Source: Bacteroidia bacterium (lineage in GTDB: Bacteria > Bacteroidota > Bacteroidia > Cytophagales > Cyclobacteriaceae). Taken from it: a DNA stretch of 64,000 nt. The DNA lies in contig JAUILA010000020.1 of the NCBI GenBank assembly GCA_030432655.1, positions 1 to 64,000 of the forward strand, read 5' to 3'. The notes beneath the pieces are model-generated. The model had not been told where the DNA came from. It saw nothing but the letters and a program-made list of their open reading frames with translations, and did not search any database. A program made the translations under genes and the position numbers. Shown in pieces: positions 1 through 64,000 of the stretch (the stretch's first letter is position 1; every line of letters starts with the position of its first letter).

Positions 1-1034
1 AGTCATTCGGTGAAACCGACGGCCAGGAGGTTATGCAATACACGCTTACCAATGCAGGTGGGATAGAGGTGAAGGTGATTACCTATGGAGGAATCATCAC
101 TTCGCTGAAAGTTCCTGACCGGGACGGCGAAATGGGGGATATCGTCCTGGGATACGACAATCTGGAGGCTTACATTTCCAATAATCCTTATTTCGGCGCG
201 ATCATTGGTCGCTATGGAAACCGGATCGCCGGAGGGAAATTTACCCTGGATGGTACGGAATACCAGCTGGCCACCAACGACAATACCAATCATCTTCATG
301 GTGGGGTCAAAGGGTTTGATAAAGTAGTCTGGAATGCCGAGCCGTTTGAAAATGAGAATGGCGTGGGGCTTACCATGACGTATGAAAGTAGGGACATGGA
401 AGAAGGGTATCCGGGTAACTTGTCAGTAACCGTCATCTATACGCTGGACAATGACAACCGGCTGACCTTTGATTATGCTGCCACCACCGATAAAGCCACT
501 GTCGTCAATCTTACCAATCATGCCTACTATAACCTTAGCGGCATGGAGAACGATGTACTGAATCATGAACTCGTCATTAATGCGGAAGAATATCTGCCGG
601 TGGATAACACGCTGATTCCGCTTGATCCTTCCCCGGTGGAAGGTACTCCTTTTGATTTTACAGAGGCGAGAGCTGTCGGTGAGGAGATCGGCGCAGAGAA
701 TGAGCAGCTGGCTAATGGCGGCGGGTATGACCACTGCTGGATTCTGAACGAAACCAGTGAGGAGCCCGGGTTTGCCGCTTCCCTGTATGAACCGGAGAGT
801 GGAAGGTTTATGGAGGTGTATACCACCGAGCCGGGTATCCAGTTTTATTCAGGTAATTTCCTTGATGGTTCAATTACCGGGAAGGAAGGAAAAACATATG
901 GGTACCGAAGCGGACTATGTCTGGAGACGCAGCATTACCCTGACTCCCCGAATCGCCCGGATTTTCCAAGTGTGGCTTTGAATCCCGGAGATGACTATAC
1001 CTCGACAACCATAACCCGTTTTTCTGTCAAATAG
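1..1034 (+). CDS. galM: Aldose 1-epimerase (galactose mutarotase), 5' truncated by window edge
   Basis: This enzyme interconverts alpha and beta anomers of aldoses such as galactose. The reading frame is open to the left edge, and the residues before the first in-frame ATG (position 33) read FGETDGQEV, which is the usual N-terminal GalM motif. The true start is therefore outside the window and ATG 33 is internal. About 343 residues are visible. Family landmarks are GRYGNRIAGGKF, NHLHGG, the acid-histidine segment NLTNHAYYNLSG, the substrate aspartate in GYDHCW, and the catalytic glutamate in CLETQHYPDSPN near the C-terminus. It ends 7 bp before the convergent Nudix regulator gene. No signal peptide can be judged because the N-terminus is missing. 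Confidence 0.93.
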   Translation, partial: SFGETDGQEVMQYTLTNAGGIEVKVITYGGIITSLKVPDRDGEMGDIVLGYDNLEAYISNNPYFGAIIGRYGNRIAGGKFTLDGTEYQLATNDNTNHLHGGVKGFDKVVWNAEPFENENGVGLTMTYESRDMEEGYPGNLSVTVIYTLDNDNRLTFDYAATTDKATVVNLTNHAYYNLSGMENDVLNHELVINAEEYLPVDNTLIPLDPSPVEGTPFDFTEARAVGEEIGAENEQLANGGGYDHCWILNETSEEPGFAASLYEPESGRFMEVYTTEPGIQFYSGNFLDGSITGKEGKTYGYRSGLCLETQHYPDSPNRPDFPSVALNPGDDYTSTTITRFSVK

Positions 1035-1041
1035 GTGAGCC

Positions 1042-1731
1042 TTACGCTGGTTTTTTCTTAGATATGAATGTAAATCCGCTTTTTTCCATTTCAATAAACT
1101 TTTCCTTGTTGAACTTGAATAAGTAGGACCCTTTTTTGGATGAATTTCTATCCTTCTCATCCAGCTTGATAATGATTCCAAGGGTATTCACCTTCTTTGA
1201 AAAATTTCGGCGGTCAAAATTTTGCCCCCATATCTCTTCATAAAGTCTTAGTAATTGGCGCATGGTAAACTTTTTGGGCAGAAGCCGGAATCCAATTGGC
1301 CGTGTGATCGTCCGTCTTCGTAGCCGAAGAATCGCTTTGGCTACCATTTCGTCATGATCAAATATAAGCTTGGGCCGTGTATCAAGTTCAAACCATTTGG
1401 CAGAATGTTTGGTACTCAAATTCTTATGTTCATGAATATTTATAAGCGCATAATAGGCAACAGCAATTGATTTCGTGTTCGGGTGAGGTGATTTGCCACT
1501 GTATGCGTGAAGCTGTTCCAGATAGATATTTGATAAACCGGTTTGAAAAGCCAAAATACGGTCCGCGGCTTCATCAAAGCTTTCTTCAGCTTTCAAGAAA
1601 CCAGTCATAAGGGACCATGAGCCTTTCCCGGGTTGAAAATCACGTTTGATCAACAATAATTTTAGCTTTTCTTCCAAATGATCAAAGCCAAAGATGATAC
1701 AATCTATCGCTACGTTGAAATGGTCAGTCAT
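1042..1731 (-). CDS. Nudix-like sugar-responsive transcriptional regulator (NrtR/AraR type)
   Basis: This is a 229-residue protein with an N-terminal Nudix fold and a C-terminal winged helix, the architecture of NrtR and of the Bacteroidota arabinose regulator AraR. The Nudix box begins GFLKAEESFDEAAD, but the catalytic REUxEE stretch is replaced by RILAFQ. Hydrolase activity is therefore probably lost and the domain likely senses a sugar ligand. I chose the ATG at 1731 (MTDHFNVAID); an upstream in-frame start at 1776 adds 15 residues unlike the family. It is transcribed away from the SusC gene and shares a 356-bp intergenic region with it, so it probably regulates the SusC/SusD locus and itself. 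The ligand is unknown; the neighbouring galM makes galactose or arabinose plausible. Confidence 0.8.
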   Translation of the reverse strand: MTDHFNVAIDCIIFGFDHLEEKLKLLLIKRDFQPGKGSWSLMTGFLKAEESFDEAADRILAFQTGLSNIYLEQLHAYSGKSPHPNTKSIAVAYYALINIHEHKNLSTKHSAKWFELDTRPKLIFDHDEMVAKAILRLRRRTITRPIGFRLLPKKFTMRQLLRLYEEIWGQNFDRRNFSKKVNTLGIIIKLDEKDRNSSKKGSYLFKFNKEKFIEMEKSGFTFISKKKPA

Positions 1732-1952
1732 TAGTAAATATTCAAATGCAAAGGATACTGCAGATTGAAATACCAAGATAGCGGAATGTAACAGAAATCA
1801 CAGGATATACTATTTGAACGGCGCTTCCACAGCCGTTTTATGGAAATGTACGGTTATACTATTTCGCAAAAAAACAAAGCAATTTTTACGAATTCTTGTG
1901 CGTGTGATCAAAAATTGATCCCTGAATAAGAAAATATTCAAAAAAATTATAA

Positions 1953-1967
1953 GTGTATGTTGTACAT
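1953..1967 (+). promoter_or_regulatory. 15-bp element shared with the cupin-SMP-30 promoter region
   Basis: GTGTATGTTGTACAT matches GTGTATATTGTACAT at 14887-14901 in 14 of 15 positions, and both precede genes of the same locus in the same orientation. Each contains the inverted half-sites TGTA and TACA separated by 5 bp. It may be the binding site of the Nudix regulator; that link is inference. Confidence 0.5.
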
Positions 1968-1969
1968 GT

Positions 1970-1990
1970 AATATATAAATTTTATATATT
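1970..1990. repeat. Perfect 21-bp AT-rich palindrome
   Basis: The arms AATATATAAA and TTTATATATT flank a single central T, so all ten base pairs match. It overlaps the probable -7 region of the SusC promoter. It could be an operator or simply AT-rich promoter DNA. Confidence 0.5.
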
Positions 1991-2087
1991 GAAACTTCAA
2001 TAAATTGGAAGTCCTTTGTTAAGTATTGATTGATGACAGGGATGTTCTGATTCAACAAAATTCTCAATAATAGATACATGTTATACC

Positions 2088-5000
2088 ATGCGAAATAAAA
2101 AATGGAATCGTCTGTCATACTTTTTCAGACAAAGGGGAACACGCATATCACTGGTGCTCATACTATTGACCAGTACGACCGTATATTCTGCTAGCGCAAC
2201 ACATTCGCACACTCGTGCCGAACCAGTTCTATCTGAACTTCAGGATGTAACGATCACAGGAAGAGTAACGGCATCTGATGATAATTCCGGACTGCCGGGA
2301 GTTAACATACTGGTTCAGGGAACCACTATCGGAACGACCACGGATGTCGAGGGTAATTATTCGCTGGCTGTTCCTGATGGCGACGTAAAACTGGTATTTT
2401 CCTATGTTGGATACGCTACGCAGATTGTTGATGTTGGCAATCGCTCGACGGTGAACGTTCAGATGGAATCTGATATTACATCACTCAGCGAGGTAATAGT
2501 TGTTGGATACGGAACCCAAAAGAAATCCAGTGTGACAGGCGCTATCTCTTCTATTTCATCTGAGGAATTGGAGGTGCTTCCAACGGTGGATATAAGTCAG
2601 TCACTTCAGGGAAGAGCCGCCGGGGTTCTTGTGACCAATAATGGAGCACCTGGTGCTTCTCCGATTGTTAGAATCAGGGGAGTCGGCACAATTAACAATG
2701 CCAATCCCCTTTATGTGGTAGATGGAGTACCTTATGGTGAAGGGACAAATATAGACCCTAATGATGTCGAATCCATTGAAATTCTGAAAGATGCAAGTGC
2801 AGCCGCAATATATGGTTCACGTGCTGCAAACGGTGTTATTCTAATAACCACCAAGTCGGCGAAATCGGAAAGAGTTTCTGTAAATATTGATTCCTACGTA
2901 GGCGTTCAGAAAGCCTGGCGGGAGCTTGACATTATGAATTCAGAACAGTACATCGATTTCGCAGATGACCTTCTGGATGGTAACTTACCGGAGCGTATTG
3001 CAAACGGACTCGATGAGCCAATTTATGCAGGAGCCAATCAGACTTTCCGGCAAACAGAAACCGACTGGCAGGATGAAATGTTCAGGTCGGCTATGATACA
3101 GCAACACCGGTTTGAAATTACCAAAGGGGGGGATGTTTCCAAGGTGTATGTATCCGGAGGATATTTTGATCAGGAAGGTATTATGATCGGCACAGATTTC
3201 AAAAGAGGAAACATACGGGTCAATTCGGAACACAAGCTGAATGACCGGATAACAATCGGGCAAACACTCTATGGGGCATTTACAAAGCGCCGAGCTGAAA
3301 TAGCCGGTGGATCAATCGGAACCAATATCCGTTATATTGTAGCATCGATACCTTATTTGCCTGTGTATAACCCTAATAATGACGGTGGGTTTTTTGGCCC
3401 GCAAAGTGTTGACGGGTCAGATCCTACACAGCCGGTGAGAAATGCCTTGCTGAATAATAATACCATTACCAGTAACAGCTTGTTTGCCACCGGTTTCCTT
3501 AATGTGAAAATCTTTGACTGGCTTACCTACAGGTTTCAGGCTGGCGTAAATATTGATAATAATGTCAATTCACGTCATGATCCGTCATTTGACAGCGGAC
3601 CTGGAGGATACGCCTCAAAGGATTTTGCGGATATCACTCAATCCAAGTCAACATTCTATTCACCCATCTTTACCAATACACTTACATTTGAAAAGACCTT
3701 TGGGGATCATTACATAAATGCCGTCGCCGTAGGAGAGAAGCAAACGAGCTATTGGAATAACCTGTTCGGTGGCGGAATTAATTCTATTACTAATCAGATC
3801 GATATCCCCCGTGGAGTTGAAAGTCCGCGAGTTGACGCCCAGGAAATAGAAACGGCAATCATTTCGTTTGCGGGTCGTATTAACTACGAGTATAGGGGGA
3901 AATACCTGATCGGTGCTTCCTTCCGTCGTGATGGTTCGTCTAAGTTTGCTCCCGGCAAGAAATGGGGTAATTTCCCGGCATTCTCAGCTGGCTGGAGAAT
4001 CAGTGAAGAACGATTCATGAGTAATGTTGACTTTATCACGGAATTAAAGATTCGTGGTAGCTATGGGGTGGTTGGTAATAATAACATCGGTGATTATGCC
4101 TACCAGGCAACACTTACCAATAATAATTATTATGAATTTGACCCTACTTCAAGCATCCAGACCCAGGGGTATACAATCAATCAGTTAGCCAACCAGGACC
4201 TTCGCTGGGAAAAAATGGAAATGCTCAACCTGGGGATTGATATCGCGGTTCTTGACAATCGTGTAACATTCTCCGCTGAATATTTTGATAATACTACAGA
4301 CGACATGATCCTGTCCGTCCCTTTGCCTTCCTCTATGGGGTACGATCAGCCTCCGCTGGCTAACGTTGGTTCTGTTCAGAACAAAGGTTTTGAATGGAAT
4401 CTTGGTATAAGGAGCAGCGCCGGTTCGGCATTTCAGTGGAACCTCAGCGCCAATATGAGTATTGTGGATAATGAGGTACTGTCTCTGGGACAGGAAGGCA
4501 ACACACTATTCAGTGCTAACTGGTATGGTGATAACATCACACGAACAGAAGCGGGTGAGCCCATCGCTTATTTCTATGGATATGAGGTGGAAGGGATCTT
4601 CCAAAACCAAAATGAAATTGATGCGGCTAATAATGTCGATGGAGACGCAGCCACATTGTATCAGGAGAATGCTGAACCAGGGGATATCAAATTCCGCGAT
4701 ATAAACGGGGACGGCCTTATTGATGCGAGCGATAAGACAAAAATCGGCCATTTCCTTCCTGATTTTACGTATGGCCTCAATTTCGGTGCTAACTGGAAGA
4801 ATTTCGACGCCACATTATTTATTCAAGGCTCGCAGGGCAACGAAATTTATACCACAGTAAAATATCATCTTGAGGGTATGACACGTTTGTTTAATGCGGG
4901 TACCGTGGTACTTGACCGTTGGACTGAAGAAGGTCAGAATACTGATATACCACGTGCGGTAGGTGGTGACCCCAATCTTAACTCCAGAGCGTCGACCAGA

Positions 5001-5276
5001 TTTGTTGAAGATGGTTCCTATATGCGAATCAAAAATCTGACAATAGGATATACATTCCCCGGAATAAATTCTATGACCGGCAATAGCATTACAAAATTGC
5101 GTTTTTACTTATCGACAACGAATCTGCTGACCTGGACGAAATACGAAAGTGGGTATGATCCGGAAATTGGATCATTCAACGGAAGTGGTTCGGCAGGATC
5201 ACTTCAAAATGGAATTGATTTCGGACAATATCCGCAACCAAGAACTATAACCTTAGGCCTGCAGGTAGGATTCTAA
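2088..5276 (+). CDS. SusC/RagA-family TonB-dependent outer-membrane receptor
   Basis: This 1062-residue protein imports oligosaccharides across the outer membrane using TonB energy. Its order is a signal sequence (about residues 18-38), a carboxypeptidase-D regulatory-like beta-sandwich (roughly 52-135, GRVTASDDNSGLPGVNILV), a TonB-box-like segment EVIVVGYGTQKKS, and a plug domain. The plug carries the SusC signature with GRAAGVLVTNNGAPG and SIEILKDASAAAIYGSRA. A 22-strand-type barrel follows, ending in an aromatic residue (QVGF). The SusD partner follows 20 bp later. The ATG at 2088 is the only start that keeps the complete signal peptide. Substrate is not readable from sequence; the downstream esterases suggest an acylated glycan. 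Confidence 0.96.
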   Translation: MRNKKWNRLSYFFRQRGTRISLVLILLTSTTVYSASATHSHTRAEPVLSELQDVTITGRVTASDDNSGLPGVNILVQGTTIGTTTDVEGNYSLAVPDGDVKLVFSYVGYATQIVDVGNRSTVNVQMESDITSLSEVIVVGYGTQKKSSVTGAISSISSEELEVLPTVDISQSLQGRAAGVLVTNNGAPGASPIVRIRGVGTINNANPLYVVDGVPYGEGTNIDPNDVESIEILKDASAAAIYGSRAANGVILITTKSAKSERVSVNIDSYVGVQKAWRELDIMNSEQYIDFADDLLDGNLPERIANGLDEPIYAGANQTFRQTETDWQDEMFRSAMIQQHRFEITKGGDVSKVYVSGGYFDQEGIMIGTDFKRGNIRVNSEHKLNDRITIGQTLYGAFTKRRAEIAGGSIGTNIRYIVASIPYLPVYNPNNDGGFFGPQSVDGSDPTQPVRNALLNNNTITSNSLFATGFLNVKIFDWLTYRFQAGVNIDNNVNSRHDPSFDSGPGGYASKDFADITQSKSTFYSPIFTNTLTFEKTFGDHYINAVAVGEKQTSYWNNLFGGGINSITNQIDIPRGVESPRVDAQEIETAIISFAGRINYEYRGKYLIGASFRRDGSSKFAPGKKWGNFPAFSAGWRISEERFMSNVDFITELKIRGSYGVVGNNNIGDYAYQATLTNNNYYEFDPTSSIQTQGYTINQLANQDLRWEKMEMLNLGIDIAVLDNRVTFSAEYFDNTTDDMILSVPLPSSMGYDQPPLANVGSVQNKGFEWNLGIRSSAGSAFQWNLSANMSIVDNEVLSLGQEGNTLFSANWYGDNITRTEAGEPIAYFYGYEVEGIFQNQNEIDAANNVDGDAATLYQENAEPGDIKFRDINGDGLIDASDKTKIGHFLPDFTYGLNFGANWKNFDATLFIQGSQGNEIYTTVKYHLEGMTRLFNAGTVVLDRWTEEGQNTDIPRAVGGDPNLNSRASTRFVEDGSYMRIKNLTIGYTFPGINSMTGNSITKLRFYLSTTNLLTWTKYESGYDPEIGSFNGSGSAGSLQNGIDFGQYPQPRTITLGLQVGF

Positions 5277-5296
5277 TTGAAACTTTTATTTGAATT

Positions 5297-6802
5297 ATGA
5301 GAACTAGAAAAAATATATTAGCCGGACTTTTTACAGCGATTGTGATAGCAGTGGTTGTGTTAGGCTGTAGTGATGACATTCTTGATAAAACGAATCCTAA
5401 TGACTTGTCGACGGATACGTATTTTACCAATGAAGCGGAAATAATTACGGGTGTGAATGCCGTTTACGCAGCATGGCAGGGCCTGGATCTTTATGCCCGG
5501 GAATATTTCTTTGTTCATGATTTACGGGGAGATGACATGAAGGCAGGTGGAGACCAACTCGAACTGCAGCGACGTCAGCTGCTCGAAGGTACCCATGAAG
5601 CAACAAACCCTGTAATGGGATCAGTTTGGAACGGGTTATATCGCGTGATTCATCGCGCAAATATTGTTATTGAGCTCGCGCCACGGGAAGAAGTGGATGC
5701 ATCAGATGAGATCAAAGAACGCGTTGTGGGCGAAGCCAAGTTCCATCGTGCCTGGGCCTACTTTGAATTGGTCAGCATGTGGGGTGGTGTTCCTTTATAC
5801 ACTACTTATTCGAAAACCACAGGCGATGTGCAGGGTCGTGCAACGGTTGATGAAGTATATAATCTGATTGTTGAGGATCTTATGGATGCAATAGAGTCCT
5901 TGCCGGAAGAGTATCCTGATACAGATATTGGAAGAGCCACCACCTATGCCGCCAGGGCGATGCTGGGACGGGCGTACATGCAGCAGGGGGATTATTCAGC
6001 AGCACATGATGTCTTAACCCCGATTGTGGCTTCTGGAAAATACTCGTTGTCTGACAGCTATATTGAAAACTTCAGAGAAGAAGCTGAATTTAATGAGGAA
6101 TCAATATTTGAAATAGCTTTTAGCAATGCTTTTGGTGGAATGGGTTGGAATGCTCCTGGTGATGGCACAAATATGGAGGTTACTGTCAGAGGTCAGGAAT
6201 ACGGACCTAATGCATGGAGAAACCTGGCCCCTTCAGATGATTTGCTCGATGAATATGAAGATGGTGACCCACGCTATGATCAGTCGTTTTATGAGGAAGG
6301 CGATGAGTTTAATAATGGAACATCGGTATTAGCTAATATACAAGGTGTGGATCCAAGTACCAGCTGGAAGAAGTATCAGTTGATTTACAAGGTAGAGGCA
6401 GAAAATGCTGCCTCCGGTATTAATTTCAGGGTGATTCGCTATGCAGAAGTGCTGCTAATGCTTGCTGAGTGTGAAAATGAACTTGGAAATTCAGGAGAAG
6501 CAATTGATTTTCTCAACCAGATTCGTGACAGACAGAGCGTTATGATGCCTAATTATCCTACATCAGAGTATCCTGTTTCAAATCAGCAGCAGATATTTGA
6601 GGCGATTGTTCATGAGAAGCGAATTGAACTTAGTGGTGAACAGATAAGGAATCGTGATATACTTCGCTGGCGGGCTCAGGGCAAACTGGACGGAGAGCCA
6701 ATTTCCTACTTCCAGTCAAGACATGCACTACTTCCCATACCGCAATCAGAAATCGATAATAATCCGGAAATCGATCAATCCGATCAGAATCCAGGCTATT
6801 AA
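5297..6802 (+). CDS. SusD/RagB-family surface glycan-binding lipoprotein
   Basis: This 501-residue lipoprotein forms the lid of the SusC channel and binds the glycan at the cell surface. The N-terminus has a type II signal with lipobox VVLGC followed by SDD, acidic residues typical of exported lipoproteins. The helical TPR-like core carries the SusD landmarks AEAKFHRAWAYFELVSMWG and the C-terminal RIELSGEQIRNRDILRW, and ends in the common NPGY tail. It lies 20 bp after its SusC and is followed by a strong terminator, so SusC and SusD form a two-gene unit. Confidence 0.95.
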   Translation: MRTRKNILAGLFTAIVIAVVVLGCSDDILDKTNPNDLSTDTYFTNEAEIITGVNAVYAAWQGLDLYAREYFFVHDLRGDDMKAGGDQLELQRRQLLEGTHEATNPVMGSVWNGLYRVIHRANIVIELAPREEVDASDEIKERVVGEAKFHRAWAYFELVSMWGGVPLYTTYSKTTGDVQGRATVDEVYNLIVEDLMDAIESLPEEYPDTDIGRATTYAARAMLGRAYMQQGDYSAAHDVLTPIVASGKYSLSDSYIENFREEAEFNEESIFEIAFSNAFGGMGWNAPGDGTNMEVTVRGQEYGPNAWRNLAPSDDLLDEYEDGDPRYDQSFYEEGDEFNNGTSVLANIQGVDPSTSWKKYQLIYKVEAENAASGINFRVIRYAEVLLMLAECENELGNSGEAIDFLNQIRDRQSVMMPNYPTSEYPVSNQQQIFEAIVHEKRIELSGEQIRNRDILRWRAQGKLDGEPISYFQSRHALLPIPQSEIDNNPEIDQSDQNPGY

Positions 6803-6826
6803 GGTATTGCTTTGGTGGATTTTGTG

Positions 6827-6860
6827 AAAAGGAAAGTGTAACGCTTTCCTTTTCATTTTT
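6827..6860 (+). terminator. Intrinsic terminator after SusC/SusD
   Basis: The arms AAAAGGAAAGTG (6827-6838) and CGCTTTCCTTTT (6842-6853) pair with one G-T wobble across a 3-nt loop. A T-rich tail follows. It sits 25 bp after the SusD stop codon. Confidence 0.8.
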
Positions 6861-6864
6861 AATA

Positions 6865-6900
6865 AAAGTCGTTTTCTTTTAAGCAGCTTTAATTTGTAAT
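6865..6900 (+). promoter_or_regulatory. Candidate promoter for the FG-GAP/esterase unit
   Basis: After the terminator, the segment TTAATTTG (6889-6896) matches the Bacteroidota -7 consensus TAnnTTTG in 7 of 8 positions, 22 bp before the next ATG. A T-rich stretch near 6869 could serve as a weak -33 element. The call is tentative, but the terminator upstream makes a promoter here necessary. Confidence 0.35.
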
Positions 6901-6917
6901 TAAAAAATCATCCTCAT

Positions 6918-9900
6918 ATGAGAAAGGTGAATTGGAAGGGTTGGAGGAGTTTACTCATCATTATACTACTGGCAGGCCACGTTGGCTGTTCTGACCAATC
7001 TGACGAGTCAAAACAGGATACACTTTTCAGGTTAGTGCCGGTAACCCATTCGAATCTTGACTTTAACAATCAAATCACTGAAACAGATACATTCAATGTC
7101 CTGAATTTTGAGTATTTCTATAATGGATCGGGCGTAGGATTGGGTGATGTGAATGGCGATGGGTTACTTGATATTTATTTTGGAGGAAATATGGTTTCAT
7201 CCAGGTTATATCTGAATCAGGGGGGGCTTAAATTTAAGGATGTTACCGAAAAAGCAGGCGTCTCAACTGAACGATGGAGTCATGGTATATCTATGGTGGA
7301 TATAAACCAGGATGGGAAATTAGATATTTATATTTCCACAATAAATCCGTTTGGATCCGCTAATTCGGAAAATTTGTTCTTCATAAACCAGGGGAATAAC
7401 GAATCCGGAATTCCGGTTTTTCTTGAGATGGCGGCAGATCTGGGGTTGGCTGACAGCAGTTTTTCCACGCAAAGTGCATTCTTTGACTATGATTTGGATG
7501 GTGACCTTGATATGTATTTGCTGACTAACTCACTGGAATTATTCGTTCGAAGCAATCCGATCGGGCAACGACACGACGGTACCGGGCGAAGTGTAGACAA
7601 ACTGTTCCAGAATACAGGTACGGATGAAAATGGCCTTCCGCAATTCAGGGATGTTTCTGAAGAGGCAGGAATTTTGGCAGAAGGTTGGGGTTTGGGAGTC
7701 GTCGTCAGTGATATTAACCGTGATGGCTATCCGGATGTGTACGTGGCTAATGACTTTATGGCCAATGACCACGTTTATATTAATAATCAGGATGGGACAT
7801 TCTCCGACATGTTCCGGACCATGCTTAAACATCAGGAGATGAATGGGATGGGGGTCGATATGGCTGACCTGAACAATGATGGTCTGAATGAAATCGTTGT
7901 TGTGGATATGCTGCCTGAAGATAATCTGAGGCAAAAGACGATGTTCTCCAATATTCAATATGATCGTTTCAGGTTAACCCTTGAAAGGAACTACCAGCCT
8001 CAATATGTTCGCAATGTTCTTCAGCTCAATAACGGGGATGGTACGTTCAGTGATATTGGACTCTTTTCCGGTATTTATGCAACAGACTGGAGCTGGAGTC
8101 CGTTGATTGCTGATTTTGATAACGATGGTTGGCGCGATATTTACATATCCAACGGGTATGTCAAAGATGTTACCGATCTGGATTTTACCTCATATGCGGC
8201 CGAGGCCGAGATGTTTGGTACCAAGGAAGCCCGCATTAAAAAACTTATTGATGCAACCAAGAACCTGGAAGGAATTGACAAACCTAATCTCATGTACAGA
8301 AATAACCATGATCTGACTTTTACAAATGTGGCAGAGGAATGGGGATTATCATTACCTTCCTATTCACACGGAGCTGCATATGGTGATCTGGATAATGATG
8401 GCGATCTCGATATCGTAACCAATAATATGAACAGCTTGCCCTTCCTATTTGAAAATACCGGGGTCAATAAAGAGGTGTCTGGCGGGAGTAATAATTATAT
8501 CAGGTTTAATCTGGAAGGAAATAAAGGGAACCTGGGAGGAGCAGGAGCCTCCATTTTAGTCTATACTGACGGGAAGCTTCAGTATGCGGAAAAAAACCAG
8601 CAACGAGGGTATAAATCAACTGTGGATCCTGCCATCCATTTTGGACTTGGGAATACCACCACAATTGATTCGGTAACTATTGAATGGCCGGGACACAAGA
8701 TTCAGAAGCTTACAAACGTGGAGGCTAATCAGGTGCTCACTTTAAAAGAATCTGATGCAATTAAGGCCGTACGGGAAAGAGAGAATGCAGAAGAATCATT
8801 CTTTAAAAGAATAAACCCGGAAAAAATAAATCTGACCTACACACAAACGGAGAAAGAGTTCGCAGACTTTAAGATCAATTCCTTACTTCCCCGCAAACAT
8901 TCTCAGCAAGGTCCGGCCCTGGTTTCCGGGGATATTAACGGTGACCAGAGGACAGACCTGTTGCTGGGAGGATCCGCGAATGAAAGTGCTGTCGTATTTG
9001 TTCAAAACCAGGATGGTTCCTACAAACAAAGTTCGCTGACCTCCAAAGTCGCTGAAGACATCGGAATGCTGTTATTTGATGCAGACGGTGATGGTGATGT
9101 TGATTTGTATTGTGTGAGTGGCAGCAGTGAATTTGGCAGGAATACCGGAAACTATCAGGATCGGCTTTACATAAATGATGGCTCAGGAAATTTTACCTTA
9201 GGTGAGAATTTATTACCGGAAATTACGGCCAGCGGAAGTTGTGTAGTCGGACAGGACTACGATAAAGACGGAGACATTGATTTGTTCGTCGGTGGGCGAA
9301 TACAACCAGGCCGCTATCCATATGCTCCGGATAGTTACATCCTGGAGAACGATGGGTCCGGCAGATTTACGGATGTGACCGATGCGATTGCCCCTCAAAT
9401 AAGAAATGCCGGAATGGTAACATCAGCGATCTGGACCGATTTTGATAACGACGGCTGGACCGATCTTCTGGTAGTTGGTGAATTTATGCCTGTGACCTTT
9501 TTCAGGAATGAAGGCGGTGAAAGATTTGAGACTAATTCAAATCTCACCATCGAAAATTCCAGCGGATGGTGGAACAGCGTGACCGGAGGCGATATTGATA
9601 ACGATGGAGACATTGACTATGTATTGGGCAATCTCGGCTTGAATTCCATTTACAAGGCCAGCCCGGACGAACCGGTTTGCGTATATGCGAAGGACTTTGA
9701 CTCAAATGGAAGTATGGATCCTGTACTTTGCCGGTATATAGAAGGAAAGGAATACCCTGTACATCCGCGGGAAACCCTTACCTCTCAGATAGTCCCGATG
9801 AAAAAAATTCTCAGGACCTATGATACCTATGGGTCGCATGGTTTCAAGGAAATTTTTACGGAGGAGATGTTGGAAGATGCGCTGATCCTGAAGGCAAATG

Positions 9901-10472
9901 AATTTCGTTCCAGTATACTTCTGAACAATGGAGATGCAGGTTTTCAACTTCTGTCACTTCCCGATGCAGCCCAATTCGCCCCCATGTTCGGCACATTGCT
10001 GAGTGATGTTAACAACGATGGCAACCTTGATATAACCAGTGTCGGTAACGACTACTCATTTGAACCCCTGACCGGATTGTATGATGCTGGAATCGGGAAC
10101 TGTTTGCTTGGTGATGGTAAAGGAAATTTCCAGGCCTTGCATGTTCAGAAATCCGGCTTTCGGGTAGATGGCGACGCTAAAGCTATTATCTCAACTCCGG
10201 CAGGCGGACAAAAGCTTATAATTGTTTCACAAAACTCTGACAGCCTGGTGATTCATTCGGATTCCGGACAAAGCGGGACTTACCGGAGCTTGAATCCGGG
10301 AGAATTTTCAGCCGATTTATATTTGAACAACGGACAAAAGCGCAAGACTGAATTCTATCTCGGCGAATCCTACCTGTCTCAGTCGGCCAGAATTTTCGAA
10401 TTTCCAGCTAATGCAGATAGTGTGGTGGTATTTGATACCCGGGGCGGGAAGCGGGTGGTTCGGAAAGAATAA
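6918..10472 (+). CDS. FG-GAP/VCBS-repeat lipoprotein with ASPIC/UnbV domain
   Basis: This 1184-residue predicted surface lipoprotein (lipobox GHVGC, Cys24) belongs to the CRTAC1/ASPIC-UnbV family often found beside SusC/SusD loci. It has two sets of calcium-binding FG-GAP repeats. The first has about seven units, such as DVNGDGLLDIYFGG, DINRDGYPDVYVAND and DLDNDGDLDIVTNN. The second set follows residue 660, for example DINGDQRTDLLLGG and DIDNDGDIDYVLGNLG. Between them is an ASPIC domain with GNLGGAGASILVYTDGK and HFGLGNTTTIDSVTIEWPG. The repeats should fold as beta-propellers needing calcium. Biochemical function in this family is not established; glycan binding or adhesion is likely. It begins a new unit with the three esterase genes. 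Confidence 0.92.
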   Translation: MRKVNWKGWRSLLIIILLAGHVGCSDQSDESKQDTLFRLVPVTHSNLDFNNQITETDTFNVLNFEYFYNGSGVGLGDVNGDGLLDIYFGGNMVSSRLYLNQGGLKFKDVTEKAGVSTERWSHGISMVDINQDGKLDIYISTINPFGSANSENLFFINQGNNESGIPVFLEMAADLGLADSSFSTQSAFFDYDLDGDLDMYLLTNSLELFVRSNPIGQRHDGTGRSVDKLFQNTGTDENGLPQFRDVSEEAGILAEGWGLGVVVSDINRDGYPDVYVANDFMANDHVYINNQDGTFSDMFRTMLKHQEMNGMGVDMADLNNDGLNEIVVVDMLPEDNLRQKTMFSNIQYDRFRLTLERNYQPQYVRNVLQLNNGDGTFSDIGLFSGIYATDWSWSPLIADFDNDGWRDIYISNGYVKDVTDLDFTSYAAEAEMFGTKEARIKKLIDATKNLEGIDKPNLMYRNNHDLTFTNVAEEWGLSLPSYSHGAAYGDLDNDGDLDIVTNNMNSLPFLFENTGVNKEVSGGSNNYIRFNLEGNKGNLGGAGASILVYTDGKLQYAEKNQQRGYKSTVDPAIHFGLGNTTTIDSVTIEWPGHKIQKLTNVEANQVLTLKESDAIKAVRERENAEESFFKRINPEKINLTYTQTEKEFADFKINSLLPRKHSQQGPALVSGDINGDQRTDLLLGGSANESAVVFVQNQDGSYKQSSLTSKVAEDIGMLLFDADGDGDVDLYCVSGSSEFGRNTGNYQDRLYINDGSGNFTLGENLLPEITASGSCVVGQDYDKDGDIDLFVGGRIQPGRYPYAPDSYILENDGSGRFTDVTDAIAPQIRNAGMVTSAIWTDFDNDGWTDLLVVGEFMPVTFFRNEGGERFETNSNLTIENSSGWWNSVTGGDIDNDGDIDYVLGNLGLNSIYKASPDEPVCVYAKDFDSNGSMDPVLCRYIEGKEYPVHPRETLTSQIVPMKKILRTYDTYGSHGFKEIFTEEMLEDALILKANEFRSSILLNNGDAGFQLLSLPDAAQFAPMFGTLLSDVNNDGNLDITSVGNDYSFEPLTGLYDAGIGNCLLGDGKGNFQALHVQKSGFRVDGDAKAIISTPAGGQKLIIVSQNSDSLVIHSDSGQSGTYRSLNPGEFSADLYLNNGQKRKTEFYLGESYLSQSARIFEFPANADSVVVFDTRGGKRVVRKE

Positions 10473-10515
10473 ACTAATCGTGAGGGTATTTGATCAGCAC
10501 ACAATAAACCAACAT

Positions 10516-14748
<4,233 letters not shown>

Positions 14749-15008
14749 GCTCATACCTGTTCTCCAAAAGCAATCTCACTAGAACCGGCACCTGCCCTCA
14801 GCACAGATACACTGATCGGTGAATAGCCCGGTATGCCATATATGGTTTACCCTTCATGGAGTTTATCGTTCGCCGGTCAAAAATTTGTGTATATTGTACA
14901 TTTATTATTTATACCTTAATCAATTACCTCGCAAGGGTGCCGACTTGTCAAAAATTATCTTCTGGATTATCTGGGAATCAGGCACAATTGCATTGAAAGT
15001 AGAATATT
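14749..15008. promoter_or_regulatory. Intergenic control region before cupin-SMP-30 gene
   Basis: This 260-bp gap contains GTGTATATTGTACAT at 14887-14901, the second copy of the element found before SusC. No clear terminator for the esterase genes is visible. A 69-codon open frame here (14819-15028) has no recognisable features and overlaps the next start, so I treat the gap as regulatory. Confidence 0.5.
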
Positions 15009-16931
15009 ATGATCAACAGGTTTTATAAAGCGGGAGGGTTTTTGCTGTTTATTGTCTTCATTACGGCATGCAATGGCTCAGGCCCGGAGTGGGAAGCCAC
15101 CAACCAACAATTGATAGAAACACATGAGCTGGAAGTGCGGCATATTTCTGATCTGCCTGAACCGGGTGTTTCTTCCAACTTGAAAGAAGCAGAGGTTACC
15201 GACTTGTCTCAATTAACGAAGGCAGAATTATCACCTGGTGTGGTGGCTTCACTATTCTGGGGCGCCGGTAATATGGGGGCAATGATAACTATGGAGCCTA
15301 ACTCGGTAATCGAAGAAAAAGTATTGGATGCCGACAGGTTTGCAATTATACTCGAAGGTTCAGTGCAGCAAATGATTGATGATGCTTCGGTAACGATGCA
15401 TGCGAGGCCACGTGAGGCACCGGACGGGACCCACAGCGTAACCCCGAAAAATGATTTCGTTTATATTGAAAAAGGCACCAGATCGATGGTGACGGCCGGA
15501 CCGGAAGGTGCGAGATTGATGGAGGTTTATTCACCATTACGGATTGATTACCTTACTCAGGCCGGAATTTCAGATGTGCCGGAGAATATTTCTGATGTTC
15601 AGGAATACCTCCCTCCCAACGTGGAGCCAGGTCAGGTTTATGATCTCTATGATATCCAGCTTACCAAACTCGCGGACGGTGCATTCTCCCGTTTATTATC
15701 AGGGAGAAATATGCAGCTGAGTTTTATTTCCATGGCTCCGGGATCCGTTTTTCCACATCATATTCATCCACAGGAGCAAATCATGTTTGTTTTACGAGGC
15801 GAATGCGAGGAAATACTGCTGGATGGGAAGCAAAAGATGACGGCTAATGATGTCGTTCGAATACCAGGAAATATGGTACATGGTGCAGAAATTGGTCCTC
15901 TTGGATGCGATGCGCTGGATATTTTCTGGCCGGCACGCGCAGATTACCTGGAGAAGGAAGCGGACAGATATGAGGTATTTCATTCAATAATTCCGGAGGA
16001 GGCAGAAGTGGAATTGGTTATAGACGGAGGAGAGACAAAACCGGAACTGACATTCACTGAAGGACCCAAATGGATGAACGGGAAGCTTTATTTCTCAAAT
16101 ATGTACTTTGATCAACAATGGAATGCGGACCCTGCGCAGAGTTCTATTGTGGAAATGGATCCTGACGGCAGTTACCGCAACATCACACAAGGACAAATGC
16201 AGGCCAATGGACTTTATCCCTACAAAAATGGAAATCTGATCGTTTGTGACATGATGGGACACCGGTTGGTGGAGATGACCACCGAGGGAAAGGTCGTGGA
16301 GGTTCTGGCGCATGAATATAATGGCAACCCCGTGGATGGACCCAATGATGTGGTGACCGATTCAAAAGGAGGATTTTACTTCACCGACCCGCAGTTTACC
16401 ATGGAAGAGGAGAAATTTCAGCCAGGACGCGCCGTCTACTATGTTTCCAATTCCGGCGATATTGACAGAATAGTGGAGCCGAACGAGTTTGCCATGCCCA
16501 ATGGAATATTACTCTCCCCGGATGGTAAAACGCTTTACATCAACAACTGTTATGACGATGAATCGTGGTATCCCGTGAAAAGTGAAAAAGATAATTTTAT
16601 CTGGGCATATGATGTGAATGAAGATGGTTCGATCAGCAACGGACGGAAATTTGCCGAACTTTTTCTTACCGGAGAAGTACTTGACCGGCAGGCTACTTCG
16701 TCCAGTGCGGATGGTATGGCAATCGATAAGGATGGCAATATTTACGTGGCAACGTATTACGGGGTACAGATTTTCAGCAATACAGGTCAGTACATTGGGA
16801 TGATCAATCTTCCGTCATTTCCTGTGAGCCTGGGATTTGGCGATGACGATATGAAAACACTTTATATCGTCAGTTATGATAAGGTATTTAAAATAAGAAC
16901 GAAAAAAGAAGGCTATGTCAATTACCTGTGA
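15009..16931 (+). CDS. Lipoprotein fusing two cupin-like domains to an SMP-30/gluconolactonase propeller
   Basis: This 640-residue protein begins with a lipoprotein signal (FITAC, then NGSG). Residues about 60-185 resemble a cupin but lack an obvious metal-binding histidine cluster. Residues about 225-320 form a second cupin with metal-binding HHIHPQEQ and a later histidine in NMVHGAE. From about 340 onward is a six-bladed SMP-30/gluconolactonase propeller with FTEGPKWMNGKLYFS, GPNDVVTDSKGGFYFTDP and MPNGILLSPDGKTLYINN. SMP-30 enzymes hydrolyse sugar lactones using a divalent metal. The lipoprotein signal puts it outside the cytoplasm, so it may act on a lactone or anomeric ester before uptake. 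The fusion is unusual and the substrate is unknown. Confidence 0.85.
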   Translation: MINRFYKAGGFLLFIVFITACNGSGPEWEATNQQLIETHELEVRHISDLPEPGVSSNLKEAEVTDLSQLTKAELSPGVVASLFWGAGNMGAMITMEPNSVIEEKVLDADRFAIILEGSVQQMIDDASVTMHARPREAPDGTHSVTPKNDFVYIEKGTRSMVTAGPEGARLMEVYSPLRIDYLTQAGISDVPENISDVQEYLPPNVEPGQVYDLYDIQLTKLADGAFSRLLSGRNMQLSFISMAPGSVFPHHIHPQEQIMFVLRGECEEILLDGKQKMTANDVVRIPGNMVHGAEIGPLGCDALDIFWPARADYLEKEADRYEVFHSIIPEEAEVELVIDGGETKPELTFTEGPKWMNGKLYFSNMYFDQQWNADPAQSSIVEMDPDGSYRNITQGQMQANGLYPYKNGNLIVCDMMGHRLVEMTTEGKVVEVLAHEYNGNPVDGPNDVVTDSKGGFYFTDPQFTMEEEKFQPGRAVYYVSNSGDIDRIVEPNEFAMPNGILLSPDGKTLYINNCYDDESWYPVKSEKDNFIWAYDVNEDGSISNGRKFAELFLTGEVLDRQATSSSADGMAIDKDGNIYVATYYGVQIFSNTGQYIGMINLPSFPVSLGFGDDDMKTLYIVSYDKVFKIRTKKEGYVNYL

Positions 16932-16999
16932 GAAATACGGCAGGGTAGGTATCCACTGTCCTTTTTACACCGTTTTATAATCATTTAAAACCCTGCGAC

Positions 17000-18628
17000 A
17001 TGGTTTCTAAGTTTACTTTGCTGTTTACGGTTTGTCTTCTGGTTAATTCAGCAGGCATGAGCCAGGATATCCCCCCAACCACCTCCCTGGTATATCCCGG
17101 CGTTAATGGAACGCTGCATTATGAGACGGATAGCCTGGGAAATAGGATTCCGGATTTTTCGCATGCAGGTTACAGAGGTGGTGGTGTTAGTATACCCTTG
17201 GTCCCTGTGAAAGAAACGATATGGCCGGTGATGGGTGATAATTCAGAGAATATTCAGGCCGCCATTGACCGGGTCAGCGCAATGTCTCCAGACAGTTTGG
17301 GATTCCGGGGAGCTGTTCTGCTGAAAATGGGTCATTACCCGCTTGATAAACCTATTTACATACGGACTTCCGGCGTGGTTTTACGGGGGGAAGGAAGAAG
17401 TGATGTAGGTACCATTCTCTATGGCAGGGTATCTCCTGATCAGGAAGGACCGGCCTTCCGCAGACCGGCATTAATAAATATCGCCGGGGAGTCCGGAGTG
17501 CAACCAATTGAGGAAACCAGTGAGCAGATTCTGGACGAATACGTACCGGTAGGAGCAAATCGTTTTAAAGTCGCATCAGCCAGATCATTTAACAAAGGTG
17601 ACAAAGTTTTAATACGCAGAAATGGAAACCAGGACTGGATAGAAGCAATTGGTGAAGATAGTCTGACGGTCGGCAGAAGCAGCTGGAAACCTTTCACCAT
17701 CAATTATGACCGGGTTATTACCCGGGTGGATAATAATACCATTACTGTGGATGCTCCTATATTTACGGCGATTGAATCACGCTGGGGAGGCGGCGATATT
17801 GTGAAATATGAAGATAATGGACGGATTGAAAATGTTGCTGTAGAAAATCTTCGTGGGATTTCTGAATATGATCCGTCTGTGAGGACTGCAGCTTATGGAA
17901 ATATGGATCGTCCTTCTCTTACCGATCCGGAAACCAGGTACCTGGGCGAGGAATATTATTCAGATGAAAACCATTACTTTGTCTTTATCAATGTAACCAA
18001 TGCAAAAAATATCTGGGTAAGGAATATGACTACACTGCACTTTGCCGGCAGTGTGGTAAACCTGACTTCGGGTACGAAGTGGGCAACTATTCAGGATTGT
18101 GAATCACGCGAGCCGGTTTCGGTCCGCCTCGGTGCACGCAGATTCACCTTCCAGTTAAACGGACAGCTTTTATTCGCTCAGCGCTGTTTTTCCCAAAAAG
18201 GCAGACATTCTTTCGTTCTGCAGGGACCCCAGGCTAGTGGCAATGTTTTTTATGATTGCAGTGCCGTAAATCCTTATTCAACCAGCGAACCGCACAATAG
18301 ATGGGTAAATGGAATTTTATACGATAATGTTAAAGCACCATTAACGGCCCGTTACTGGAAGGATTTTATCATTGGCTGGGCAGGGGCAAATATTGTTTTC
18401 TGGAACTGTGAAGGTGATTTTTTAATTCAGAAACCTCCTACAGCTCAGAATTATTCGTTTGGCCATATTGGCACGGTTGCCGTTATTTATAATCTAAACT
18501 TGCAGGATATTACAAAGCCCTACGGTCATATTGAATCCCTCGATGCCCATGTTACCCCAGGAAGCCTTTATTTGACACAATTGAAAGAACGTCTCGGTGA
18601 AAGGGCTCTTCAGAATATTCGTAACTAG
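17000..18628 (+). CDS. Secreted pectate-lyase-like right-handed beta-helix protein
   Basis: This 542-residue secreted protein (signal peptide ending near GMSQ) has the N-terminal pattern of pectate-lyase-3-type beta-helices: NSENIQAAIDRVSA, then GAVLLKMGHYPLDKPIYI and SGVVLRGEG. Later coils include WVRNMTTLHFAGSVVNL and QGPQASGNVFYDCSAVNP. Beta-helices of this kind include polysaccharide lyases and glycosidases as well as non-catalytic proteins. I cannot name the catalytic residues or assign a CAZy family. It follows the cupin-SMP-30 gene by 68 bp and precedes the HAD gene by 21 bp. If it is an enzyme, it is the only candidate backbone-cleaving one in region A. Confidence 0.78.
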   Translation: MVSKFTLLFTVCLLVNSAGMSQDIPPTTSLVYPGVNGTLHYETDSLGNRIPDFSHAGYRGGGVSIPLVPVKETIWPVMGDNSENIQAAIDRVSAMSPDSLGFRGAVLLKMGHYPLDKPIYIRTSGVVLRGEGRSDVGTILYGRVSPDQEGPAFRRPALINIAGESGVQPIEETSEQILDEYVPVGANRFKVASARSFNKGDKVLIRRNGNQDWIEAIGEDSLTVGRSSWKPFTINYDRVITRVDNNTITVDAPIFTAIESRWGGGDIVKYEDNGRIENVAVENLRGISEYDPSVRTAAYGNMDRPSLTDPETRYLGEEYYSDENHYFVFINVTNAKNIWVRNMTTLHFAGSVVNLTSGTKWATIQDCESREPVSVRLGARRFTFQLNGQLLFAQRCFSQKGRHSFVLQGPQASGNVFYDCSAVNPYSTSEPHNRWVNGILYDNVKAPLTARYWKDFIIGWAGANIVFWNCEGDFLIQKPPTAQNYSFGHIGTVAVIYNLNLQDITKPYGHIESLDAHVTPGSLYLTQLKERLGERALQNIRN

Positions 18629-18649
18629 TCATCAAATCAGTATGAAAAG

Positions 18650-19303
18650 ATGACGGTTAAAGGGATTATTTTTGACCTGGACGGGACCATGATTGACAAC
18701 ATGATGGTCCACCATAGGGCGTGGCAGAAGAAGCTCGGTGAATATGGTTTGCACCTTGGGATGGATGAAGTTATGGAAAAGGTCCATGGGATCAATGAAG
18801 AGATACTGGAAAGACTTTTCGTAGAAAGATTCAGCCCGGAAGAACGCAGAACCATATCCAAGGAAAAGGAGGAAATGTACAGGGAAATTTTTCTCCCCGA
18901 TCTACGGCTCGTAAAAGGACTGGATGAATTTCTTAGAAAGGCCGGAGAATACAAAATACCCATGGGGATCGGGACGGCAGCCCCACCGGAGAACATGAAT
19001 TTTGTCCTTGATACTCTGGGGATTCGGAATTTGTTTCGCGCGACGCTGCATGCGAGAGATGTAAAGAAGGGCAAACCGGATCCGGAGATATTCCTCAATG
19101 TCGCCGGCCGAATGAATATCAACGCCAAAGAATGCATCATTTTTGAGGACAGTCCGACCGGTGCCCTGGCTGCCAGCCGCTCCGGGGCAGGGGTCATTGT
19201 GATCACCACCACACATTCACCGGATGAGTTTCGTCAAATAAGCAACGTCTTACGATTCATTGAAGATTTCGAAGGCCTGGATCCGCGGAATCCAGCCGGC
19301 TGA
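18650..19303 (+). CDS. HAD-superfamily phosphatase/beta-phosphoglucomutase-like protein
   Basis: This 217-residue cytoplasmic protein has the four HAD motifs. Motif I is FDLDGTMID with the nucleophile aspartate and the second aspartate that marks phosphatases and mutases. Motif II is the threonine in GIGTAAPPEN, motif III the lysine in KKGKPDPEIF, and motif IV the acidic pair in IIFEDSPTG. The cap domain after motif I is of the beta-phosphoglucomutase type. Likely activity is sugar-phosphate dephosphorylation or mutase chemistry. It follows the beta-helix gene closely and stops 5 bp before the convergent FAH-family gene. Confidence 0.85.
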   Translation: MTVKGIIFDLDGTMIDNMMVHHRAWQKKLGEYGLHLGMDEVMEKVHGINEEILERLFVERFSPEERRTISKEKEEMYREIFLPDLRLVKGLDEFLRKAGEYKIPMGIGTAAPPENMNFVLDTLGIRNLFRATLHARDVKKGKPDPEIFLNVAGRMNINAKECIIFEDSPTGALAASRSGAGVIVITTTHSPDEFRQISNVLRFIEDFEGLDPRNPAG

Positions 19304-19308
19304 AACGC

Positions 19309-20172
19309 CTAGGAGCCTGGTTTATAGGCAACGGCTTCCTGCCTTGACTTACCCAGTCCTTCAATGCCAAGTTCCATTATATCGCCGGGCTTGAGGTATC
19401 TCGGCGGTTTGAAGCCCATCCCTACGCCAGGAGGCGTACCGGTTGAAATGACATCACCCGGCAACAGTGTCATGAACTGCGAAATGTAGGAAATAACTTT
19501 TGGAACGTTGAAAATGAGTGTTTTGGTGTTCCCGTCCTGCACCCGCTCACCATTGATCTCGAGCCACATATCCAGGTTGTGAACATCATCGATCTCATCC
19601 GGGGTGACAAGATATGGCCCCAGGGGAGAAAATGTATCCGCGCTCTTCCCTTTTACCCACTGTCCTTCCCGCTCAAGCTGGAATTCACGCTCACTTACAT
19701 CGTTCATCAGGCAGTAACCAGCAATGTGACCCCATGCCTCATCTTCACTGACATAGCTGGCTTTTTTACCGATTACGATTGCCAGTTCCACTTCCCAGTC
19801 AGACTTGACACTGTTTTTAGGAATGATCACCTGGTCGTAGGGACCACAAAGAGAGGTAGTCGCTTTGAAGAACAGGATCGGTTCTTTCGGAATCGCCATA
19901 CCTGCTTCCCGGGCGTGATCCGAATAATTCAGTCCGATACAGATGATCTTACTTGGCCTGGCCACCGGTGAACCGATACGCGCATCCTGCGGAACCCGCG
20001 GGGCAGTTCCGGCATTATTTTCCAGCCAGTCGGATAGTTTTTCCGGACCCTTTTCAGTAAAGAATTGCTCATTATAATCTGCGAATGCCTCACTTACATC
20101 AATCTTTTTCCCATCAGGTAGTAGTACACCGGGGCGTTCTGAGCCCGGCGCGCCAAATCGTATTAATTTCAT
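19309..20172 (-). CDS. Fumarylacetoacetase-family 2,4-diketo-3-deoxy-sugar-acid hydrolase
   Basis: This 287-residue FAH-fold enzyme resembles the hydrolases that split 2,4-diketo-3-deoxy-L-fuconate or -rhamnonate into pyruvate and a hydroxyacid. Landmarks are IICIGLNYSDHA, the metal-binding glutamates in SDWEVELAIVIGKK, NDVSEREFQ, the lysine in GQWVKGKSADTF and the C-terminal STGTPPGVGMG. The gene starts one base after the stop of the SDR gene, so the two are translationally coupled. Together they would carry out the last two steps of a non-phosphorylative pathway. Ureidoglycolate lyase-like activity is the main alternative; the SDR, lactonase and dehydratase neighbours argue against it. Confidence 0.85.
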   Translation of the reverse strand: MKLIRFGAPGSERPGVLLPDGKKIDVSEAFADYNEQFFTEKGPEKLSDWLENNAGTAPRVPQDARIGSPVARPSKIICIGLNYSDHAREAGMAIPKEPILFFKATTSLCGPYDQVIIPKNSVKSDWEVELAIVIGKKASYVSEDEAWGHIAGYCLMNDVSEREFQLEREGQWVKGKSADTFSPLGPYLVTPDEIDDVHNLDMWLEINGERVQDGNTKTLIFNVPKVISYISQFMTLLPGDVISTGTPPGVGMGFKPPRYLKPGDIMELGIEGLGKSRQEAVAYKPGS

Positions 20173-20173
20173 A

Positions 20174-20926
20174 TCAGGTATTTAAATTGGTCAGTCCGCC
20201 GTCAATGGTATAATTACTTCCGGTAATAAAAGCAGACTCATCTGAACAAAGATACAGTACAAGAAGCGCAATCTCTTCCGGGTTCCCCATCCGGCCAATC
20301 GGCTGTGTTTTCGAGAGTTTTTCAAACATTTCTTCTTCCTGTCCCGGATAATTCTCCTTCAGAAACCCGTCGACAAACGGAGTATGTACCCGTCCCGGCG
20401 AAATACTGTTTACCCGGATGTTATCCTTGATATAGTCTTTGGCTACGGAATATGTCATGGAAAGGATTGCGCCTTTGCTCGCCGAGTAGGCGAATCGATC
20501 ATTCAGTCCGACCATGGCCGCCACCGATGCCATGTTCACAATAGATCCGCCACCATTTTTTTTCATGTGTTTGACCGCCGCCGCCATGCAGTAAAAAGCC
20601 CCGCGAACATTCACATCGAATACACGATCGAATTCTGCCGGTGATGTATTTTCCACATTTCCGATGTGTGCGATGCCGGCATTGTTGATCAGTATATCAA
20701 GCCCGGAATCACCTGCAACCTTGTCAAAGGTTTGTGCCACCACTTCTTCCCGGGTGATATCACATGAATGAAAGGAAATGCCTTCCGGTCCTTCCGGCGG
20801 AGGCTGAAGGTCCAGGATATGAACGCGTGCGCCCTGTTTTTTGAGCGTTTTTACCACGGCTGACCCAATACCCCGGGACCCGCCGGTGACGATGGCGGTT
20901 TTGCCTGCTAAACTAAAAATTGCCAT
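20174..20926 (-). CDS. SDR-family 2-keto-3-deoxy-sugar-acid dehydrogenase (predicted)
   Basis: This 250-residue classical short-chain dehydrogenase has the nucleotide-binding TGGSRGIGSAV near the N-terminus, the structural NNAG, the catalytic serine in NMASVAAM and the YSASK tyrosine-lysine pair. It ends with the usual TGSNYTIDGGL. Its coupling to a diketo-acid hydrolase gene is the arrangement known for 2-keto-3-deoxy-L-fuconate dehydrogenase, so oxidation at C4 of a 2-keto-3-deoxy aldonate is the likely reaction. It is first in a leftward two-gene operon whose upstream region carries the palindrome at 20967-20982. Family membership is certain; the substrate is inference. Confidence 0.85.
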   Translation of the reverse strand: MAIFSLAGKTAIVTGGSRGIGSAVVKTLKKQGARVHILDLQPPPEGPEGISFHSCDITREEVVAQTFDKVAGDSGLDILINNAGIAHIGNVENTSPAEFDRVFDVNVRGAFYCMAAAVKHMKKNGGGSIVNMASVAAMVGLNDRFAYSASKGAILSMTYSVAKDYIKDNIRVNSISPGRVHTPFVDGFLKENYPGQEEEMFEKLSKTQPIGRMGNPEEIALLVLYLCSDESAFITGSNYTIDGGLTNLNT

Positions 20927-20948
20927 TGGCTGAAAATTATAAAATTGA

Positions 20949-20989
20949 TTGAATAATCCTTTATAAGTTCATATGTTTGAACAAACATA
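20949..20989. promoter_or_regulatory. Divergent promoter with GTTCA-N6-TGAAC operator, site 1
   Basis: GTTCATATGTTTGAAC (20967-20982) is an interrupted palindrome with 5-bp arms. A second overlapping palindrome, TATGTTTG-AA-CAAACATA, covers 20972-20989. On the plus strand TATGTTTG (20972-20979) matches the TAnnTTTG -7 element exactly, with TTG at 20949-20951 exactly 20 bp upstream. On the minus strand the mirror copy also reads TATGTTTG. A repressor bound here would block both arms of region B. Confidence 0.7.
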
Positions 20990-21066
20990 CGTAAATAGCC
21001 GGGCATATTGAAATATTTGCAGGCTTGAAATCAGGGATCAATTCACAACTGCATGTCAAAGAGATC

Positions 21067-22134
21067 ATGAAACTGGGATTAGGATTATACCGCAGCATTC
21101 TCACCCGCGATAATTTTGCGTTTGCCAGGCAGGCAGGCGCTACCCACATTGTGGCCCAGCTGGTGGATTATATTAAAGGAAGCAATCCGTCCCTGACCGG
21201 AAATTACCTGGGCGGCTGGGGCACCACACGGAATCATGACAAGCCCTGGACGTACGATTTACTTGCATCGTTAAAAAAGGAGATTGGTTCGTACGGACTA
21301 CAGCTGGAGGCCATTGAGAATCTGGATCCTTCCCATTGGTATGACATTTTACTGGACGGACCACGCAGGGAGGAGCAAGTGGAGAATCTTAAGCAGCTGA
21401 TCCGGGATATGGGCAAGGCCGGAATTCCCGTGCTTGGGTATTATTTCAGTCTGGCGGGAGTCTGGGGCTGGACCAGCCGGAAAGAAGGACGCGGCGCACC
21501 TGCATCGGTCGTTTTCGATGAATCAGGGGTGGATGTAAACCAACCAATTCCTCAGGGTATGGTTTGGAATATGTGGTACAAGGAGCAGAATGAGAAACAA
21601 TTTATTTCACCTGTTTCGCGGGATGAAATGTGGGAGAGGCTGACATATTTTCTTAACCATTTGCTGCCGGTTGCAGAGGAGAACGGGGTCAGACTTGTGG
21701 CCCATCCTGATGATCCGCCGTTGCCTGAGATGCGGCAAACCGCACGACTGTTTTATTCTCCGAAACAATATGAACGTCTGCTGGAGGTGAATGACAGTCC
21801 GGCCAGCGGTTTTGAATTTTGCCTGGGAACCCTTCAGGAAATGCCGGGAAGCGATGTGTATTCCCTGCTGGATAAATATTCGGCCAGTGACCGGATTGGT
21901 TATATTCATTTCAGGAATGTTATCGGAAAAGCGCCCCGCTACCGGGAAGCCTTCGTGGATGAAGGAGATCTTGATATGGTACGTGTTATGCAAATCCTCA
22001 AAAAAAATAACTACGACGGGGTGCTGATCCCGGATCATACACCGGAAATGAGTACACCGGCCGGGTGGCATTCCGGGATGGCATTCGCACTCGGGTATAT
22101 GAGGGGCGTTATACAAACGCTTGAGAGGTCATGA
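21067..22134 (+). CDS. Mannonate dehydratase (UxuA)-family sugar-acid dehydratase
   Basis: This 355-residue TIM-barrel protein belongs to the UxuA family, which dehydrates D-mannonate to 2-keto-3-deoxygluconate using a divalent metal. Family motifs are HPDDPPLPEM, the metal-site YIHFRNV and a late histidine in IPDHTPEM. It diverges from canonical UxuA in much of its N-terminal half (GLGLYRSILTRDNFAFARQ). ATG 21067 was chosen over 21025 because the first strand KLGLGLY follows directly. It overlaps the next gene by 4 bp. By context it converts the aldonate made by the dehydrogenase and lactonase into a 2-keto-3-deoxy acid. The aldonate need not be mannonate. Confidence 0.82.
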   Translation: MKLGLGLYRSILTRDNFAFARQAGATHIVAQLVDYIKGSNPSLTGNYLGGWGTTRNHDKPWTYDLLASLKKEIGSYGLQLEAIENLDPSHWYDILLDGPRREEQVENLKQLIRDMGKAGIPVLGYYFSLAGVWGWTSRKEGRGAPASVVFDESGVDVNQPIPQGMVWNMWYKEQNEKQFISPVSRDEMWERLTYFLNHLLPVAEENGVRLVAHPDDPPLPEMRQTARLFYSPKQYERLLEVNDSPASGFEFCLGTLQEMPGSDVYSLLDKYSASDRIGYIHFRNVIGKAPRYREAFVDEGDLDMVRVMQILKKNNYDGVLIPDHTPEMSTPAGWHSGMAFALGYMRGVIQTLERS

Positions 22135-23147
22135 GTTGCCGGCTGACATATGAACAGATCGACGGCATGCCTGCCGTTACCCTCGAGAATGACCTGTTAA
22201 AAATCGGACTGCTTCCGGGTCGGGGAAGTGATATTTATCAATTCCATTACAAGCCTGGAGAACAGGATTTTCTGCTTTCCCTGAAGAAAGGGATCCGAAA
22301 CCCTGCAACGCATTTTACGCAGATCCGGGATACAAAGCGGCAATTTGAGGATTATTATTACGGAGGATGGCAGGTATGTTTTCCAAACAGTCCGGCCTTT
22401 AACTACCGGGGGGCCGAACTGGGACAACACGGCGAAGTTTCGCTAATACCCTGGGACTTTACGGTGACGAAGGATACTCCCGGTGAGATTGTTATCACGT
22501 GTAATTCGAATGTGCTTCGGTTGCCGCTTGGGATGGAAAGAATATTCAGTCTGAAAAAGGATGAAGCTTCGCTGACCATTAAGGAAAAAATAGTGAATAC
22601 CGGTGGCACCGCCCTCGACGTCATGTGGGGCCAGCACATTGCATTTGGCCTGCCGTTCCTCAAATCCGGCGCAAAGGTGGAATGTAATGCGGCTACACTG
22701 GAAGCGGAACCTTCAATTCCCGGACCAGTTCTGCTGGAAAGAGGATGCTCTTTTGACTGGCCGGTAGCGCGTACTGTTCAGGGGAAGGAGATCAGGGCGG
22801 ATAATTTTCCGCCGGAAGGCGAAGCCTGCTACAGTGAGCTGGCCTACCTTGAAAATTTTCCTGACAGCGCGGAATACCGCATAATGAATAATGAAATTGG
22901 ATTTCAACTTACCTGGGACGGGAAGTTATTCAAAACACTCTGGATGTGGCAGGAGCGAAATGCCATCAAGGATTTTCCCTGGTGGGGGGATTGTTTTACG
23001 CTGGCGCTTGAACCATGGACTTCCCGGTGGACAGGTGACCCGGAAAAAGCCATTGCTAATGGCGAATGGCTCAACATTGATGCAGGTCAGGAAATTGAAT
23101 CCAGTTTCAGGGCTGCCGTATTTGAAACGAACGTTGGAAACAAATGA
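22131..23147 (+). CDS. DUF4432 aldose-1-epimerase-like protein
   Basis: This 338-residue cytoplasmic protein resembles the DUF4432 branch of the galactose-mutarotase superfamily. Visible landmarks are IGLLPGRGSDIYQFHYKPG near the N-terminus, YGGWQVCFPNSPAFNYRG, the histidine in WGQHIAFGLPFL and LALEPWTSRW near the end. It would supply the correct anomer of a sugar to the dehydrogenase. ATGA overlaps join it to the genes on both sides. No signal peptide is present. Assignment rests on superfamily pattern and context. Confidence 0.78.
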   Translation: MSCRLTYEQIDGMPAVTLENDLLKIGLLPGRGSDIYQFHYKPGEQDFLLSLKKGIRNPATHFTQIRDTKRQFEDYYYGGWQVCFPNSPAFNYRGAELGQHGEVSLIPWDFTVTKDTPGEIVITCNSNVLRLPLGMERIFSLKKDEASLTIKEKIVNTGGTALDVMWGQHIAFGLPFLKSGAKVECNAATLEAEPSIPGPVLLERGCSFDWPVARTVQGKEIRADNFPPEGEACYSELAYLENFPDSAEYRIMNNEIGFQLTWDGKLFKTLWMWQERNAIKDFPWWGDCFTLALEPWTSRWTGDPEKAIANGEWLNIDAGQEIESSFRAAVFETNVGNK

Positions 23148-23989
23148 ATATAACTGAGAAATGCAGTATTTACGCCGAGGGACTGGATCACCCGGAATGT
23201 ATTGCCTGGCATCCTGACGGATCTGTATGGGCCGGAGGAGAAGCAGGTCAGATCTACAGGATAGATCCGGAAAGCCGAACGCCCGAGGTGGTGGCCTCTA
23301 CCGGTGGATTTGTTTTAGGTATTGCATTTAGTCCGGACTGTCAGTGGCTGATGATCTGTGATCTTGCAGGAAGTTGTCTCTGGCGCCTGGATTGTAACAC
23401 ATACGAGCTTAGTAAATTTTCAAAAGGTGCTGGTGATCATGAATTCAGCATCCCGAATTATGCCTGTTTCGATCAGCAAGGCAATGTGTATGTTTCAGAA
23501 AGCGGGGCTTTCCGGGAGGTGATCGGGAAGGTACTCAAATACGATTCACAGGGTAATGGATCAGTATGGTGCCCGGGCCCTCTGAATTTTGCCAATGGAA
23601 TGGCCCTTGATACCTCCGAAGAATACTTATATGTGGTTTGTTCTTTTCTCCCCGGTATAGAGCGAATCCGGATTAATGAAGATGGAACGGCCGGTGAACG
23701 TGAGGTATTTGCCACATTGCCCGAAACAGTTCCCGATGGGGTGGCCTTTGATCATGAAGGGAACCTGTGGGTATCCTGTTACGCACCGAATAAATTATAC
23801 CGTATTGATCCTGACCGCCGGGCCCGCCTGGTAGTCGACGACTGGGAAGGCCATACGCTGGCCAATCCGACCAATATTGCCTTTGGAGGGAAAAGTTTTG
23901 ATCAATTATTTACTGCCAACCTGGGTCGCTGGCATGTAACAAAAATAGATCTGGGAATAAGAGGACTTAAATTACCTTGTCATTTATGA
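23144..23989 (+). CDS. SMP-30/gluconolactonase-family sugar lactonase
   Basis: This 281-residue cytoplasmic six-bladed propeller belongs to the SMP-30/regucalcin family. Landmarks are GLDHPECIAWHPDGSVWAGG with the metal-binding glutamate, IPNYACFDQQGNVYVSE, FANGMALDTSEEYLYVV and VPDGVAFDHEGNLWVSCY. It probably opens the lactone made by the sugar dehydrogenase encoded next to it. Unlike the 15009 gene product it has no signal or cupin domain. It overlaps both neighbours by 4 bp, indicating coupled translation. Confidence 0.87.
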   Translation: MNITEKCSIYAEGLDHPECIAWHPDGSVWAGGEAGQIYRIDPESRTPEVVASTGGFVLGIAFSPDCQWLMICDLAGSCLWRLDCNTYELSKFSKGAGDHEFSIPNYACFDQQGNVYVSESGAFREVIGKVLKYDSQGNGSVWCPGPLNFANGMALDTSEEYLYVVCSFLPGIERIRINEDGTAGEREVFATLPETVPDGVAFDHEGNLWVSCYAPNKLYRIDPDRRARLVVDDWEGHTLANPTNIAFGGKSFDQLFTANLGRWHVTKIDLGIRGLKLPCHL

Positions 23990-24753
23990 AAGAGTTTGAA
24001 GGAAAACATGTCGTAGTGACCGGGGCCGCAAAGGGCATTGGTCGTGGAGCCACGGAAGTATTCCTCCGGGAGGGGGCTTTCGTTACAGGTCTTGATCTTG
24101 ATCAGGACGCCATGGATGCCATGGAGCATGAAAATCTGGTCATGTATACATGTGATGTATCGGACAGCCAATCAGTCAATCAGGTTATAAAGCGTGCATC
24201 CGATAAATTCGGAAAAGCAGAAGTTTTGGTTAATAACGCGGGCATTAATCCGTACGGAACCGTTACTGAAACATCAGAAGAATTATGGGATAAGGTGTTA
24301 AACACCAATCTCAAAAGTGCTTTTCTCATGAGCAAGGCGGTTTTACCGGCCATGGTGGAAGCTCAATCCGGAGTAATTGTCAACGTTTCCAGCGTACAGG
24401 CATTTATTACCCAGGACCAGGTGGCGGCTTATACTACCTCCAAAACAGCCATGCTCGGACTTACCCGAAGTATTGCCGTTGATTATGCGCCGCATATCCG
24501 TTGTGTAGCTGTTTGCCCCGGGACTATCGATACACCGATGCTGCGAAGTGCTTTTCAGGAGTCACCTGATCCGCAGGCAGTTCTGGAGGAATGTATCGAC
24601 ATGCACCTTGTAAAGAAAATTGGTACGCCGGCCGAGGTGGGAGAATTTATTGCCTACCTCGCCAGTGATAAGGCCTCCTTTATGACCGGACAGGCATTCC
24701 GAATCGATGGCGGACTTGGGATTGCCATTGGCGGAAGTAAACAGAAATCATAA
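23986..24753 (+). CDS. SDR-family sugar 1-dehydrogenase (predicted)
   Basis: This 255-residue classical SDR has the cofactor motif TGAAKGIGRGA, NNAGINPYG, the catalytic serine in NVSSVQAF, YTTSK and the C-terminal MTGQAFRIDGGLG. I chose the ATG at 23986, which overlaps the previous stop as ATGA, over an upstream TTG at 23977. The lactonase and mutarotase beside it suggest that it oxidises the sugar at C1 to a lactone. It and the SDR at 20174 are different enough to act at different steps, but which SDR does which step is inference. Confidence 0.83.
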   Translation: MKEFEGKHVVVTGAAKGIGRGATEVFLREGAFVTGLDLDQDAMDAMEHENLVMYTCDVSDSQSVNQVIKRASDKFGKAEVLVNNAGINPYGTVTETSEELWDKVLNTNLKSAFLMSKAVLPAMVEAQSGVIVNVSSVQAFITQDQVAAYTTSKTAMLGLTRSIAVDYAPHIRCVAVCPGTIDTPMLRSAFQESPDPQAVLEECIDMHLVKKIGTPAEVGEFIAYLASDKASFMTGQAFRIDGGLGIAIGGSKQKS

Positions 24754-24769
24754 ATCAGTTAAAGTATCT

Positions 24770-25501
24770 ATGAAGTTAGAGATCGACCATAACAGTTCTA
24801 TTCCCCTTCATGTCCAGGTGGAGGACTTATTGCGAAAAATGATCGCTTTGCCTGAATATCAGGAGGGTAAATTACTTCCGAATGAGCTCAAATTGTCCCG
24901 CCAGCTAGGTATTTCCAGGAATACATTGCGGCAGGCAACCAATAAGCTTGTGTATGAGGGTCAGTTGCTGCGTAAGAAAGGTGTTGGTACAGTTGTTTCG
25001 AAGCCGGTTGACAGTAAGGCGAAAAACTGGATGAGCTTCAGCCAGGAAATGAAGTCAAAAGGAGTAAAGGTGATGAATTATTCCATGAAGCTGGATTGGG
25101 AGATTCCGCCTTCTGAGGTGATCAATTTTTTTGGAATTCCTGAAAAATCCAGGGTGCTTAAAATGGAACGGGTACGGGGGGATGTAAAGAATCCTTTCGT
25201 TTATTTCATTTCCTATTTTAATCCGGCGATTGGTCTCACCGGGGAGGAGGATTATACCATGCCGCTGTACGATATGCTGGAAAAAGAACATTCAGTAATT
25301 GCCAAGCTCAGCATTGAGGAAATAACGGCCATGGCAGCTGATGACATGATTGCGGAAAAACTTAAAGTCAAAACGTCATATCCTATCCTGAAACGTAAGC
25401 GTTTTGTCTACGACCCGGGACGTCGGCCTGTTGAATATAATATTGGCTATTACAAATCTGACAGTATTGTTTACACTGTTGAAAGTGAGAGAGAAATATG
25501 A
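24770..25501 (+). CDS. GntR/HutC-family transcriptional regulator with UTRA ligand domain
   Basis: This 243-residue regulator has an N-terminal winged helix (SIPLHVQVEDLLRKMI, then LSRQLGISRNTLRQATNKL) and a C-terminal UTRA effector domain of about 160 residues containing FISYFNPAIG and RRPVEYNIGYYKSDS. The ATG at 24770 places the helix-turn-helix at the usual distance; an upstream in-frame ATG at 24707 lies inside the SDR gene. It is encoded within the pathway operon it probably controls. The obvious target is GTTCA-N6-TGAAC, found before the pathway and before region C. The inducer is likely a pathway sugar or sugar acid. Confidence 0.88.
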   Translation: MKLEIDHNSSIPLHVQVEDLLRKMIALPEYQEGKLLPNELKLSRQLGISRNTLRQATNKLVYEGQLLRKKGVGTVVSKPVDSKAKNWMSFSQEMKSKGVKVMNYSMKLDWEIPPSEVINFFGIPEKSRVLKMERVRGDVKNPFVYFISYFNPAIGLTGEEDYTMPLYDMLEKEHSVIAKLSIEEITAMAADDMIAEKLKVKTSYPILKRKRFVYDPGRRPVEYNIGYYKSDSIVYTVESEREI

Positions 25502-26607
25502 GAATATCGGGGATGATGATGGCGCTGGTTCTGGCCGGGCTGGCAGCGTCGTGCGGAGCACAGGAAGATAAAGAAAATCAGGGAGAGCAGTCCGGTAAGG
25601 TGAAAACGGTACCTGATTCCTTGTTCACCACAGCATTTCTTCCCGATACAGTCGGATTTGCAGGAGCGGACGGGGTTTATTCCCAGGAAATGCCGGACGG
25701 TCGGACGGTCTGGATTTTTGGAGATACGTTCATCGGCAACCTGACTGATGGGAATAAGCGATTCAAGACAGATCCGCTGTACATACGCAATTCCTTTGTC
25801 ATTTTTGAGGATGACCGGAGAATAACACTTCAACAAGGTAATCCTGAGGAGTTCAGGTCAATGATGATACCACCGGAAGTGGAAGACGGAACTTCAGGCA
25901 AGTCTGAGCTGGAGTTGTGGTACTGGCCAGGAGATGCTTTTATTGAAAATGGTGACCTGAATGTATTTGTAAGCAAATTTTCCCAATCAGGTGAAGGAAT
26001 GTGGGATTTCAATTTTGAAGGTACAGAGCTGGTGTCCTTCTCCTATCCCGGTTTTGAATTTCAACAAGTCGATACGTTTAACGACCTGGACAGTATTCAT
26101 TTCGGCCACGCCATTTGTGAGACGGATTCGTTTACGTATATATACGGACTGAAAGACGGAAAAGCATACGCCGCACGTGCAGAAGCTGGTCATGTGCGGG
26201 GAACCTGGGAGTTTTTTAACGGCAGTGGCTGGGCAACAGATGCAGCTCAGTCGGAGCCTATGCTTGATTTCTCCGGCTCGGAGCAGTTCAGTGTTTTCCC
26301 CTACCAGGGGAAGTTCATAATGATCATGCAGGAAGGCAGTCTGAGCAACCGGATATTCGCTTTCACGGCAGATTCGCCGGCCGGTCCATGGTCGGAAGGA
26401 AAGCTGATCTATGAAATTCCGATTCCTGAAGACAACAAAAATATCTTTACCTATAATGCCCTGGCTCATCCGCAGTTCATGGAGAATGGTATGCTGCTTG
26501 TTTCGTACAATACAAACAGCTTCGAACTGCAGGATCATTTCGACGATGCCCTGATTTACAGACCACGATTTATCAGGGTTCCCATGGCACTGATTCTGAA
26601 AGATTAA
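25498..26607 (+). CDS. DUF4185-like beta-propeller lipoprotein, copy 1
   Basis: This 369-residue lipoprotein (lipobox AASCG) has repeated propeller-type motifs: RTVWIFGDTFIGN, NSFVIFEDD, LWYWPGDAFI, YTYIYGLKDG, EQFSVFPYQGKF, YNALAHPQF and LLVSYNTNSF. The same pattern recurs in the genes at 41720 and 42790. I place it near the DUF4185/DUF5005 group of predicted five-bladed propellers; no activity can be assigned. It overlaps the GntR gene by 4 bp and closes the region B operon, which ties it to uptake or processing of the sugar whose breakdown is encoded upstream. Confidence 0.75.
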   Translation: MRISGMMMALVLAGLAASCGAQEDKENQGEQSGKVKTVPDSLFTTAFLPDTVGFAGADGVYSQEMPDGRTVWIFGDTFIGNLTDGNKRFKTDPLYIRNSFVIFEDDRRITLQQGNPEEFRSMMIPPEVEDGTSGKSELELWYWPGDAFIENGDLNVFVSKFSQSGEGMWDFNFEGTELVSFSYPGFEFQQVDTFNDLDSIHFGHAICETDSFTYIYGLKDGKAYAARAEAGHVRGTWEFFNGSGWATDAAQSEPMLDFSGSEQFSVFPYQGKFIMIMQEGSLSNRIFAFTADSPAGPWSEGKLIYEIPIPEDNKNIFTYNALAHPQFMENGMLLVSYNTNSFELQDHFDDALIYRPRFIRVPMALILKD

Positions 26608-26650
26608 GAATTATTTAAGCGAAATTTATAAAAATGTTAAAAAGGACTAT

Positions 26651-26678
26651 GTTCATACATATGAACATCTTATATTTG
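26651..26678 (+). promoter_or_regulatory. Region C promoter with GTTCA-N6-TGAAC operator, site 2
   Basis: GTTCATACATATGAAC (26651-26666) is a perfect palindrome whose arms extend to ATGTTCATA and TATGAACAT (26649-26668). It shares the GTTCA-N6-TGAAC frame and 12 of 16 bases with site 1. TATATTTG at 26671-26678 matches the Bacteroidota -7 consensus exactly, so the operator covers the -33 position. The first gene starts 26 bp later. Confidence 0.75.
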
Positions 26679-26704
26679 AATAGAACACTAAAAACAAGAG
26701 ACCA

Positions 26705-27574
26705 ATGAGAAGAACTTATCTATCCACCCTTGCTGTGATTGGCGCCCTGAGTGGAATTTTATTCCTTTCAGCATGCGGCGACGATGATGAAAACTTCAGT
26801 AATCCGGATATTTCCATATCCGAAACCAATGTCACCGCCTCTCCCGGCGAGCAGGTGGATGTGACAGTGACCATAAGTGCGGACCCGGAAGCTGAAAATG
26901 TGGTTGTAACAAAATTATGGGACGGTGCTGCTGAGAGCACAGAAACGATCAGTTCCTTTCCATCCAACACATTTACATTCTCCTACACTGTTGAAAATGA
27001 AGATGCAGACCATGTGACAGTGCTTAATTTTACGCTGACAGACACCCGTGGAAATACGGACGAAGTGGAGCTGGTTATTGACGTAGAGCTCACCCCCACC
27101 CAGCTTCTGCTGAAGTACAACTGGAGGCTGAATGAAGAAATTCGTGAGCAAACCGGTGAAAATGATATAACCGAAGCGTATACAGATGATGTCTACCAGT
27201 TTAATGCCGACGGTACTTATCAGAAGTCCATCGGGGAAATGGCGGATGATTTCAGTGATCTGTGGTACAACTACTGTTATTATGACCTGAATGAAACCAC
27301 CATGCGTTTGCTGATGAGCCGCACCGGGGCATTCGCCGAGGAAGTAACAGACACCCTGAACATTATTGTTCTGGATAATGAGAAAATGCATGCTGATGTA
27401 ACCTACTACGGACTCGATGCATTTGGTGATGAATATGATCCGGTAGAGGAGTATGAAAAACGTTTTGTAGCGGTTGCCAAGACTGACTCTTTCGATCCAT
27501 ACATGCCCGGTCCGGATGACGATGCAACCGGTCCTGCAAACATGTGTGCAGACGTGACATTTGAGAATGACTAA
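26705..27574 (+). CDS. Surface lipoprotein of unknown function at head of region C
   Basis: This 289-residue lipoprotein has a clear signal and lipobox (FLSACG) followed by the acidic run DDDE, which in Bacteroidota favours surface export. Residues about 30-125 look like an immunoglobulin or cadherin-like sandwich (SPGEQVDVTVTISADPEAEN). The rest has a lipocalin-like alternation with NWRLNEEI, YQFNADGTYQKS and FVAVAKTD. I do not recognise a named family. Its position before SusC suggests a glycan-binding or assembly role. It is separated from SusC by a terminator-like hairpin. Confidence 0.75.
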   Translation: MRRTYLSTLAVIGALSGILFLSACGDDDENFSNPDISISETNVTASPGEQVDVTVTISADPEAENVVVTKLWDGAAESTETISSFPSNTFTFSYTVENEDADHVTVLNFTLTDTRGNTDEVELVIDVELTPTQLLLKYNWRLNEEIREQTGENDITEAYTDDVYQFNADGTYQKSIGEMADDFSDLWYNYCYYDLNETTMRLLMSRTGAFAEEVTDTLNIIVLDNEKMHADVTYYGLDAFGDEYDPVEEYEKRFVAVAKTDSFDPYMPGPDDDATGPANMCADVTFEND

Positions 27575-27582
27575 TTGAGAGA

Positions 27583-27615
27583 ATACCCCGGGAAATCATT
27601 CCGGGGTATATTTTT
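27583..27615 (+). terminator. Terminator-like hairpin between lipoprotein and SusC genes
   Basis: The arms ATACCCCGG (27583-27591) and CCGGGGTAT (27601-27609) are perfectly complementary around a 9-nt loop and are followed by ATTTTT. Only about 25 bp remain before the SusC ATG, too few for a full Bacteroidota promoter, so the hairpin probably causes partial termination rather than separating two units. Confidence 0.7.
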
Positions 27616-27639
27616 CCACCATATCCCATAGGTATTTCC

Positions 27640-30600
27640 ATGAAGGAATTGCGAGTAATAATTTGCTTGTGCGCTCTTCTATTGTTTACAGGGGCAGTGC
27701 AGGCGCAGACCTACACAGTGTCGGGGACGGTTTCTGATGAGGAGGAGCCGCTGATTGGCGCGAGTATTATGCTGAAGGGCTCCACCACGGGTACGGTGAC
27801 TGGAGTCGATGGGTCGTATACACTTCAGGTGCCTGCCAATTCGGTTATTTCGGTCTCCTTCATCGGGTATATCACCCAGGAGTTTACCATTACCGAAGAT
27901 ACACAGTTGGATATCGTCCTGTCGCAGGATCCTATGCAGCTGGAGGAGGTCGTAGTGATTGGTTACGGATCGGTGCCGAAGAGCGATCTTACCGGGTCCG
28001 TTTCTTCCATTAAGGCGGAGGAATTCATGAATACAGCGATATCATCCATTGATCAGGGTATCCAGGGAAAGGCGGCAGGTGTGGTAGTCAGTATGAGTTC
28101 AGGCCAGCCCGGTGCTCCGTCGTCTGTACGAATCAGGGGAACCAATTCCATCAACGGGAACAATGAGCCATTATATGTGATCGACGGGGTATTTATCGTT
28201 CCTGAAACAAATGTGGGAGCAGTTACAGGACCTTCTTTAAATCCGCTCGAAAGTATAAATCCATCCGATATTGAATCCATTGAAGTCCTTAAAGATGCTT
28301 CAGCTACAGCTATTTATGGTACACGGGGCGCCAACGGGGTGATTATTGTGACCACCAAACGGGGTAAAGCGGGAAAAACGGACATTTCTGTGGATTACAC
28401 AGGAAGTATCCAGGAATTAAGGCATAAAATCCCCATGCTGAATGCGCGTGAACTGGCCGTCCTGGGCAATGAAGCAACGGATAATGCGGGGGCTCCGCGC
28501 AGAACGATCTATGCAAGTCCTGTAAACCTGGGGGAAGGTACTGATTGGCAGGATCAGATTTTCCGCAAGGCGGCGATGCATAATTTTCAGCTGGCAGCCA
28601 GGGGTGGATCGGAAAAAACAACCTACGCCATGTCGGCCAATTTCTTTTCCCAGGAGGGTATCATTGTTAACTCCAATTATCAGAAAGGAAATTTCAGGTT
28701 GAACCTGGATCAAAAACTATCAGAAAAAGTAACGCTTGGTACCAGTCTGAATATTAATCGCGGCGTCCTGAACGGGGTGGTAACGGATTCAGAAGGAGCC
28801 ATTCCTTCCAGTGTTACTTCCTGGGCATTGATCTTCAATCCGGGGCTTCCGGTGTTTGATGCCAACGGCGATTACACCTTTGAAAATAATACGGGACAAC
28901 CTGCCGTAGGAAACCCGGTGGCGGACGCCATGGAAACGCAACAGGTCAGCACAGCCACCCGGTTGCTTGGAAATATTTTTCTGAACTGGAGAATCGACAA
29001 ACATCTGACTTTCAGAACTTCCATTGGTACTGATGCGGCGTTCACCAAGGAAAAATCTTTCATTCCCAATAATATTAAACGTGGACAGGCGACCAACGGA
29101 CAGGCTTCTATTGCTGATCAGCAGGGTTTCAACTGGTTGCTGGAGAATACATTGAATTACCAGAATACCTTTGGTAAGCACGACATTAAGGCAGTGGTAG
29201 GGCATTCCATGCAACAATATGTGAATGAGTTTCTTTTTACAGCCACCTCGGATTTTGATGATAACCGGCTGGGCTACAATGCCCTCCAGGTCGGGGCCGA
29301 CAAAACCCTGATATTTAATGGCAAAAGTGGTTGGCAGCTTCAGTCATTTCTGGGCAGGATAAATTATATATACAATGAGAAGTATCTTTTTACTGCTTCT
29401 GCCCGGGTAGACGGATCGTCAAAATTTGGAAAAGGAAATAAATACGGGGTGTTTCCTTCATTTGCCGCCGCCTGGCGAATTGCGGAAGAGGATTTTCTTC
29501 AAAATGCCGGTGCGCTCAGTGATTTGAAGATACGCGCCGGGTTTGGTATTGTGGGAAATGAAGGCATACCGCCTTATTCATCGCTGGGTCTGCTGGAAAC
29601 AACCGAGGCCTATTTCGGTGAAAATGAGATAGCCAAAGGATCTGGTCCCGCGAGCCGTCAGAACGATGAGCTGAAATGGGAAACCACCGAACAGTTTGAT
29701 ATTGGGCTGGATGTTGGTTTCCTGGAAAACAGGATCACACTCACGACCGATGTTTATTTCAAAAAAACAAGGGATCTGCTTTTAAATGCGCCGGTGCCCT
29801 ATACTTCAGGATTTTCTTCTGCCTTCTTCAATGTGGGTACGATGGAGAATCATGGTGTCGAATTTACCATCAGTTCAGTGAATACTGTTAGGGTAGTTCG
29901 CTGGACCACAAATTTCAATATGGCGTTTAACAGGAATGAAGTCATAGATCTGAACAGTGATGAAGGTATTCCGGCCGAACCCATGCTGGGGATTACCGGC
30001 TGGACGGTTATTCGCAGTGGCCAGCCGATCGGGACTTTTTACGGGTACGAGACCAATGGTATTATACAACTGGATGAAGATCCGGATAACGTTCCCTATT
30101 TCAATGACTATTCCCCAACATTCGGCGATCGGAAATATGTCGATCAGAATGGAGACGGCGTGCTTAACGAAGAAGATATCGTGGAACTGGGGAATGCAAA
30201 TCCCGATTTCAGCTTCGGGATGAACAATACGATTCAGTATAAGGACCTTACGCTTAGTTTTTTCATACAGGGAGTTGTGGGTAATGAAATTGTGAACTTC
30301 AATAAGTTTGGACTCGAAAGTTTTGATGGAAATCAGAATAATTCGACAGCTGCCCTTGACCGGTGGACACCGGAAAACCCAAGCAATATATACCCGAGGG
30401 CCAATGTTTCACCGAGGGTCAATACGTTGTCTGACCATCAGGTAGAGGATGGTTCTTATGTGCGTTTGAAGGATGTTACCCTCACCTATAACCTCGTCCG
30501 TATTCTCCAGAGCAGGAATCTGCCATTTACTTCCTTTAAGGTATTCTTTAGCGGGAAAAACCTCGTGACGATTACGGACTATACCGGGTATGACCCGGAG

Positions 30601-30699
30601 GTGAACCGCTTTGTTAATAACCCGATCGCATTCGGTGCTGATTTCGGTTCTTATCCTACTGCGAAAATTTATTCTGTGGGCTTAAATATCGGATTTTGA
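27640..30699 (+). CDS. SusC/RagA-family TonB-dependent outer-membrane receptor, second locus
   Basis: This 1019-residue receptor has a signal peptide (ending near AVQA), a carboxypeptidase-D regulatory-like domain (GTVSDEEEPLIGASIMLKG), a TonB-box-like LEEVVVIGYGSVPKSDL, and a plug domain. The plug contains IQGKAAGVVVSMSSGQPG and SIEVLKDASATAIYGTRG. The barrel ends in NIGF. Its stop overlaps the SusD start as TGATG. It probably imports the mannose-containing glycan processed by the enzymes encoded downstream. It is clearly distinct from the region A SusC, so the two likely serve different glycans. Confidence 0.96.
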   Translation: MKELRVIICLCALLLFTGAVQAQTYTVSGTVSDEEEPLIGASIMLKGSTTGTVTGVDGSYTLQVPANSVISVSFIGYITQEFTITEDTQLDIVLSQDPMQLEEVVVIGYGSVPKSDLTGSVSSIKAEEFMNTAISSIDQGIQGKAAGVVVSMSSGQPGAPSSVRIRGTNSINGNNEPLYVIDGVFIVPETNVGAVTGPSLNPLESINPSDIESIEVLKDASATAIYGTRGANGVIIVTTKRGKAGKTDISVDYTGSIQELRHKIPMLNARELAVLGNEATDNAGAPRRTIYASPVNLGEGTDWQDQIFRKAAMHNFQLAARGGSEKTTYAMSANFFSQEGIIVNSNYQKGNFRLNLDQKLSEKVTLGTSLNINRGVLNGVVTDSEGAIPSSVTSWALIFNPGLPVFDANGDYTFENNTGQPAVGNPVADAMETQQVSTATRLLGNIFLNWRIDKHLTFRTSIGTDAAFTKEKSFIPNNIKRGQATNGQASIADQQGFNWLLENTLNYQNTFGKHDIKAVVGHSMQQYVNEFLFTATSDFDDNRLGYNALQVGADKTLIFNGKSGWQLQSFLGRINYIYNEKYLFTASARVDGSSKFGKGNKYGVFPSFAAAWRIAEEDFLQNAGALSDLKIRAGFGIVGNEGIPPYSSLGLLETTEAYFGENEIAKGSGPASRQNDELKWETTEQFDIGLDVGFLENRITLTTDVYFKKTRDLLLNAPVPYTSGFSSAFFNVGTMENHGVEFTISSVNTVRVVRWTTNFNMAFNRNEVIDLNSDEGIPAEPMLGITGWTVIRSGQPIGTFYGYETNGIIQLDEDPDNVPYFNDYSPTFGDRKYVDQNGDGVLNEEDIVELGNANPDFSFGMNNTIQYKDLTLSFFIQGVVGNEIVNFNKFGLESFDGNQNNSTAALDRWTPENPSNIYPRANVSPRVNTLSDHQVEDGSYVRLKDVTLTYNLVRILQSRNLPFTSFKVFFSGKNLVTITDYTGYDPEVNRFVNNPIAFGADFGSYPTAKIYSVGLNIGF

Positions 30700-32192
30700 T
30701 GAAGATTAAACTATTTGGAACGGGTCTGTTATGGATGTTGCTGGTATTTACGGCTTGTGATTTCCTGGATGAAACTCCGGAATCAGTCATAAATTCGGCG
30801 AATTTCTATCAGACAGAGAGTGATGCGGTGGCAGCGACCAACGCAATCTATGAATATTTAACCGTCGGTACGGAAGGGATTTTTGAGCGTGGGTTTGGTG
30901 GCATTTTCTTTAATGACTACTGGGTTTTTAAGGATATTATGTCCGACAACTGCCTGGAAACTATTTCATCACAGGATTACAGAACCCTGAGTGAATTTAC
31001 CTTCACGGCGGAGAATGAACGCATTGAGCTTTACTGGCAGGATCTTTATAAAACGATTTCTGCAGCCAATATTGTCATCAACCGGGTGCCGGAGATTGAA
31101 ATGAACGCCATGCGCCGGGATCACCTGGTGGCTGAAGCGCGTTTCATCCGCGCGATGATGTACTTCGAGGCAGTCCGCCTTTTTGGGGATGCGCCGCTAA
31201 TCCTTGATGAAACGGTTGAACTGGAGGAGGCCATTGTCGCCAGATCACCTGCCGACGATATTTATTCAGCAATCATTGCGGACCTTGAATGGTCCCGTGA
31301 CCATCTGAGCGATTCCTACCGAGTGGGTATGGGAAGGCCGGTTCCAATGGCATGCACTGCCCTTCTTTCCAAGGTATATCTGGAAATGGGAGAATATGAA
31401 TTGTCCGCCGGGGCAGCCGAAACAGTCATTGAATCTGACGAATACAGTCTTTTCCAGGATTTCGCCGATATATTCAAACTTTCCAATGCTAATTCAGGAG
31501 AAATAATTTTTGCGGTTAACTACAGCGGAACCCTCAGCCAGGGATTTAAGCCGAACCAGTATCACGTCAGGCTGCTGCCGCCCAACCTGGACAAGAATGG
31601 GGAGGGACCGGAAAATGCATTTGGCTGGGAGCGTCCCACCGACGAGTTGTACGATAGTTTTGACCCGCAGGATCGCAGGAAAGATGTGACCTTTATTACT
31701 TCTTACACGTATTCTGATGGTTCGACCGAAACATTTGAACCGTATATCGGGAAATTCTGGGATCAGGAAGCCGAGTCGCGGGCCAATAATACGGACAGTG
31801 ATGTAATTTACCTTCGCCTGGCAGACATTATGCTGATTTATGCGGAGGCATTGAATGAAATCAATAGCGGACCGACACAGGAAGCATACGACATGATCAA
31901 TGAAGTACGCCGTCGGGCGCGGTTCAACGGCGTGGTGGAGCAGGATATTTTACCTGACCTTACTGGATTGTCCTATGATGAATTCAGGGAAGCACTGCTA
32001 CAGGAAAGACAATGGGAATTTGTTATGGAGGGTCAGCGATACCATGACCTGGTGAGAATGGGCAAACTGGTAGAGGCCGTGGAAAATTCCGGAAAGCTGA
32101 ATGTTAATCCGCAGCCTTTTCATTCTTTACTGCCTATACCTCAACGGGAAAGGGGCCTGAATCCGAAACTCACGCAGAATACGGGCTATTAA
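30699..32192 (+). CDS. SusD/RagB-family surface glycan-binding lipoprotein, second locus
   Basis: This 497-residue lipoprotein (lipobox VFTAC) partners the SusC encoded immediately upstream. SusD landmarks are DFLDETPESVINSANFYQTE after the lipobox, AEARFIRAMMYFEAVRLFG, LRLADIMLIYAEALNEI and the C-terminal LLQERQWEFVMEGQRYHDLVR, ending NTGY. I chose the ATG at 30699, which overlaps the SusC stop; the alternative TTG is one codon earlier. It leads the operon into the cytoplasmic sugar-processing genes. Confidence 0.95.
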   Translation: MKIKLFGTGLLWMLLVFTACDFLDETPESVINSANFYQTESDAVAATNAIYEYLTVGTEGIFERGFGGIFFNDYWVFKDIMSDNCLETISSQDYRTLSEFTFTAENERIELYWQDLYKTISAANIVINRVPEIEMNAMRRDHLVAEARFIRAMMYFEAVRLFGDAPLILDETVELEEAIVARSPADDIYSAIIADLEWSRDHLSDSYRVGMGRPVPMACTALLSKVYLEMGEYELSAGAAETVIESDEYSLFQDFADIFKLSNANSGEIIFAVNYSGTLSQGFKPNQYHVRLLPPNLDKNGEGPENAFGWERPTDELYDSFDPQDRRKDVTFITSYTYSDGSTETFEPYIGKFWDQEAESRANNTDSDVIYLRLADIMLIYAEALNEINSGPTQEAYDMINEVRRRARFNGVVEQDILPDLTGLSYDEFREALLQERQWEFVMEGQRYHDLVRMGKLVEAVENSGKLNVNPQPFHSLLPIPQRERGLNPKLTQNTGY

Positions 32193-32206
32193 AATTCGAA
32201 CAAGTC

Positions 32207-33958
32207 ATGGAATACAATAAATACCCGGCTATCCGGATACCGGAAACCTATAGTTGTCTGACTGGCTGGAAATCTATTTGGGAAGAAGTGGCCCGGGCCG
32301 CTAAGAACAGCAATAACGATCTGATTGTAATGGAATGTTATCAGGGCGTTCATCTGGATCAGGTGATAGATTCTGTTCGTGCCTCATTTAATGATGTCCT
32401 TGTCATTGACTCACGGGAGGCTTTCAGACCGGAGCAGGAGATAACAGACCTGACCTATCCGGATATTACGGATGACAGGATTTTCGGCAGGCTCACTTCA
32501 CTTGAAATGAAAGATTTGCTGGATGAGGAATTAACCGGTGCGTTACTCAACAGGATCAGGCAGCATTCCGGAATGGTTTGTTTAGCCGGTCCCGGTGCCC
32601 TCGAAATCGCATCGTCGATTGACGCCCTGAGAATCTTTGCTGATATGGCCAGGTGGGAGATCCAGCAGCGCATGCGCAGGAAGGAAGTGGATAGTTTGGG
32701 ATTGCGTAATTCGGGTGACCCGTTTGAAACCTTATATAAGCGTGGATATTTTCTTGACTGGCGGGTATGTGATAAGGTCAAAAGAAAATTCTTTGACCAA
32801 ATTGACTACTGGCTGGACACCAATGACCCGGAGTCACCAAAACTGATTAGCCATGACACGTTTGAAACAGCTCTTGAACTTACTGTTTCACAACCTTTCA
32901 GTGTGGTACCGTTTTTTGATCCGGGGCCATGGGGCGGGCAATGGATGCGGGATAAGTTTGATCTCGATAAATCTGCTCCGAATTATGCCTGGTGTTTTAA
33001 CTGTGTTCCGGAAGAAAACAGTTTGCTTTTTGATTTCGGAGGGACTGTTTTTGAAACTCCTTCAATCAATACGGTATTCTTCAAACCCGATGAATTATTG
33101 GGTAAATCTGTAAGGCGGCAGTTCGGAGAAGAATTCCCCATTCGCTTTGATTTTCTTGATACTATCCAGGGAGGTAACCTGAGCTTACAGGTACATCCTC
33201 TTGATGAATATATTCAGAATGAATTCAACATGTCCTATACACAGGACGAGAGCTATTACATGCTGGACGCGGACAAGGATGCCTGTGTTTACCTGGGACT
33301 CCGGGAGGAAGCAGACGGCCAGGCAATGATCGCCGATCTGGAGCGTGCCCGGCTCAATGGGCAGGACTTTCAGGCGGAGAAATATTCTGAAAGCTGGCCC
33401 GCAAAAAAACATGACCATTTTCTGATTCCGGCCGGCACGGTTCATTGTTCAGGGAAAGGATGTATGGTATTGGAGATCAGTGCCACCCCGTACATTTTCA
33501 CCTTTAAATTATGGGACTGGGGCAGGCTGGGCATGGACGGAAAACCCCGGCCAATAAATATTGAACGCGGAAATGAGGTGATCCAATGGGATCGTCGCTC
33601 GGGATGGGTAAAGGACAACCTGATCAACCGGGTGGAAGTACTGGATGAAGGTGAAGACTGGCGTGAAGAGCGAACAGGACTTCATCAGCTTGAATTTATT
33701 GAAACGCGCAGGCACTGGCATACCGGAAAAGTTCAACACGACACCCGGGGTACTGTAAATGTCCTCATGCTGGTAGAGGGTGAGCAGGCAATTGTGGAAA
33801 GCCCCGCCGCGGAATTTCATCCGTTCGTGGTAAATTATGCCGAGGCATTCATCGTACCGGCCCGCACTGGAAAATATTCAATTCGTCCTTTCGGCAGAAG
33901 CCAGGGAAAAGAAATCGCTACGCTAAAAGCATATGTCAGAGACAGCAACAATCACTAA
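32207..33958 (+). CDS. Class I mannose-6-phosphate isomerase with N-terminal kinase-like extension
   Basis: This 583-residue cytoplasmic enzyme carries a type I phosphomannose isomerase cupin domain in its second half. It includes PGPWGGQWM, the zinc-binding NLSLQVHPLDEYIQ with the early QVH motif, and LIPAGTVHCSGKGCMVLEIS. It would convert mannose-6-phosphate to fructose-6-phosphate. The first 240 residues are an extension resembling a nucleotide-kinase domain, but the expected P-loop is replaced by ECYQGVHLDQV with no GK[ST], so the domain looks inactive. Typical PMIs are 300-400 residues. It follows SusD by 14 bp and overlaps the transporter gene by 26 bp. Confidence 0.88.
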   Translation: MEYNKYPAIRIPETYSCLTGWKSIWEEVARAAKNSNNDLIVMECYQGVHLDQVIDSVRASFNDVLVIDSREAFRPEQEITDLTYPDITDDRIFGRLTSLEMKDLLDEELTGALLNRIRQHSGMVCLAGPGALEIASSIDALRIFADMARWEIQQRMRRKEVDSLGLRNSGDPFETLYKRGYFLDWRVCDKVKRKFFDQIDYWLDTNDPESPKLISHDTFETALELTVSQPFSVVPFFDPGPWGGQWMRDKFDLDKSAPNYAWCFNCVPEENSLLFDFGGTVFETPSINTVFFKPDELLGKSVRRQFGEEFPIRFDFLDTIQGGNLSLQVHPLDEYIQNEFNMSYTQDESYYMLDADKDACVYLGLREEADGQAMIADLERARLNGQDFQAEKYSESWPAKKHDHFLIPAGTVHCSGKGCMVLEISATPYIFTFKLWDWGRLGMDGKPRPINIERGNEVIQWDRRSGWVKDNLINRVEVLDEGEDWREERTGLHQLEFIETRRHWHTGKVQHDTRGTVNVLMLVEGEQAIVESPAAEFHPFVVNYAEAFIVPARTGKYSIRPFGRSQGKEIATLKAYVRDSNNH

Positions 33959-35312
33959 ATCCGAAGGTTCCGGACGTTACATCTATTTTGTAAGTATCGT
34001 GGCCGCCCTTGGCGGGCTTCTGTTTGGCTATGACACGGCGGTCATTGCCGGGGCCATCGGATTCATTGAAACTAAGTTTCAATTATCCCCGGCCATGACC
34101 GGATGGGCAGCTTCCAGTGCTATCTGGGGATGTGTGGCTGGTGCGCTTAGTGCAGGCTATATCAGTGACCGGTGGGGACGAAAGAAGGTGCTGATCGTGA
34201 CAGCCATCCTGTTTGCCATTTCGGCCATCGGCTCGGCCATTCCTGAAAACCTCACCCAGTTTGTCCTGGCCCGCTTCATTGGTGGCGTAGGTGTCGGAGC
34301 AGCATCCATGTTGTCTCCGATGTATATTTCAGAAGTAGCACCTGCCAGTAAAAGAGGCATGCTTGTCACATTGTATCAACTGGCCATTGTACTTGGTATT
34401 AATCTGATCTACTTCGTTAACCTGGAAATCGCCGGGATGGGGGACGATTCCTGGAATACAGAATACGGATGGCGCTATATGCTGGGTTCAGAAACAATCC
34501 CTGCAGTGCTGTTTATGATAACCCTGTTTTTTGTTCCGGAGAGTCCGCGGTGGCTTGCCGGAAAAGGCAGGGATAAAGAGGCCATGAATGTGCTTGAGAA
34601 GGTAAACGGGGAAGAGAAGGCCCGCCTGGTAATGCAGGAGGTTAAAGCAACCCTGCGTGAGGAAAAAGGGACTATCCGGGAATTGTTTGCCCCTGGTTTG
34701 CGCACAGCAATGATCGTCGGGATGTTCCTGGCGATGTTTTCGCAGATTACCGGGATAAACGCAATTATCTATTATGCCCCGGAAATATTTAAAAGCGTGG
34801 GTTTTGGTACCGATTCCGCACTTCTTCAAACGGTAATTATCGGGATCACAAACACCGTATTTACATTTGTGGCAATCCGGTTCATTGACCGTGCCGGACG
34901 AAGGAAATTATTACTCTGGGGAGTTTCCGGGATGATCCTGTGCCTTACGGGTGTGGGTATCGTGTTCTGGTTTGACCTGAGCTCAGGTCCGTTGCTCCTG
35001 TTTTTCATTCTCGGATTTATTGCCAGCTTTGCGTCATCCCTCGGTCCGATACCCTGGGTGATTATTTCTGAAATATTTCCTACAAAAACCAGGGGAATCG
35101 CCATGTCATTTGCCACGTTCACGCTGTGGATTGGTGTGGTGTTGGTAACACAGCTGACCCCGGTACTGCTTGACAGCCTGGGTGGCGCCATTACATTCTG
35201 GATATTCGCGGGCAACGCCATTCTCCTGCTGATCTTTACTTACCGTATGATCCCGGAAACAAAAGGCAAAACCCTTGAAGAAATTGAACATCAATGGAAA
35301 GCGGCTAACTAA
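33933..35312 (+). CDS. MFS sugar-proton symporter
   Basis: This 459-residue inner-membrane protein has twelve predicted helices and the sugar-porter signatures GYDTAVIAGAIGFI, SDRWGRKKVL, VPESPRWLAGKGRDKEA and the C-terminal PETKGKTLEEIE. It belongs with XylE, GalP and AraE. It would import a monosaccharide, most likely mannose or glucose, released in the periplasm by the glycosidases of this operon. It overlaps the isomerase gene by 26 bp and lies 2 bp before the kinase gene. Exact sugar is not readable. Confidence 0.93.
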   Translation: MSETATITKSEGSGRYIYFVSIVAALGGLLFGYDTAVIAGAIGFIETKFQLSPAMTGWAASSAIWGCVAGALSAGYISDRWGRKKVLIVTAILFAISAIGSAIPENLTQFVLARFIGGVGVGAASMLSPMYISEVAPASKRGMLVTLYQLAIVLGINLIYFVNLEIAGMGDDSWNTEYGWRYMLGSETIPAVLFMITLFFVPESPRWLAGKGRDKEAMNVLEKVNGEEKARLVMQEVKATLREEKGTIRELFAPGLRTAMIVGMFLAMFSQITGINAIIYYAPEIFKSVGFGTDSALLQTVIIGITNTVFTFVAIRFIDRAGRRKLLLWGVSGMILCLTGVGIVFWFDLSSGPLLLFFILGFIASFASSLGPIPWVIISEIFPTKTRGIAMSFATFTLWIGVVLVTQLTPVLLDSLGGAITFWIFAGNAILLLIFTYRMIPETKGKTLEEIEHQWKAAN

Positions 35313-35314
35313 TA

Positions 35315-36406
35315 TTGCAGAAGGATAAAACCATACTGACCCTTGATGCAGGCGGAACAAATTTCGTTTTCAGCGCCATCAGGAATTTTCAGGAAGTTTC
35401 AGAGACCATTACCCTGCCTGCTAATGCCCACCAACTGGATGAATGCCTCGGAAGCCTGGTGAAGGGATTCAAAATGGCCAGGAAACAAGCTGGCGATGCG
35501 GCTGCCATCAGTTTTGCCTTTCCGGGTCCGGCCGATTACAAACAGGGAATCATTGGTGATCTTCCAAATTTTCCGGCATTTACAGATCCGGTACCCCTGG
35601 CCGATATACTTGAGGAGGAATTCAGGATTCCTGTATACATTAATAATGACGCAAATCTGTTTGCTGCCGGTGAGGCTGAAAAAGGGTTTCTTCCTGCTCT
35701 GAACAAAAGGCTTGCAGAATATGGCAGTAACCGGACGTTCCGAAACCTCATCGGGATCACTCTCGGAACCGGTTTCGGCTGTGGTTTTGTGATCAATGAA
35801 AATATGCTTACCGGCGATAATTCGTCCGGCGCGGAAATTCATAATACGCTCAACAAATTTCACCCTTCCTGGAACGCGGAGGAAGATGTCAGTACCAGAG
35901 GAATTATCAGATTTTATGAACATTTTGCCGGGAATTCAATCAGCCGGCTTACCCCTAAGCTGGTATACGAAATTGCCCATGGACGCTGTGATGGAGATCA
36001 GAAGGCAGCATTACAGGCTTTTGAACGGTTTGGAGAATCACTCGGGGCATCGCTCGGCAATGTAATGACGCTCATCGATGGTGTGGTAGTCCTTGGCGGC
36101 GGTCTGACAGGCGCCTGGGACCTGTTTTCCGGTGCCATGTTCAGTGAGCTGGACAGGAAATTTGAAGATGCTTCCGGTAAGGTTCATCCGCGTTTGTCCT
36201 TTAAAGTATTCGATCTGCAGAATGAAAATACCTTCAGGCAGTTCTCTTCAGGTGATCCGGTTAATGTACGCCTGCCCGGATCTGCAGTATCCAGGACCTA
36301 CGATGCCATGCCGAGAACAGGCATCGGATTATCTTCCCTGGGGGTCTCCCGTGCCACGATGTACGGCGCTTACTCTTTTGCTTTAAGAATGCTAAATGAA
36401 AAATGA
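35315..36406 (+). CDS. ROK-family sugar kinase (predicted mannokinase/glucokinase), TTG start
   Basis: This 363-residue protein has the ROK phosphate-binding motif LTLDAGGTNFVFS, the sugar-binding VYINNDANLFAAGEAE, ITLGTGFGCGFVIN and the ATP site VVVLGGGLTGAWDL. Only part of the usual zinc motif is visible around GAEIHNTLNKFH. The motif DAGGTN begins 10 residues from the start and no ATG precedes it after the upstream stop, so the TTG at 35315 must be the start. With the isomerase two genes earlier it would phosphorylate mannose to mannose-6-phosphate. Glucose or fructose are alternatives. Confidence 0.87.
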   Translation: MQKDKTILTLDAGGTNFVFSAIRNFQEVSETITLPANAHQLDECLGSLVKGFKMARKQAGDAAAISFAFPGPADYKQGIIGDLPNFPAFTDPVPLADILEEEFRIPVYINNDANLFAAGEAEKGFLPALNKRLAEYGSNRTFRNLIGITLGTGFGCGFVINENMLTGDNSSGAEIHNTLNKFHPSWNAEEDVSTRGIIRFYEHFAGNSISRLTPKLVYEIAHGRCDGDQKAALQAFERFGESLGASLGNVMTLIDGVVVLGGGLTGAWDLFSGAMFSELDRKFEDASGKVHPRLSFKVFDLQNENTFRQFSSGDPVNVRLPGSAVSRTYDAMPRTGIGLSSLGVSRATMYGAYSFALRMLNEK

Positions 36407-38714
36407 AATGAGACATCTTCCCATGATGCTGCTCCTCCTTGCTGTTTGTGGCTGTTCTGTCAGGACCGGAGAGACGGTACAATCAAAAGGCAGCCTGGTG
36501 CCGTCGCTCGACGAATTATCACCGGTCTGGGTCTCCGTGGATACAGTGGATATGGAGCCTTCTTTGCGGAATTTCAGGTCCCAGGCGCTGACCAATAAAG
36601 ACATGACATCGCTGAGCTGGCTGGCGGATGCGCCATACTCCGGCGGGTACCATACCGGGACGCTCCGCGTAGGGGAAGAAACGCCGGTTGTGACCCATTT
36701 CAGGTGGCAACCCTGGCAGGCACTGAGAAAGTCGGTGCAGGAAGATTATACGATCAGCAGTGCTACCAGGATGGTGGTGGATGAACCAGTGATCCTTTGG
36801 GATATCACCCTGGATGAAATCAGGCAATCAGCACCTGTATCCGTGGCAATTGATCACATCGGGTTTATGAATAAGTTTCCGGACCGGGAATGGCAATGGT
36901 GGTACCCGTATCCTACGCTGGATTCAATGACGACGAAACGGGATGATATAATTGAGAATATCAGGGATCATATAGGGACCGGAATTACCAGTGCAGAAAC
37001 TGAGGTGGTTGAACTGATCAATGGCAAGCCAACTGCCACCACGAAACGTGCCGAATGGCCCTCCGATCTGGATATATTGGCGGATGATTCCTATCGGACT
37101 GAAATTAATGACGGGATTATTCTGGTAACGGAGAATACAACAGGTGTTGTCACCGGTTTCCGGTTGTTCTCAGCTACGGATTCCATAAAAACCTACCGGG
37201 CAGGGGCTACCTCCTATTTTTCCCTGAAAGACAATTCGTCCAGACTTCAGTATGCCATGGCATGGGGAAGCAGCAGGAGCGATGTGCTGGATAAACTTGG
37301 ATCAATTGAATTCGAATCTGCCTGGGAAGAAATTGAAACGGAATGGAAAAACCGCTGGGAGGCAATCTTTGAGCCGGGGAATGCAATTATTTCCGGCACT
37401 TTTCCTGTCCTGGAAACAGATGATAAGAAAGCAGAACGAGTGTATTACACAGGTCCGCTGACCATGCTGTATCTTATGAATACCAATCTCCCGGAACATG
37501 ATAAGGTTTTCCTGACCGGCGGACCACGATGGGGTGCGAGTATTACTTTTTTCTGGGATATTACCGAATGGTCTACACTCTGGGCAACCGTGGATCCTGA
37601 AATGATGAAACAGCACCTGAGATCCTGGGTGCAAATTGATCCCAGTTCGTATTATGGTAAGGATAATTTTGGAGGGCAAGGTGTAGGTAACGGATATTCT
37701 GCCAACTACTGGGCACTTTTTCAGATGTTGCGATCCTACCTGACAATTTCCGGAGATAATGCTTTCCTGGAGGAAGTTGTTGATGGAAAAACAGTACTGG
37801 AGCATATGGATCATTATGCTACCAACTGGAAACGGATTTCCATTTATGAGGAGAACAGCGGCATGTCCGAAACCTTCAGGCTGGCGGATTTTGGTGACGA
37901 CGAATGGAATTTGCTTGAATGTGTGCCTACTTACAAACACATTGTTCCATCTTTCAATGCGGGCTACATTTGGATGATGCGCGAAACAGCCGGCTTTCAC
38001 CGATTGTCTGGTGATGAAAGCCGTGCAGCTGAGCTGGAATCGGAAGCAGAAGATATGGTCGGTCTTTTGCTGGATCTGTATGCCGGCGACGGCGTGTGGT
38101 ACAGCCTGTACCCGGATGGTTCAAGGATCGAAGTGCGCCATTGCCTGGATTTTATGTTTATGGGCCGTTACCTTCCGGATGATATTCCCGAATCGATAAA
38201 GAAGGAAATGATGGAGTTTGTGTATCGCGAACTGATTACCGATCACTGGATGCGTGCACAGTCAATGGATGACATAGCGGCAGCTGATTCCGATCGGCCG
38301 GATCACGGTCCGCTCGGAGCGTTTGACGGTTGGCCTGCAGGAACAATGGATGCGCTTGCTCAGCTGGGGTATCCCGAAAAAGCACTGGATTTCTATCATA
38401 AGATCGAACCCGTCACCCACGAGGGAATCTGGGCCCAGGCTCATGAAATATGGGGGGAGAATAAATGGAAACCATCAGGTAAGGTGAGGATAGCCAAACG
38501 TGGATGGCATAACAGGGAATCCTCCGCCGGAATAGCTATGTCGCAGGTAATGCTGAAGAATTTCTTCGGATTCTATCCGGAAGTGGAAGGGGACCCGATT
38601 CGACAGCATGAAAACTGGTCGTTTGACGGAACCTTATACCATGTTAAATACAAGGGTGATTACTATACCTTACGATCCAGCGGGAATGAAGTGATCATGG
38701 AAAAGGAAAATTAA
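36396..38714 (+). CDS. Secreted (alpha/alpha)6-barrel glycoside hydrolase, family uncertain
   Basis: This 772-residue predicted lipoprotein (candidate lipobox ending at Cys20, AVCGC) has an N-terminal beta-sandwich of about 300 residues and a helical toroid. The toroid has features of GH63/GH37/GH65-like enzymes: GPRWGASITFFWDITEWSTL, GYSANYWALFQMLRSYL, NLLECVPTYKHIVPSFNAGY, and RPDHGPLGAFDGWPAGTMD. Candidate acids are the aspartate in FFWDITEW and glutamates in WNLLE or HEIWGENKW, but I cannot fix the pair. It overlaps the kinase gene by 11 bp and abuts the GH92 gene, so it probably acts on the same mannosidic glycan. Confidence 0.75.
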   Translation: MKNEMRHLPMMLLLLAVCGCSVRTGETVQSKGSLVPSLDELSPVWVSVDTVDMEPSLRNFRSQALTNKDMTSLSWLADAPYSGGYHTGTLRVGEETPVVTHFRWQPWQALRKSVQEDYTISSATRMVVDEPVILWDITLDEIRQSAPVSVAIDHIGFMNKFPDREWQWWYPYPTLDSMTTKRDDIIENIRDHIGTGITSAETEVVELINGKPTATTKRAEWPSDLDILADDSYRTEINDGIILVTENTTGVVTGFRLFSATDSIKTYRAGATSYFSLKDNSSRLQYAMAWGSSRSDVLDKLGSIEFESAWEEIETEWKNRWEAIFEPGNAIISGTFPVLETDDKKAERVYYTGPLTMLYLMNTNLPEHDKVFLTGGPRWGASITFFWDITEWSTLWATVDPEMMKQHLRSWVQIDPSSYYGKDNFGGQGVGNGYSANYWALFQMLRSYLTISGDNAFLEEVVDGKTVLEHMDHYATNWKRISIYEENSGMSETFRLADFGDDEWNLLECVPTYKHIVPSFNAGYIWMMRETAGFHRLSGDESRAAELESEAEDMVGLLLDLYAGDGVWYSLYPDGSRIEVRHCLDFMFMGRYLPDDIPESIKKEMMEFVYRELITDHWMRAQSMDDIAAADSDRPDHGPLGAFDGWPAGTMDALAQLGYPEKALDFYHKIEPVTHEGIWAQAHEIWGENKWKPSGKVRIAKRGWHNRESSAGIAMSQVMLKNFFGFYPEVEGDPIRQHENWSFDGTLYHVKYKGDYYTLRSSGNEVIMEKEN

Positions 38715-41700
38715 ATGAAGATGAAAGCAGGCAGGTTAATTCTATGTATGACGGCCATGCTGATGGCCGGACAGCTATCAGTTCTCGGTCAGGGAAACGC
38801 GCCGGTGGATTATGTGGATCCGCTGATCGGCTCACATAATTCAAGGTGGATCAATTTTCCGGGCCCGACCAGGCCGTTTGGTATGGTTAAACTGAGCCCT
38901 GATAATCAGGAGCTTGGCTGGAAGGCCGGATATGAATATGAAATTGAAAACCTGGCCGGCTTCAGTCATATCCATTCATGGACGATGGCGGGACTTTTGT
39001 CCATGCCAACCAATGGACCACTACTGATCAAGCCAGGCACGGAAAAGGACCCGGAGAGGGGATACCGTTCACATTTTTCTCATGACAATGAGGAGGCACG
39101 GCCCGGCTACTATTCTGTATTCCTCGATGACTATGGAATTAAGGCTGAACTTTCCACGACCAAAAGAGCCGGATTTCACAGGTATACATTCCCGGCAAGT
39201 GATTCGTCCCGCATTCTCCTGGACCTGCTGACTCCGTCAGAATATGGATATGAAATCGGGTATACGCATTTTCAAAAAGTTTCAGACCACGAGCTCGAAG
39301 GGATAAGTTACCAGCAATCCCTGCGCAAAGCCAATTACAACGAATACATTCTGCACTTTGTCGTTCGCTTTAATAAGCCATTTGACTCGATGAACGGGTG
39401 GGTCAAGGAAGAGATCATACGGAATCAGGAATTCATTTCTTCAGAATTCGGACATAAGGATACCGGGGCATTTCTTACGTTCCGGACGGAGGAAAATGAA
39501 CAAATACTCATGCAAGTCGGGATTTCACTCGTGAGTATCGAACAGGCGAGGCTGAATCTTGAGACTGAAATGGATCCGTTTGACTGGAATTTTGACGAGG
39601 TCGTACAGGACAGTGAAAAGGAATGGAATGACCTGCTTTCCGTTATCGAAGTGGAAACGTCTGATGAGAAGCTTAAGAAGAAATTTTATACAAACCTTTA
39701 CCGTGCGTATTCCGGACGTACTACATGGAGTGACGTGAATGGGAAATATGTCGATATGTACGAGAAGGTTCAGCAAATGCCCGATGGTAAGCCGATCTAC
39801 GGAAGTGACGGATACTGGATCACGATGTGGAACCTCAATCCGCTCTGGTCGCTGGCAACCCCGGAGATTGCCAATAACTGGGCAATCAGTATGCTGGAAA
39901 TGAGTGACCGGGGAGGGTGGCTCCCCAAGGGTCCGACAGGCATTGAATATTCCGGTATCATGGTGGCCTCTCACCAGATATCACTGATCACCAACGCATA
40001 TCACAAAGGCATCCGGAATTTTGATGCCGAAAAGGCCTATAATGCGGCGGTAAAGCTGCAGACCGAACAGGGCCGTGCCCATGATGCCGGGGGCTGGGTT
40101 GGAAACAGGAACCTGACCGATTACATTAACCTGGGGTACGTGCCTGATGATGCCGGGCCGGTTTCCAATACCCTCGAATATGCCTATGATGACTGGACGG
40201 TAGGTCAGTTTGCCAAAGCCCTGGGAAAGGAGTCGGATTATAAAACTTACACCAAACGAGCGTTTAACTATAAAAACGTATTTGATCCCGAAGTTGGGTA
40301 TATGCGCAGGAAGAATCGCGATGGTTCCTGGGCCCCGTTTTCGCCTTTCGGGGATGTGGCATGGCTCGGACCGGGATTTGTGGAAGGGAATGCCTGGCAA
40401 TATACCTATTTCGTTCCCCATGATGTAAGCGGGCTCATTCAACTCGTGGGCAGGGATGAATTTAATAACCGCCTGGAGGAAGGGTTCAACACGTCGGCCG
40501 AACATAATTTCAATTCTGAACACCTGGGGTCCAATTCGCTGGATGGCATGGGCGTCCTGCCGATTAACCATGGGAACCAGCCAAATATGCAGGCAGCCTA
40601 CCTTTTTAATCACTCCGGTAAACCGTGGCTGACCCAGTACTGGGCCAACGAAATAATGGAAAAATACTACGGAGACGATCCGGAGACCGGCTGGCTGGGC
40701 GATGAGGACCAGGGCCAAATGGGGGCCTGGTTTGCCATGAGCGCCCTTGGACTGTTTGAAATGGATGGCGGCGCCTCTGTTGATCCGGTCTATGAAATTG
40801 GAACTCCAAAATTTGACAAGGCGGTGATCCATCTGGATACTGCCTATTATCCCGGTGGTACTTTCACCATTGAAGCAAAAAAGGTCTCCGCAAGGAATAT
40901 CTACGTTCAGTCTGCTTCGCTAAATGGTGAAGAGCTGGAGGGTCCATGGTTCTATCATAAGGACCTGGTGAAAGGCGGCAAGCTGACCCTCGTGATGGGG
41001 AGCAAGCCGAATATGTCCTGGGGAACTGATGAAGAAGACGCTCCCCCTTCTTTAAGTACCATTCTGAGCCAGGCAGAGATCGATACCATTATGGCATATG
41101 ATAAATTTGCCGAGGAGCTGGCAGAATGGAACCGGGCAGTCAAGGCCTATTATTATCACCGCAAGGAACACTTTGAGACCCTCCCGGATACGGAAGGAGA
41201 GATCATCTTTCTCGGGAACAGCATAACGGACGGCGCTGAATGGTTTGAATTGTTTGATGGTAATCCGAATGTTAAAAACCGGGGGATTGGCGGAGATGAT
41301 ACGGACGGAGTCCTGGAAAGACTGGATGAAGTGTTGTCTTCTGAGCCTGCCAAGGTATTCCTGCTTATCGGGACCAATGACATATCCTACGGGAAGACGG
41401 TGGATCATGTGGTGGAAAACCATAAACTGATCATTCAGCGTATTAAGGAAGCATCACCTGAAACGGAGATTTATATACAATCAGTTCTTCCGGTACAGGA
41501 GTCAATTCACCCCACCCGGCCGGTTTCTTCCATCCACGATATCAACAGCCAATTGAAGGAGATTAGTGAATCAGAAGGGATTACCTATATTAACCTTTTT
41601 GACCTTTTTGCAGATGAGAGCGGGATGCTTGATATGAAGTACAGCATTGACGGCCTGCATTTGAATGCCGAAGGTTATTTGAAATGGGTGGAAGCTGTGC

Positions 41701-41720
41701 AAAAGTATGTTAATGACTAA
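38715..41720 (+). CDS. GH92 exo-alpha-mannosidase fused to a C-terminal SGNH esterase
   Basis: This 1001-residue secreted protein (signal peptide ending near VLGQ) starts with a GH92 calcium-dependent alpha-mannosidase. Landmarks are VDYVDPLIGSHN, FPGPTRPFGMVKLSPDNQ, GFSHIHSWTMAG, YGSDGYWITMWNLNP, and the catalytic-region DEDQGQMGAWFAMSALGLF. After about residue 790 comes a linker, then an SGNH hydrolase with GNSITDG (nucleophile Ser836), the oxyanion asparagine in IGTNDIS and the DGLHLN catalytic aspartate-histidine pair. The second domain probably removes acetyl or similar groups that block the mannosidase. The gene abuts the previous stop and its own stop overlaps the next start by one base. 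Confidence 0.92.
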   Translation: MKMKAGRLILCMTAMLMAGQLSVLGQGNAPVDYVDPLIGSHNSRWINFPGPTRPFGMVKLSPDNQELGWKAGYEYEIENLAGFSHIHSWTMAGLLSMPTNGPLLIKPGTEKDPERGYRSHFSHDNEEARPGYYSVFLDDYGIKAELSTTKRAGFHRYTFPASDSSRILLDLLTPSEYGYEIGYTHFQKVSDHELEGISYQQSLRKANYNEYILHFVVRFNKPFDSMNGWVKEEIIRNQEFISSEFGHKDTGAFLTFRTEENEQILMQVGISLVSIEQARLNLETEMDPFDWNFDEVVQDSEKEWNDLLSVIEVETSDEKLKKKFYTNLYRAYSGRTTWSDVNGKYVDMYEKVQQMPDGKPIYGSDGYWITMWNLNPLWSLATPEIANNWAISMLEMSDRGGWLPKGPTGIEYSGIMVASHQISLITNAYHKGIRNFDAEKAYNAAVKLQTEQGRAHDAGGWVGNRNLTDYINLGYVPDDAGPVSNTLEYAYDDWTVGQFAKALGKESDYKTYTKRAFNYKNVFDPEVGYMRRKNRDGSWAPFSPFGDVAWLGPGFVEGNAWQYTYFVPHDVSGLIQLVGRDEFNNRLEEGFNTSAEHNFNSEHLGSNSLDGMGVLPINHGNQPNMQAAYLFNHSGKPWLTQYWANEIMEKYYGDDPETGWLGDEDQGQMGAWFAMSALGLFEMDGGASVDPVYEIGTPKFDKAVIHLDTAYYPGGTFTIEAKKVSARNIYVQSASLNGEELEGPWFYHKDLVKGGKLTLVMGSKPNMSWGTDEEDAPPSLSTILSQAEIDTIMAYDKFAEELAEWNRAVKAYYYHRKEHFETLPDTEGEIIFLGNSITDGAEWFELFDGNPNVKNRGIGGDDTDGVLERLDEVLSSEPAKVFLLIGTNDISYGKTVDHVVENHKLIIQRIKEASPETEIYIQSVLPVQESIHPTRPVSSIHDINSQLKEISESEGITYINLFDLFADESGMLDMKYSIDGLHLNAEGYLKWVEAVQKYVND

Positions 41721-42787
41721 TGAAGAGAGTTCTTGCCATATGTGTACTTGTGGCAGCAGGCTGTTCTGAGGATGACCTGTCCCCGGTCAGCAGCTGTTAT
41801 CAGACTGAGTGCTGGGACGAACAGTTTCATGTATGCCGGGATGATAAAATGATTGAATTATTCACCCGGCAGACTGGGTGGACAGGCGGTGACGCAACCT
41901 ATTCCGTCGAGCTTGATCAGGACCGTAGAATCTGGCTGTTCGGTGATACATTTATTGACCAGGTCAACCCGGATCGCACGAGGTCCGATTTTCAGATAAT
42001 AAATAATTCTCTTATGCTTCAGGTTGGTGATGAGTTGACCACCATTCATGGTGGAACCGCCGAATCACCGGTTGCATTCGCCCGGCCGCCGGAAACCGGG
42101 CACTGGTACTGGCCAGGCGACGGGACTGTTTTTCAGAATGAGCTGCTGGTATTTATGCATGGGTTCGCCAACGAAGGAGGCGGTGCCTGGGATTTTTACA
42201 GAACATCCATTGATCTTCTGACTATTGATTCGGAGAATTTTACCATATTATCGGCCGACCGGATAGCGGTTAATCCGACCATCTCATGGGGAGCAGCCCT
42301 GATGGAGGATGAGGACTATACGTATGTTTATGGGGTGAAGTCCGACGGCCTGAGCAAGACCTTGTTTGTCAGCCGGACAGATGCCGGGCTCAGAGCTTCC
42401 TGGGAGTATTTTTCGGATGGTGCCTGGGTGCCGGATGAAGCCTCCGCCACACCCGTACTGGAAGGTGTATCTGAGCAGTTTTCCGTTTTTAAATCAGATA
42501 ATGAGTATTACCTGCTAACCCAGCATAATCTGTTCGGTAATGAGATTTACCTGTATCATTCAGATGCCCCGGAGGGAATGTTCACTGATAAGCAGATTGT
42601 ATATTGTACGCCTGAAACAGGCGGGGATATTTATACCTACAATGCTTTCGTACATACCGGATTTTACCAGGACTCACTCCTGGTCTCGTATAACGTTAAC
42701 AGTTTTAACATACAGGACCTGATGGATGATGCGGATAACTATCGCCCGTATTTTATTAAGGTAGGTAACTGGCAAAAACAGAATTGA
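41720..42787 (+). CDS. DUF4185-like beta-propeller lipoprotein, copy 2
   Basis: This 355-residue protein is a paralogue of the 25498 gene product. It has a short signal ending in VAAGCSED, a usable lipobox. Shared motifs are RRIWLFGDTFIDQ, NNSLML, HWYWPGDGTV, YTYVYGVKSDG, SEQFSVFKSDNEYYL, YTYNAFVHTGF and LLVSYNVNSF. A cysteine-rich stretch after the lipobox (SSCYQTECWDEQFHVC) is not present in the other copies. Its start overlaps the GH92-SGNH stop as TAATG, so it is translated with the mannosidase. Function is unknown. Confidence 0.75.
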   Translation: MKRVLAICVLVAAGCSEDDLSPVSSCYQTECWDEQFHVCRDDKMIELFTRQTGWTGGDATYSVELDQDRRIWLFGDTFIDQVNPDRTRSDFQIINNSLMLQVGDELTTIHGGTAESPVAFARPPETGHWYWPGDGTVFQNELLVFMHGFANEGGGAWDFYRTSIDLLTIDSENFTILSADRIAVNPTISWGAALMEDEDYTYVYGVKSDGLSKTLFVSRTDAGLRASWEYFSDGAWVPDEASATPVLEGVSEQFSVFKSDNEYYLLTQHNLFGNEIYLYHSDAPEGMFTDKQIVYCTPETGGDIYTYNAFVHTGFYQDSLLVSYNVNSFNIQDLMDDADNYRPYFIKVGNWQKQN

Positions 42788-42789
42788 AG

Positions 42790-43998
42790 ATGAAAAAGAG
42801 GACTTTACTTGCAGCACTTTTGGGTGGGTTTATTTTGGCTTGTACTACGGAAACGAAAGAATCAGATCCGGTTGTTGCCAGACCTGCCGCAGATACACTG
42901 GTTAATTTCTCGGTCCGTGCGGCTCCGGAGTGGACAGATCTGTTTTATCGCAAGAAAGGATGGTTCGGTGCGGATGGCGTATTTACCATGACGGTTTCCG
43001 GCGATGAGTCACGAGGAGCCGGTGCCGAGGATTCGGTCTTTATGTATTTCTCTGATACGATGACCGGTAATGTCATCGGTGACAGTGCGGTTTCAGATTT
43101 TAAAATGGTGAACAATTCTTTTGCCTGGGTCACATCGCTGGAGCCTTCGGAAGAGACAGTGGGTCTGCGTATTAACCAGGATCAGACTGGGGCGTTTACC
43201 AATTACTTTTCACCGACTACGCCGGCAACCGGGGAGGAAGAATACTACTGGTTCGGAGATGGGTTTGTCAACGGGGCTGATGATAATTCCATCAATATAT
43301 TCGGTTACCGTGTTTATGATACAAGCGACGAATCATGGGCATTTGAGGTGAGAGGCGTTACACTTCTTACAATTCCCCGCGGATCGCAGCCGCCGTTTGA
43401 AGATCACGTTCAAATTGATCTTCCTCTCTACATGGATATTGAAGGCGTGGGTAAGGGGACATTTGGTTCGGGGGTCTATGTGAATACCGAATGGGCCGGT
43501 GCACCGGATCCTGACGGATTTTTGTATGTCTACGGGCTGCTGGACCCGGGAAAGCATCTGGTCGTCTCCCGTGTCAGACCGGAAAATGTGAAGGACGCAT
43601 CTGCCTGGCAATTCTGGACCGGGGAATCCTGGTCGGAGAATATAAATGAAACGAGACCTGTGACGGATCGTGTATCCAATGAAGTCAGCCTCACCCCGCT
43701 TAATGATGGAAGATATTTACTCGTTTTTCAGTCAGACGGCATCGGCGAATACACCTCGGTAAGAATTGCAGATTCCCCCACCGGACCATTCGGGCCCTTA
43801 CAACATGTCTGGCATGTACCTGAAATCAGCGATCCGCCGGGCATCATTCCCTACAACGCGAAAGCACATCCGGTCCTCTCCACGGAGGATGAATTGCTGA
43901 TCAGTTATAATACGATCTCCCTGGATTATTTCAATGATATTCTCCGGCATCCTCATATGTACCGGCCACGGTTTTTCTGGCTGAAGATTGAGGATTGA
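42790..43998 (+). CDS. DUF4185-like beta-propeller lipoprotein, copy 3
   Basis: This 402-residue lipoprotein (lipobox ILACT) is the most diverged copy. It keeps WFGADGVFTM, FMYFSDTMTGN, NNSFAWV, YYWFGDGFV, YVYGLLDPG, IPYNAKAHPVL and LLISYNTISLD. I chose ATG 42790; a TTG two codons earlier overlaps the previous stop. It lies 2 bp after copy 2. Inserts make it about 45 residues longer than copy 2. The lineage has clearly expanded this family inside the glycan operon, and the role is unassigned. Confidence 0.75.
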   Translation: MKKRTLLAALLGGFILACTTETKESDPVVARPAADTLVNFSVRAAPEWTDLFYRKKGWFGADGVFTMTVSGDESRGAGAEDSVFMYFSDTMTGNVIGDSAVSDFKMVNNSFAWVTSLEPSEETVGLRINQDQTGAFTNYFSPTTPATGEEEYYWFGDGFVNGADDNSINIFGYRVYDTSDESWAFEVRGVTLLTIPRGSQPPFEDHVQIDLPLYMDIEGVGKGTFGSGVYVNTEWAGAPDPDGFLYVYGLLDPGKHLVVSRVRPENVKDASAWQFWTGESWSENINETRPVTDRVSNEVSLTPLNDGRYLLVFQSDGIGEYTSVRIADSPTGPFGPLQHVWHVPEISDPPGIIPYNAKAHPVLSTEDELLISYNTISLDYFNDILRHPHMYRPRFFWLKIED

Positions 43999-44063
43999 TG
44001 GCAGCTTCTCCGGCATAAAAATATCTGTCCCGTTTAAAATATTCATTAACAGGCTTATATTGT

Positions 44064-45821
44064 ATGCTGAACCAATATCCTGCCATGCCTTTCAAGTTCA
44101 TAACACTGCTTTCATTTCTGTTCAGTTTGATTATTTCGCGAGAGAATAATGTCCTTCCGGAAGAGAAACTATTAAACGAACCCATTGTACTCGTTAATCA
44201 GGTGGCCTATCTTCCTGGTCTGCCTAAAAGCGCCCTGGTTACCAGCCCCGCTTCAGGAAGCTTTGAAGTAACAGACGCAGATGGAAGCATTGTGCTCTCC
44301 GGACAGATGACGCCTGCCAGGGATTGGGATAAAGCCGGGATGCCGGTTAGTGTGGCTGACCTGACCTCAATTGATGAACCGGGGACGTATCAAATAAAGG
44401 TGGAGAATGCTGATCCTGTGTCTTTCCGTGTGGGGTTGAGACCTTCGGTTGACCTTGTCCGGGCAGCTTCAAAATATTATTACTTCAACCGTGCCTCCAC
44501 CGAGTTGCCTGAACAATACGCCGGTGAATTTCACCGGGAAGCAGGCCATCCTGACCGGGAGACCTATATCCATGCAACAGCCGCCTCACCCGGCCGACCC
44601 GCCGGAAGCACCATTTCCACTCCCTATGGCTGGTATGACGCCGGGGATTACAACAAGTACGTGGTTAATTCCGGAATAACCACCTACACCCTGATGATGA
44701 CCTGGGTGCAAAACAGGGCATTAATGGATACGCTTACCTGGAATATTCCGGAAAGCGGAAATGAAGTTCCGGACCTGCTGGACGAGGTGCGCTGGAACCT
44801 GGAATGGATGCTCAGTATGCAGGACCCTTCCGACGGAGGTGTGTACCACAAAAATACCACCGCCGGTTTTGAAGGTTTTGTAATCCCGTCGAAAGCCACG
44901 TCAAAGCGTTATGTTACGGCTAAAGGTACGGCAGCGACGCTTGATTTTGCCGCAGTGATGGCACGTGCATCCCGGGTATTCAAACCGTACGATGCATCGT
45001 TCAGTGAAATGATGCTGGAGGGAGCGCAGCAGGCCTGGGTATGGGCAGTGGCGAATCCGGATTCCGAATTTCGTAATCCTCAGGAGAATGTTCCGGACGG
45101 ACCGGCAATTAGTACCGGGCAGTACGGCGACGGCAATTTCAGCGACGAATTTTTCTGGGCGGCGGTCGAACTTTACCTGGCAACAGGAGATGAAATGTAC
45201 CGCACGAGGGCAAACCCGGATATAATGGATTCATTCGGGACGCCTGCCTGGCCAAATGTGGAATCTCTTGGCTTGGTTTCTATTCTGGCCGATGATAATG
45301 CTTCTCCTGAACTGCAAGGGAAGGCAAAACGCGCGTTACTGGAGCTGGCGGATCAGCTGATGGCCGATTATCAAGCTTCACCCGCAGGAATTCCCCTTAC
45401 CCGTTTCCGCTGGGGAAGTAATTCCGACATTCTCAATCAAAGCCTGATCCTTATAAATGCGTTTCACATATCTGAACAGGAAAGCTATCTGAAAGCAGCT
45501 GTTGCCAGTCTGGACTATGTGCTCGGTGCCAATGTGACCGGATATTGTTTTGTGACGGGTTTTGGAAAAAAGTCTCCGGTAAATCTTCATCACCGTCCGT
45601 CGGCCGCAGATGGCATTGCCAAGCCGTTTCCCGGAATGCTGGCAGGGGGTCCGAATCCTTATAACATGGCCCAGGATTGTGGTAAGGACGCCTACCCGGA
45701 TCACCACCCGGCTGCGGCCTTTATTGATGAAGAGTGCAGTTATTCCACCAACGAGGTGGCGATTAACTGGAACGCACCACTGGTTTACGTGTCTGCTTCC
45801 CTGCGCTCCGCTGCTAAATGA
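44064..45821 (+). CDS. GH9 endoglucanase/cellulase with N-terminal Ig-like domain
   Basis: This 585-residue secreted enzyme has an N-terminal signal, a CelD-type immunoglobulin-like domain (about 38-130, VLVNQVAYLPGLPKSALV) and a GH9 (alpha/alpha)6 catalytic domain. GH9 hallmarks are STPYGWYDAGDYNKYVVN with the catalytic aspartates, GSNSDILNQSLILINAF, INLHHRPS-like NLHHRPSAADG, and the catalytic-acid region YSTNEVAINWNAPLVYVSA. GH9 enzymes cut beta-1,4-glucans or act as exo-glucosidases on such chains. It starts 65 bp after copy 3 of the propeller family, so it is probably the last gene of the region C operon. Its end is 8 bp from the convergent regulator gene. Confidence 0.93.
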   Translation: MLNQYPAMPFKFITLLSFLFSLIISRENNVLPEEKLLNEPIVLVNQVAYLPGLPKSALVTSPASGSFEVTDADGSIVLSGQMTPARDWDKAGMPVSVADLTSIDEPGTYQIKVENADPVSFRVGLRPSVDLVRAASKYYYFNRASTELPEQYAGEFHREAGHPDRETYIHATAASPGRPAGSTISTPYGWYDAGDYNKYVVNSGITTYTLMMTWVQNRALMDTLTWNIPESGNEVPDLLDEVRWNLEWMLSMQDPSDGGVYHKNTTAGFEGFVIPSKATSKRYVTAKGTAATLDFAAVMARASRVFKPYDASFSEMMLEGAQQAWVWAVANPDSEFRNPQENVPDGPAISTGQYGDGNFSDEFFWAAVELYLATGDEMYRTRANPDIMDSFGTPAWPNVESLGLVSILADDNASPELQGKAKRALLELADQLMADYQASPAGIPLTRFRWGSNSDILNQSLILINAFHISEQESYLKAAVASLDYVLGANVTGYCFVTGFGKKSPVNLHHRPSAADGIAKPFPGMLAGGPNPYNMAQDCGKDAYPDHHPAAAFIDEECSYSTNEVAINWNAPLVYVSASLRSAAK

Positions 45822-45829
45822 CAGGCTGC

Positions 45830-46558
45830 TCAGACCATTCCGCGATGGAGATAGTCCTGTAGTTTATCCTTGTAAGAATCGGAAACCGGGAGGCTGATTT
45901 CCTCCAGCTGTACAGAACTTTTATCAAGGGAGGAGATCTTGTCCAGGTTGATGATATAGGATCGGTGAATTCGCATAAAGCTGTTTTCCGGAAGCCTTTC
46001 CTCCAGGCTCTTCATACTTGTCAGTGAAAGCAGTGGCTTTTTCCCTCCTTCCCGGTGTATTTTTACGTAGTCTTTGAGTCCCTCGATGTAAATGATCTCG
46101 TTGTAAAATACCTTCACATACTGGTACTCCACTTTGAACAATATGTAGTCTTCTTTTTTTTCGGGAACGGACTGCGAAGAACTCCTGTCGATAATCGACC
46201 TGGCCTTATTCGCTGCTTTCAGAAAATCTTCGTAACTGAATGGTTTCAAAAGGTAATCTACTGCATCCACTTTGTATCCCTGCAGCGCATACTGATCGTA
46301 GGCTGTTGAAAAAATCAGCACGGGGCGTTTTTCTTTTTCCATTCCGGCGATAATCCTTGCCAGTTCCAGGCCGGAAAGATCATTCATTTCGATGTCGGAG
46401 AATATTACGTCGATATTTCCTTCATGTATGTGTTTCAGTGCCTCAACGGGACTGTCACAGCTGGCTTGAAGTTCAAGAAAAGGTGTTTTTTGAATGAAGT
46501 CATCCAGCAACGCAAGCGCGAGTGGTTCATCATCAAGGGCGAGACATTTAAGTTTCAT
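45830..46558 (-). CDS. LytTR-family response regulator
   Basis: This 242-residue regulator has an N-terminal receiver domain with the phosphoacceptor Asp55 in DVIFSDIEM and the lysine of LLKPFSYEDF. A C-terminal LytTR DNA-binding domain follows (IIYIEGLKDYVKIH, then FMRIHRSYIINLDKI). Its gene overlaps the upstream histidine kinase gene as ATGA, so the two form a pair. It could control the divergent outer-membrane receptor at 47840; this is inference from position. Confidence 0.94.
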   Translation of the reverse strand: MKLKCLALDDEPLALALLDDFIQKTPFLELQASCDSPVEALKHIHEGNIDVIFSDIEMNDLSGLELARIIAGMEKEKRPVLIFSTAYDQYALQGYKVDAVDYLLKPFSYEDFLKAANKARSIIDRSSSQSVPEKKEDYILFKVEYQYVKVFYNEIIYIEGLKDYVKIHREGGKKPLLSLTSMKSLEERLPENSFMRIHRSYIINLDKISSLDKSSVQLEEISLPVSDSYKDKLQDYLHRGMV

Positions 46559-47604
46559 TTCAGATCAATGCGCAGTAATACGCTAAAGGTATCGCCTTGA
46601 TCGTCAAGTTCAAAATGATGCTTGTCAGGATACAGCAATTCCAGGCGCCGGCGCGTATTGGAAATTCCTATTCCAGTGCTCTTTTCATGAGATTCATTCT
46701 CCCGGATCACCTTGGTATTTTCCACCTTGAATTCCAGCCGGGAGCCGGATAGCGAAATGTCGATTGAGATATTGGTGTTATCCTTGGAAGAAACGCCGTG
46801 TTTAAAGGCATTCTCCACAAAAGGCAGCAGGATCATAGGAGCAATGAACAATTCGGGTGGATTCTCCGGCCTGTTGAAAACGACGGTCACCCGCTTAGAC
46901 ATCCGTAATTTCATGAGCTCGATGTAGTTCTCAATAAATTCTATCTCCTCCGAAAGGCTGGTGGTTTTGGTCTTTCGCTCATAGATTACATAGCGCATCA
47001 TGGAGGAGAGCTTCAGCAGTGCCTCGCGGGAGGCATCCACATTCAGCGATGTGAGTGCATATATATTGTTAAGGGTATTAAAGAAAAAATGCGGATTGAT
47101 CTGGGCCTTTAGGTAAGAAAGCTCCGTGCTGATCTGCAGTTTTTCAAGCTCCCGGCGACGTGAGGCCTCCTCCTGGGTTTTCTGGATCAAATAAATGATA
47201 ACACCCATACTGAAATCGATCAGAAGCAGTAGAAATCCTGAATAGTCAAATCGCCAACGGTACCTGCGCTCCGGGTTAAATGGTTCGTCCGGGCGAAATA
47301 ACTCATGCATTTTCCTGGGAAGTCCAATCTGCCATTCAAATACCTGCATAAGGACCAGTGTCAGTGCAACAATGACCAGCGCAACAAGCACATAGCGTCT
47401 GTATTTATTCTGACTGAATAAACCGGGTAGTAAATATTGCTTATTCAGGTAATACACTGAGGTCAGCAATGTGGCAAAAAAGATTTGCTTGACCCAGAAA
47501 ACGGTGGGCCAGTCCACATTGTACCCGAGTGGCGGTAATGTCAGTAACAATACCCACAAAAGAGCTACAAGCCCCAATTCCATTGCCGGTCTTTTGCGAT
47601 CCAT
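46555..47604 (-). CDS. LytS/YehU-type membrane sensor histidine kinase
   Basis: This 349-residue kinase has four predicted transmembrane helices (about 10-28, 34-53, 70-90 and 121-140) without a large periplasmic sensor. A short coiled coil leads to a His_kinase domain. The phosphorylated histidine is His172 in KAQINPHFFFNTLNN. The ATP-binding domain has LLPFVENAFKHG and STGIGISNTRRRL. It is first in the leftward two-gene operon with the LytTR regulator and is divergent from an outer-membrane receptor gene. Confidence 0.94.
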   Translation of the reverse strand: MDRKRPAMELGLVALLWVLLLTLPPLGYNVDWPTVFWVKQIFFATLLTSVYYLNKQYLLPGLFSQNKYRRYVLVALVIVALTLVLMQVFEWQIGLPRKMHELFRPDEPFNPERRYRWRFDYSGFLLLLIDFSMGVIIYLIQKTQEEASRRRELEKLQISTELSYLKAQINPHFFFNTLNNIYALTSLNVDASREALLKLSSMMRYVIYERKTKTTSLSEEIEFIENYIELMKLRMSKRVTVVFNRPENPPELFIAPMILLPFVENAFKHGVSSKDNTNISIDISLSGSRLEFKVENTKVIRENESHEKSTGIGISNTRRRLELLYPDKHHFELDDQGDTFSVLLRIDLK

Positions 47605-47839
47605 GATACCAAGTAAATCAATCCTATAAAGATTTACACCTATTTATAAGGGTTATCGACCATTGGCCGGATGCAGTCGATCAATCGCTTGAAATTATCT
47701 TCAATCCACCGGTCATCGTACAAATGGATGATTCATCGATTGATTCTCCCTGAACGTCGAGACATTTATGCTCATTGTCTATACTATAAAACAAGTGTCG
47801 GGCAAGTGCGTCTATTTTGTTGGAGACAATACAAAACCA
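47605..47839. promoter_or_regulatory. Divergent region between LytS kinase and outer-membrane receptor
   Basis: This 235-bp gap has an 8-bp inverted repeat, ATCAATCG at 47680-47687 and CGATTGAT at 47737-47744. A weak -7-like TATTTTG lies about 25 bp before the receptor start. No coding sequence is convincing here, although an in-frame start at 47768 would extend the receptor with a non-signal leader. Confidence 0.35.
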
Positions 47840-50368
47840 ATGAAACGATTATTTACAACGACTTTACTTTTTCTGGGCCTTATAACTGTGTGGTCCCTGC
47901 AGGTCAGCGCTCAAAATCCGCAAGGAGGTCCGCCAAGGGGCGGCGCACAGACTCCGCAGGTGGGCTATGGCAAGATTACCGGTACGGTGCTGGATTCGAA
48001 CAATGAAGCGGTACCTTATGCTTCCATTTCCATTAAAAACCAGGAAACACAGAAACTTACGGATGGAACCGTGGCAGATGACGGCGGCGGATTCACCATT
48101 AAAAATATACCGGAAGGCACCTACACGCTTAATGTAAACTTTATAGGTTACGAACCCCTTGAAAAAGGGCCTTACACGTTTACGGGTAAGGGAGAATCCT
48201 ATGATCTGGGCAACCTGGTGATCACAAGTTCGACGATGGAACTTGATGAAGTTGTTGTGGAAGGCGAACGGGCATTGGTGGAGGATAAAGTAGACCGGAT
48301 TATTTATAATGCGGAACAGGACAAGACCACTGCCGGAGGAGACGCAGCCGATGTACTCCGTCGTGTGCCACTTCTGAGTGTAGACCTGGATGGAAATGTA
48401 ACACTACGCGGAAGCAGCAATATCCGTGTACTCATCGATAACCGTCCTTCGACCATAACGGCTTCCAGTATCGCGGATGCCCTGAAACAAATCCCGGCGG
48501 ACGAAATTAAATCGGTGGAAGTGATTACTTCACCTGGTGCGCGGTATGATGCAGAAGGTACAGGTGGTATTATTAATATCATTACCAAGAAAAATGACCT
48601 GCGGGGAGGATCCCTGAACGTAAATACCAGTGTGGGTAACAGGGGAACGCACCTTCGGCTGAATGCGAGCTACCGGACCGGTCGAACAGGGTTCACGCTT
48701 GGAGGATTCGGAAGGTATGGATACAATATCACGGGAGAATATGAGAATGAGCAGACGCTTAAGGATGAATTTGGCAATGTGCTCTCCGTGACCAATCAGC
48801 AGGCTGAGACCAATAATAACATGTTGTTTGGCAGGTACAATTTCGGATGGGATTACGCCATCAACAAGTATAACTGGGTGGGTGCGTCGGTAAACTTTGG
48901 TATACGCAATTTCACCATGAACCAGGATCAGCGATTGACGGAAACTACTGATATGAATGGTACACGTTCCAGTCTCGAGGATGTAGTCATGGATAACCTC
49001 GGAAATACCGTGGACATCAGTGCGAATTACATCCGGACGTTTGACGAGAAGGACAAGGAGATTAGTTTCATTACCCTTTACAGTCAGAATAAGAGCACGA
49101 ATGATTTTGACATAGAAACCCTGATGTCAGACACGCCGCAGGATTTTGATTTGATCCGTAACGAAAATGACAGCTATAACAAAGAGCTGACATTCCAGCT
49201 GGATTACGTGGAACCCCTGTCAGACAAAGCGAAGCTTGAAATGGGAGCAAAAAACATTACGCGAAGTGTTACATCAGATTTTACCTATTCAGTTGGAACG
49301 TCGGAAAGCGACCTGGAGGAGGTGCCAAGAGACAACCTGAGCAACAATTTTGACTATGAGCAAAATGTAATGGCCGGTTACATTTCAGGAACGTTTGACC
49401 TTGGAAGTGAATATACCGTAATGGCTGGTGGACGTTATGAATATACTACCATCACGGCTAATTTCTCAGACGAACAGGATCTTGAAATTCCTGATTACGG
49501 AACATTCGTTCCCAGCATCAACCTTTCGAAGAAACTTTCGCCGGTAAATACGGTAAAATTTGCCTATAACCGCAGGATTCAGCGTCCGTCACTACAGTTC
49601 CTGAACCCTAACATCAACGCTTCAAACCCGTTGAATATTTCACAGGGTAACCCGAGTCTTGATCCGGAATTCACTGACAATTTTGAGGTATCACTGAGTA
49701 CTTTCAAGAAGGGAACGTCGGTCAATGTTTCAGCATTCTGGAGAAACACCACGGGTTCAATCCAGCAGGTTCGTGAAACAATCGGGCAGGATACGGTATT
49801 CACCACCTACCAGAACATAGGTAATGAAGACGCGATCGGTATCGGGCTGTTTGCAAATACCCAAATTGGTAAAGTAAGGCTGAGTGGAGGCGTAGACGGG
49901 TATTATGCCATACTCGATAATAATATCGATGATCCTCTCTACGCAGCGTCCAACGAAGGGTTTGTGATCAGCGGACGACTTTTCGGAAGTTATGAATTTA
50001 CTGAACAGTGGGCGCTTCAGTTCTTCGGTTTTGCCCGCGGCAGACAGATCCAGCTCCAGGGGTATCAGACATCATTCTATATCTACAGCCTGAGCCTGAA
50101 CCGTTATTTCAAGGAGAAGCGCGGAAGCATCGGCATTGGAGCGGAGAACTTCCTGAACAACGGGATGAAAATGACTTCAAGTGTGGAAACACCTCTTATT
50201 GATCAGTACAATACCAACCTGATGCGAAATATGAACTTCAAAATCAATCTGAGTTACCGGATTGGAAAGTTGACAACAGGTCAGTCAAGACGTCAGCGCA
50301 AGGTAGATAACAATGACCTGAAAGAAGGTGGCGGAGGTAATCAGCAGATGATGGATAACCAGCAATAA
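47840..50368 (+). CDS. OMP_b-brl-type TonB-dependent receptor-like outer-membrane protein
   Basis: This 842-residue protein starts at ATG 47840 with a signal peptide ending near QVSAQ. It has a carboxypeptidase-D regulatory-like domain (GTVLDSNNEAVPYASISIKN), a plug with DAADVLRRVPLLSVDLDGNV and SPGARYDAEGTGGIINIIT, and a large beta-barrel with YNRRIQRPSLQFLNPNIN. This is the outer-membrane beta-barrel family rather than SusC, and no SusD follows. The C-terminus is low-complexity and basic to Asn/Gln-rich. It is divergent from the LytS/LytTR pair, an arrangement seen elsewhere in Bacteroidota. Cargo is unknown. Confidence 0.9.
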   Translation: MKRLFTTTLLFLGLITVWSLQVSAQNPQGGPPRGGAQTPQVGYGKITGTVLDSNNEAVPYASISIKNQETQKLTDGTVADDGGGFTIKNIPEGTYTLNVNFIGYEPLEKGPYTFTGKGESYDLGNLVITSSTMELDEVVVEGERALVEDKVDRIIYNAEQDKTTAGGDAADVLRRVPLLSVDLDGNVTLRGSSNIRVLIDNRPSTITASSIADALKQIPADEIKSVEVITSPGARYDAEGTGGIINIITKKNDLRGGSLNVNTSVGNRGTHLRLNASYRTGRTGFTLGGFGRYGYNITGEYENEQTLKDEFGNVLSVTNQQAETNNNMLFGRYNFGWDYAINKYNWVGASVNFGIRNFTMNQDQRLTETTDMNGTRSSLEDVVMDNLGNTVDISANYIRTFDEKDKEISFITLYSQNKSTNDFDIETLMSDTPQDFDLIRNENDSYNKELTFQLDYVEPLSDKAKLEMGAKNITRSVTSDFTYSVGTSESDLEEVPRDNLSNNFDYEQNVMAGYISGTFDLGSEYTVMAGGRYEYTTITANFSDEQDLEIPDYGTFVPSINLSKKLSPVNTVKFAYNRRIQRPSLQFLNPNINASNPLNISQGNPSLDPEFTDNFEVSLSTFKKGTSVNVSAFWRNTTGSIQQVRETIGQDTVFTTYQNIGNEDAIGIGLFANTQIGKVRLSGGVDGYYAILDNNIDDPLYAASNEGFVISGRLFGSYEFTEQWALQFFGFARGRQIQLQGYQTSFYIYSLSLNRYFKEKRGSIGIGAENFLNNGMKMTSSVETPLIDQYNTNLMRNMNFKINLSYRIGKLTTGQSRRQRKVDNNDLKEGGGGNQQMMDNQQ

Positions 50369-50426
50369 GAAGAGTTTAAAATACACATCCTGTAAATCAT
50401 TGGTTAGGTAGAGACAGGATGCATCG

Positions 50427-50456
50427 CGGCCCGCTTATGCGGGCCGTTTTCTTTTT
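50427..50456 (+). terminator. Intrinsic terminator after outer-membrane receptor
   Basis: The arms CGGCCCGC and GCGGGCCG pair perfectly around a TTAT loop and are followed by TTTTCTTTTT. It ends the receptor transcript about 60 bp after the stop codon. Confidence 0.92.
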
Positions 50457-50636
50457 ATAAAAAAACGTGGTTGCCGGGACACATGTAGGTTATGCTTTTT
50501 ATTTGCCTGTATTTCATCAAATCAGGGTGGTAAATTGGTGCCTGAACATTCACACATATCCTGGTGCAAATAATTCATTTAAAACATGTTACCAGTTTGC
50601 GTGTTTACGGTATTAAGTGTTTTAAAACGAAAAGCC

Positions 50637-50882
50637 ATGAATCCAGGTCAAATTTTTTGTATAGCCGGTCTTCATCAGTGGAAAGAAGAAAAAGTAAAGC
50701 TGGCCAATGATGTTTACCGGGAAGAAAGACATTGTAATTGCTGCGGTAAGAAGCAAATTCACATTCGGATGTATCCTAAAGTAAGACATCTCGCTGTTTA
50801 CCGGTTATCCAAATACGCCAGTTATCGCGAGGGCGATGTGGTTGATACTCTCACCAGGCATTCGATTATCCCTGTAGTATAA
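50637..50882 (+). CDS. Small Cys/His-rich protein, possible zinc-binding fold
   Basis: This 81-residue protein has the pattern C-x4-H-x-W near the start (IFCIAGLHQW) and H-C-x-C-C-G-K at about residues 31-37, which resembles a compact zinc-ribbon. I chose ATG 50637 because the pattern follows it directly; an upstream ATG at 50586 adds 17 residues. The C-terminal half is basic with several tyrosines. It stands alone, 17 bp before the convergent glycosyltransferase gene. No function can be assigned, and the gene call rests on composition and the metal-ligand pattern. Confidence 0.55.
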   Translation: MNPGQIFCIAGLHQWKEEKVKLANDVYREERHCNCCGKKQIHIRMYPKVRHLAVYRLSKYASYREGDVVDTLTRHSIIPVV

Positions 50883-50899
50883 ACGGCCTCCTGGTATTC

Positions 50900-52153
50900 T
50901 CAGGCGGACAGAAACTTCAGTATTTCGTCTGACATATCTTCCCTGCTCATTCGTTCGCCAATTTTGCAGGCATTCTCCAGGTATTTATTGTTGGTGAACA
51001 GATCAACTATTTTTTCCTTTGTTTCGCCTTGTGTGAACTTGCTGATGGATGGACCCCGCGGTCCTGCATCAGCCTGGCTGATGATCCTGTTCCAGAGTCG
51101 CTGATCCGGAATATGAGGGACAATCATGGATGCACATCCGTATTTCAGGGCCAGGTGGGTAGTCCCGGCGCCGCCATGATGAATTACCGCCCGAACCTTC
51201 GGGAATATCCAGTCATAAGGAATATCATCCACAAAATATACATGTTCCCGATCGTACAGGTCAGGTTCGTATAAACCTCCGGCTGCCACGTTAATAATTG
51301 CCGGAATGGCGTTTTCCTTCAGCACATCGAGAACAAATTTTGTTTTTTCTTCCGGGTGCGGATTAGTCATACTTCCGAATGTTATAAACAGCGGGGAAGG
51401 ATGTTTTGACAGAAAATTCAAAAGAGGGTCAGGAGGGGACCAGTGCATGGTTTTGTCGCGCTCCAGATAGCCAAGGACACGAACTTGGGAGGGCCAGTAA
51501 GAACGTTGCGGATACAGGGAAGGAGAGATTGTGAAAATAAGTTTCTCCGAAACCCAGGCATTGGTGAGCTTTCCCGCAGATACTTCCTTAACGCCTGTAC
51601 GCTTCAGTTGTCCGGTTAAGTAATTCATGGAAAGGCGTCGCATCAGCTTATATGACCACCGGTTAATGTGTTTACCATAATCCTTTCCATTTAGAAAAAT
51701 GGAAGACATTTCATTTACAGGATGTATCACACAGGGAATGGGGCTGATCAGCACTGATTTGCCTGGATAATTAATATTCCGGTATACGGGGTAAAAAGCT
51801 TTCAGGCTGTGCAGGATCAGGTCTGGATTTTCTGATTCTATTAGTTCTTTCTGTTGTTTTAAAAGTTCAAAGGACACGCGTTTATTCTGCGTGTACAGAC
51901 CGTAAAAAGCTTTAATCTTTTTAATAAACGACCCGCCGCCACCTAGTGCCATTTTACCTGTCGAACTTTCCAGCATTTCAAGGAAATCTTTTGACAAAGG
52001 GAAAAAATCCGCGCCGGTTTGTTTTGCCTGTTTTTCAAATTGTGCAGGAAAAGCACATATCACCTCATGTCCGGCGGAGATCAGCAATTCTGAGAGGGCT
52101 GCGAACGGTTCTATATCACCGCGTGTCCCGATTGATATGCAGATTACTTTCAT
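50900..52153 (-). CDS. GT1-type (UGT-like) glycosyltransferase
   Basis: This 417-residue protein has the two-Rossmann GT-B organisation of the GT1 family that includes sterol and macrolide glucosyltransferases. The N-terminal domain starts VICISIGTRGDIEPFAAL. The C-terminal domain has LFITFGSMTNP and the donor-binding motif VRAVIHHGGAGTTHLALKYG, followed by VPHIPDQRLWNRI. ATG 52153 is preferred to a TTG at 52159. It would glycosylate a lipid or small hydrophobic acceptor using a nucleotide sugar. It follows the two-domain esterase gene by 6 bp on the same strand; a functional link is unclear. Confidence 0.9.
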   Translation of the reverse strand: MKVICISIGTRGDIEPFAALSELLISAGHEVICAFPAQFEKQAKQTGADFFPLSKDFLEMLESSTGKMALGGGGSFIKKIKAFYGLYTQNKRVSFELLKQQKELIESENPDLILHSLKAFYPVYRNINYPGKSVLISPIPCVIHPVNEMSSIFLNGKDYGKHINRWSYKLMRRLSMNYLTGQLKRTGVKEVSAGKLTNAWVSEKLIFTISPSLYPQRSYWPSQVRVLGYLERDKTMHWSPPDPLLNFLSKHPSPLFITFGSMTNPHPEEKTKFVLDVLKENAIPAIINVAAGGLYEPDLYDREHVYFVDDIPYDWIFPKVRAVIHHGGAGTTHLALKYGCASMIVPHIPDQRLWNRIISQADAGPRGPSISKFTQGETKEKIVDLFTNNKYLENACKIGERMSREDMSDEILKFLSA

Positions 52154-52159
52154 CCGCAA

Positions 52160-53722
52160 TCAGTTACCCAGTGCGCTTCTTATTGCGTCCTGCACGAGCG
52201 GTTCCATAATTTCATAACCTTTCAGATTAGGATGCACTCCGTCAGAGCCGAGGTCACTGCGAAGGCCGTTCCTGTCATTACTCATAGCTGCAAAATAATC
52301 CACGTACTCGAACCCTTCGGACAAGGCATATTCACGGATCAGCTTATTCAGCTCGGGTATTTTCTCATTCGGTGCAAGGCCCGGGTTCCAGGGGTATTCG
52401 TAGGCAGGTAAAACAGAACAGAGGACGACCCGGATGTCATTTTCCTTTGCCAGTTCCGCCATCGATTTAATGTACCCAAAAGTATCTTCGATGGTGATCG
52501 GGCCGGTATTCTGTGCAATATCATTGGTGCCGGCCAGGATTACCACGACCGCCGGGTTCAAACGGATGACATCCTGTCGAAACCGACCGAGCATTTGCGG
52601 CGTTGTCTGTCCGCTTATACCACGCCCAACGTACGGATTTTCAGAAAAAAATTCGGGGTGAATGCCCACCCATCCTTCTGTAATGGAATTCCCCATAAAA
52701 ACAACACGGTTTTCTCCGTTTGCCGGAGGGGGCAGTGCTTCATTGGCCGCTGCATAGCGAGCGAGGTTGGGCCAGTCAGTACGCATTAATTCTTCTTTTT
52801 TATCATTCCAGTCTTTTTGTGCCTGGTAGCTGCTGGTGGCAGCCCAGCCTTCCGGATTTTCAGGCCAGAGCAATCCCCTGGAACCCAGCCATTCTCCCAT
52901 ACGTTCAAGCCAGCCATCTGATGGCAGCTTCTGTGGAAGAGTTCCAAACCCGTGTCCGCCAGCGGCATAGGCATGCAGCTCGGCTTCGTTTCCAGCCTCC
53001 AGCCAGCGCTCATATATTTCAGTACTTGCCGGCGCCAGCTGAAGTGGATCATCAGAGGCTACAACGATAAATGCCGGAAGGCTGTCCGGAACGGGTGATC
53101 CGGAAAGGTATTCCGGTATATACGGGTAAATCGGTGCGATAAAGTCAGGTTTATTAATCCCGCGGCTTTCATAGGCAACGGACATGGTCACACCACCTCC
53201 GGCAGAAAATCCCATAAAGCCTATGCGGTTAGGATTAACCCCCCACTCCTGTGCATGTGTGCGAACATATCCGACCGCTTTCTTCCCGTCGTCTCCGGCC
53301 ATATGCATTACTTCCGAGGTTTTTTCCGCCAGGGTAGACGGATCTGAAAAGGCCGCCTGCATATCATCCGGATATTTTTCCATCTGTTGTACGCGGTACC
53401 GCAACACAAATGCCGTGACACCCTGCCGGGTAAACCACTCTGCAACTTCTGATCCCTCGTGCTGTGTGGCAAGAATGAAGTACCCGCCCCCCGGAGCGAT
53501 GATAACGGCGGTTCCGGTATTTATCCTTCCATCCGCCGGGTACACCGTCAGGGTGGGTTCACTTATGTTATATTCAATGGGAACATTTGTCTTTCCTTTT
53601 TCGGGCGGATGTACCCAGTTTTCCGAACCCGGGGCAGGTCCGTCGTAAAGCGAAATGACCTGCTCCTGGGCAGAAGCAAGGAATATGGAAGAAGTTAAAA
53701 TGAGGGTCAGTAAATAACGCAT
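52160..53722 (-). CDS. Secreted bifunctional esterase: alpha/beta-hydrolase plus SGNH hydrolase
   Basis: This 520-residue secreted protein (signal ending near LASAQ) carries two hydrolase domains. Residues about 45-280 form an alpha/beta-hydrolase of the acetyl-xylan-esterase type with IIAPGGGYFILATQHEG, nucleophile GFSAGGGV, aspartate in VASDDPLQL and histidine in GGHGFG. Residues about 320-518 form an SGNH esterase with FMGNSITEGW, AGTNDIAQ and SDGVHPNLKGYE. Both likely remove ester groups from carbohydrates. The SGNH domain resembles the one fused to GH92 at 38715. It is first in a leftward unit with the glycosyltransferase gene. Confidence 0.9.
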   Translation of the reverse strand: MRYLLTLILTSSIFLASAQEQVISLYDGPAPGSENWVHPPEKGKTNVPIEYNISEPTLTVYPADGRINTGTAVIIAPGGGYFILATQHEGSEVAEWFTRQGVTAFVLRYRVQQMEKYPDDMQAAFSDPSTLAEKTSEVMHMAGDDGKKAVGYVRTHAQEWGVNPNRIGFMGFSAGGGVTMSVAYESRGINKPDFIAPIYPYIPEYLSGSPVPDSLPAFIVVASDDPLQLAPASTEIYERWLEAGNEAELHAYAAGGHGFGTLPQKLPSDGWLERMGEWLGSRGLLWPENPEGWAATSSYQAQKDWNDKKEELMRTDWPNLARYAAANEALPPPANGENRVVFMGNSITEGWVGIHPEFFSENPYVGRGISGQTTPQMLGRFRQDVIRLNPAVVVILAGTNDIAQNTGPITIEDTFGYIKSMAELAKENDIRVVLCSVLPAYEYPWNPGLAPNEKIPELNKLIREYALSEGFEYVDYFAAMSNDRNGLRSDLGSDGVHPNLKGYEIMEPLVQDAIRSALGN

Positions 53723-53748
53723 GAAGTAAGTTAAAAATAATTCGTCAT

Positions 53749-54237
53749 TTACCTGTAATCCACTGGCTGAATATGACCACCTTCATCAACCAGGTTGGTT
53801 TCTTTCCCCGGGACAACATCGGTATTATGAGCCGAAACGCATTGCCAGCCTTCCTTTTTCTTTGCCATGACAAAACTGAAAATATTTTGGCGTTTTCCGG
53901 GGGTTGAATTTCCCTTCAATGGTGTTTGACCTGCCAGGGACATTCTGGCATGAACGATTGCCGCATTTTCACCAATGGCTTTAACGGTTACCCTTCCGAC
54001 TGACAGGTCCGAATTCGAAAAGATTACGCGTAAACCGTATTCATGTGCTTTCCAAATAGATTGCCGGTCGTGCCACCAAAGTCCCACAACGTTTACAAAT
54101 TCTGCGTTTTCGGAAAAAAAGGAAGCCAGTTGCTCAGCGTCCCTGTCGTTCCATGCCCTGGCAAACGCATGAGGCATTTCCTCCGGACTTTTCAAATAGC
54201 TGGAAGTGATAGGATTCATCTTTTGTTGGGTTATCAT
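53749..54237 (-). CDS. SnoaL/SgcJ-like NTF2-fold protein
   Basis: This 162-residue protein has the NTF2-like pattern of the SgcJ/EcaC and DUF4440 group: FARAWNDRDAEQLASFFSENAEFV, a central WWHDRQSIWKAHE and C-terminal WQCVSAHNTDVVPGKE. No signal peptide is visible. Members include small enzymes and binding proteins, so function is open. A second in-frame ATG at 54219 could be the true start. It is divergent from cutC with only 23 bp between starts, which leaves little room for promoters and suggests that one start is further downstream or that leaders overlap. Confidence 0.75.
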   Translation of the reverse strand: MITQQKMNPITSSYLKSPEEMPHAFARAWNDRDAEQLASFFSENAEFVNVVGLWWHDRQSIWKAHEYGLRVIFSNSDLSVGRVTVKAIGENAAIVHARMSLAGQTPLKGNSTPGKRQNIFSFVMAKKKEGWQCVSAHNTDVVPGKETNLVDEGGHIQPVDYR

Positions 54238-54260
54238 CTTAAATTATGTCAAATTAGAAT

Positions 54261-54902
54261 ATGCTGAAAGGGAATTCAACAATTATACGTGAAGCGTGTG
54301 TGGATACCGCTGAAAACGCATTTCGGGCCGAAAAGGAAGGAGCCAGCCGCATTGAACTATGTAGCAGGCTTGACCTGGACGGACTAACTCCCGGCCGGGA
54401 ACTGATGGAAGAAGTGTGTTCCAAAATTCAAATACCTGTTCACGCGATGGTTCGTCCCCGCGCCGGGAATTTTGTCTATTCAGATAATGAACTGGAGCAA
54501 ATGAAAGATCATATTGATTTGTGCAGGGATTGTGGTGCTGCCGGGGTTGTTTTAGGAGTACTCAATGATCAATCAGAAATCGATATCAAAGCCACGGCTA
54601 TGCTTGCTGCGTATGCCTCTCCGTTAAAAGTTGTATTCCACAAGGCCATTGACAGCACCCCTGATCCTGTGAAAGCAGCGCAGCAGCTGGCTTCCATTAA
54701 ACAAATGACCGGGATCCTGACATCCGGGGGGCAGGCTACTGCTGAACAGGGAACTTCCGTTCTGGAAAAGATGATCCGGCAGGTCGGTGATCGGCTGGAG
54801 ATCATTGTGGCTGGAAAAGTGACCCGGCACAACCTGGGCTCACTGCATGGCAAACTGAATTCTACTGCCTATCATGGAAAGCTGATTGTTTATGACGCCT
54901 GA
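54261..54902 (+). CDS. cutC: CutC-family protein
   Basis: This 213-residue TIM-barrel protein has CutC landmarks: EACVDTAENAFRAEKEGASR, IELCSRLDLDGLTPG, VHAMVRPRAGNFVYS, VVLGVLNDQSEID, FHKAID and ILTSGGQATAEQG. It is somewhat shorter than the roughly 245-residue enterobacterial CutC. The family was named for copper tolerance, but a direct copper role is doubtful and the activity is not settled. It is convergent with the PCMD gene. Confidence 0.9.
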   Translation: MLKGNSTIIREACVDTAENAFRAEKEGASRIELCSRLDLDGLTPGRELMEEVCSKIQIPVHAMVRPRAGNFVYSDNELEQMKDHIDLCRDCGAAGVVLGVLNDQSEIDIKATAMLAAYASPLKVVFHKAIDSTPDPVKAAQQLASIKQMTGILTSGGQATAEQGTSVLEKMIRQVGDRLEIIVAGKVTRHNLGSLHGKLNSTAYHGKLIVYDA

Positions 54903-54927
54903 TCCGATACTGTCCGCTCATGCAACT

Positions 54928-56016
54928 TTACTCAGCATATTGTAGTTCCAGGTCGTCAATGATAAGCAGGCTTCCAACGGCTCCGGCAAAACGGGCTCCG
55001 TCAAAACTGGAAGATGCAACAAATGTGATGTGAGTCGGGAGAATAAAATCCAGGGAATCTCCGGTCACATACGACCCATCCGGAGGTTTTATTGAATCCG
55101 GGTAGCTGTTATCAAGCACTCCGTAGACAAATTCAATAGTTACGGATTCAAGGGTTTCAACTGTTTCTCCTGACCGGAACCAGGCAGTCGCCAGACGCTT
55201 TATTTGGCCCGAAGACCGCACTTCCAGGTAGGCATAAATATCACATTGATCACCGTAAGACAAGTCATTGCCATTTTTGTCTTTGTTTTCCGGACCCGGA
55301 ATATAGCTGTAGAGGAGCTCCATATGAGTCGGCCGGCCTGCGAAAGGGGTGCCAAAATCAATTGCCGCTTCAGGGTCTGCGGGATCCACATTGTCGGAAT
55401 TAAACTTGCCGGTAAAAATGGAGCCCGCCGAAATCGGAGCCCCAAATATCCCGGCGAGCGAACCGTTATCAAGGGTTTCCATCCTCGCAGCAAAATTGTC
55501 ATCTTCAACTTCCAGCGGGGTAGTAGCCGTCAGGCCCAGGATTTGGGTTCCCGGATTTCCGGTGCCCCAAACGGTTGTTTGAGCATCTGTACCTGGCTCA
55601 AAATAATTTCCACCGGTTTTAAACCACGAGTTAAAATCCGAATTCGGCAATTGGGGCGTGGCATTTCCGGGAAGCGGAATTATCTCCCAGGTGGAGACCG
55701 AACCATCTTCGGCCGTAACCATGATGGTAGCGGTTTCACGCATATCCAGCAAATCACCTGGTTGCTTGTCAGATGTGGCGAATGAGCTCAGTTTTAGCGA
55801 TTGAATCCTAATGCCTGAAAGATCCACCCCCGGCGGAAACTCAATTTCCACAGCATTATTTACCTGGTCAATAGACGCCTGACTGGCCTGGTTGCTGACT
55901 TCGATCTGTTTTATCCGGGCATAGGATGAATAACCGAAATAATCCTCCTCCAGGCATGCCGGGAGAATAAGGATCAGGAATGGCAGGATAACGTTATGTG
56001 TTTTCATGCGTATCAT
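54928..56016 (-). CDS. PCMD-domain surface lipoprotein
   Basis: This 362-residue lipoprotein (lipobox LPACLEED) has an N-terminal sandwich domain (about 30-115, SQASIDQVNNAVEIEFPPGV) followed by a putative carbohydrate metabolism (PCMD) domain. That domain has LPNSDFNSWFKTGGNYFEPG, AARMETLDNGSLAGIFGAPI, FTGKF and the C-terminal SSFDGARFAGAVGSLLIIDD. PCMD proteins are thought to bind carbohydrates at the cell surface. The gene overlaps the beta-barrel gene upstream as ATGA. ATG 56016 or 56007 could be the start. Confidence 0.85.
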   Translation of the reverse strand: MIRMKTHNVILPFLILILPACLEEDYFGYSSYARIKQIEVSNQASQASIDQVNNAVEIEFPPGVDLSGIRIQSLKLSSFATSDKQPGDLLDMRETATIMVTAEDGSVSTWEIIPLPGNATPQLPNSDFNSWFKTGGNYFEPGTDAQTTVWGTGNPGTQILGLTATTPLEVEDDNFAARMETLDNGSLAGIFGAPISAGSIFTGKFNSDNVDPADPEAAIDFGTPFAGRPTHMELLYSYIPGPENKDKNGNDLSYGDQCDIYAYLEVRSSGQIKRLATAWFRSGETVETLESVTIEFVYGVLDNSYPDSIKPPDGSYVTGDSLDFILPTHITFVASSSFDGARFAGAVGSLLIIDDLELQYAE

Positions 56017-56780
56017 GGGTTATTTATAAAATAGGCCAGACCTAAATTGAGTGATAGGAGATCCAGATTGAAGTTAACATTGTTCCGGACATCACGGGAT
56101 TTGTCGGTCCCGTTTGTAGTCGTCTCCGTAACCGTTAGCTGATAACCGGCGACATTCAGCTGAATTTCAAAACTGAAATTCTGCATTGCAAAAAAATTGA
56201 TGCCCGGGCTGATATTGATAGCGAACATGAACTCATCAGTAAATACCTTACTGATCTCGTCCAGGTTTTTGGTTTCTCTTCGGAGTCCGTTGTTTTGACC
56301 GAACCCGAATCCAATTTCCAGAAAAAAACTTAATCTCTCGGTTCGGGTAAGCGGGAAGTACGTCCGCAACATGGGAGCAATTTCGTATCCGCGGTTAATG
56401 CTTCTGACGTTGAGTGTGTCCGGATCCCTGAAAATGGTCCCTGTAAACTTGCTCTGGTGATAGATGACCGACACTCCTGTCATAACATAATCCCCGATAA
56501 AGTATCCGCCCCTCAACTGGACTCTGTACGACAGATCATCCCCCTCTATCGTATTCTGAAGCAGCCCGGGATTGTTTACCTGTTTTCTGTCCCTGACGGA
56601 AAAGGTAAGCCCGACATAGCCGTTTCCTGCCTTGAACGGGTGGAAATTATCTTCATAATAACTTGAAATAAGCTCATAAGCAGAGTAGGTATGCCTGGAG
56701 GTGGTATCTGCAGCCTGCTGGGCTTTTGCCGGGGAAATAAGCACCGCCAGAATGAGGATCAGGTATATTTTGATATTCAC
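56013..56780 (-). CDS. Small outer-membrane beta-barrel protein, GTG start
   Basis: This 255-residue protein has a signal peptide (IYLILILAVLISPAKAQ) and alternating amphipathic strands ending in LGLAYFINNP. Strands include NGYVGLTFSVRDRKQ, VQLRGGYFIGDYVMTGVSV and FFLEIGFGFGQN. It resembles the OmpW/porin-like beta-barrel proteins of Bacteroidota. The start codon is GTG at 56780, since no in-frame ATG keeps the signal. It is co-transcribed with the PCMD lipoprotein, so the pair may form one outer-membrane complex. Function is unassigned. Confidence 0.8.
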   Translation of the reverse strand: MNIKIYLILILAVLISPAKAQQAADTTSRHTYSAYELISSYYEDNFHPFKAGNGYVGLTFSVRDRKQVNNPGLLQNTIEGDDLSYRVQLRGGYFIGDYVMTGVSVIYHQSKFTGTIFRDPDTLNVRSINRGYEIAPMLRTYFPLTRTERLSFFLEIGFGFGQNNGLRRETKNLDEISKVFTDEFMFAINISPGINFFAMQNFSFEIQLNVAGYQLTVTETTTNGTDKSRDVRNNVNFNLDLLSLNLGLAYFINNP

Positions 56781-57071
56781 GCTTCGCGAAGTTTTGCTGA
56801 TAGTAATTTAGTCATGTATATGCGTTAGATGCCACTTTTCAGGCAAATAACTTATGCGTTACGCACTATTTTTTAATTCCTGCGTAATATCCTGCCATCA
56901 GTTTACTTCGAATGCTGGCTGTCCGGAGAATGGTAGCCGGATAGATTGCATACCCCTGTGAGAATGAGCTGTTTAATTCCCTGATCGCCTTCATTGCGTA
57001 AAATATGCTTTCATGCAATCCTGGCGGACCCTATTTCTTATTATATTGGGTCGGTAATCCCTGCCTCCGAC
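56781..57071. promoter_or_regulatory. Divergent region with four copies of TGCGTWA
   Basis: TGCGTTA occurs at 56821-56827 and 56855-56861, and TGCGTAA at 56881-56887 and 56995-57001, all on the plus strand. A palindrome TGCGT-T-ACGCA lies at 56855-56865. A 10-bp palindrome CTTCGCGAAG (56782-56791) sits beside the GTG start of the leftward operon. Nothing here codes for protein convincingly. The repeats may be regulator sites; this is inference. Confidence 0.45.
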
Positions 57072-58955
57072 ATGAATATTAAATTGCCTTCGGTTCACTA
57101 CCTGGTTAGTTCTGCAGAGACAGCCTTTCTAAGGTTCCCCCTGACCATTGTATCTGCTGTAATAGCAGCTGGTTGTGCACTGCTGATTATTGAAAGTGAG
57201 ACTTCATCAAATTACACCGTAATGAACCTGATGCTCACCGCAGCGCTGGGTATTCCGGTTTACACGGGCGTTGCTCTTCTCACCCAGCGACCAGTCCCGG
57301 GCGCGAGGTATTATTATTATGCAGGCGCCACCCTGGTATTAATTCTTGTTTTCATGAGTCTGCCGGAGTTTAATTCCACCTTTAACCGTTATCGCCCCTA
57401 TTTCCGCTATGCTGTTTACAATGCAGCGGCTCATCTGCTGGTGGCCGTAGCACCCTATTTTCAAAAAGGGGAACTGAATGGTTTCTGGAACTACAACAAA
57501 TCGCTGTTTTTACGGATTTTATTGTCCCTGCTTTATTCCCTGGTGATGTATGCCGGTCTTGCCCTGTCGATCTTTACAGTAGATGAATTATTCAATGCAG
57601 AGATAGACCCCAGGTTATTTGCCGAAGTATTTGTGGTGATCACATATGTGTTTAATACCTGGTTTTTCGTGGCGGGTCTGCCAGCTGAATTTGATGAATT
57701 ACAGCGTGATACCCGATATCCGCGCGGGTTGAAGGTATTCTGTCAGTACGTTCTTGTTCCGCTTATCGTCATTTACCTGGTCATTCTCTACATCTACGGG
57801 GGCAAGATCATGATTACCTGGAACTGGCCGGAGGGGTTGGTTTCCTACCTTATTATGGTTATTTCGGTGGCGGGAATACTGACCATGTTGCTTCTCTATC
57901 CGTATAGTGAGAACGAGGATGGACATTGGATTAAATCACTGCGAAAAGCGTTCTATTTACTCCTGATACCTCTTGTTATTATGTTGTTTCTTGCCATCGG
58001 GATAAGGATCAATACCTATGGGTTTACGGTTAACCGTTATCTGATTCTGTTAACCGGCATCTGGATCTCAATGGCGGCCATTTATTCACTGGTACGTCCA
58101 AGGCATATTAAATTTCTCCCGGCCTCTCTGGGCATCCTCTACCTGCTGTGTTCCTTTGGGTATTGGGGAATGTTCTCAGTAAGCGAGCGGGATCAGACAG
58201 ACAGACTGGAGACAATTCTGTCAGAAAATGGTTTACTGGAGAATGGCAAGATAGTGAATGAAGTGAAATGGGATCGTTCGGAATTCCCTGAATTCAAATC
58301 ACCTGATCAATTGATCAATAACCTGGTCCTTTCCGACAGTCTGCATAATGAAGTAATCTCCATTCTGGAATACCTGGACGATTATCATGGGTTCAATTCC
58401 ATTGAATCCTGGTTTGAACAGGACATTGATGGGCTGATAAAAGAATCTATTGAGGCCGATAATGATACAATCCGTGCATTTGCCCGCGATGAAAAATGGA
58501 TATTTGCGGAATCTATGGGACTGTCGGGCTACACGAAGGTGGGTTATGATAACATATATCTCACATTTGTGCGGGAGAATGATCAGGTGCTGTCACTTGA
58601 CGGCTATCGTTTTATGGTGAATGTGCCATCTGTCAACTTTACAGTTAACAGGAGGTTTCCCGACGATTCATCCGGATTGATTAACCTGGATTGGGATGAG
58701 GAAAACTTTCATATTGACTACCTGGATACAATCCGTTTTGATATCTCATTTAAAATGCTGAAACGGGATCTTATCCTGCATTCAGGAACCATAGATCCGG
58801 ATAATGAGATTCAGTTCAGCACTATTCGCTACGAAAATCAGGATAAGTCATCCGTCCTGGTGGTCAGGCAGGCTGGTATGATCGTCGATAAAATGGATAC
58901 GACGATTAACAGGATCCAGGTGGACATTCTGACAAATGCAGGCAGGACAGACTAA
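57072..58955 (+). CDS. DUF4153-family polytopic membrane protein
   Basis: This 627-residue protein has about ten hydrophobic helices in its first 380 residues, starting FPLTIVSAVIAAGCALLII, and a soluble C-terminal domain of about 240 residues. The helix part matches the DUF4153 pattern. The C-terminal part, with DGYRFMVNVPSVNFTVNRRF, is predicted to be beta-rich and extracytoplasmic. ATG 57072 is preferred over an upstream TTG at 56994, which adds a non-membrane leader. It ends 16 bp before the convergent coiled-coil gene. Function is unknown. Confidence 0.8.
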   Translation: MNIKLPSVHYLVSSAETAFLRFPLTIVSAVIAAGCALLIIESETSSNYTVMNLMLTAALGIPVYTGVALLTQRPVPGARYYYYAGATLVLILVFMSLPEFNSTFNRYRPYFRYAVYNAAAHLLVAVAPYFQKGELNGFWNYNKSLFLRILLSLLYSLVMYAGLALSIFTVDELFNAEIDPRLFAEVFVVITYVFNTWFFVAGLPAEFDELQRDTRYPRGLKVFCQYVLVPLIVIYLVILYIYGGKIMITWNWPEGLVSYLIMVISVAGILTMLLLYPYSENEDGHWIKSLRKAFYLLLIPLVIMLFLAIGIRINTYGFTVNRYLILLTGIWISMAAIYSLVRPRHIKFLPASLGILYLLCSFGYWGMFSVSERDQTDRLETILSENGLLENGKIVNEVKWDRSEFPEFKSPDQLINNLVLSDSLHNEVISILEYLDDYHGFNSIESWFEQDIDGLIKESIEADNDTIRAFARDEKWIFAESMGLSGYTKVGYDNIYLTFVRENDQVLSLDGYRFMVNVPSVNFTVNRRFPDDSSGLINLDWDEENFHIDYLDTIRFDISFKMLKRDLILHSGTIDPDNEIQFSTIRYENQDKSSVLVVRQAGMIVDKMDTTINRIQVDILTNAGRTD

Positions 58956-58971
58956 AACTGAACGGGGGTGG

Positions 58972-60999
58972 TTATGGCTGTCCCGGAAAATCACTCCACG
59001 GGGTCCAGTTTGAGGCCTGTGGTAATCCCTGGTGGTCCTGTTCCTCGTAAGTCCGTTGGTAAATCTTCCCGGTAGCATCCCTGGCAATTAACAATCCGCT
59101 GATGACGGTATCCGAATTCTCCTGATACTGCAGATCAATGCTGACATCAACCGCAACGAGGACCCCTGCAGGCAATCCAAAGTTCTTCCAGTTGGTATAG
59201 ACACCTGGTTCGTTCAGCTGATCCCGTCGAACATTCACCGCAAATCTGATGTAAATCCGGCCATTGGTGCTCTTGATGGTAGCAATGGCTGCGGTAACGT
59301 TTGAGGAAGTCCCCTGTTGTGAAGCCAGGGCCGAGTCTGTAGAGGGCGTGATTGTCTTGAGGCGATCCGACTTAGCTTCTATCTTATCCAGCTTATGTTC
59401 CTGCTTATCTGCTTTGCCTTCCAGTTTATCCAATTTACCTTCCTGACGGTCTGCTTTTTTCTCAAGTTTGTCCAGTTTGGTTTCCTGCTTATCTGATTTC
59501 TTCTCCAGTTTATCCAGTTTACTTTCCTGGCGATCCATCTTTTTCTCGATTCTGTCAAGTTTGGTTTCCTGCTTGTCGAGTTTCTGTTCCTGCCGGTCCA
59601 TTTTTTGCTCCAGTCGATCAGATTTCTTTTCCTGCCGGTCTGCCTTTCCTTCCAGTTTGTCAAGTTTCTCTTCCTGCCGGTCTGCTTTCTCCTCTAATCG
59701 GTCTATTTTACTTTCCTGCCGGTCTGCTTTGCTTTCCAGAATATCCAGTTTGCCTTCCTGGCGGTCCGACTTTTCCTCTATACGATCAATTTTTGTTTCA
59801 ATTATATCCCCTTTCTGTTCGAGGATACCGATCTGAGTCTCCTGCCGGTCAGCTTTCTCTTCAAGTTTATTGACAGCAGTGATAATCTCATTCACTTTTT
59901 CCGTGATCCGGTCCCCCTTCTCTTCCTGTCGCTGCACGGAATTGATTATAACCGAAATACTGGATCCCTGGATATCTGCTTTTGACTCCAGTTTGGCTAC
60001 TGACTCGTGGATTTCGCGGATGGTTCTGTCTGAACTATTCTCCGCTGACTCCTGGCCCAGGATCTGTCCGATACCGTCAATGCCGCGAACCACAGCGCTG
60101 AATGCCTCTCCACTATTAAAGCTCACATCTACGCCCGCTTCACCACCGGCACCAACACCTGCTGAAATTGACGGAGTGGCAACTTTTAATCCATTTTCAA
60201 TTCCATCAAAGAGTTTAGTGTGTTCCTCAATATAATCCGAAGCCTCTTTGAAAAACGGGGTGACCTCTATAACGATATCATCGAACAATTCTTCCGCCCC
60301 ATTATATAAGTCTCTGTATACATCTATGAGGTAACGATCTGTTCTGTCTGCAAGCTCTTTCAAGAGACCCAATGGTCCGAATATCATCCCGGTCATTGAA
60401 ACAATACTATTCTGCAAATTGCTTTCGGTGATATAGGAATCTAAAAATTCAATGGTACGAATCTGAGCATATTCCATCCCGGATTGCAGTGTCTGCCATT
60501 GCATCAGCATATCCAGGCTTTGTCGTGCCCCGGTTCGGGCTCCGTTCATGTAATCCACAACCACATCCATGAGTGTCCGGCGTGATTTACTGACCGGCAA
60601 TGCCCGGGCCAGTTGGCCCAACATAAATGAATAGCTGTCCATTAGCGCATATAGCTTGACGGTTTCACTGCCTGGCAATTCAGGGTCGATCGTCGAATGT
60701 ACGCTCAATTTTTTTGCAGAGGAGTCCTCCTTTCCCACCCGTACCTTAAGTGTTTTGGTTTCGCCTTTTGGGAATGGAGCCTGTACGAGTGCAAGTTTAC
60801 TGGAAAATTGAAGCGGTAAGGGGGAGACATTGATTTTGTCAAAATAAAAGGAAACCTGCCTGGGTTTGTCCGTCTTAAAGTTTCCTTCAACGGCGAGGAT
60901 AGTACCTCCGCTAATTCTGCTGACCGGGTTGCCTGCCTGGTCACCTGAAAGTGCAATTACTTTTTTAATCGTGGGGTTGGTGTTTTTTCGTGAGGCCAT
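58972..60999 (-). CDS. Protein with about twelve 14-residue coiled-coil repeats
   Basis: This 675-residue protein has no signal peptide. Residues 1-110 look like a beta-rich domain (TILAVEGNFKTDKPRQVSFY). Residues 120-330 are mostly helical with a Gly-rich hinge (GVGAGGEAGVDVS). Residues 378-552 are a regular array with unit KLEEKADRQEGKLD, about twelve copies and one extra 7-residue half unit (KQETKLD) after the seventh. Hydrophobic positions follow 4-3 spacing, with a Gln at one core position in every second heptad. The last 115 residues form a separate beta-rich domain ending in WTPWSDFPGQP. The gene overlaps the HEAT-repeat gene by 35 bp. I do not recognise a named family; a fibre or spacer role is likely. 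Confidence 0.85.
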   Translation of the reverse strand: MASRKNTNPTIKKVIALSGDQAGNPVSRISGGTILAVEGNFKTDKPRQVSFYFDKINVSPLPLQFSSKLALVQAPFPKGETKTLKVRVGKEDSSAKKLSVHSTIDPELPGSETVKLYALMDSYSFMLGQLARALPVSKSRRTLMDVVVDYMNGARTGARQSLDMLMQWQTLQSGMEYAQIRTIEFLDSYITESNLQNSIVSMTGMIFGPLGLLKELADRTDRYLIDVYRDLYNGAEELFDDIVIEVTPFFKEASDYIEEHTKLFDGIENGLKVATPSISAGVGAGGEAGVDVSFNSGEAFSAVVRGIDGIGQILGQESAENSSDRTIREIHESVAKLESKADIQGSSISVIINSVQRQEEKGDRITEKVNEIITAVNKLEEKADRQETQIGILEQKGDIIETKIDRIEEKSDRQEGKLDILESKADRQESKIDRLEEKADRQEEKLDKLEGKADRQEKKSDRLEQKMDRQEQKLDKQETKLDRIEKKMDRQESKLDKLEKKSDKQETKLDKLEKKADRQEGKLDKLEGKADKQEHKLDKIEAKSDRLKTITPSTDSALASQQGTSSNVTAAIATIKSTNGRIYIRFAVNVRRDQLNEPGVYTNWKNFGLPAGVLVAVDVSIDLQYQENSDTVISGLLIARDATGKIYQRTYEEQDHQGLPQASNWTPWSDFPGQP
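59356..59868 (-). repeat. In-frame 42-bp tandem repeat encoding coiled coil
   Basis: About twelve 42-bp units encode the 14-residue repeat (residues 378-548). Units are diverged at DNA level but conserve E-x-K-x-D in each heptad. One 21-bp half unit is inserted at residues 476-482. Confidence 0.85.
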
Positions 61000-61789
61000 G
61001 ATTGTGTTGTTTTCTGATGGTCGAGATGTCTTCTTGTAATTGCCTGATGACTTCCTGGTGTTGTTCGATCGAGATTTGTTTCTCCAGGGTTTTCAGCACA
61101 TCCGGGTGGCTGATCATGCTCATACTGAAAGCAACTCTCCAGCGAACATGATGCGAAGGATCTTTAAATGCTCTTTTCAGAATAGTGAGTGCCTTCGGTG
61201 TTCCAATGCGGCCCAGTGCCAGAACAGCTTCCTGCCTGATATCACGGGGATTAGTCTTTTTAATGAATGGTTTGATATCTTCTTCTGTACCGGGAAGGCC
61301 ATATGCTTTCAGAGCGCTCAGGGCTTCCCAGACAATCCATTCGCTGTCAGCTTTTAAACCTTTTCTTATTTCAGGTAATGCCGCCTTGTGGTTGATCATG
61401 TTGAGCATGAGAGCGGCATTCCAGCGTTTGGAATTATTCCGGGACTTCAGGGCATGTAATAATTTGTTGGTTACCTTTTCCCTGTCAAACCTGGTAACGG
61501 CCCAGAATGACCGCCAGCGGGCATGAACTTCACGCTCACTGATGGCAAATTGTACCACGGCATCCAGTGTGTCTGCATGAGCAAATTCTCCCAGGAAGCT
61601 TACCACGTCCCATCGGACAAAATCATCCTTATCATTCAGGTGTGGAATGAGTCCGGGTGCGCATGCGCTTCCTAATTCATATACCTGCTCACGAACGGAG
61701 GAGCGTTCTTCATGATTTCTGGCCTGTTTCAGATTTGCTATAATCTTCTCTAACGACGGGTTGATATTTTTACCTCCCTTTTCCATCAT
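60965..61789 (-). CDS. HEAT-repeat protein
   Basis: This 274-residue cytoplasmic protein consists of about six HEAT/PBS-lyase-type helical repeats, for example LIPHLNDKDDFVRWDVVSFL, HALKSRNNSKRWNAALML, GLKADSEWIVWEALSAL and IRQEAVLALGRIGTPKAL. Each has the proline, aspartate and arginine pattern of the family. Such scaffolds bind other proteins. It is first in a leftward pair and overlaps the coiled-coil gene by 35 bp, so an interaction between the products is plausible. The second Met codon (61786) is an alternative start. Confidence 0.88.
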   Translation of the reverse strand: MMEKGGKNINPSLEKIIANLKQARNHEERSSVREQVYELGSACAPGLIPHLNDKDDFVRWDVVSFLGEFAHADTLDAVVQFAISEREVHARWRSFWAVTRFDREKVTNKLLHALKSRNNSKRWNAALMLNMINHKAALPEIRKGLKADSEWIVWEALSALKAYGLPGTEEDIKPFIKKTNPRDIRQEAVLALGRIGTPKALTILKRAFKDPSHHVRWRVAFSMSMISHPDVLKTLEKQISIEQHQEVIRQLQEDISTIRKQHNHGLTKKHQPHD

Positions 61790-61986
61790 AGCCTGCAGAT
61801 AAGGATGTATACTGTACCTTATAAGATAGCTTAAAATCAGGAGTAATTAAACTAAAACACTGATTATAAGGTGATTAAGTTTACCTGGTCTTCAAAAAAG
61901 AGTGTGCACGATCGTAAAACCATCATCTGATTGTGATGTTATTCCGAATAGTTTAATTTTAACAAAACACTTCAATACACCCTGAA
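61790..61986. promoter_or_regulatory. Divergent region between HEAT-repeat gene and secreted esterase
   Basis: This 197-bp AT-rich gap contains a perfect 9-bp inverted repeat, ACCTTATAA at 61816-61824 and TTATAAGGT at 61864-61872. No strong TAnnTTTG match is visible for either gene. Confidence 0.4.
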
Positions 61987-62766
61987 ATGAAATATTACCT
62001 TCTCCTTCCTTTTCTGTTATTTTCATTTATCTCTTTTTCCCAGGACCGAAGCATTTATGAAAAGCATCAGTATATCCAGGGCCAGGATACCCTGAATTAC
62101 CGTTTGTTGCTGCCCGATGGATTTGATCCTTCCACCGAGTATCCGTTTATTCTTTTCCTGCATGGTGCAGGTGAACGGGGGGATGATAATGAAAAGCAAC
62201 TGACGCATGGGTCACGTATTTTCCTGGATCCTGTAGTACGACAGGCCTTTCCTGCTATTGTCCTGTTTCCTCAATGCCCCAGGGACAGTTACTGGGCGAA
62301 TGTGAAAATCGACAGGTCAGGTCCCGGGCCTATCTCGCTGGACTTTTCAGGGGATAATCCGCCAACACAGCCTATGGTGATGGTGCAGGACCTGGTGGAT
62401 TCGATGGTGGCAGAGTCGTTTACTGATGATAAGCGGATTTATGTTATGGGGCTGAGTATGGGCGGAATGGGAACCTTTGAGATTGTTTCCAGAAACCCGG
62501 AACTGTTTGCTGCGGCCATTCCAATTTGCGGGGGAGGTAATCCTGATTTTGCGGAACGTTATGCAACGACCACCCCGATGTGGATTTTTCACGGTGCCGT
62601 GGATGCGGTGGTATCTCCTGATAATTCAATGCTCATGGCACTTGCCATTCAGCGGGCCGGCGGGGCACCTGCGCTGACAATATTCCCATACGTTAACCAC
62701 AACAGCTGGGATTATGCATTTGCTCATCCGGAAATGCTGCCATGGCTGTTCGCACAACACAAGTAA
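61987..62766 (+). CDS. Secreted alpha/beta-hydrolase esterase (peptidase S9/PHB-depolymerase-like)
   Basis: This 259-residue protein has a signal peptide ending near FISFSQ and a single alpha/beta-hydrolase domain. Landmarks are YPFILFLHGAGERGDDNEKQ around the oxyanion hole, nucleophile motif GLSMGGMGTFE, the aspartate in FHGAVDAVVSP, and the histidine in VNHNSWDYAF. Relatives include secreted carboxylesterases and feruloyl-esterase-like enzymes of polysaccharide loci. It overlaps the next gene by 25 bp. The ester substrate is unknown. Confidence 0.9.
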   Translation: MKYYLLLPFLLFSFISFSQDRSIYEKHQYIQGQDTLNYRLLLPDGFDPSTEYPFILFLHGAGERGDDNEKQLTHGSRIFLDPVVRQAFPAIVLFPQCPRDSYWANVKIDRSGPGPISLDFSGDNPPTQPMVMVQDLVDSMVAESFTDDKRIYVMGLSMGGMGTFEIVSRNPELFAAAIPICGGGNPDFAERYATTTPMWIFHGAVDAVVSPDNSMLMALAIQRAGGAPALTIFPYVNHNSWDYAFAHPEMLPWLFAQHK

Positions 62767-63656
62767 TCATTGTTTCTGCATGCCTTTTTACCGCATGCAG
62801 TACCACCCAGGTAACGGTGGAAGTACTTAATCCGCCTGAAGTTGATCTGCGCAAGTCTGAGGCGCACATGGTGGTGGTAAGCCGGATTGATCCTGACAGT
62901 CTTGAATTTGATAATGAAAACAAAGCAGAAGTATACAAATTAGCGCTGGAGAATTATCTGAATGGATTAAGGGATGGGTTTGATACCTCTCTGAACTTAA
63001 CTCTGACCATTGTTCCGGAGGTATATTTTCCTTCAGGGAATCCGCGTGAAGATGCAATGCCACTGTCCCCGGATCAGGTAAAAAGAATAATCCGTTCCCA
63101 TCGGGCGGATTTCGTATTAAGCATAGAAAAAGTAAACCTTTGGTTTGCTCGTTCAACTGAGAAAGACGAAGAGGATGTTAAAACCATGCAGTCATTCCTG
63201 ACAATTGCCGTCACGAATACGCTGTACGACGACGATGGAAATGTTTACAGAAGGGTTTGGGATCAGAATGATGTGCTTCATGACACCCGGGTTGTAGAGA
63301 GCGGGCTTCTTGCCATCGGTCCGTCCCTGGGTAAAGCTGCTGAAAGCGCCAGGCTGATTTCTTATGATCTGGGTAAATGGTTCAACGCGAAATTTTTTCC
63401 GAAATGGTCTAGTGAACACCGGACTTTTTATGTTCATAAAGAATACGGGTCAGTATTAGAGGCATTCGAATGGGGCCGTTGGGAAGAGGTGGAACGGCTT
63501 CTTATTCCCTGGACCGAACACCACGACCGGAAACTTTCAGGACATGCTGCCTGGGATCTTTCTGTAACCTATCAGGCCGCAGGCGACCATTCCAAAGCCA
63601 AAACGTGGTCACAAAGGGCCAGGGAACTGCTTGGATCAGGATTCCCGGGAGATTAG
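62742..63656 (+). CDS. DUF6340-like lipoprotein
   Basis: This 304-residue lipoprotein (lipobox FTACST) resembles the Bacteroidota DUF6340 group, with VEVLNPPEVDLRKSEAHMVV after the lipobox, a region SLNLTLTIVPEVYFPSGNP and ADFVLSIEKVNL. The C-terminal 90 residues, with EAFEWGRWEEVERLLIPW and AAWDLSVTYQAAGDHSKAKTW, look like TPR helices. It overlaps the esterase gene by 25 bp and ends 6 bp from a convergent gene. Function is unknown. Confidence 0.75.
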   Translation: MAVRTTQVIIVSACLFTACSTTQVTVEVLNPPEVDLRKSEAHMVVVSRIDPDSLEFDNENKAEVYKLALENYLNGLRDGFDTSLNLTLTIVPEVYFPSGNPREDAMPLSPDQVKRIIRSHRADFVLSIEKVNLWFARSTEKDEEDVKTMQSFLTIAVTNTLYDDDGNVYRRVWDQNDVLHDTRVVESGLLAIGPSLGKAAESARLISYDLGKWFNAKFFPKWSSEHRTFYVHKEYGSVLEAFEWGRWEEVERLLIPWTEHHDRKLSGHAAWDLSVTYQAAGDHSKAKTWSQRARELLGSGFPGD

Positions 63657-63661
63657 CCGGC

Positions 63662-64000
63662 TTATTTACGGAAAAAATAAACCCCTCCGGCAAGCAGCAC
63701 GATTGCGGTGGTGACTACCGCCCAGTAATTCATTCTTCTGGCAGTAACTGACATAGTAAAGTCTCGAAGCAAGAGCCTGGTGGTTGGGGGTTGCCAGGTC
63801 AGGCGGTTTCCTTCTGTTATATCAGCATTGGATTCAACAATTTTCCATGGTACTTCAATATGATTTGTAAATGTTCCATCCGTTACCCAACTCATGAAAT
63901 TCAGTCTTGCTTCCTGCTGTTCAAGTTCACGTTCGTATGCCCTGTCAATTTGGGGATGCGGATAAGGGATGCCAAGACTATCCGCGAACTCAATGAAAAT
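63662..64000 (-). CDS. C-terminal part of a tail-anchored protein, 5' truncated by window edge
   Basis: The frame is open to the right edge, beyond the ATG at 63895, so the 77-codon open frame starting there is the end of a larger gene. About 112 residues are visible. They include a helical stretch QIDRAYERELEQQEAR and a segment WQPPTTRLLLRDFTMS. A single C-terminal transmembrane helix NYWAVVTTAIVLLAGGVYFF follows, ending in two basic residues. This suggests a tail-anchored protein with its bulk on the side opposite the short tail. The family cannot be identified from this fragment. Confidence 0.7.
   Translation of the reverse strand: MFIEFADSLGIPYPHPQIDRAYERELEQQEARLNFMSWVTDGTFTNHIEVPWKIVESNADITEGNRLTWQPPTTRLLLRDFTMSVTARRMNYWAVVTTAIVLLAGGVYFFRK

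Follow-up and report, generated by a model that had tools for sequence, protein, structure and literature searches.

Among the described pathways that resemble the locus reported here, the non-phosphorylating L-fucose pathway of the Xanthomonas campestris type has the same order of reactions and the same kinds of C4 dehydrogenase and FAH-type hydrolase. It differs in that its dehydratase belongs to the enolase superfamily and not to a UxuA-like family, and, as seen in comparison locus L179, its lactonase is an amidohydrolase rather than an SMP-30 protein and its mutarotase is a small rhaM-type protein rather than a DUF4432 protein. The non-phosphorylating L-rhamnose pathway of Sphingomonas includes the LRA6 hydrolase, an L-2,4-diketo-3-deoxyrhamnonate hydrolase whose structure (PDB 8gsr) is the closest solved one, by sequence, to the FAH protein of our locus (E 1.9e-87). 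In Route III of Herbaspirillum huttiense a 2-keto-3-deoxypentonate is likewise oxidized at C4 and hydrolyzed to pyruvate and glycolate, and the D-arabinonate dehydratase lies outside the enolase superfamily, as does the predicted dehydratase of our locus, but it is of the UxaA/GarD type, another family than UxuA (PMC6336799). A cell-free oxidation of mannose by AldT, ManD and KDG aldolase likewise joins an aldose dehydrogenase to a mannonate dehydratase without phosphorylation; this is a designed cascade, from which its authors infer an archaeal route (PMC6901390), and unlike our locus it ends with an aldolase, with neither C4 oxidation nor an FAH hydrolase.

We analyzed a stretch of 64,000 nucleotides (the window) from a bacterium of the Cyclobacteriaceae, in which a preliminary description had noted six adjacent genes of sugar oxidation. 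Whichever the sugar, these genes probably encode a non-phosphorylative diketo-hydrolase pathway (Route III) with the UxuA-like protein (UxuAL) as its dehydratase.

Gene content of the locus

The six open reading frames are uninterrupted in the window sequence and all have Pfam matches (6.5e-60 and 1.3e-59 for the two SDRs), so that the families first assigned to them hold (Table 1). They form two divergent units, one on the minus strand (19309-20926), with the FAH and SDR genes, and one on the plus strand (21067-24753), with the UxuA-like, DUF4432, SMP-30 and second SDR genes followed by a GntR/UTRA regulator that has a relative of 55% identity in locus L059. Conservation places the start of UxuAL at ATG 21067 and not at TTG 21025. 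With up to 3 mismatches allowed, the palindrome between the units has a single match in the window, with 0 mismatches, against a chance expectation of 0.32.

Table 1. Features of the locus, with window coordinates and supporting matches
Feature	Position	Strand	Evidence
FAH-family protein, putative hydrolase of a 2,4-diketo-3-deoxy acid (final step)	19309-20172	-	PF01557 (FAA_hydrolase) 1.8e-72
SDR, predicted 2-keto-3-deoxy-acid 4-dehydrogenase	20174-20926	-	type 4 L-KDFDH pattern R144-R179-F188-T207
Perfect 18-bp palindrome TATGTTTGAACAAACATA, candidate regulator site	20972-20989	.	divergent promoter region
UxuA-like protein (UxuAL), predicted aldonate dehydratase	21067-22134	+	PF03786 1.6e-51
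DUF4432 protein, predicted sugar mutarotase	22131-23147	+	PF14486 4.4e-15
SMP-30/SGL protein, predicted aldonolactonase	23144-23989	+	PF08450 (SGL) 3.2e-26
SDR, putative aldose 1-dehydrogenase, probably starting at 23986	23977-24753	+	NCBIfam, PDB matches
GntR/UTRA regulator	24707-25501	+	PF00392 and PF07702
DUF5005/DUF4185 protein, probably a remote relative of GH183 endo-D-arabinofuranases	25498-26607	+	
Protein with mannose-6-phosphate isomerase-like second half; accessory module	32207-33958	+	1qwr match
Sugar porter (MFS)	33933-35312	+	PF00083 4.7e-132
ROK-family protein, predicted sugar kinase	35315-36406	+	PF00480 4.3e-25
GH92 protein with C-terminal GDSL domain	38715-41720	+	PF07971 2e-148, PF13472 6.5e-27
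Two more DUF5005/DUF4185 proteins	41720-42787 and 42784-43998	+	Pfam

By family and motif, all six steps of a Route III pathway are encoded together. The DUF4432 protein would mutarotate the sugar, SDR 23977 would oxidize it at C1 with NAD(P)+ to a lactone, and the SMP-30 protein would open the lactone. UxuAL, in place of the enolase-superfamily enzyme of the classical L-fucose route, would dehydrate the aldonate with the help of a metal, SDR 20174 would oxidize the resulting 2-keto-3-deoxy acid at C4 to a 2,4-diketo-3-deoxy acid, and the FAH protein would hydrolyze this to pyruvate and a hydroxy acid. We infer every reaction, and the sugar, from families, folds, conservation of ligands and motifs, synteny and co-occurrence. 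On these grounds the roles first proposed for the six proteins, the diketo-hydrolase ending and the candidacy of a UxuA-family dehydratase are supported as predictions. The accompanying statement that the known L-fucose and L-rhamnose routes use enolase-superfamily dehydratases is right for the L-fucose route, but such enzymes are not the sole kind, the UxaA/GarD-type D-arabinonate dehydratase being known (PMC6336799). The preliminary description took a UxuA-like dehydratase to suggest a new route or substrate. Among the papers listed in a limited literature search, which covered few subscription papers, none described a UxuA-type dehydratase in a diketo-hydrolase pathway, an absence that is therefore weak.

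The predicted dehydratase

UxuAL matches the UxuA family PF03786 with 175.6 bits (cut-off 23.7) and falls below the cut-offs of both NCBIfam mannonate dehydratase models (NF003027, 137.5 against 191; TIGR00695, 98.4 against 199.55), so its reaction could differ from that of a mannonate dehydratase. We rejected an ordinary mannonate dehydratase because these curated cut-offs were missed; in addition, the genome has two further copies with much stronger PF03786 matches (8.7e-132 and 1.4e-112; UxuAL, 2.9e-51). The structure model of UxuAL (pLDDT 94.6) has the ManD (mannonate dehydratase) fold, with Z scores of 35.8 to 3ban, 34.7 to 1tz9 and 34.2 to 4eac; other TIM-barrel enzymes score much lower, the next family at 24.4. 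Residues H213, C252, H281 and D323 are invariant in an alignment of 39 sequences and align with like residues in a UxuA of the same genome (L001) and in 3ban; several other rows of the alignment with L001, namely L002 and some second-tier matches, were in a wrong frame or strand and do not count. We take His-Cys-His-Asp to be the metal ligands of ManD, and these residues hence to be the apparent ligands of UxuAL. UxuAL thus keeps the fold and apparent ligands of the mannonate dehydratases (3ban, 1tz9, 4eac), yet forms a subfamily apart from them, with 24-30% identity in structural alignments, scores below the curated cut-offs and other gene partners.

A search of one genome per species gave 468 stretches with UxuAL relatives, in many phyla; the best 80 of the 468 have 51-72% identity. 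Second-tier relatives of about 30% identity (15 regions, L064-L078) are UxuA-like genes that lack such a cluster, and they were set aside.

The predicted dehydrogenases, mutarotase and hydrolase

SDR 20174, aligned to 8xwk/8y11, carries R144-R179-F188-T207. This is the R-R-F-T pattern of type 4 L-KDFDH, at positions equivalent to Arg148, Thr183, Arg192 and Arg214, and one member of this type was proven active on L-KDF (PMC11199699). The pattern is R-R-F-T or R-R-Y-T in five other UxuAL-linked copies of the C4-type SDR and R-R-F/Y-T/S in all ten copies that lie close to FAH genes elsewhere and have 51-56% identity. The L059 copy has R-R-Y-F, which is not among the listed types. The FAH protein scored best with NF053535 (2,4-didehydro-3-deoxy-L-rhamnonate hydrolase), at 381.5 bits below the cut-off of 500. 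The C4 dehydrogenase and the hydrolase are predicted to be of the L-fucose/L-rhamnose-pathway kind.

SDR 23977 has V-T-A-M instead of the C4-dehydrogenase pattern, which its aligned orthologues lack as well. Its best NCBIfam match is the aldose dehydrogenase model NF005007 (276.5 bits, below the cut-off of 341), and its best PDB matches are 3vtz and then 2dtd, presumably aldose dehydrogenases of the Thermoplasma type. The DUF4432 protein, as modeled (pLDDT 86.7), has the fold of the aldose 1-epimerase/galactose mutarotase superfamily and is a predicted mutarotase: Foldseek places structures titled aldose 1-epimerase or galactose mutarotase(-like) at ranks 1-3, 5 and 6, with a best E of 3.2e-16 and TM scores of 0.54-0.70 by query length. 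Its H100, H169 and E294 are invariant in 26 sequences and have numbers near those of the GalM H170/E304 mutants, a comparison by numbering only.

Recurrence of the cluster in other genomes

Our conservation survey comprised 84 UxuAL loci, 33 with DUF4432 and 51 without. Genes for the UxuA-like, DUF4432, SMP-30 and C1-type SDR proteins recur together in other genomes. All six genes, which the preliminary description had proposed to search for elsewhere, lie within 6 kb in five further genomes (L059, L060, L082, L104 and L108), and this recurrence rules out a chance neighborhood. SDR_C4 and FAH adjoin UxuAL in only six of the 33 DUF4432-bearing loci, and SDR_C4 alone in a seventh. A close FAH copy was nevertheless present in all 18 UxuAL genomes tested, in the cluster in six and elsewhere in 12, with 56-67% identity in the 17 genomes besides that of the window; where the UxuAL cluster lacks the last two genes, the FAH gene elsewhere usually adjoins a C4-type SDR. 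In a sample of the phylum, an FAH copy of at least 50% identity was found in 69 of 395 genomes (74 at E<=1e-60, less 5 under 50%) and in six of the six with UxuAL (hypergeometric 2.4e-5, without correction for kinship); FAH is frequent in the family and class of the window, so kinship inflates this co-occurrence. In the 51 loci that lack DUF4432 the partners differ, for example an RraA aldolase in ten and, in L130, a CoA-transferase and an enoyl-CoA hydratase, and UxuAL is thus not tied to one ending.

The candidate sugar

To get clues to the substrate we considered the type of the C4 dehydrogenase and the surroundings of the clusters. The L-KDFDH enzymes studied act mainly on 2-keto-3-deoxy acids with a 4(S)-hydroxyl, L-KDF being the best substrate; D-KDG is taken 105-fold less well, and activity on L-KDP, a 4(R) acid, is moderate (PMC11199699). 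The type of SDR 20174 thus suggests a 4(S)-hydroxyl substrate, and the sugar, at first left open, can be narrowed. L-rhamnose, which gives a C4 configuration unlike that of the main substrates, is disfavored, despite the rhamnose-pathway enzyme being the best match of the FAH protein and despite GH78 rhamnosidase-family genes flanking two of the 33 DUF4432-bearing loci; the exclusion is not strict because of the activity on L-KDP. The choice is limited further by the glycan-degrading genes nearby and by a separate, predicted module for the phosphorylation of mannose.

The leading candidate is D-arabinose released by GH183-like enzymes, with pyruvate and glycolate as products, a reading to which we give somewhat less than an even chance. 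DUF5005/DUF4185 (GH183-like) genes lie within 6 kb in 20 of the 33 DUF4432-bearing loci and are absent from that range in 13, some on short contigs. The three window proteins reach 39.5 (25498), 46.3 (41720) and 48.6 (42784) bits with DUF4185, whose cut-off is 39.5. The catalytic residues of GH183 are Asp33/Asp51 in EndoMA1 (PMC10509167). An Asp pair occurs in all 41 rows of our alignment, with a spacing of 18 residues in 18 rows and of 24-27 in 23; 37 of the rows are distinct, since the window protein is present two times and a single genome contributes three repeats. No alignment with 8hhv was obtained for the N-terminal part. Against D-arabinose count the 13 loci without a DUF5005/DUF4185 gene in range, the GH78 genes and GH172, a part of characterized D-arabinan systems, which occurs in only three of 18 UxuAL genomes and lies on other contigs in the genome of the window; we rejected a link between GH172 and the UxuAL cluster.

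Next comes a sugar of manno configuration (D-mannose, D-rhamnose, D-lyxose or an O-methyl mannose), a possible but rather doubtful substrate. Following the SDR and the lactonase, a UxuA-type dehydration would give D-KDG or an analogue, and C4 oxidation and cleavage would yield pyruvate and glycerate, lactate or glycolate. The family name implies action of UxuA on D-mannonate, the closest PDB entries to the C1 SDR are aldose dehydrogenases, AldT oxidizes mannose (PMC6901390), and D-KDG is accepted by L-KDFDH, if poorly. GH92, the alpha-mannosidase family, is found within 6 kb of five of the 33 DUF4432-bearing loci and further off in the window. The residue after NNAGI, which we assume to matter for mannose in AldT, speaks against it, being E in 3vtz and N in SDR 23977 (Q or N in aligned orthologues, L in L098). 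Plain mannose, moreover, seems from sequence to have its own kinase and isomerase at the locus and would probably be phosphorylated. The locus contains a ROK protein, whose best NCBIfam match, the ROK glucokinase family, falls short of the cut-off, and a protein resembling mannose-6-phosphate isomerase (1qwr, E 1.1e-13, residues 228-468; TIGR00218 7.8e-05, 22 bits where 116.2 are required); the two are fused in L060, where a 67% identical copy of the sugar porter adjoins the cluster. We hold D-mannose itself highly improbable and another manno-configured sugar unlikely, at much the same level as a sugar outside those named here.

Lower still stands L-fucose (or L-galactose), whether as the substrate or in the form of an alternative pathway with UxuAL as a non-homologous L-fuconate dehydratase; we regard either as quite unlikely. 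The C4 dehydrogenase and hydrolase are of the appropriate kind, L-KDF is the best L-KDFDH substrate, and substitute L-fuconate dehydratases are to be expected because the L-fucose locus of A. marincola HL-49 is reported to be without the known one (PMC5507952). Enolase-domain matches are universal in the UxuAL genomes (18 of 18) and in controls (14 of 14), and we therefore relied on nothing but their placement next to FAH. In four of 12 genomes (G617, G845, G658 and G846; one of the genes was checked with Pfam) the out-of-cluster FAH has an enolase-superfamily gene nearby, and a second full upper L-fucose pathway would be redundant there. We also surveyed 83 neighbor proteins with Pfam (of 87 selected, one per cluster, core clusters left out). 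Among the 25 listed of the 93 families found there was no fucosidase; most had single matches, but sulfatase, aldehyde dehydrogenase and aldo/keto reductase each had two and PhyH had three. Our guess at the order is thus D-arabinose, then the manno type, then L-fucose or L-galactose.

Two further explanations are improbable. The divergent units might be unrelated, the FAH gene and its SDR being the remnant of a lost L-fucose locus beside a UxuAL operon with another ending, as their rarity next to UxuAL and the relatives with other partners could suggest; this is opposed by the hydrolase found in every UxuAL genome tested, by the single direction of all six genes in L059 and by the return of the divergent layout in L060, L104 and L108. 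UxuAL might instead belong to the isomerases or epimerases of the xylose-isomerase-like TIM-barrel superfamily, in a cluster that serves another oxidation, given its match to PF01261 (3.8e-16), the epimerases and isomerases with its fold at Z 21-24 and its scores under the mannonate dehydratase cut-offs, but ManD structures stand about 10 Z units over the listed epimerases, Pfam finds no other dehydratase family in the cluster, and the predicted 4-dehydrogenase and hydrolase require a 2-keto-3-deoxy acid.

Implications

Beyond the Route III pathway itself, we tentatively propose a large and widespread family of UxuA-superfamily dehydratases other than mannonate dehydratase, with UxuAL as its founding group. 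In Bacteroidota and their relatives it may be the dehydratase for D-arabinonate, or a stereochemically similar acid, in a Route III pathway supplied by GH183-like enzymes that degrade a glycan containing arabinose and mannose. Where the cluster lacks the last two enzymes, the pathway would take them from the L-fucose pathway; relatives in other phyla would have different endings. If this is true, the Pfam name mannonate dehydratase would be misleading for the UxuAL branch, the aldonate dehydratases known from non-phosphorylative pathways would include a further superfamily, and there would be a testable substrate for a set of environmental glycan-utilization loci.

A predicted UxuA-type dehydratase in a probable sugar-oxidation gene set

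The preliminary description read six adjacent genes as a complete non-phosphorylative sugar-oxidation pathway, and reading frames and Pfam matches in the window bear out all six, which are arranged in two divergent units. They are embedded among polysaccharide-utilisation genes, which encode SusC/SusD-type proteins, GH92 and GH9 proteins, esterases, three DUF5005/DUF4185 proteins, a ROK protein and a sugar porter. A perfect palindrome, TATGTTTGAACAAACATA, is found between the units and is a possible operator for the GntR regulator. In L059, a locus from another genome, a comparable inverted repeat, containing TATGTT and AACATA (9310-9341), lies immediately upstream of the gene for the UxuA-like protein (UxuAL).

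Features of the window
Feature	Position	Strand	Remark
Protein of 17000-18628	17000-18628		no Pfam match
FAH protein (predicted 2,4-diketo-3-deoxy-acid hydrolase)	19309-20172	-	minus-strand unit
SDR, C4-type	20174-20926	-	minus-strand unit
Palindrome	20972-20989		candidate operator
UxuAL (predicted aldonate dehydratase)	21067-22134	+	plus-strand unit
DUF4432 protein		+	plus-strand unit, after UxuAL
SMP-30 protein		+	plus-strand unit, after UxuAL
Second SDR, C1-type	23977-24753	+	plus-strand unit, after UxuAL; GntR/UTRA regulator next
DUF5005/DUF4185 protein	25498-26607		distant GH183 relative, two conserved Asp
Isomerase-like protein	32207-33958		second half matches mannose-6-phosphate isomerase
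GH92-GDSL protein	38715-41720		GH92 domain, then GDSL esterase domain, in a single protein
DUF5005/DUF4185 protein	41720-42787		distant GH183 relative, two conserved Asp
DUF5005/DUF4185 protein	42784-43998		distant GH183 relative, two conserved Asp

The first protein listed has a partial match to the BT3328-type hyaluronan lyase family (6.6e-13, far under the cut-off).

UxuAL matches Pfam UxuA strongly and scores under both NCBIfam mannonate dehydratase cut-offs. Its AlphaFold model (39 input sequences, mean pLDDT 94.6) was structurally re-aligned with the 1000 best chains; three mannonate dehydratases align over 317-319 residues at 2.4-2.6 A (Z 34.2-35.8), and the next family reaches Z 24.4. 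Residues aligned to what we take to be the metal ligands of ManD are invariant in the 39 sequences and common to a UxuA of the same genome (locus L001). Since this genome carries, elsewhere, two other UxuA genes with a better family match, UxuAL is neither its sole nor an ordinary UxuA copy.

The pathway type is already known (PMC6336799, PMC11199699), and the accessible parts of the open-access literature searched gave no description of a UxuA-type dehydratase in a diketo-hydrolase pathway; the word UxuA is absent from a 2026 review of the mammalian L-fucose pathway (PMC13406643). The steps are standard; a dehydratase of this family, and this combination of genes, are not.

Predicted roles of the two SDRs and the DUF4432 protein

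The structure of L-2-keto-3-deoxyfuconate 4-dehydrogenase (L-KDFDH) has been solved and four positions sort the enzymes into types 1-4; a type 4 enzyme, from Sphingobacterium mizutaii, has the pattern R-R-F-T and a kcat/Km on L-KDF of 2730 min-1 mM-1, versus 7900 for type 1 (PMC11199699). Aligned to the L-KDFDH structures, the SDR at 20174 carries R-R-F-T, as does the UxuAL-linked C4-type copy of L080; the copies of L060, L082, L104 and L108 have R-R-Y-T and that of L059 R-R-Y-F. All ten C4-type copies near FAH genes elsewhere (51-56% identity) show R-R-F/Y-T/S. At these positions the SDR at 23977 reads V-T-A-M, and among solved structures it is closest to the aldose dehydrogenases 3vtz and 2dtd. 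These patterns and structures point to C4 oxidation by the former SDR and C1 oxidation by the latter, as proposed previously. The type 1 pattern R-T-R-R occurs in two SDRs encoded at loci with UxuAL relatives; they are 39% (L142, 13299-14693) and 34% (L122, 12-764) identical to the C4-type SDR of the window.

Among solved structures, those of aldose 1-epimerase and galactose mutarotase come nearest to the model of the DUF4432 protein (pLDDT 86.7), with moderate similarity, and its His and Glu residues are invariant in 26 sequences.

Conservation of the cluster

Of 395 genomes searched in the phylum, five besides the window's own encode a close UxuAL orthologue, at 52-63% identity. In L059 all six genes run in the same direction, with a GntR relative further along. 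When one genome per species was scanned, 468 stretches proved to encode a UxuAL relative; the best 80 of these (51-72% identity) come from Bacteroidetes, Ignavibacteria, Marinimicrobia, Gemmatimonadetes, Verrucomicrobia, Phycisphaerae, Anaerolineae, Alphaproteobacteria, Acidobacteria and others.

Across 84 loci, including the window and with two repeats dropped, DUF4432 is present in 33. Within 6 kb of UxuAL these 33 encode an SMP-30 protein from one of two clusters (26), a C1-type SDR (25), a C4-type SDR (7) and FAH (6). Several of their contigs end early; the 17 loci with full flanks give 14, 15, 6 and 6, respectively, and 12 for DUF5005/DUF4185. The 51 loci without DUF4432 have different partners, including an RraA-type aldolase in 10 and a PF10282 lactonase in 8, and the relatives accompanied by the aldolase apparently belong to a different pathway. 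The aldolase lies beside UxuAL relatives in L119, L122, L130, L134 and L145; L130 adds CoA-transferase III and enoyl-CoA hydratase, and L119 a ketopantoate-hydroxymethyltransferase-like protein, MaoC and an amidohydrolase.

The last steps of the proposed pathway

FAH is closest to L-2,4-diketo-3-deoxyrhamnonate hydrolase (8gsr, E 1.9e-87) and scores under the curated cut-off of that family. All 18 UxuAL genomes chosen (the window's, five from the phylum sample and twelve others) have a close copy, at 56-67% identity in the 17 besides the window's; it is in the cluster in 6 and elsewhere in 12. At a threshold of at least 50% identity, FAH occurs in 69 of the 395 sampled genomes, among them all six with UxuAL, which span five families (p 2.4e-5, uncorrected for kinship).

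We read 13 stretches around non-clustered FAH copies; one genome contributed two. A C4-type SDR is nearby in ten and an enolase-superfamily gene in four (L179, L180, L184 and L185). Pfam searches, run on single representatives, found enolase-superfamily, Amidohydro_2 and rhaM-type proteins near FAH in L179, and alpha-L-fucosidase, GH31 and sulfatase in L182. In L186 they found a UxaA/GarD-type protein (10894-12549) beside a C4-type SDR and FAH; its protein cluster, of which L186 was the one member searched, is so placed in L189 and L190 as well. This resembles the D-arabinonate dehydratase arrangement described in PMC6336799. Judging by these neighbors, a UxuAL core that has no last steps of its own probably passes its product into the lower part of an L-fucose-type pathway.

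Clues to the sugar

Three clues bear on the substrate. First, the sugar would have a 4(S)-hydroxyl: type 1 L-KDFDH prefers acids of that configuration and is moderately active on L-KDP (PMC11199699), and if this preference carries over from type 1 to type 4, L-rhamnose and L-arabinose would be disfavored. Second, the isomerase-like protein, whose N-terminal part has no assignment, is followed two genes downstream, after the porter, by the ROK protein, and in L060 (15278-17962) a ROK domain and an isomerase-like domain are fused in a single protein. This suggests that mannose is phosphorylated by a route of its own, which would free the oxidative pathway for a different sugar.

Third, DUF5005/DUF4185 is the commonest glycan-side partner counted, lying within 6 kb of UxuAL in 20 of the 33 DUF4432-bearing loci (SASA-type esterase 11, porter 7, GH92 5). 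Its profile matches 4hbs (4.8e-46), which we take to be BACOVA_04882, and the GH183 endo-D-arabinanase 8hhv (1.1e-10, about 100 residues). PMC10509167 describes the catalytic domain of GH183 as similar to BACOVA_04882. Two Asp are present in every one of the 41 aligned rows, which comprise 37 different proteins. The window's three members are likely glycoside hydrolases.

We propose D-arabinose as the sugar only tentatively; against it, GH172 showed no linkage to the UxuAL cluster in the UxuAL genomes checked. D-arabinose has the same C2-C4 configuration as L-fucose. The same match is stated for D-arabinonate and L-fuconate relatives (PMC6336799) and L-KDFDH accepts D-KDP (PMC11199699), so that borrowed L-fucose enzymes could complete the breakdown of D-arabinose.
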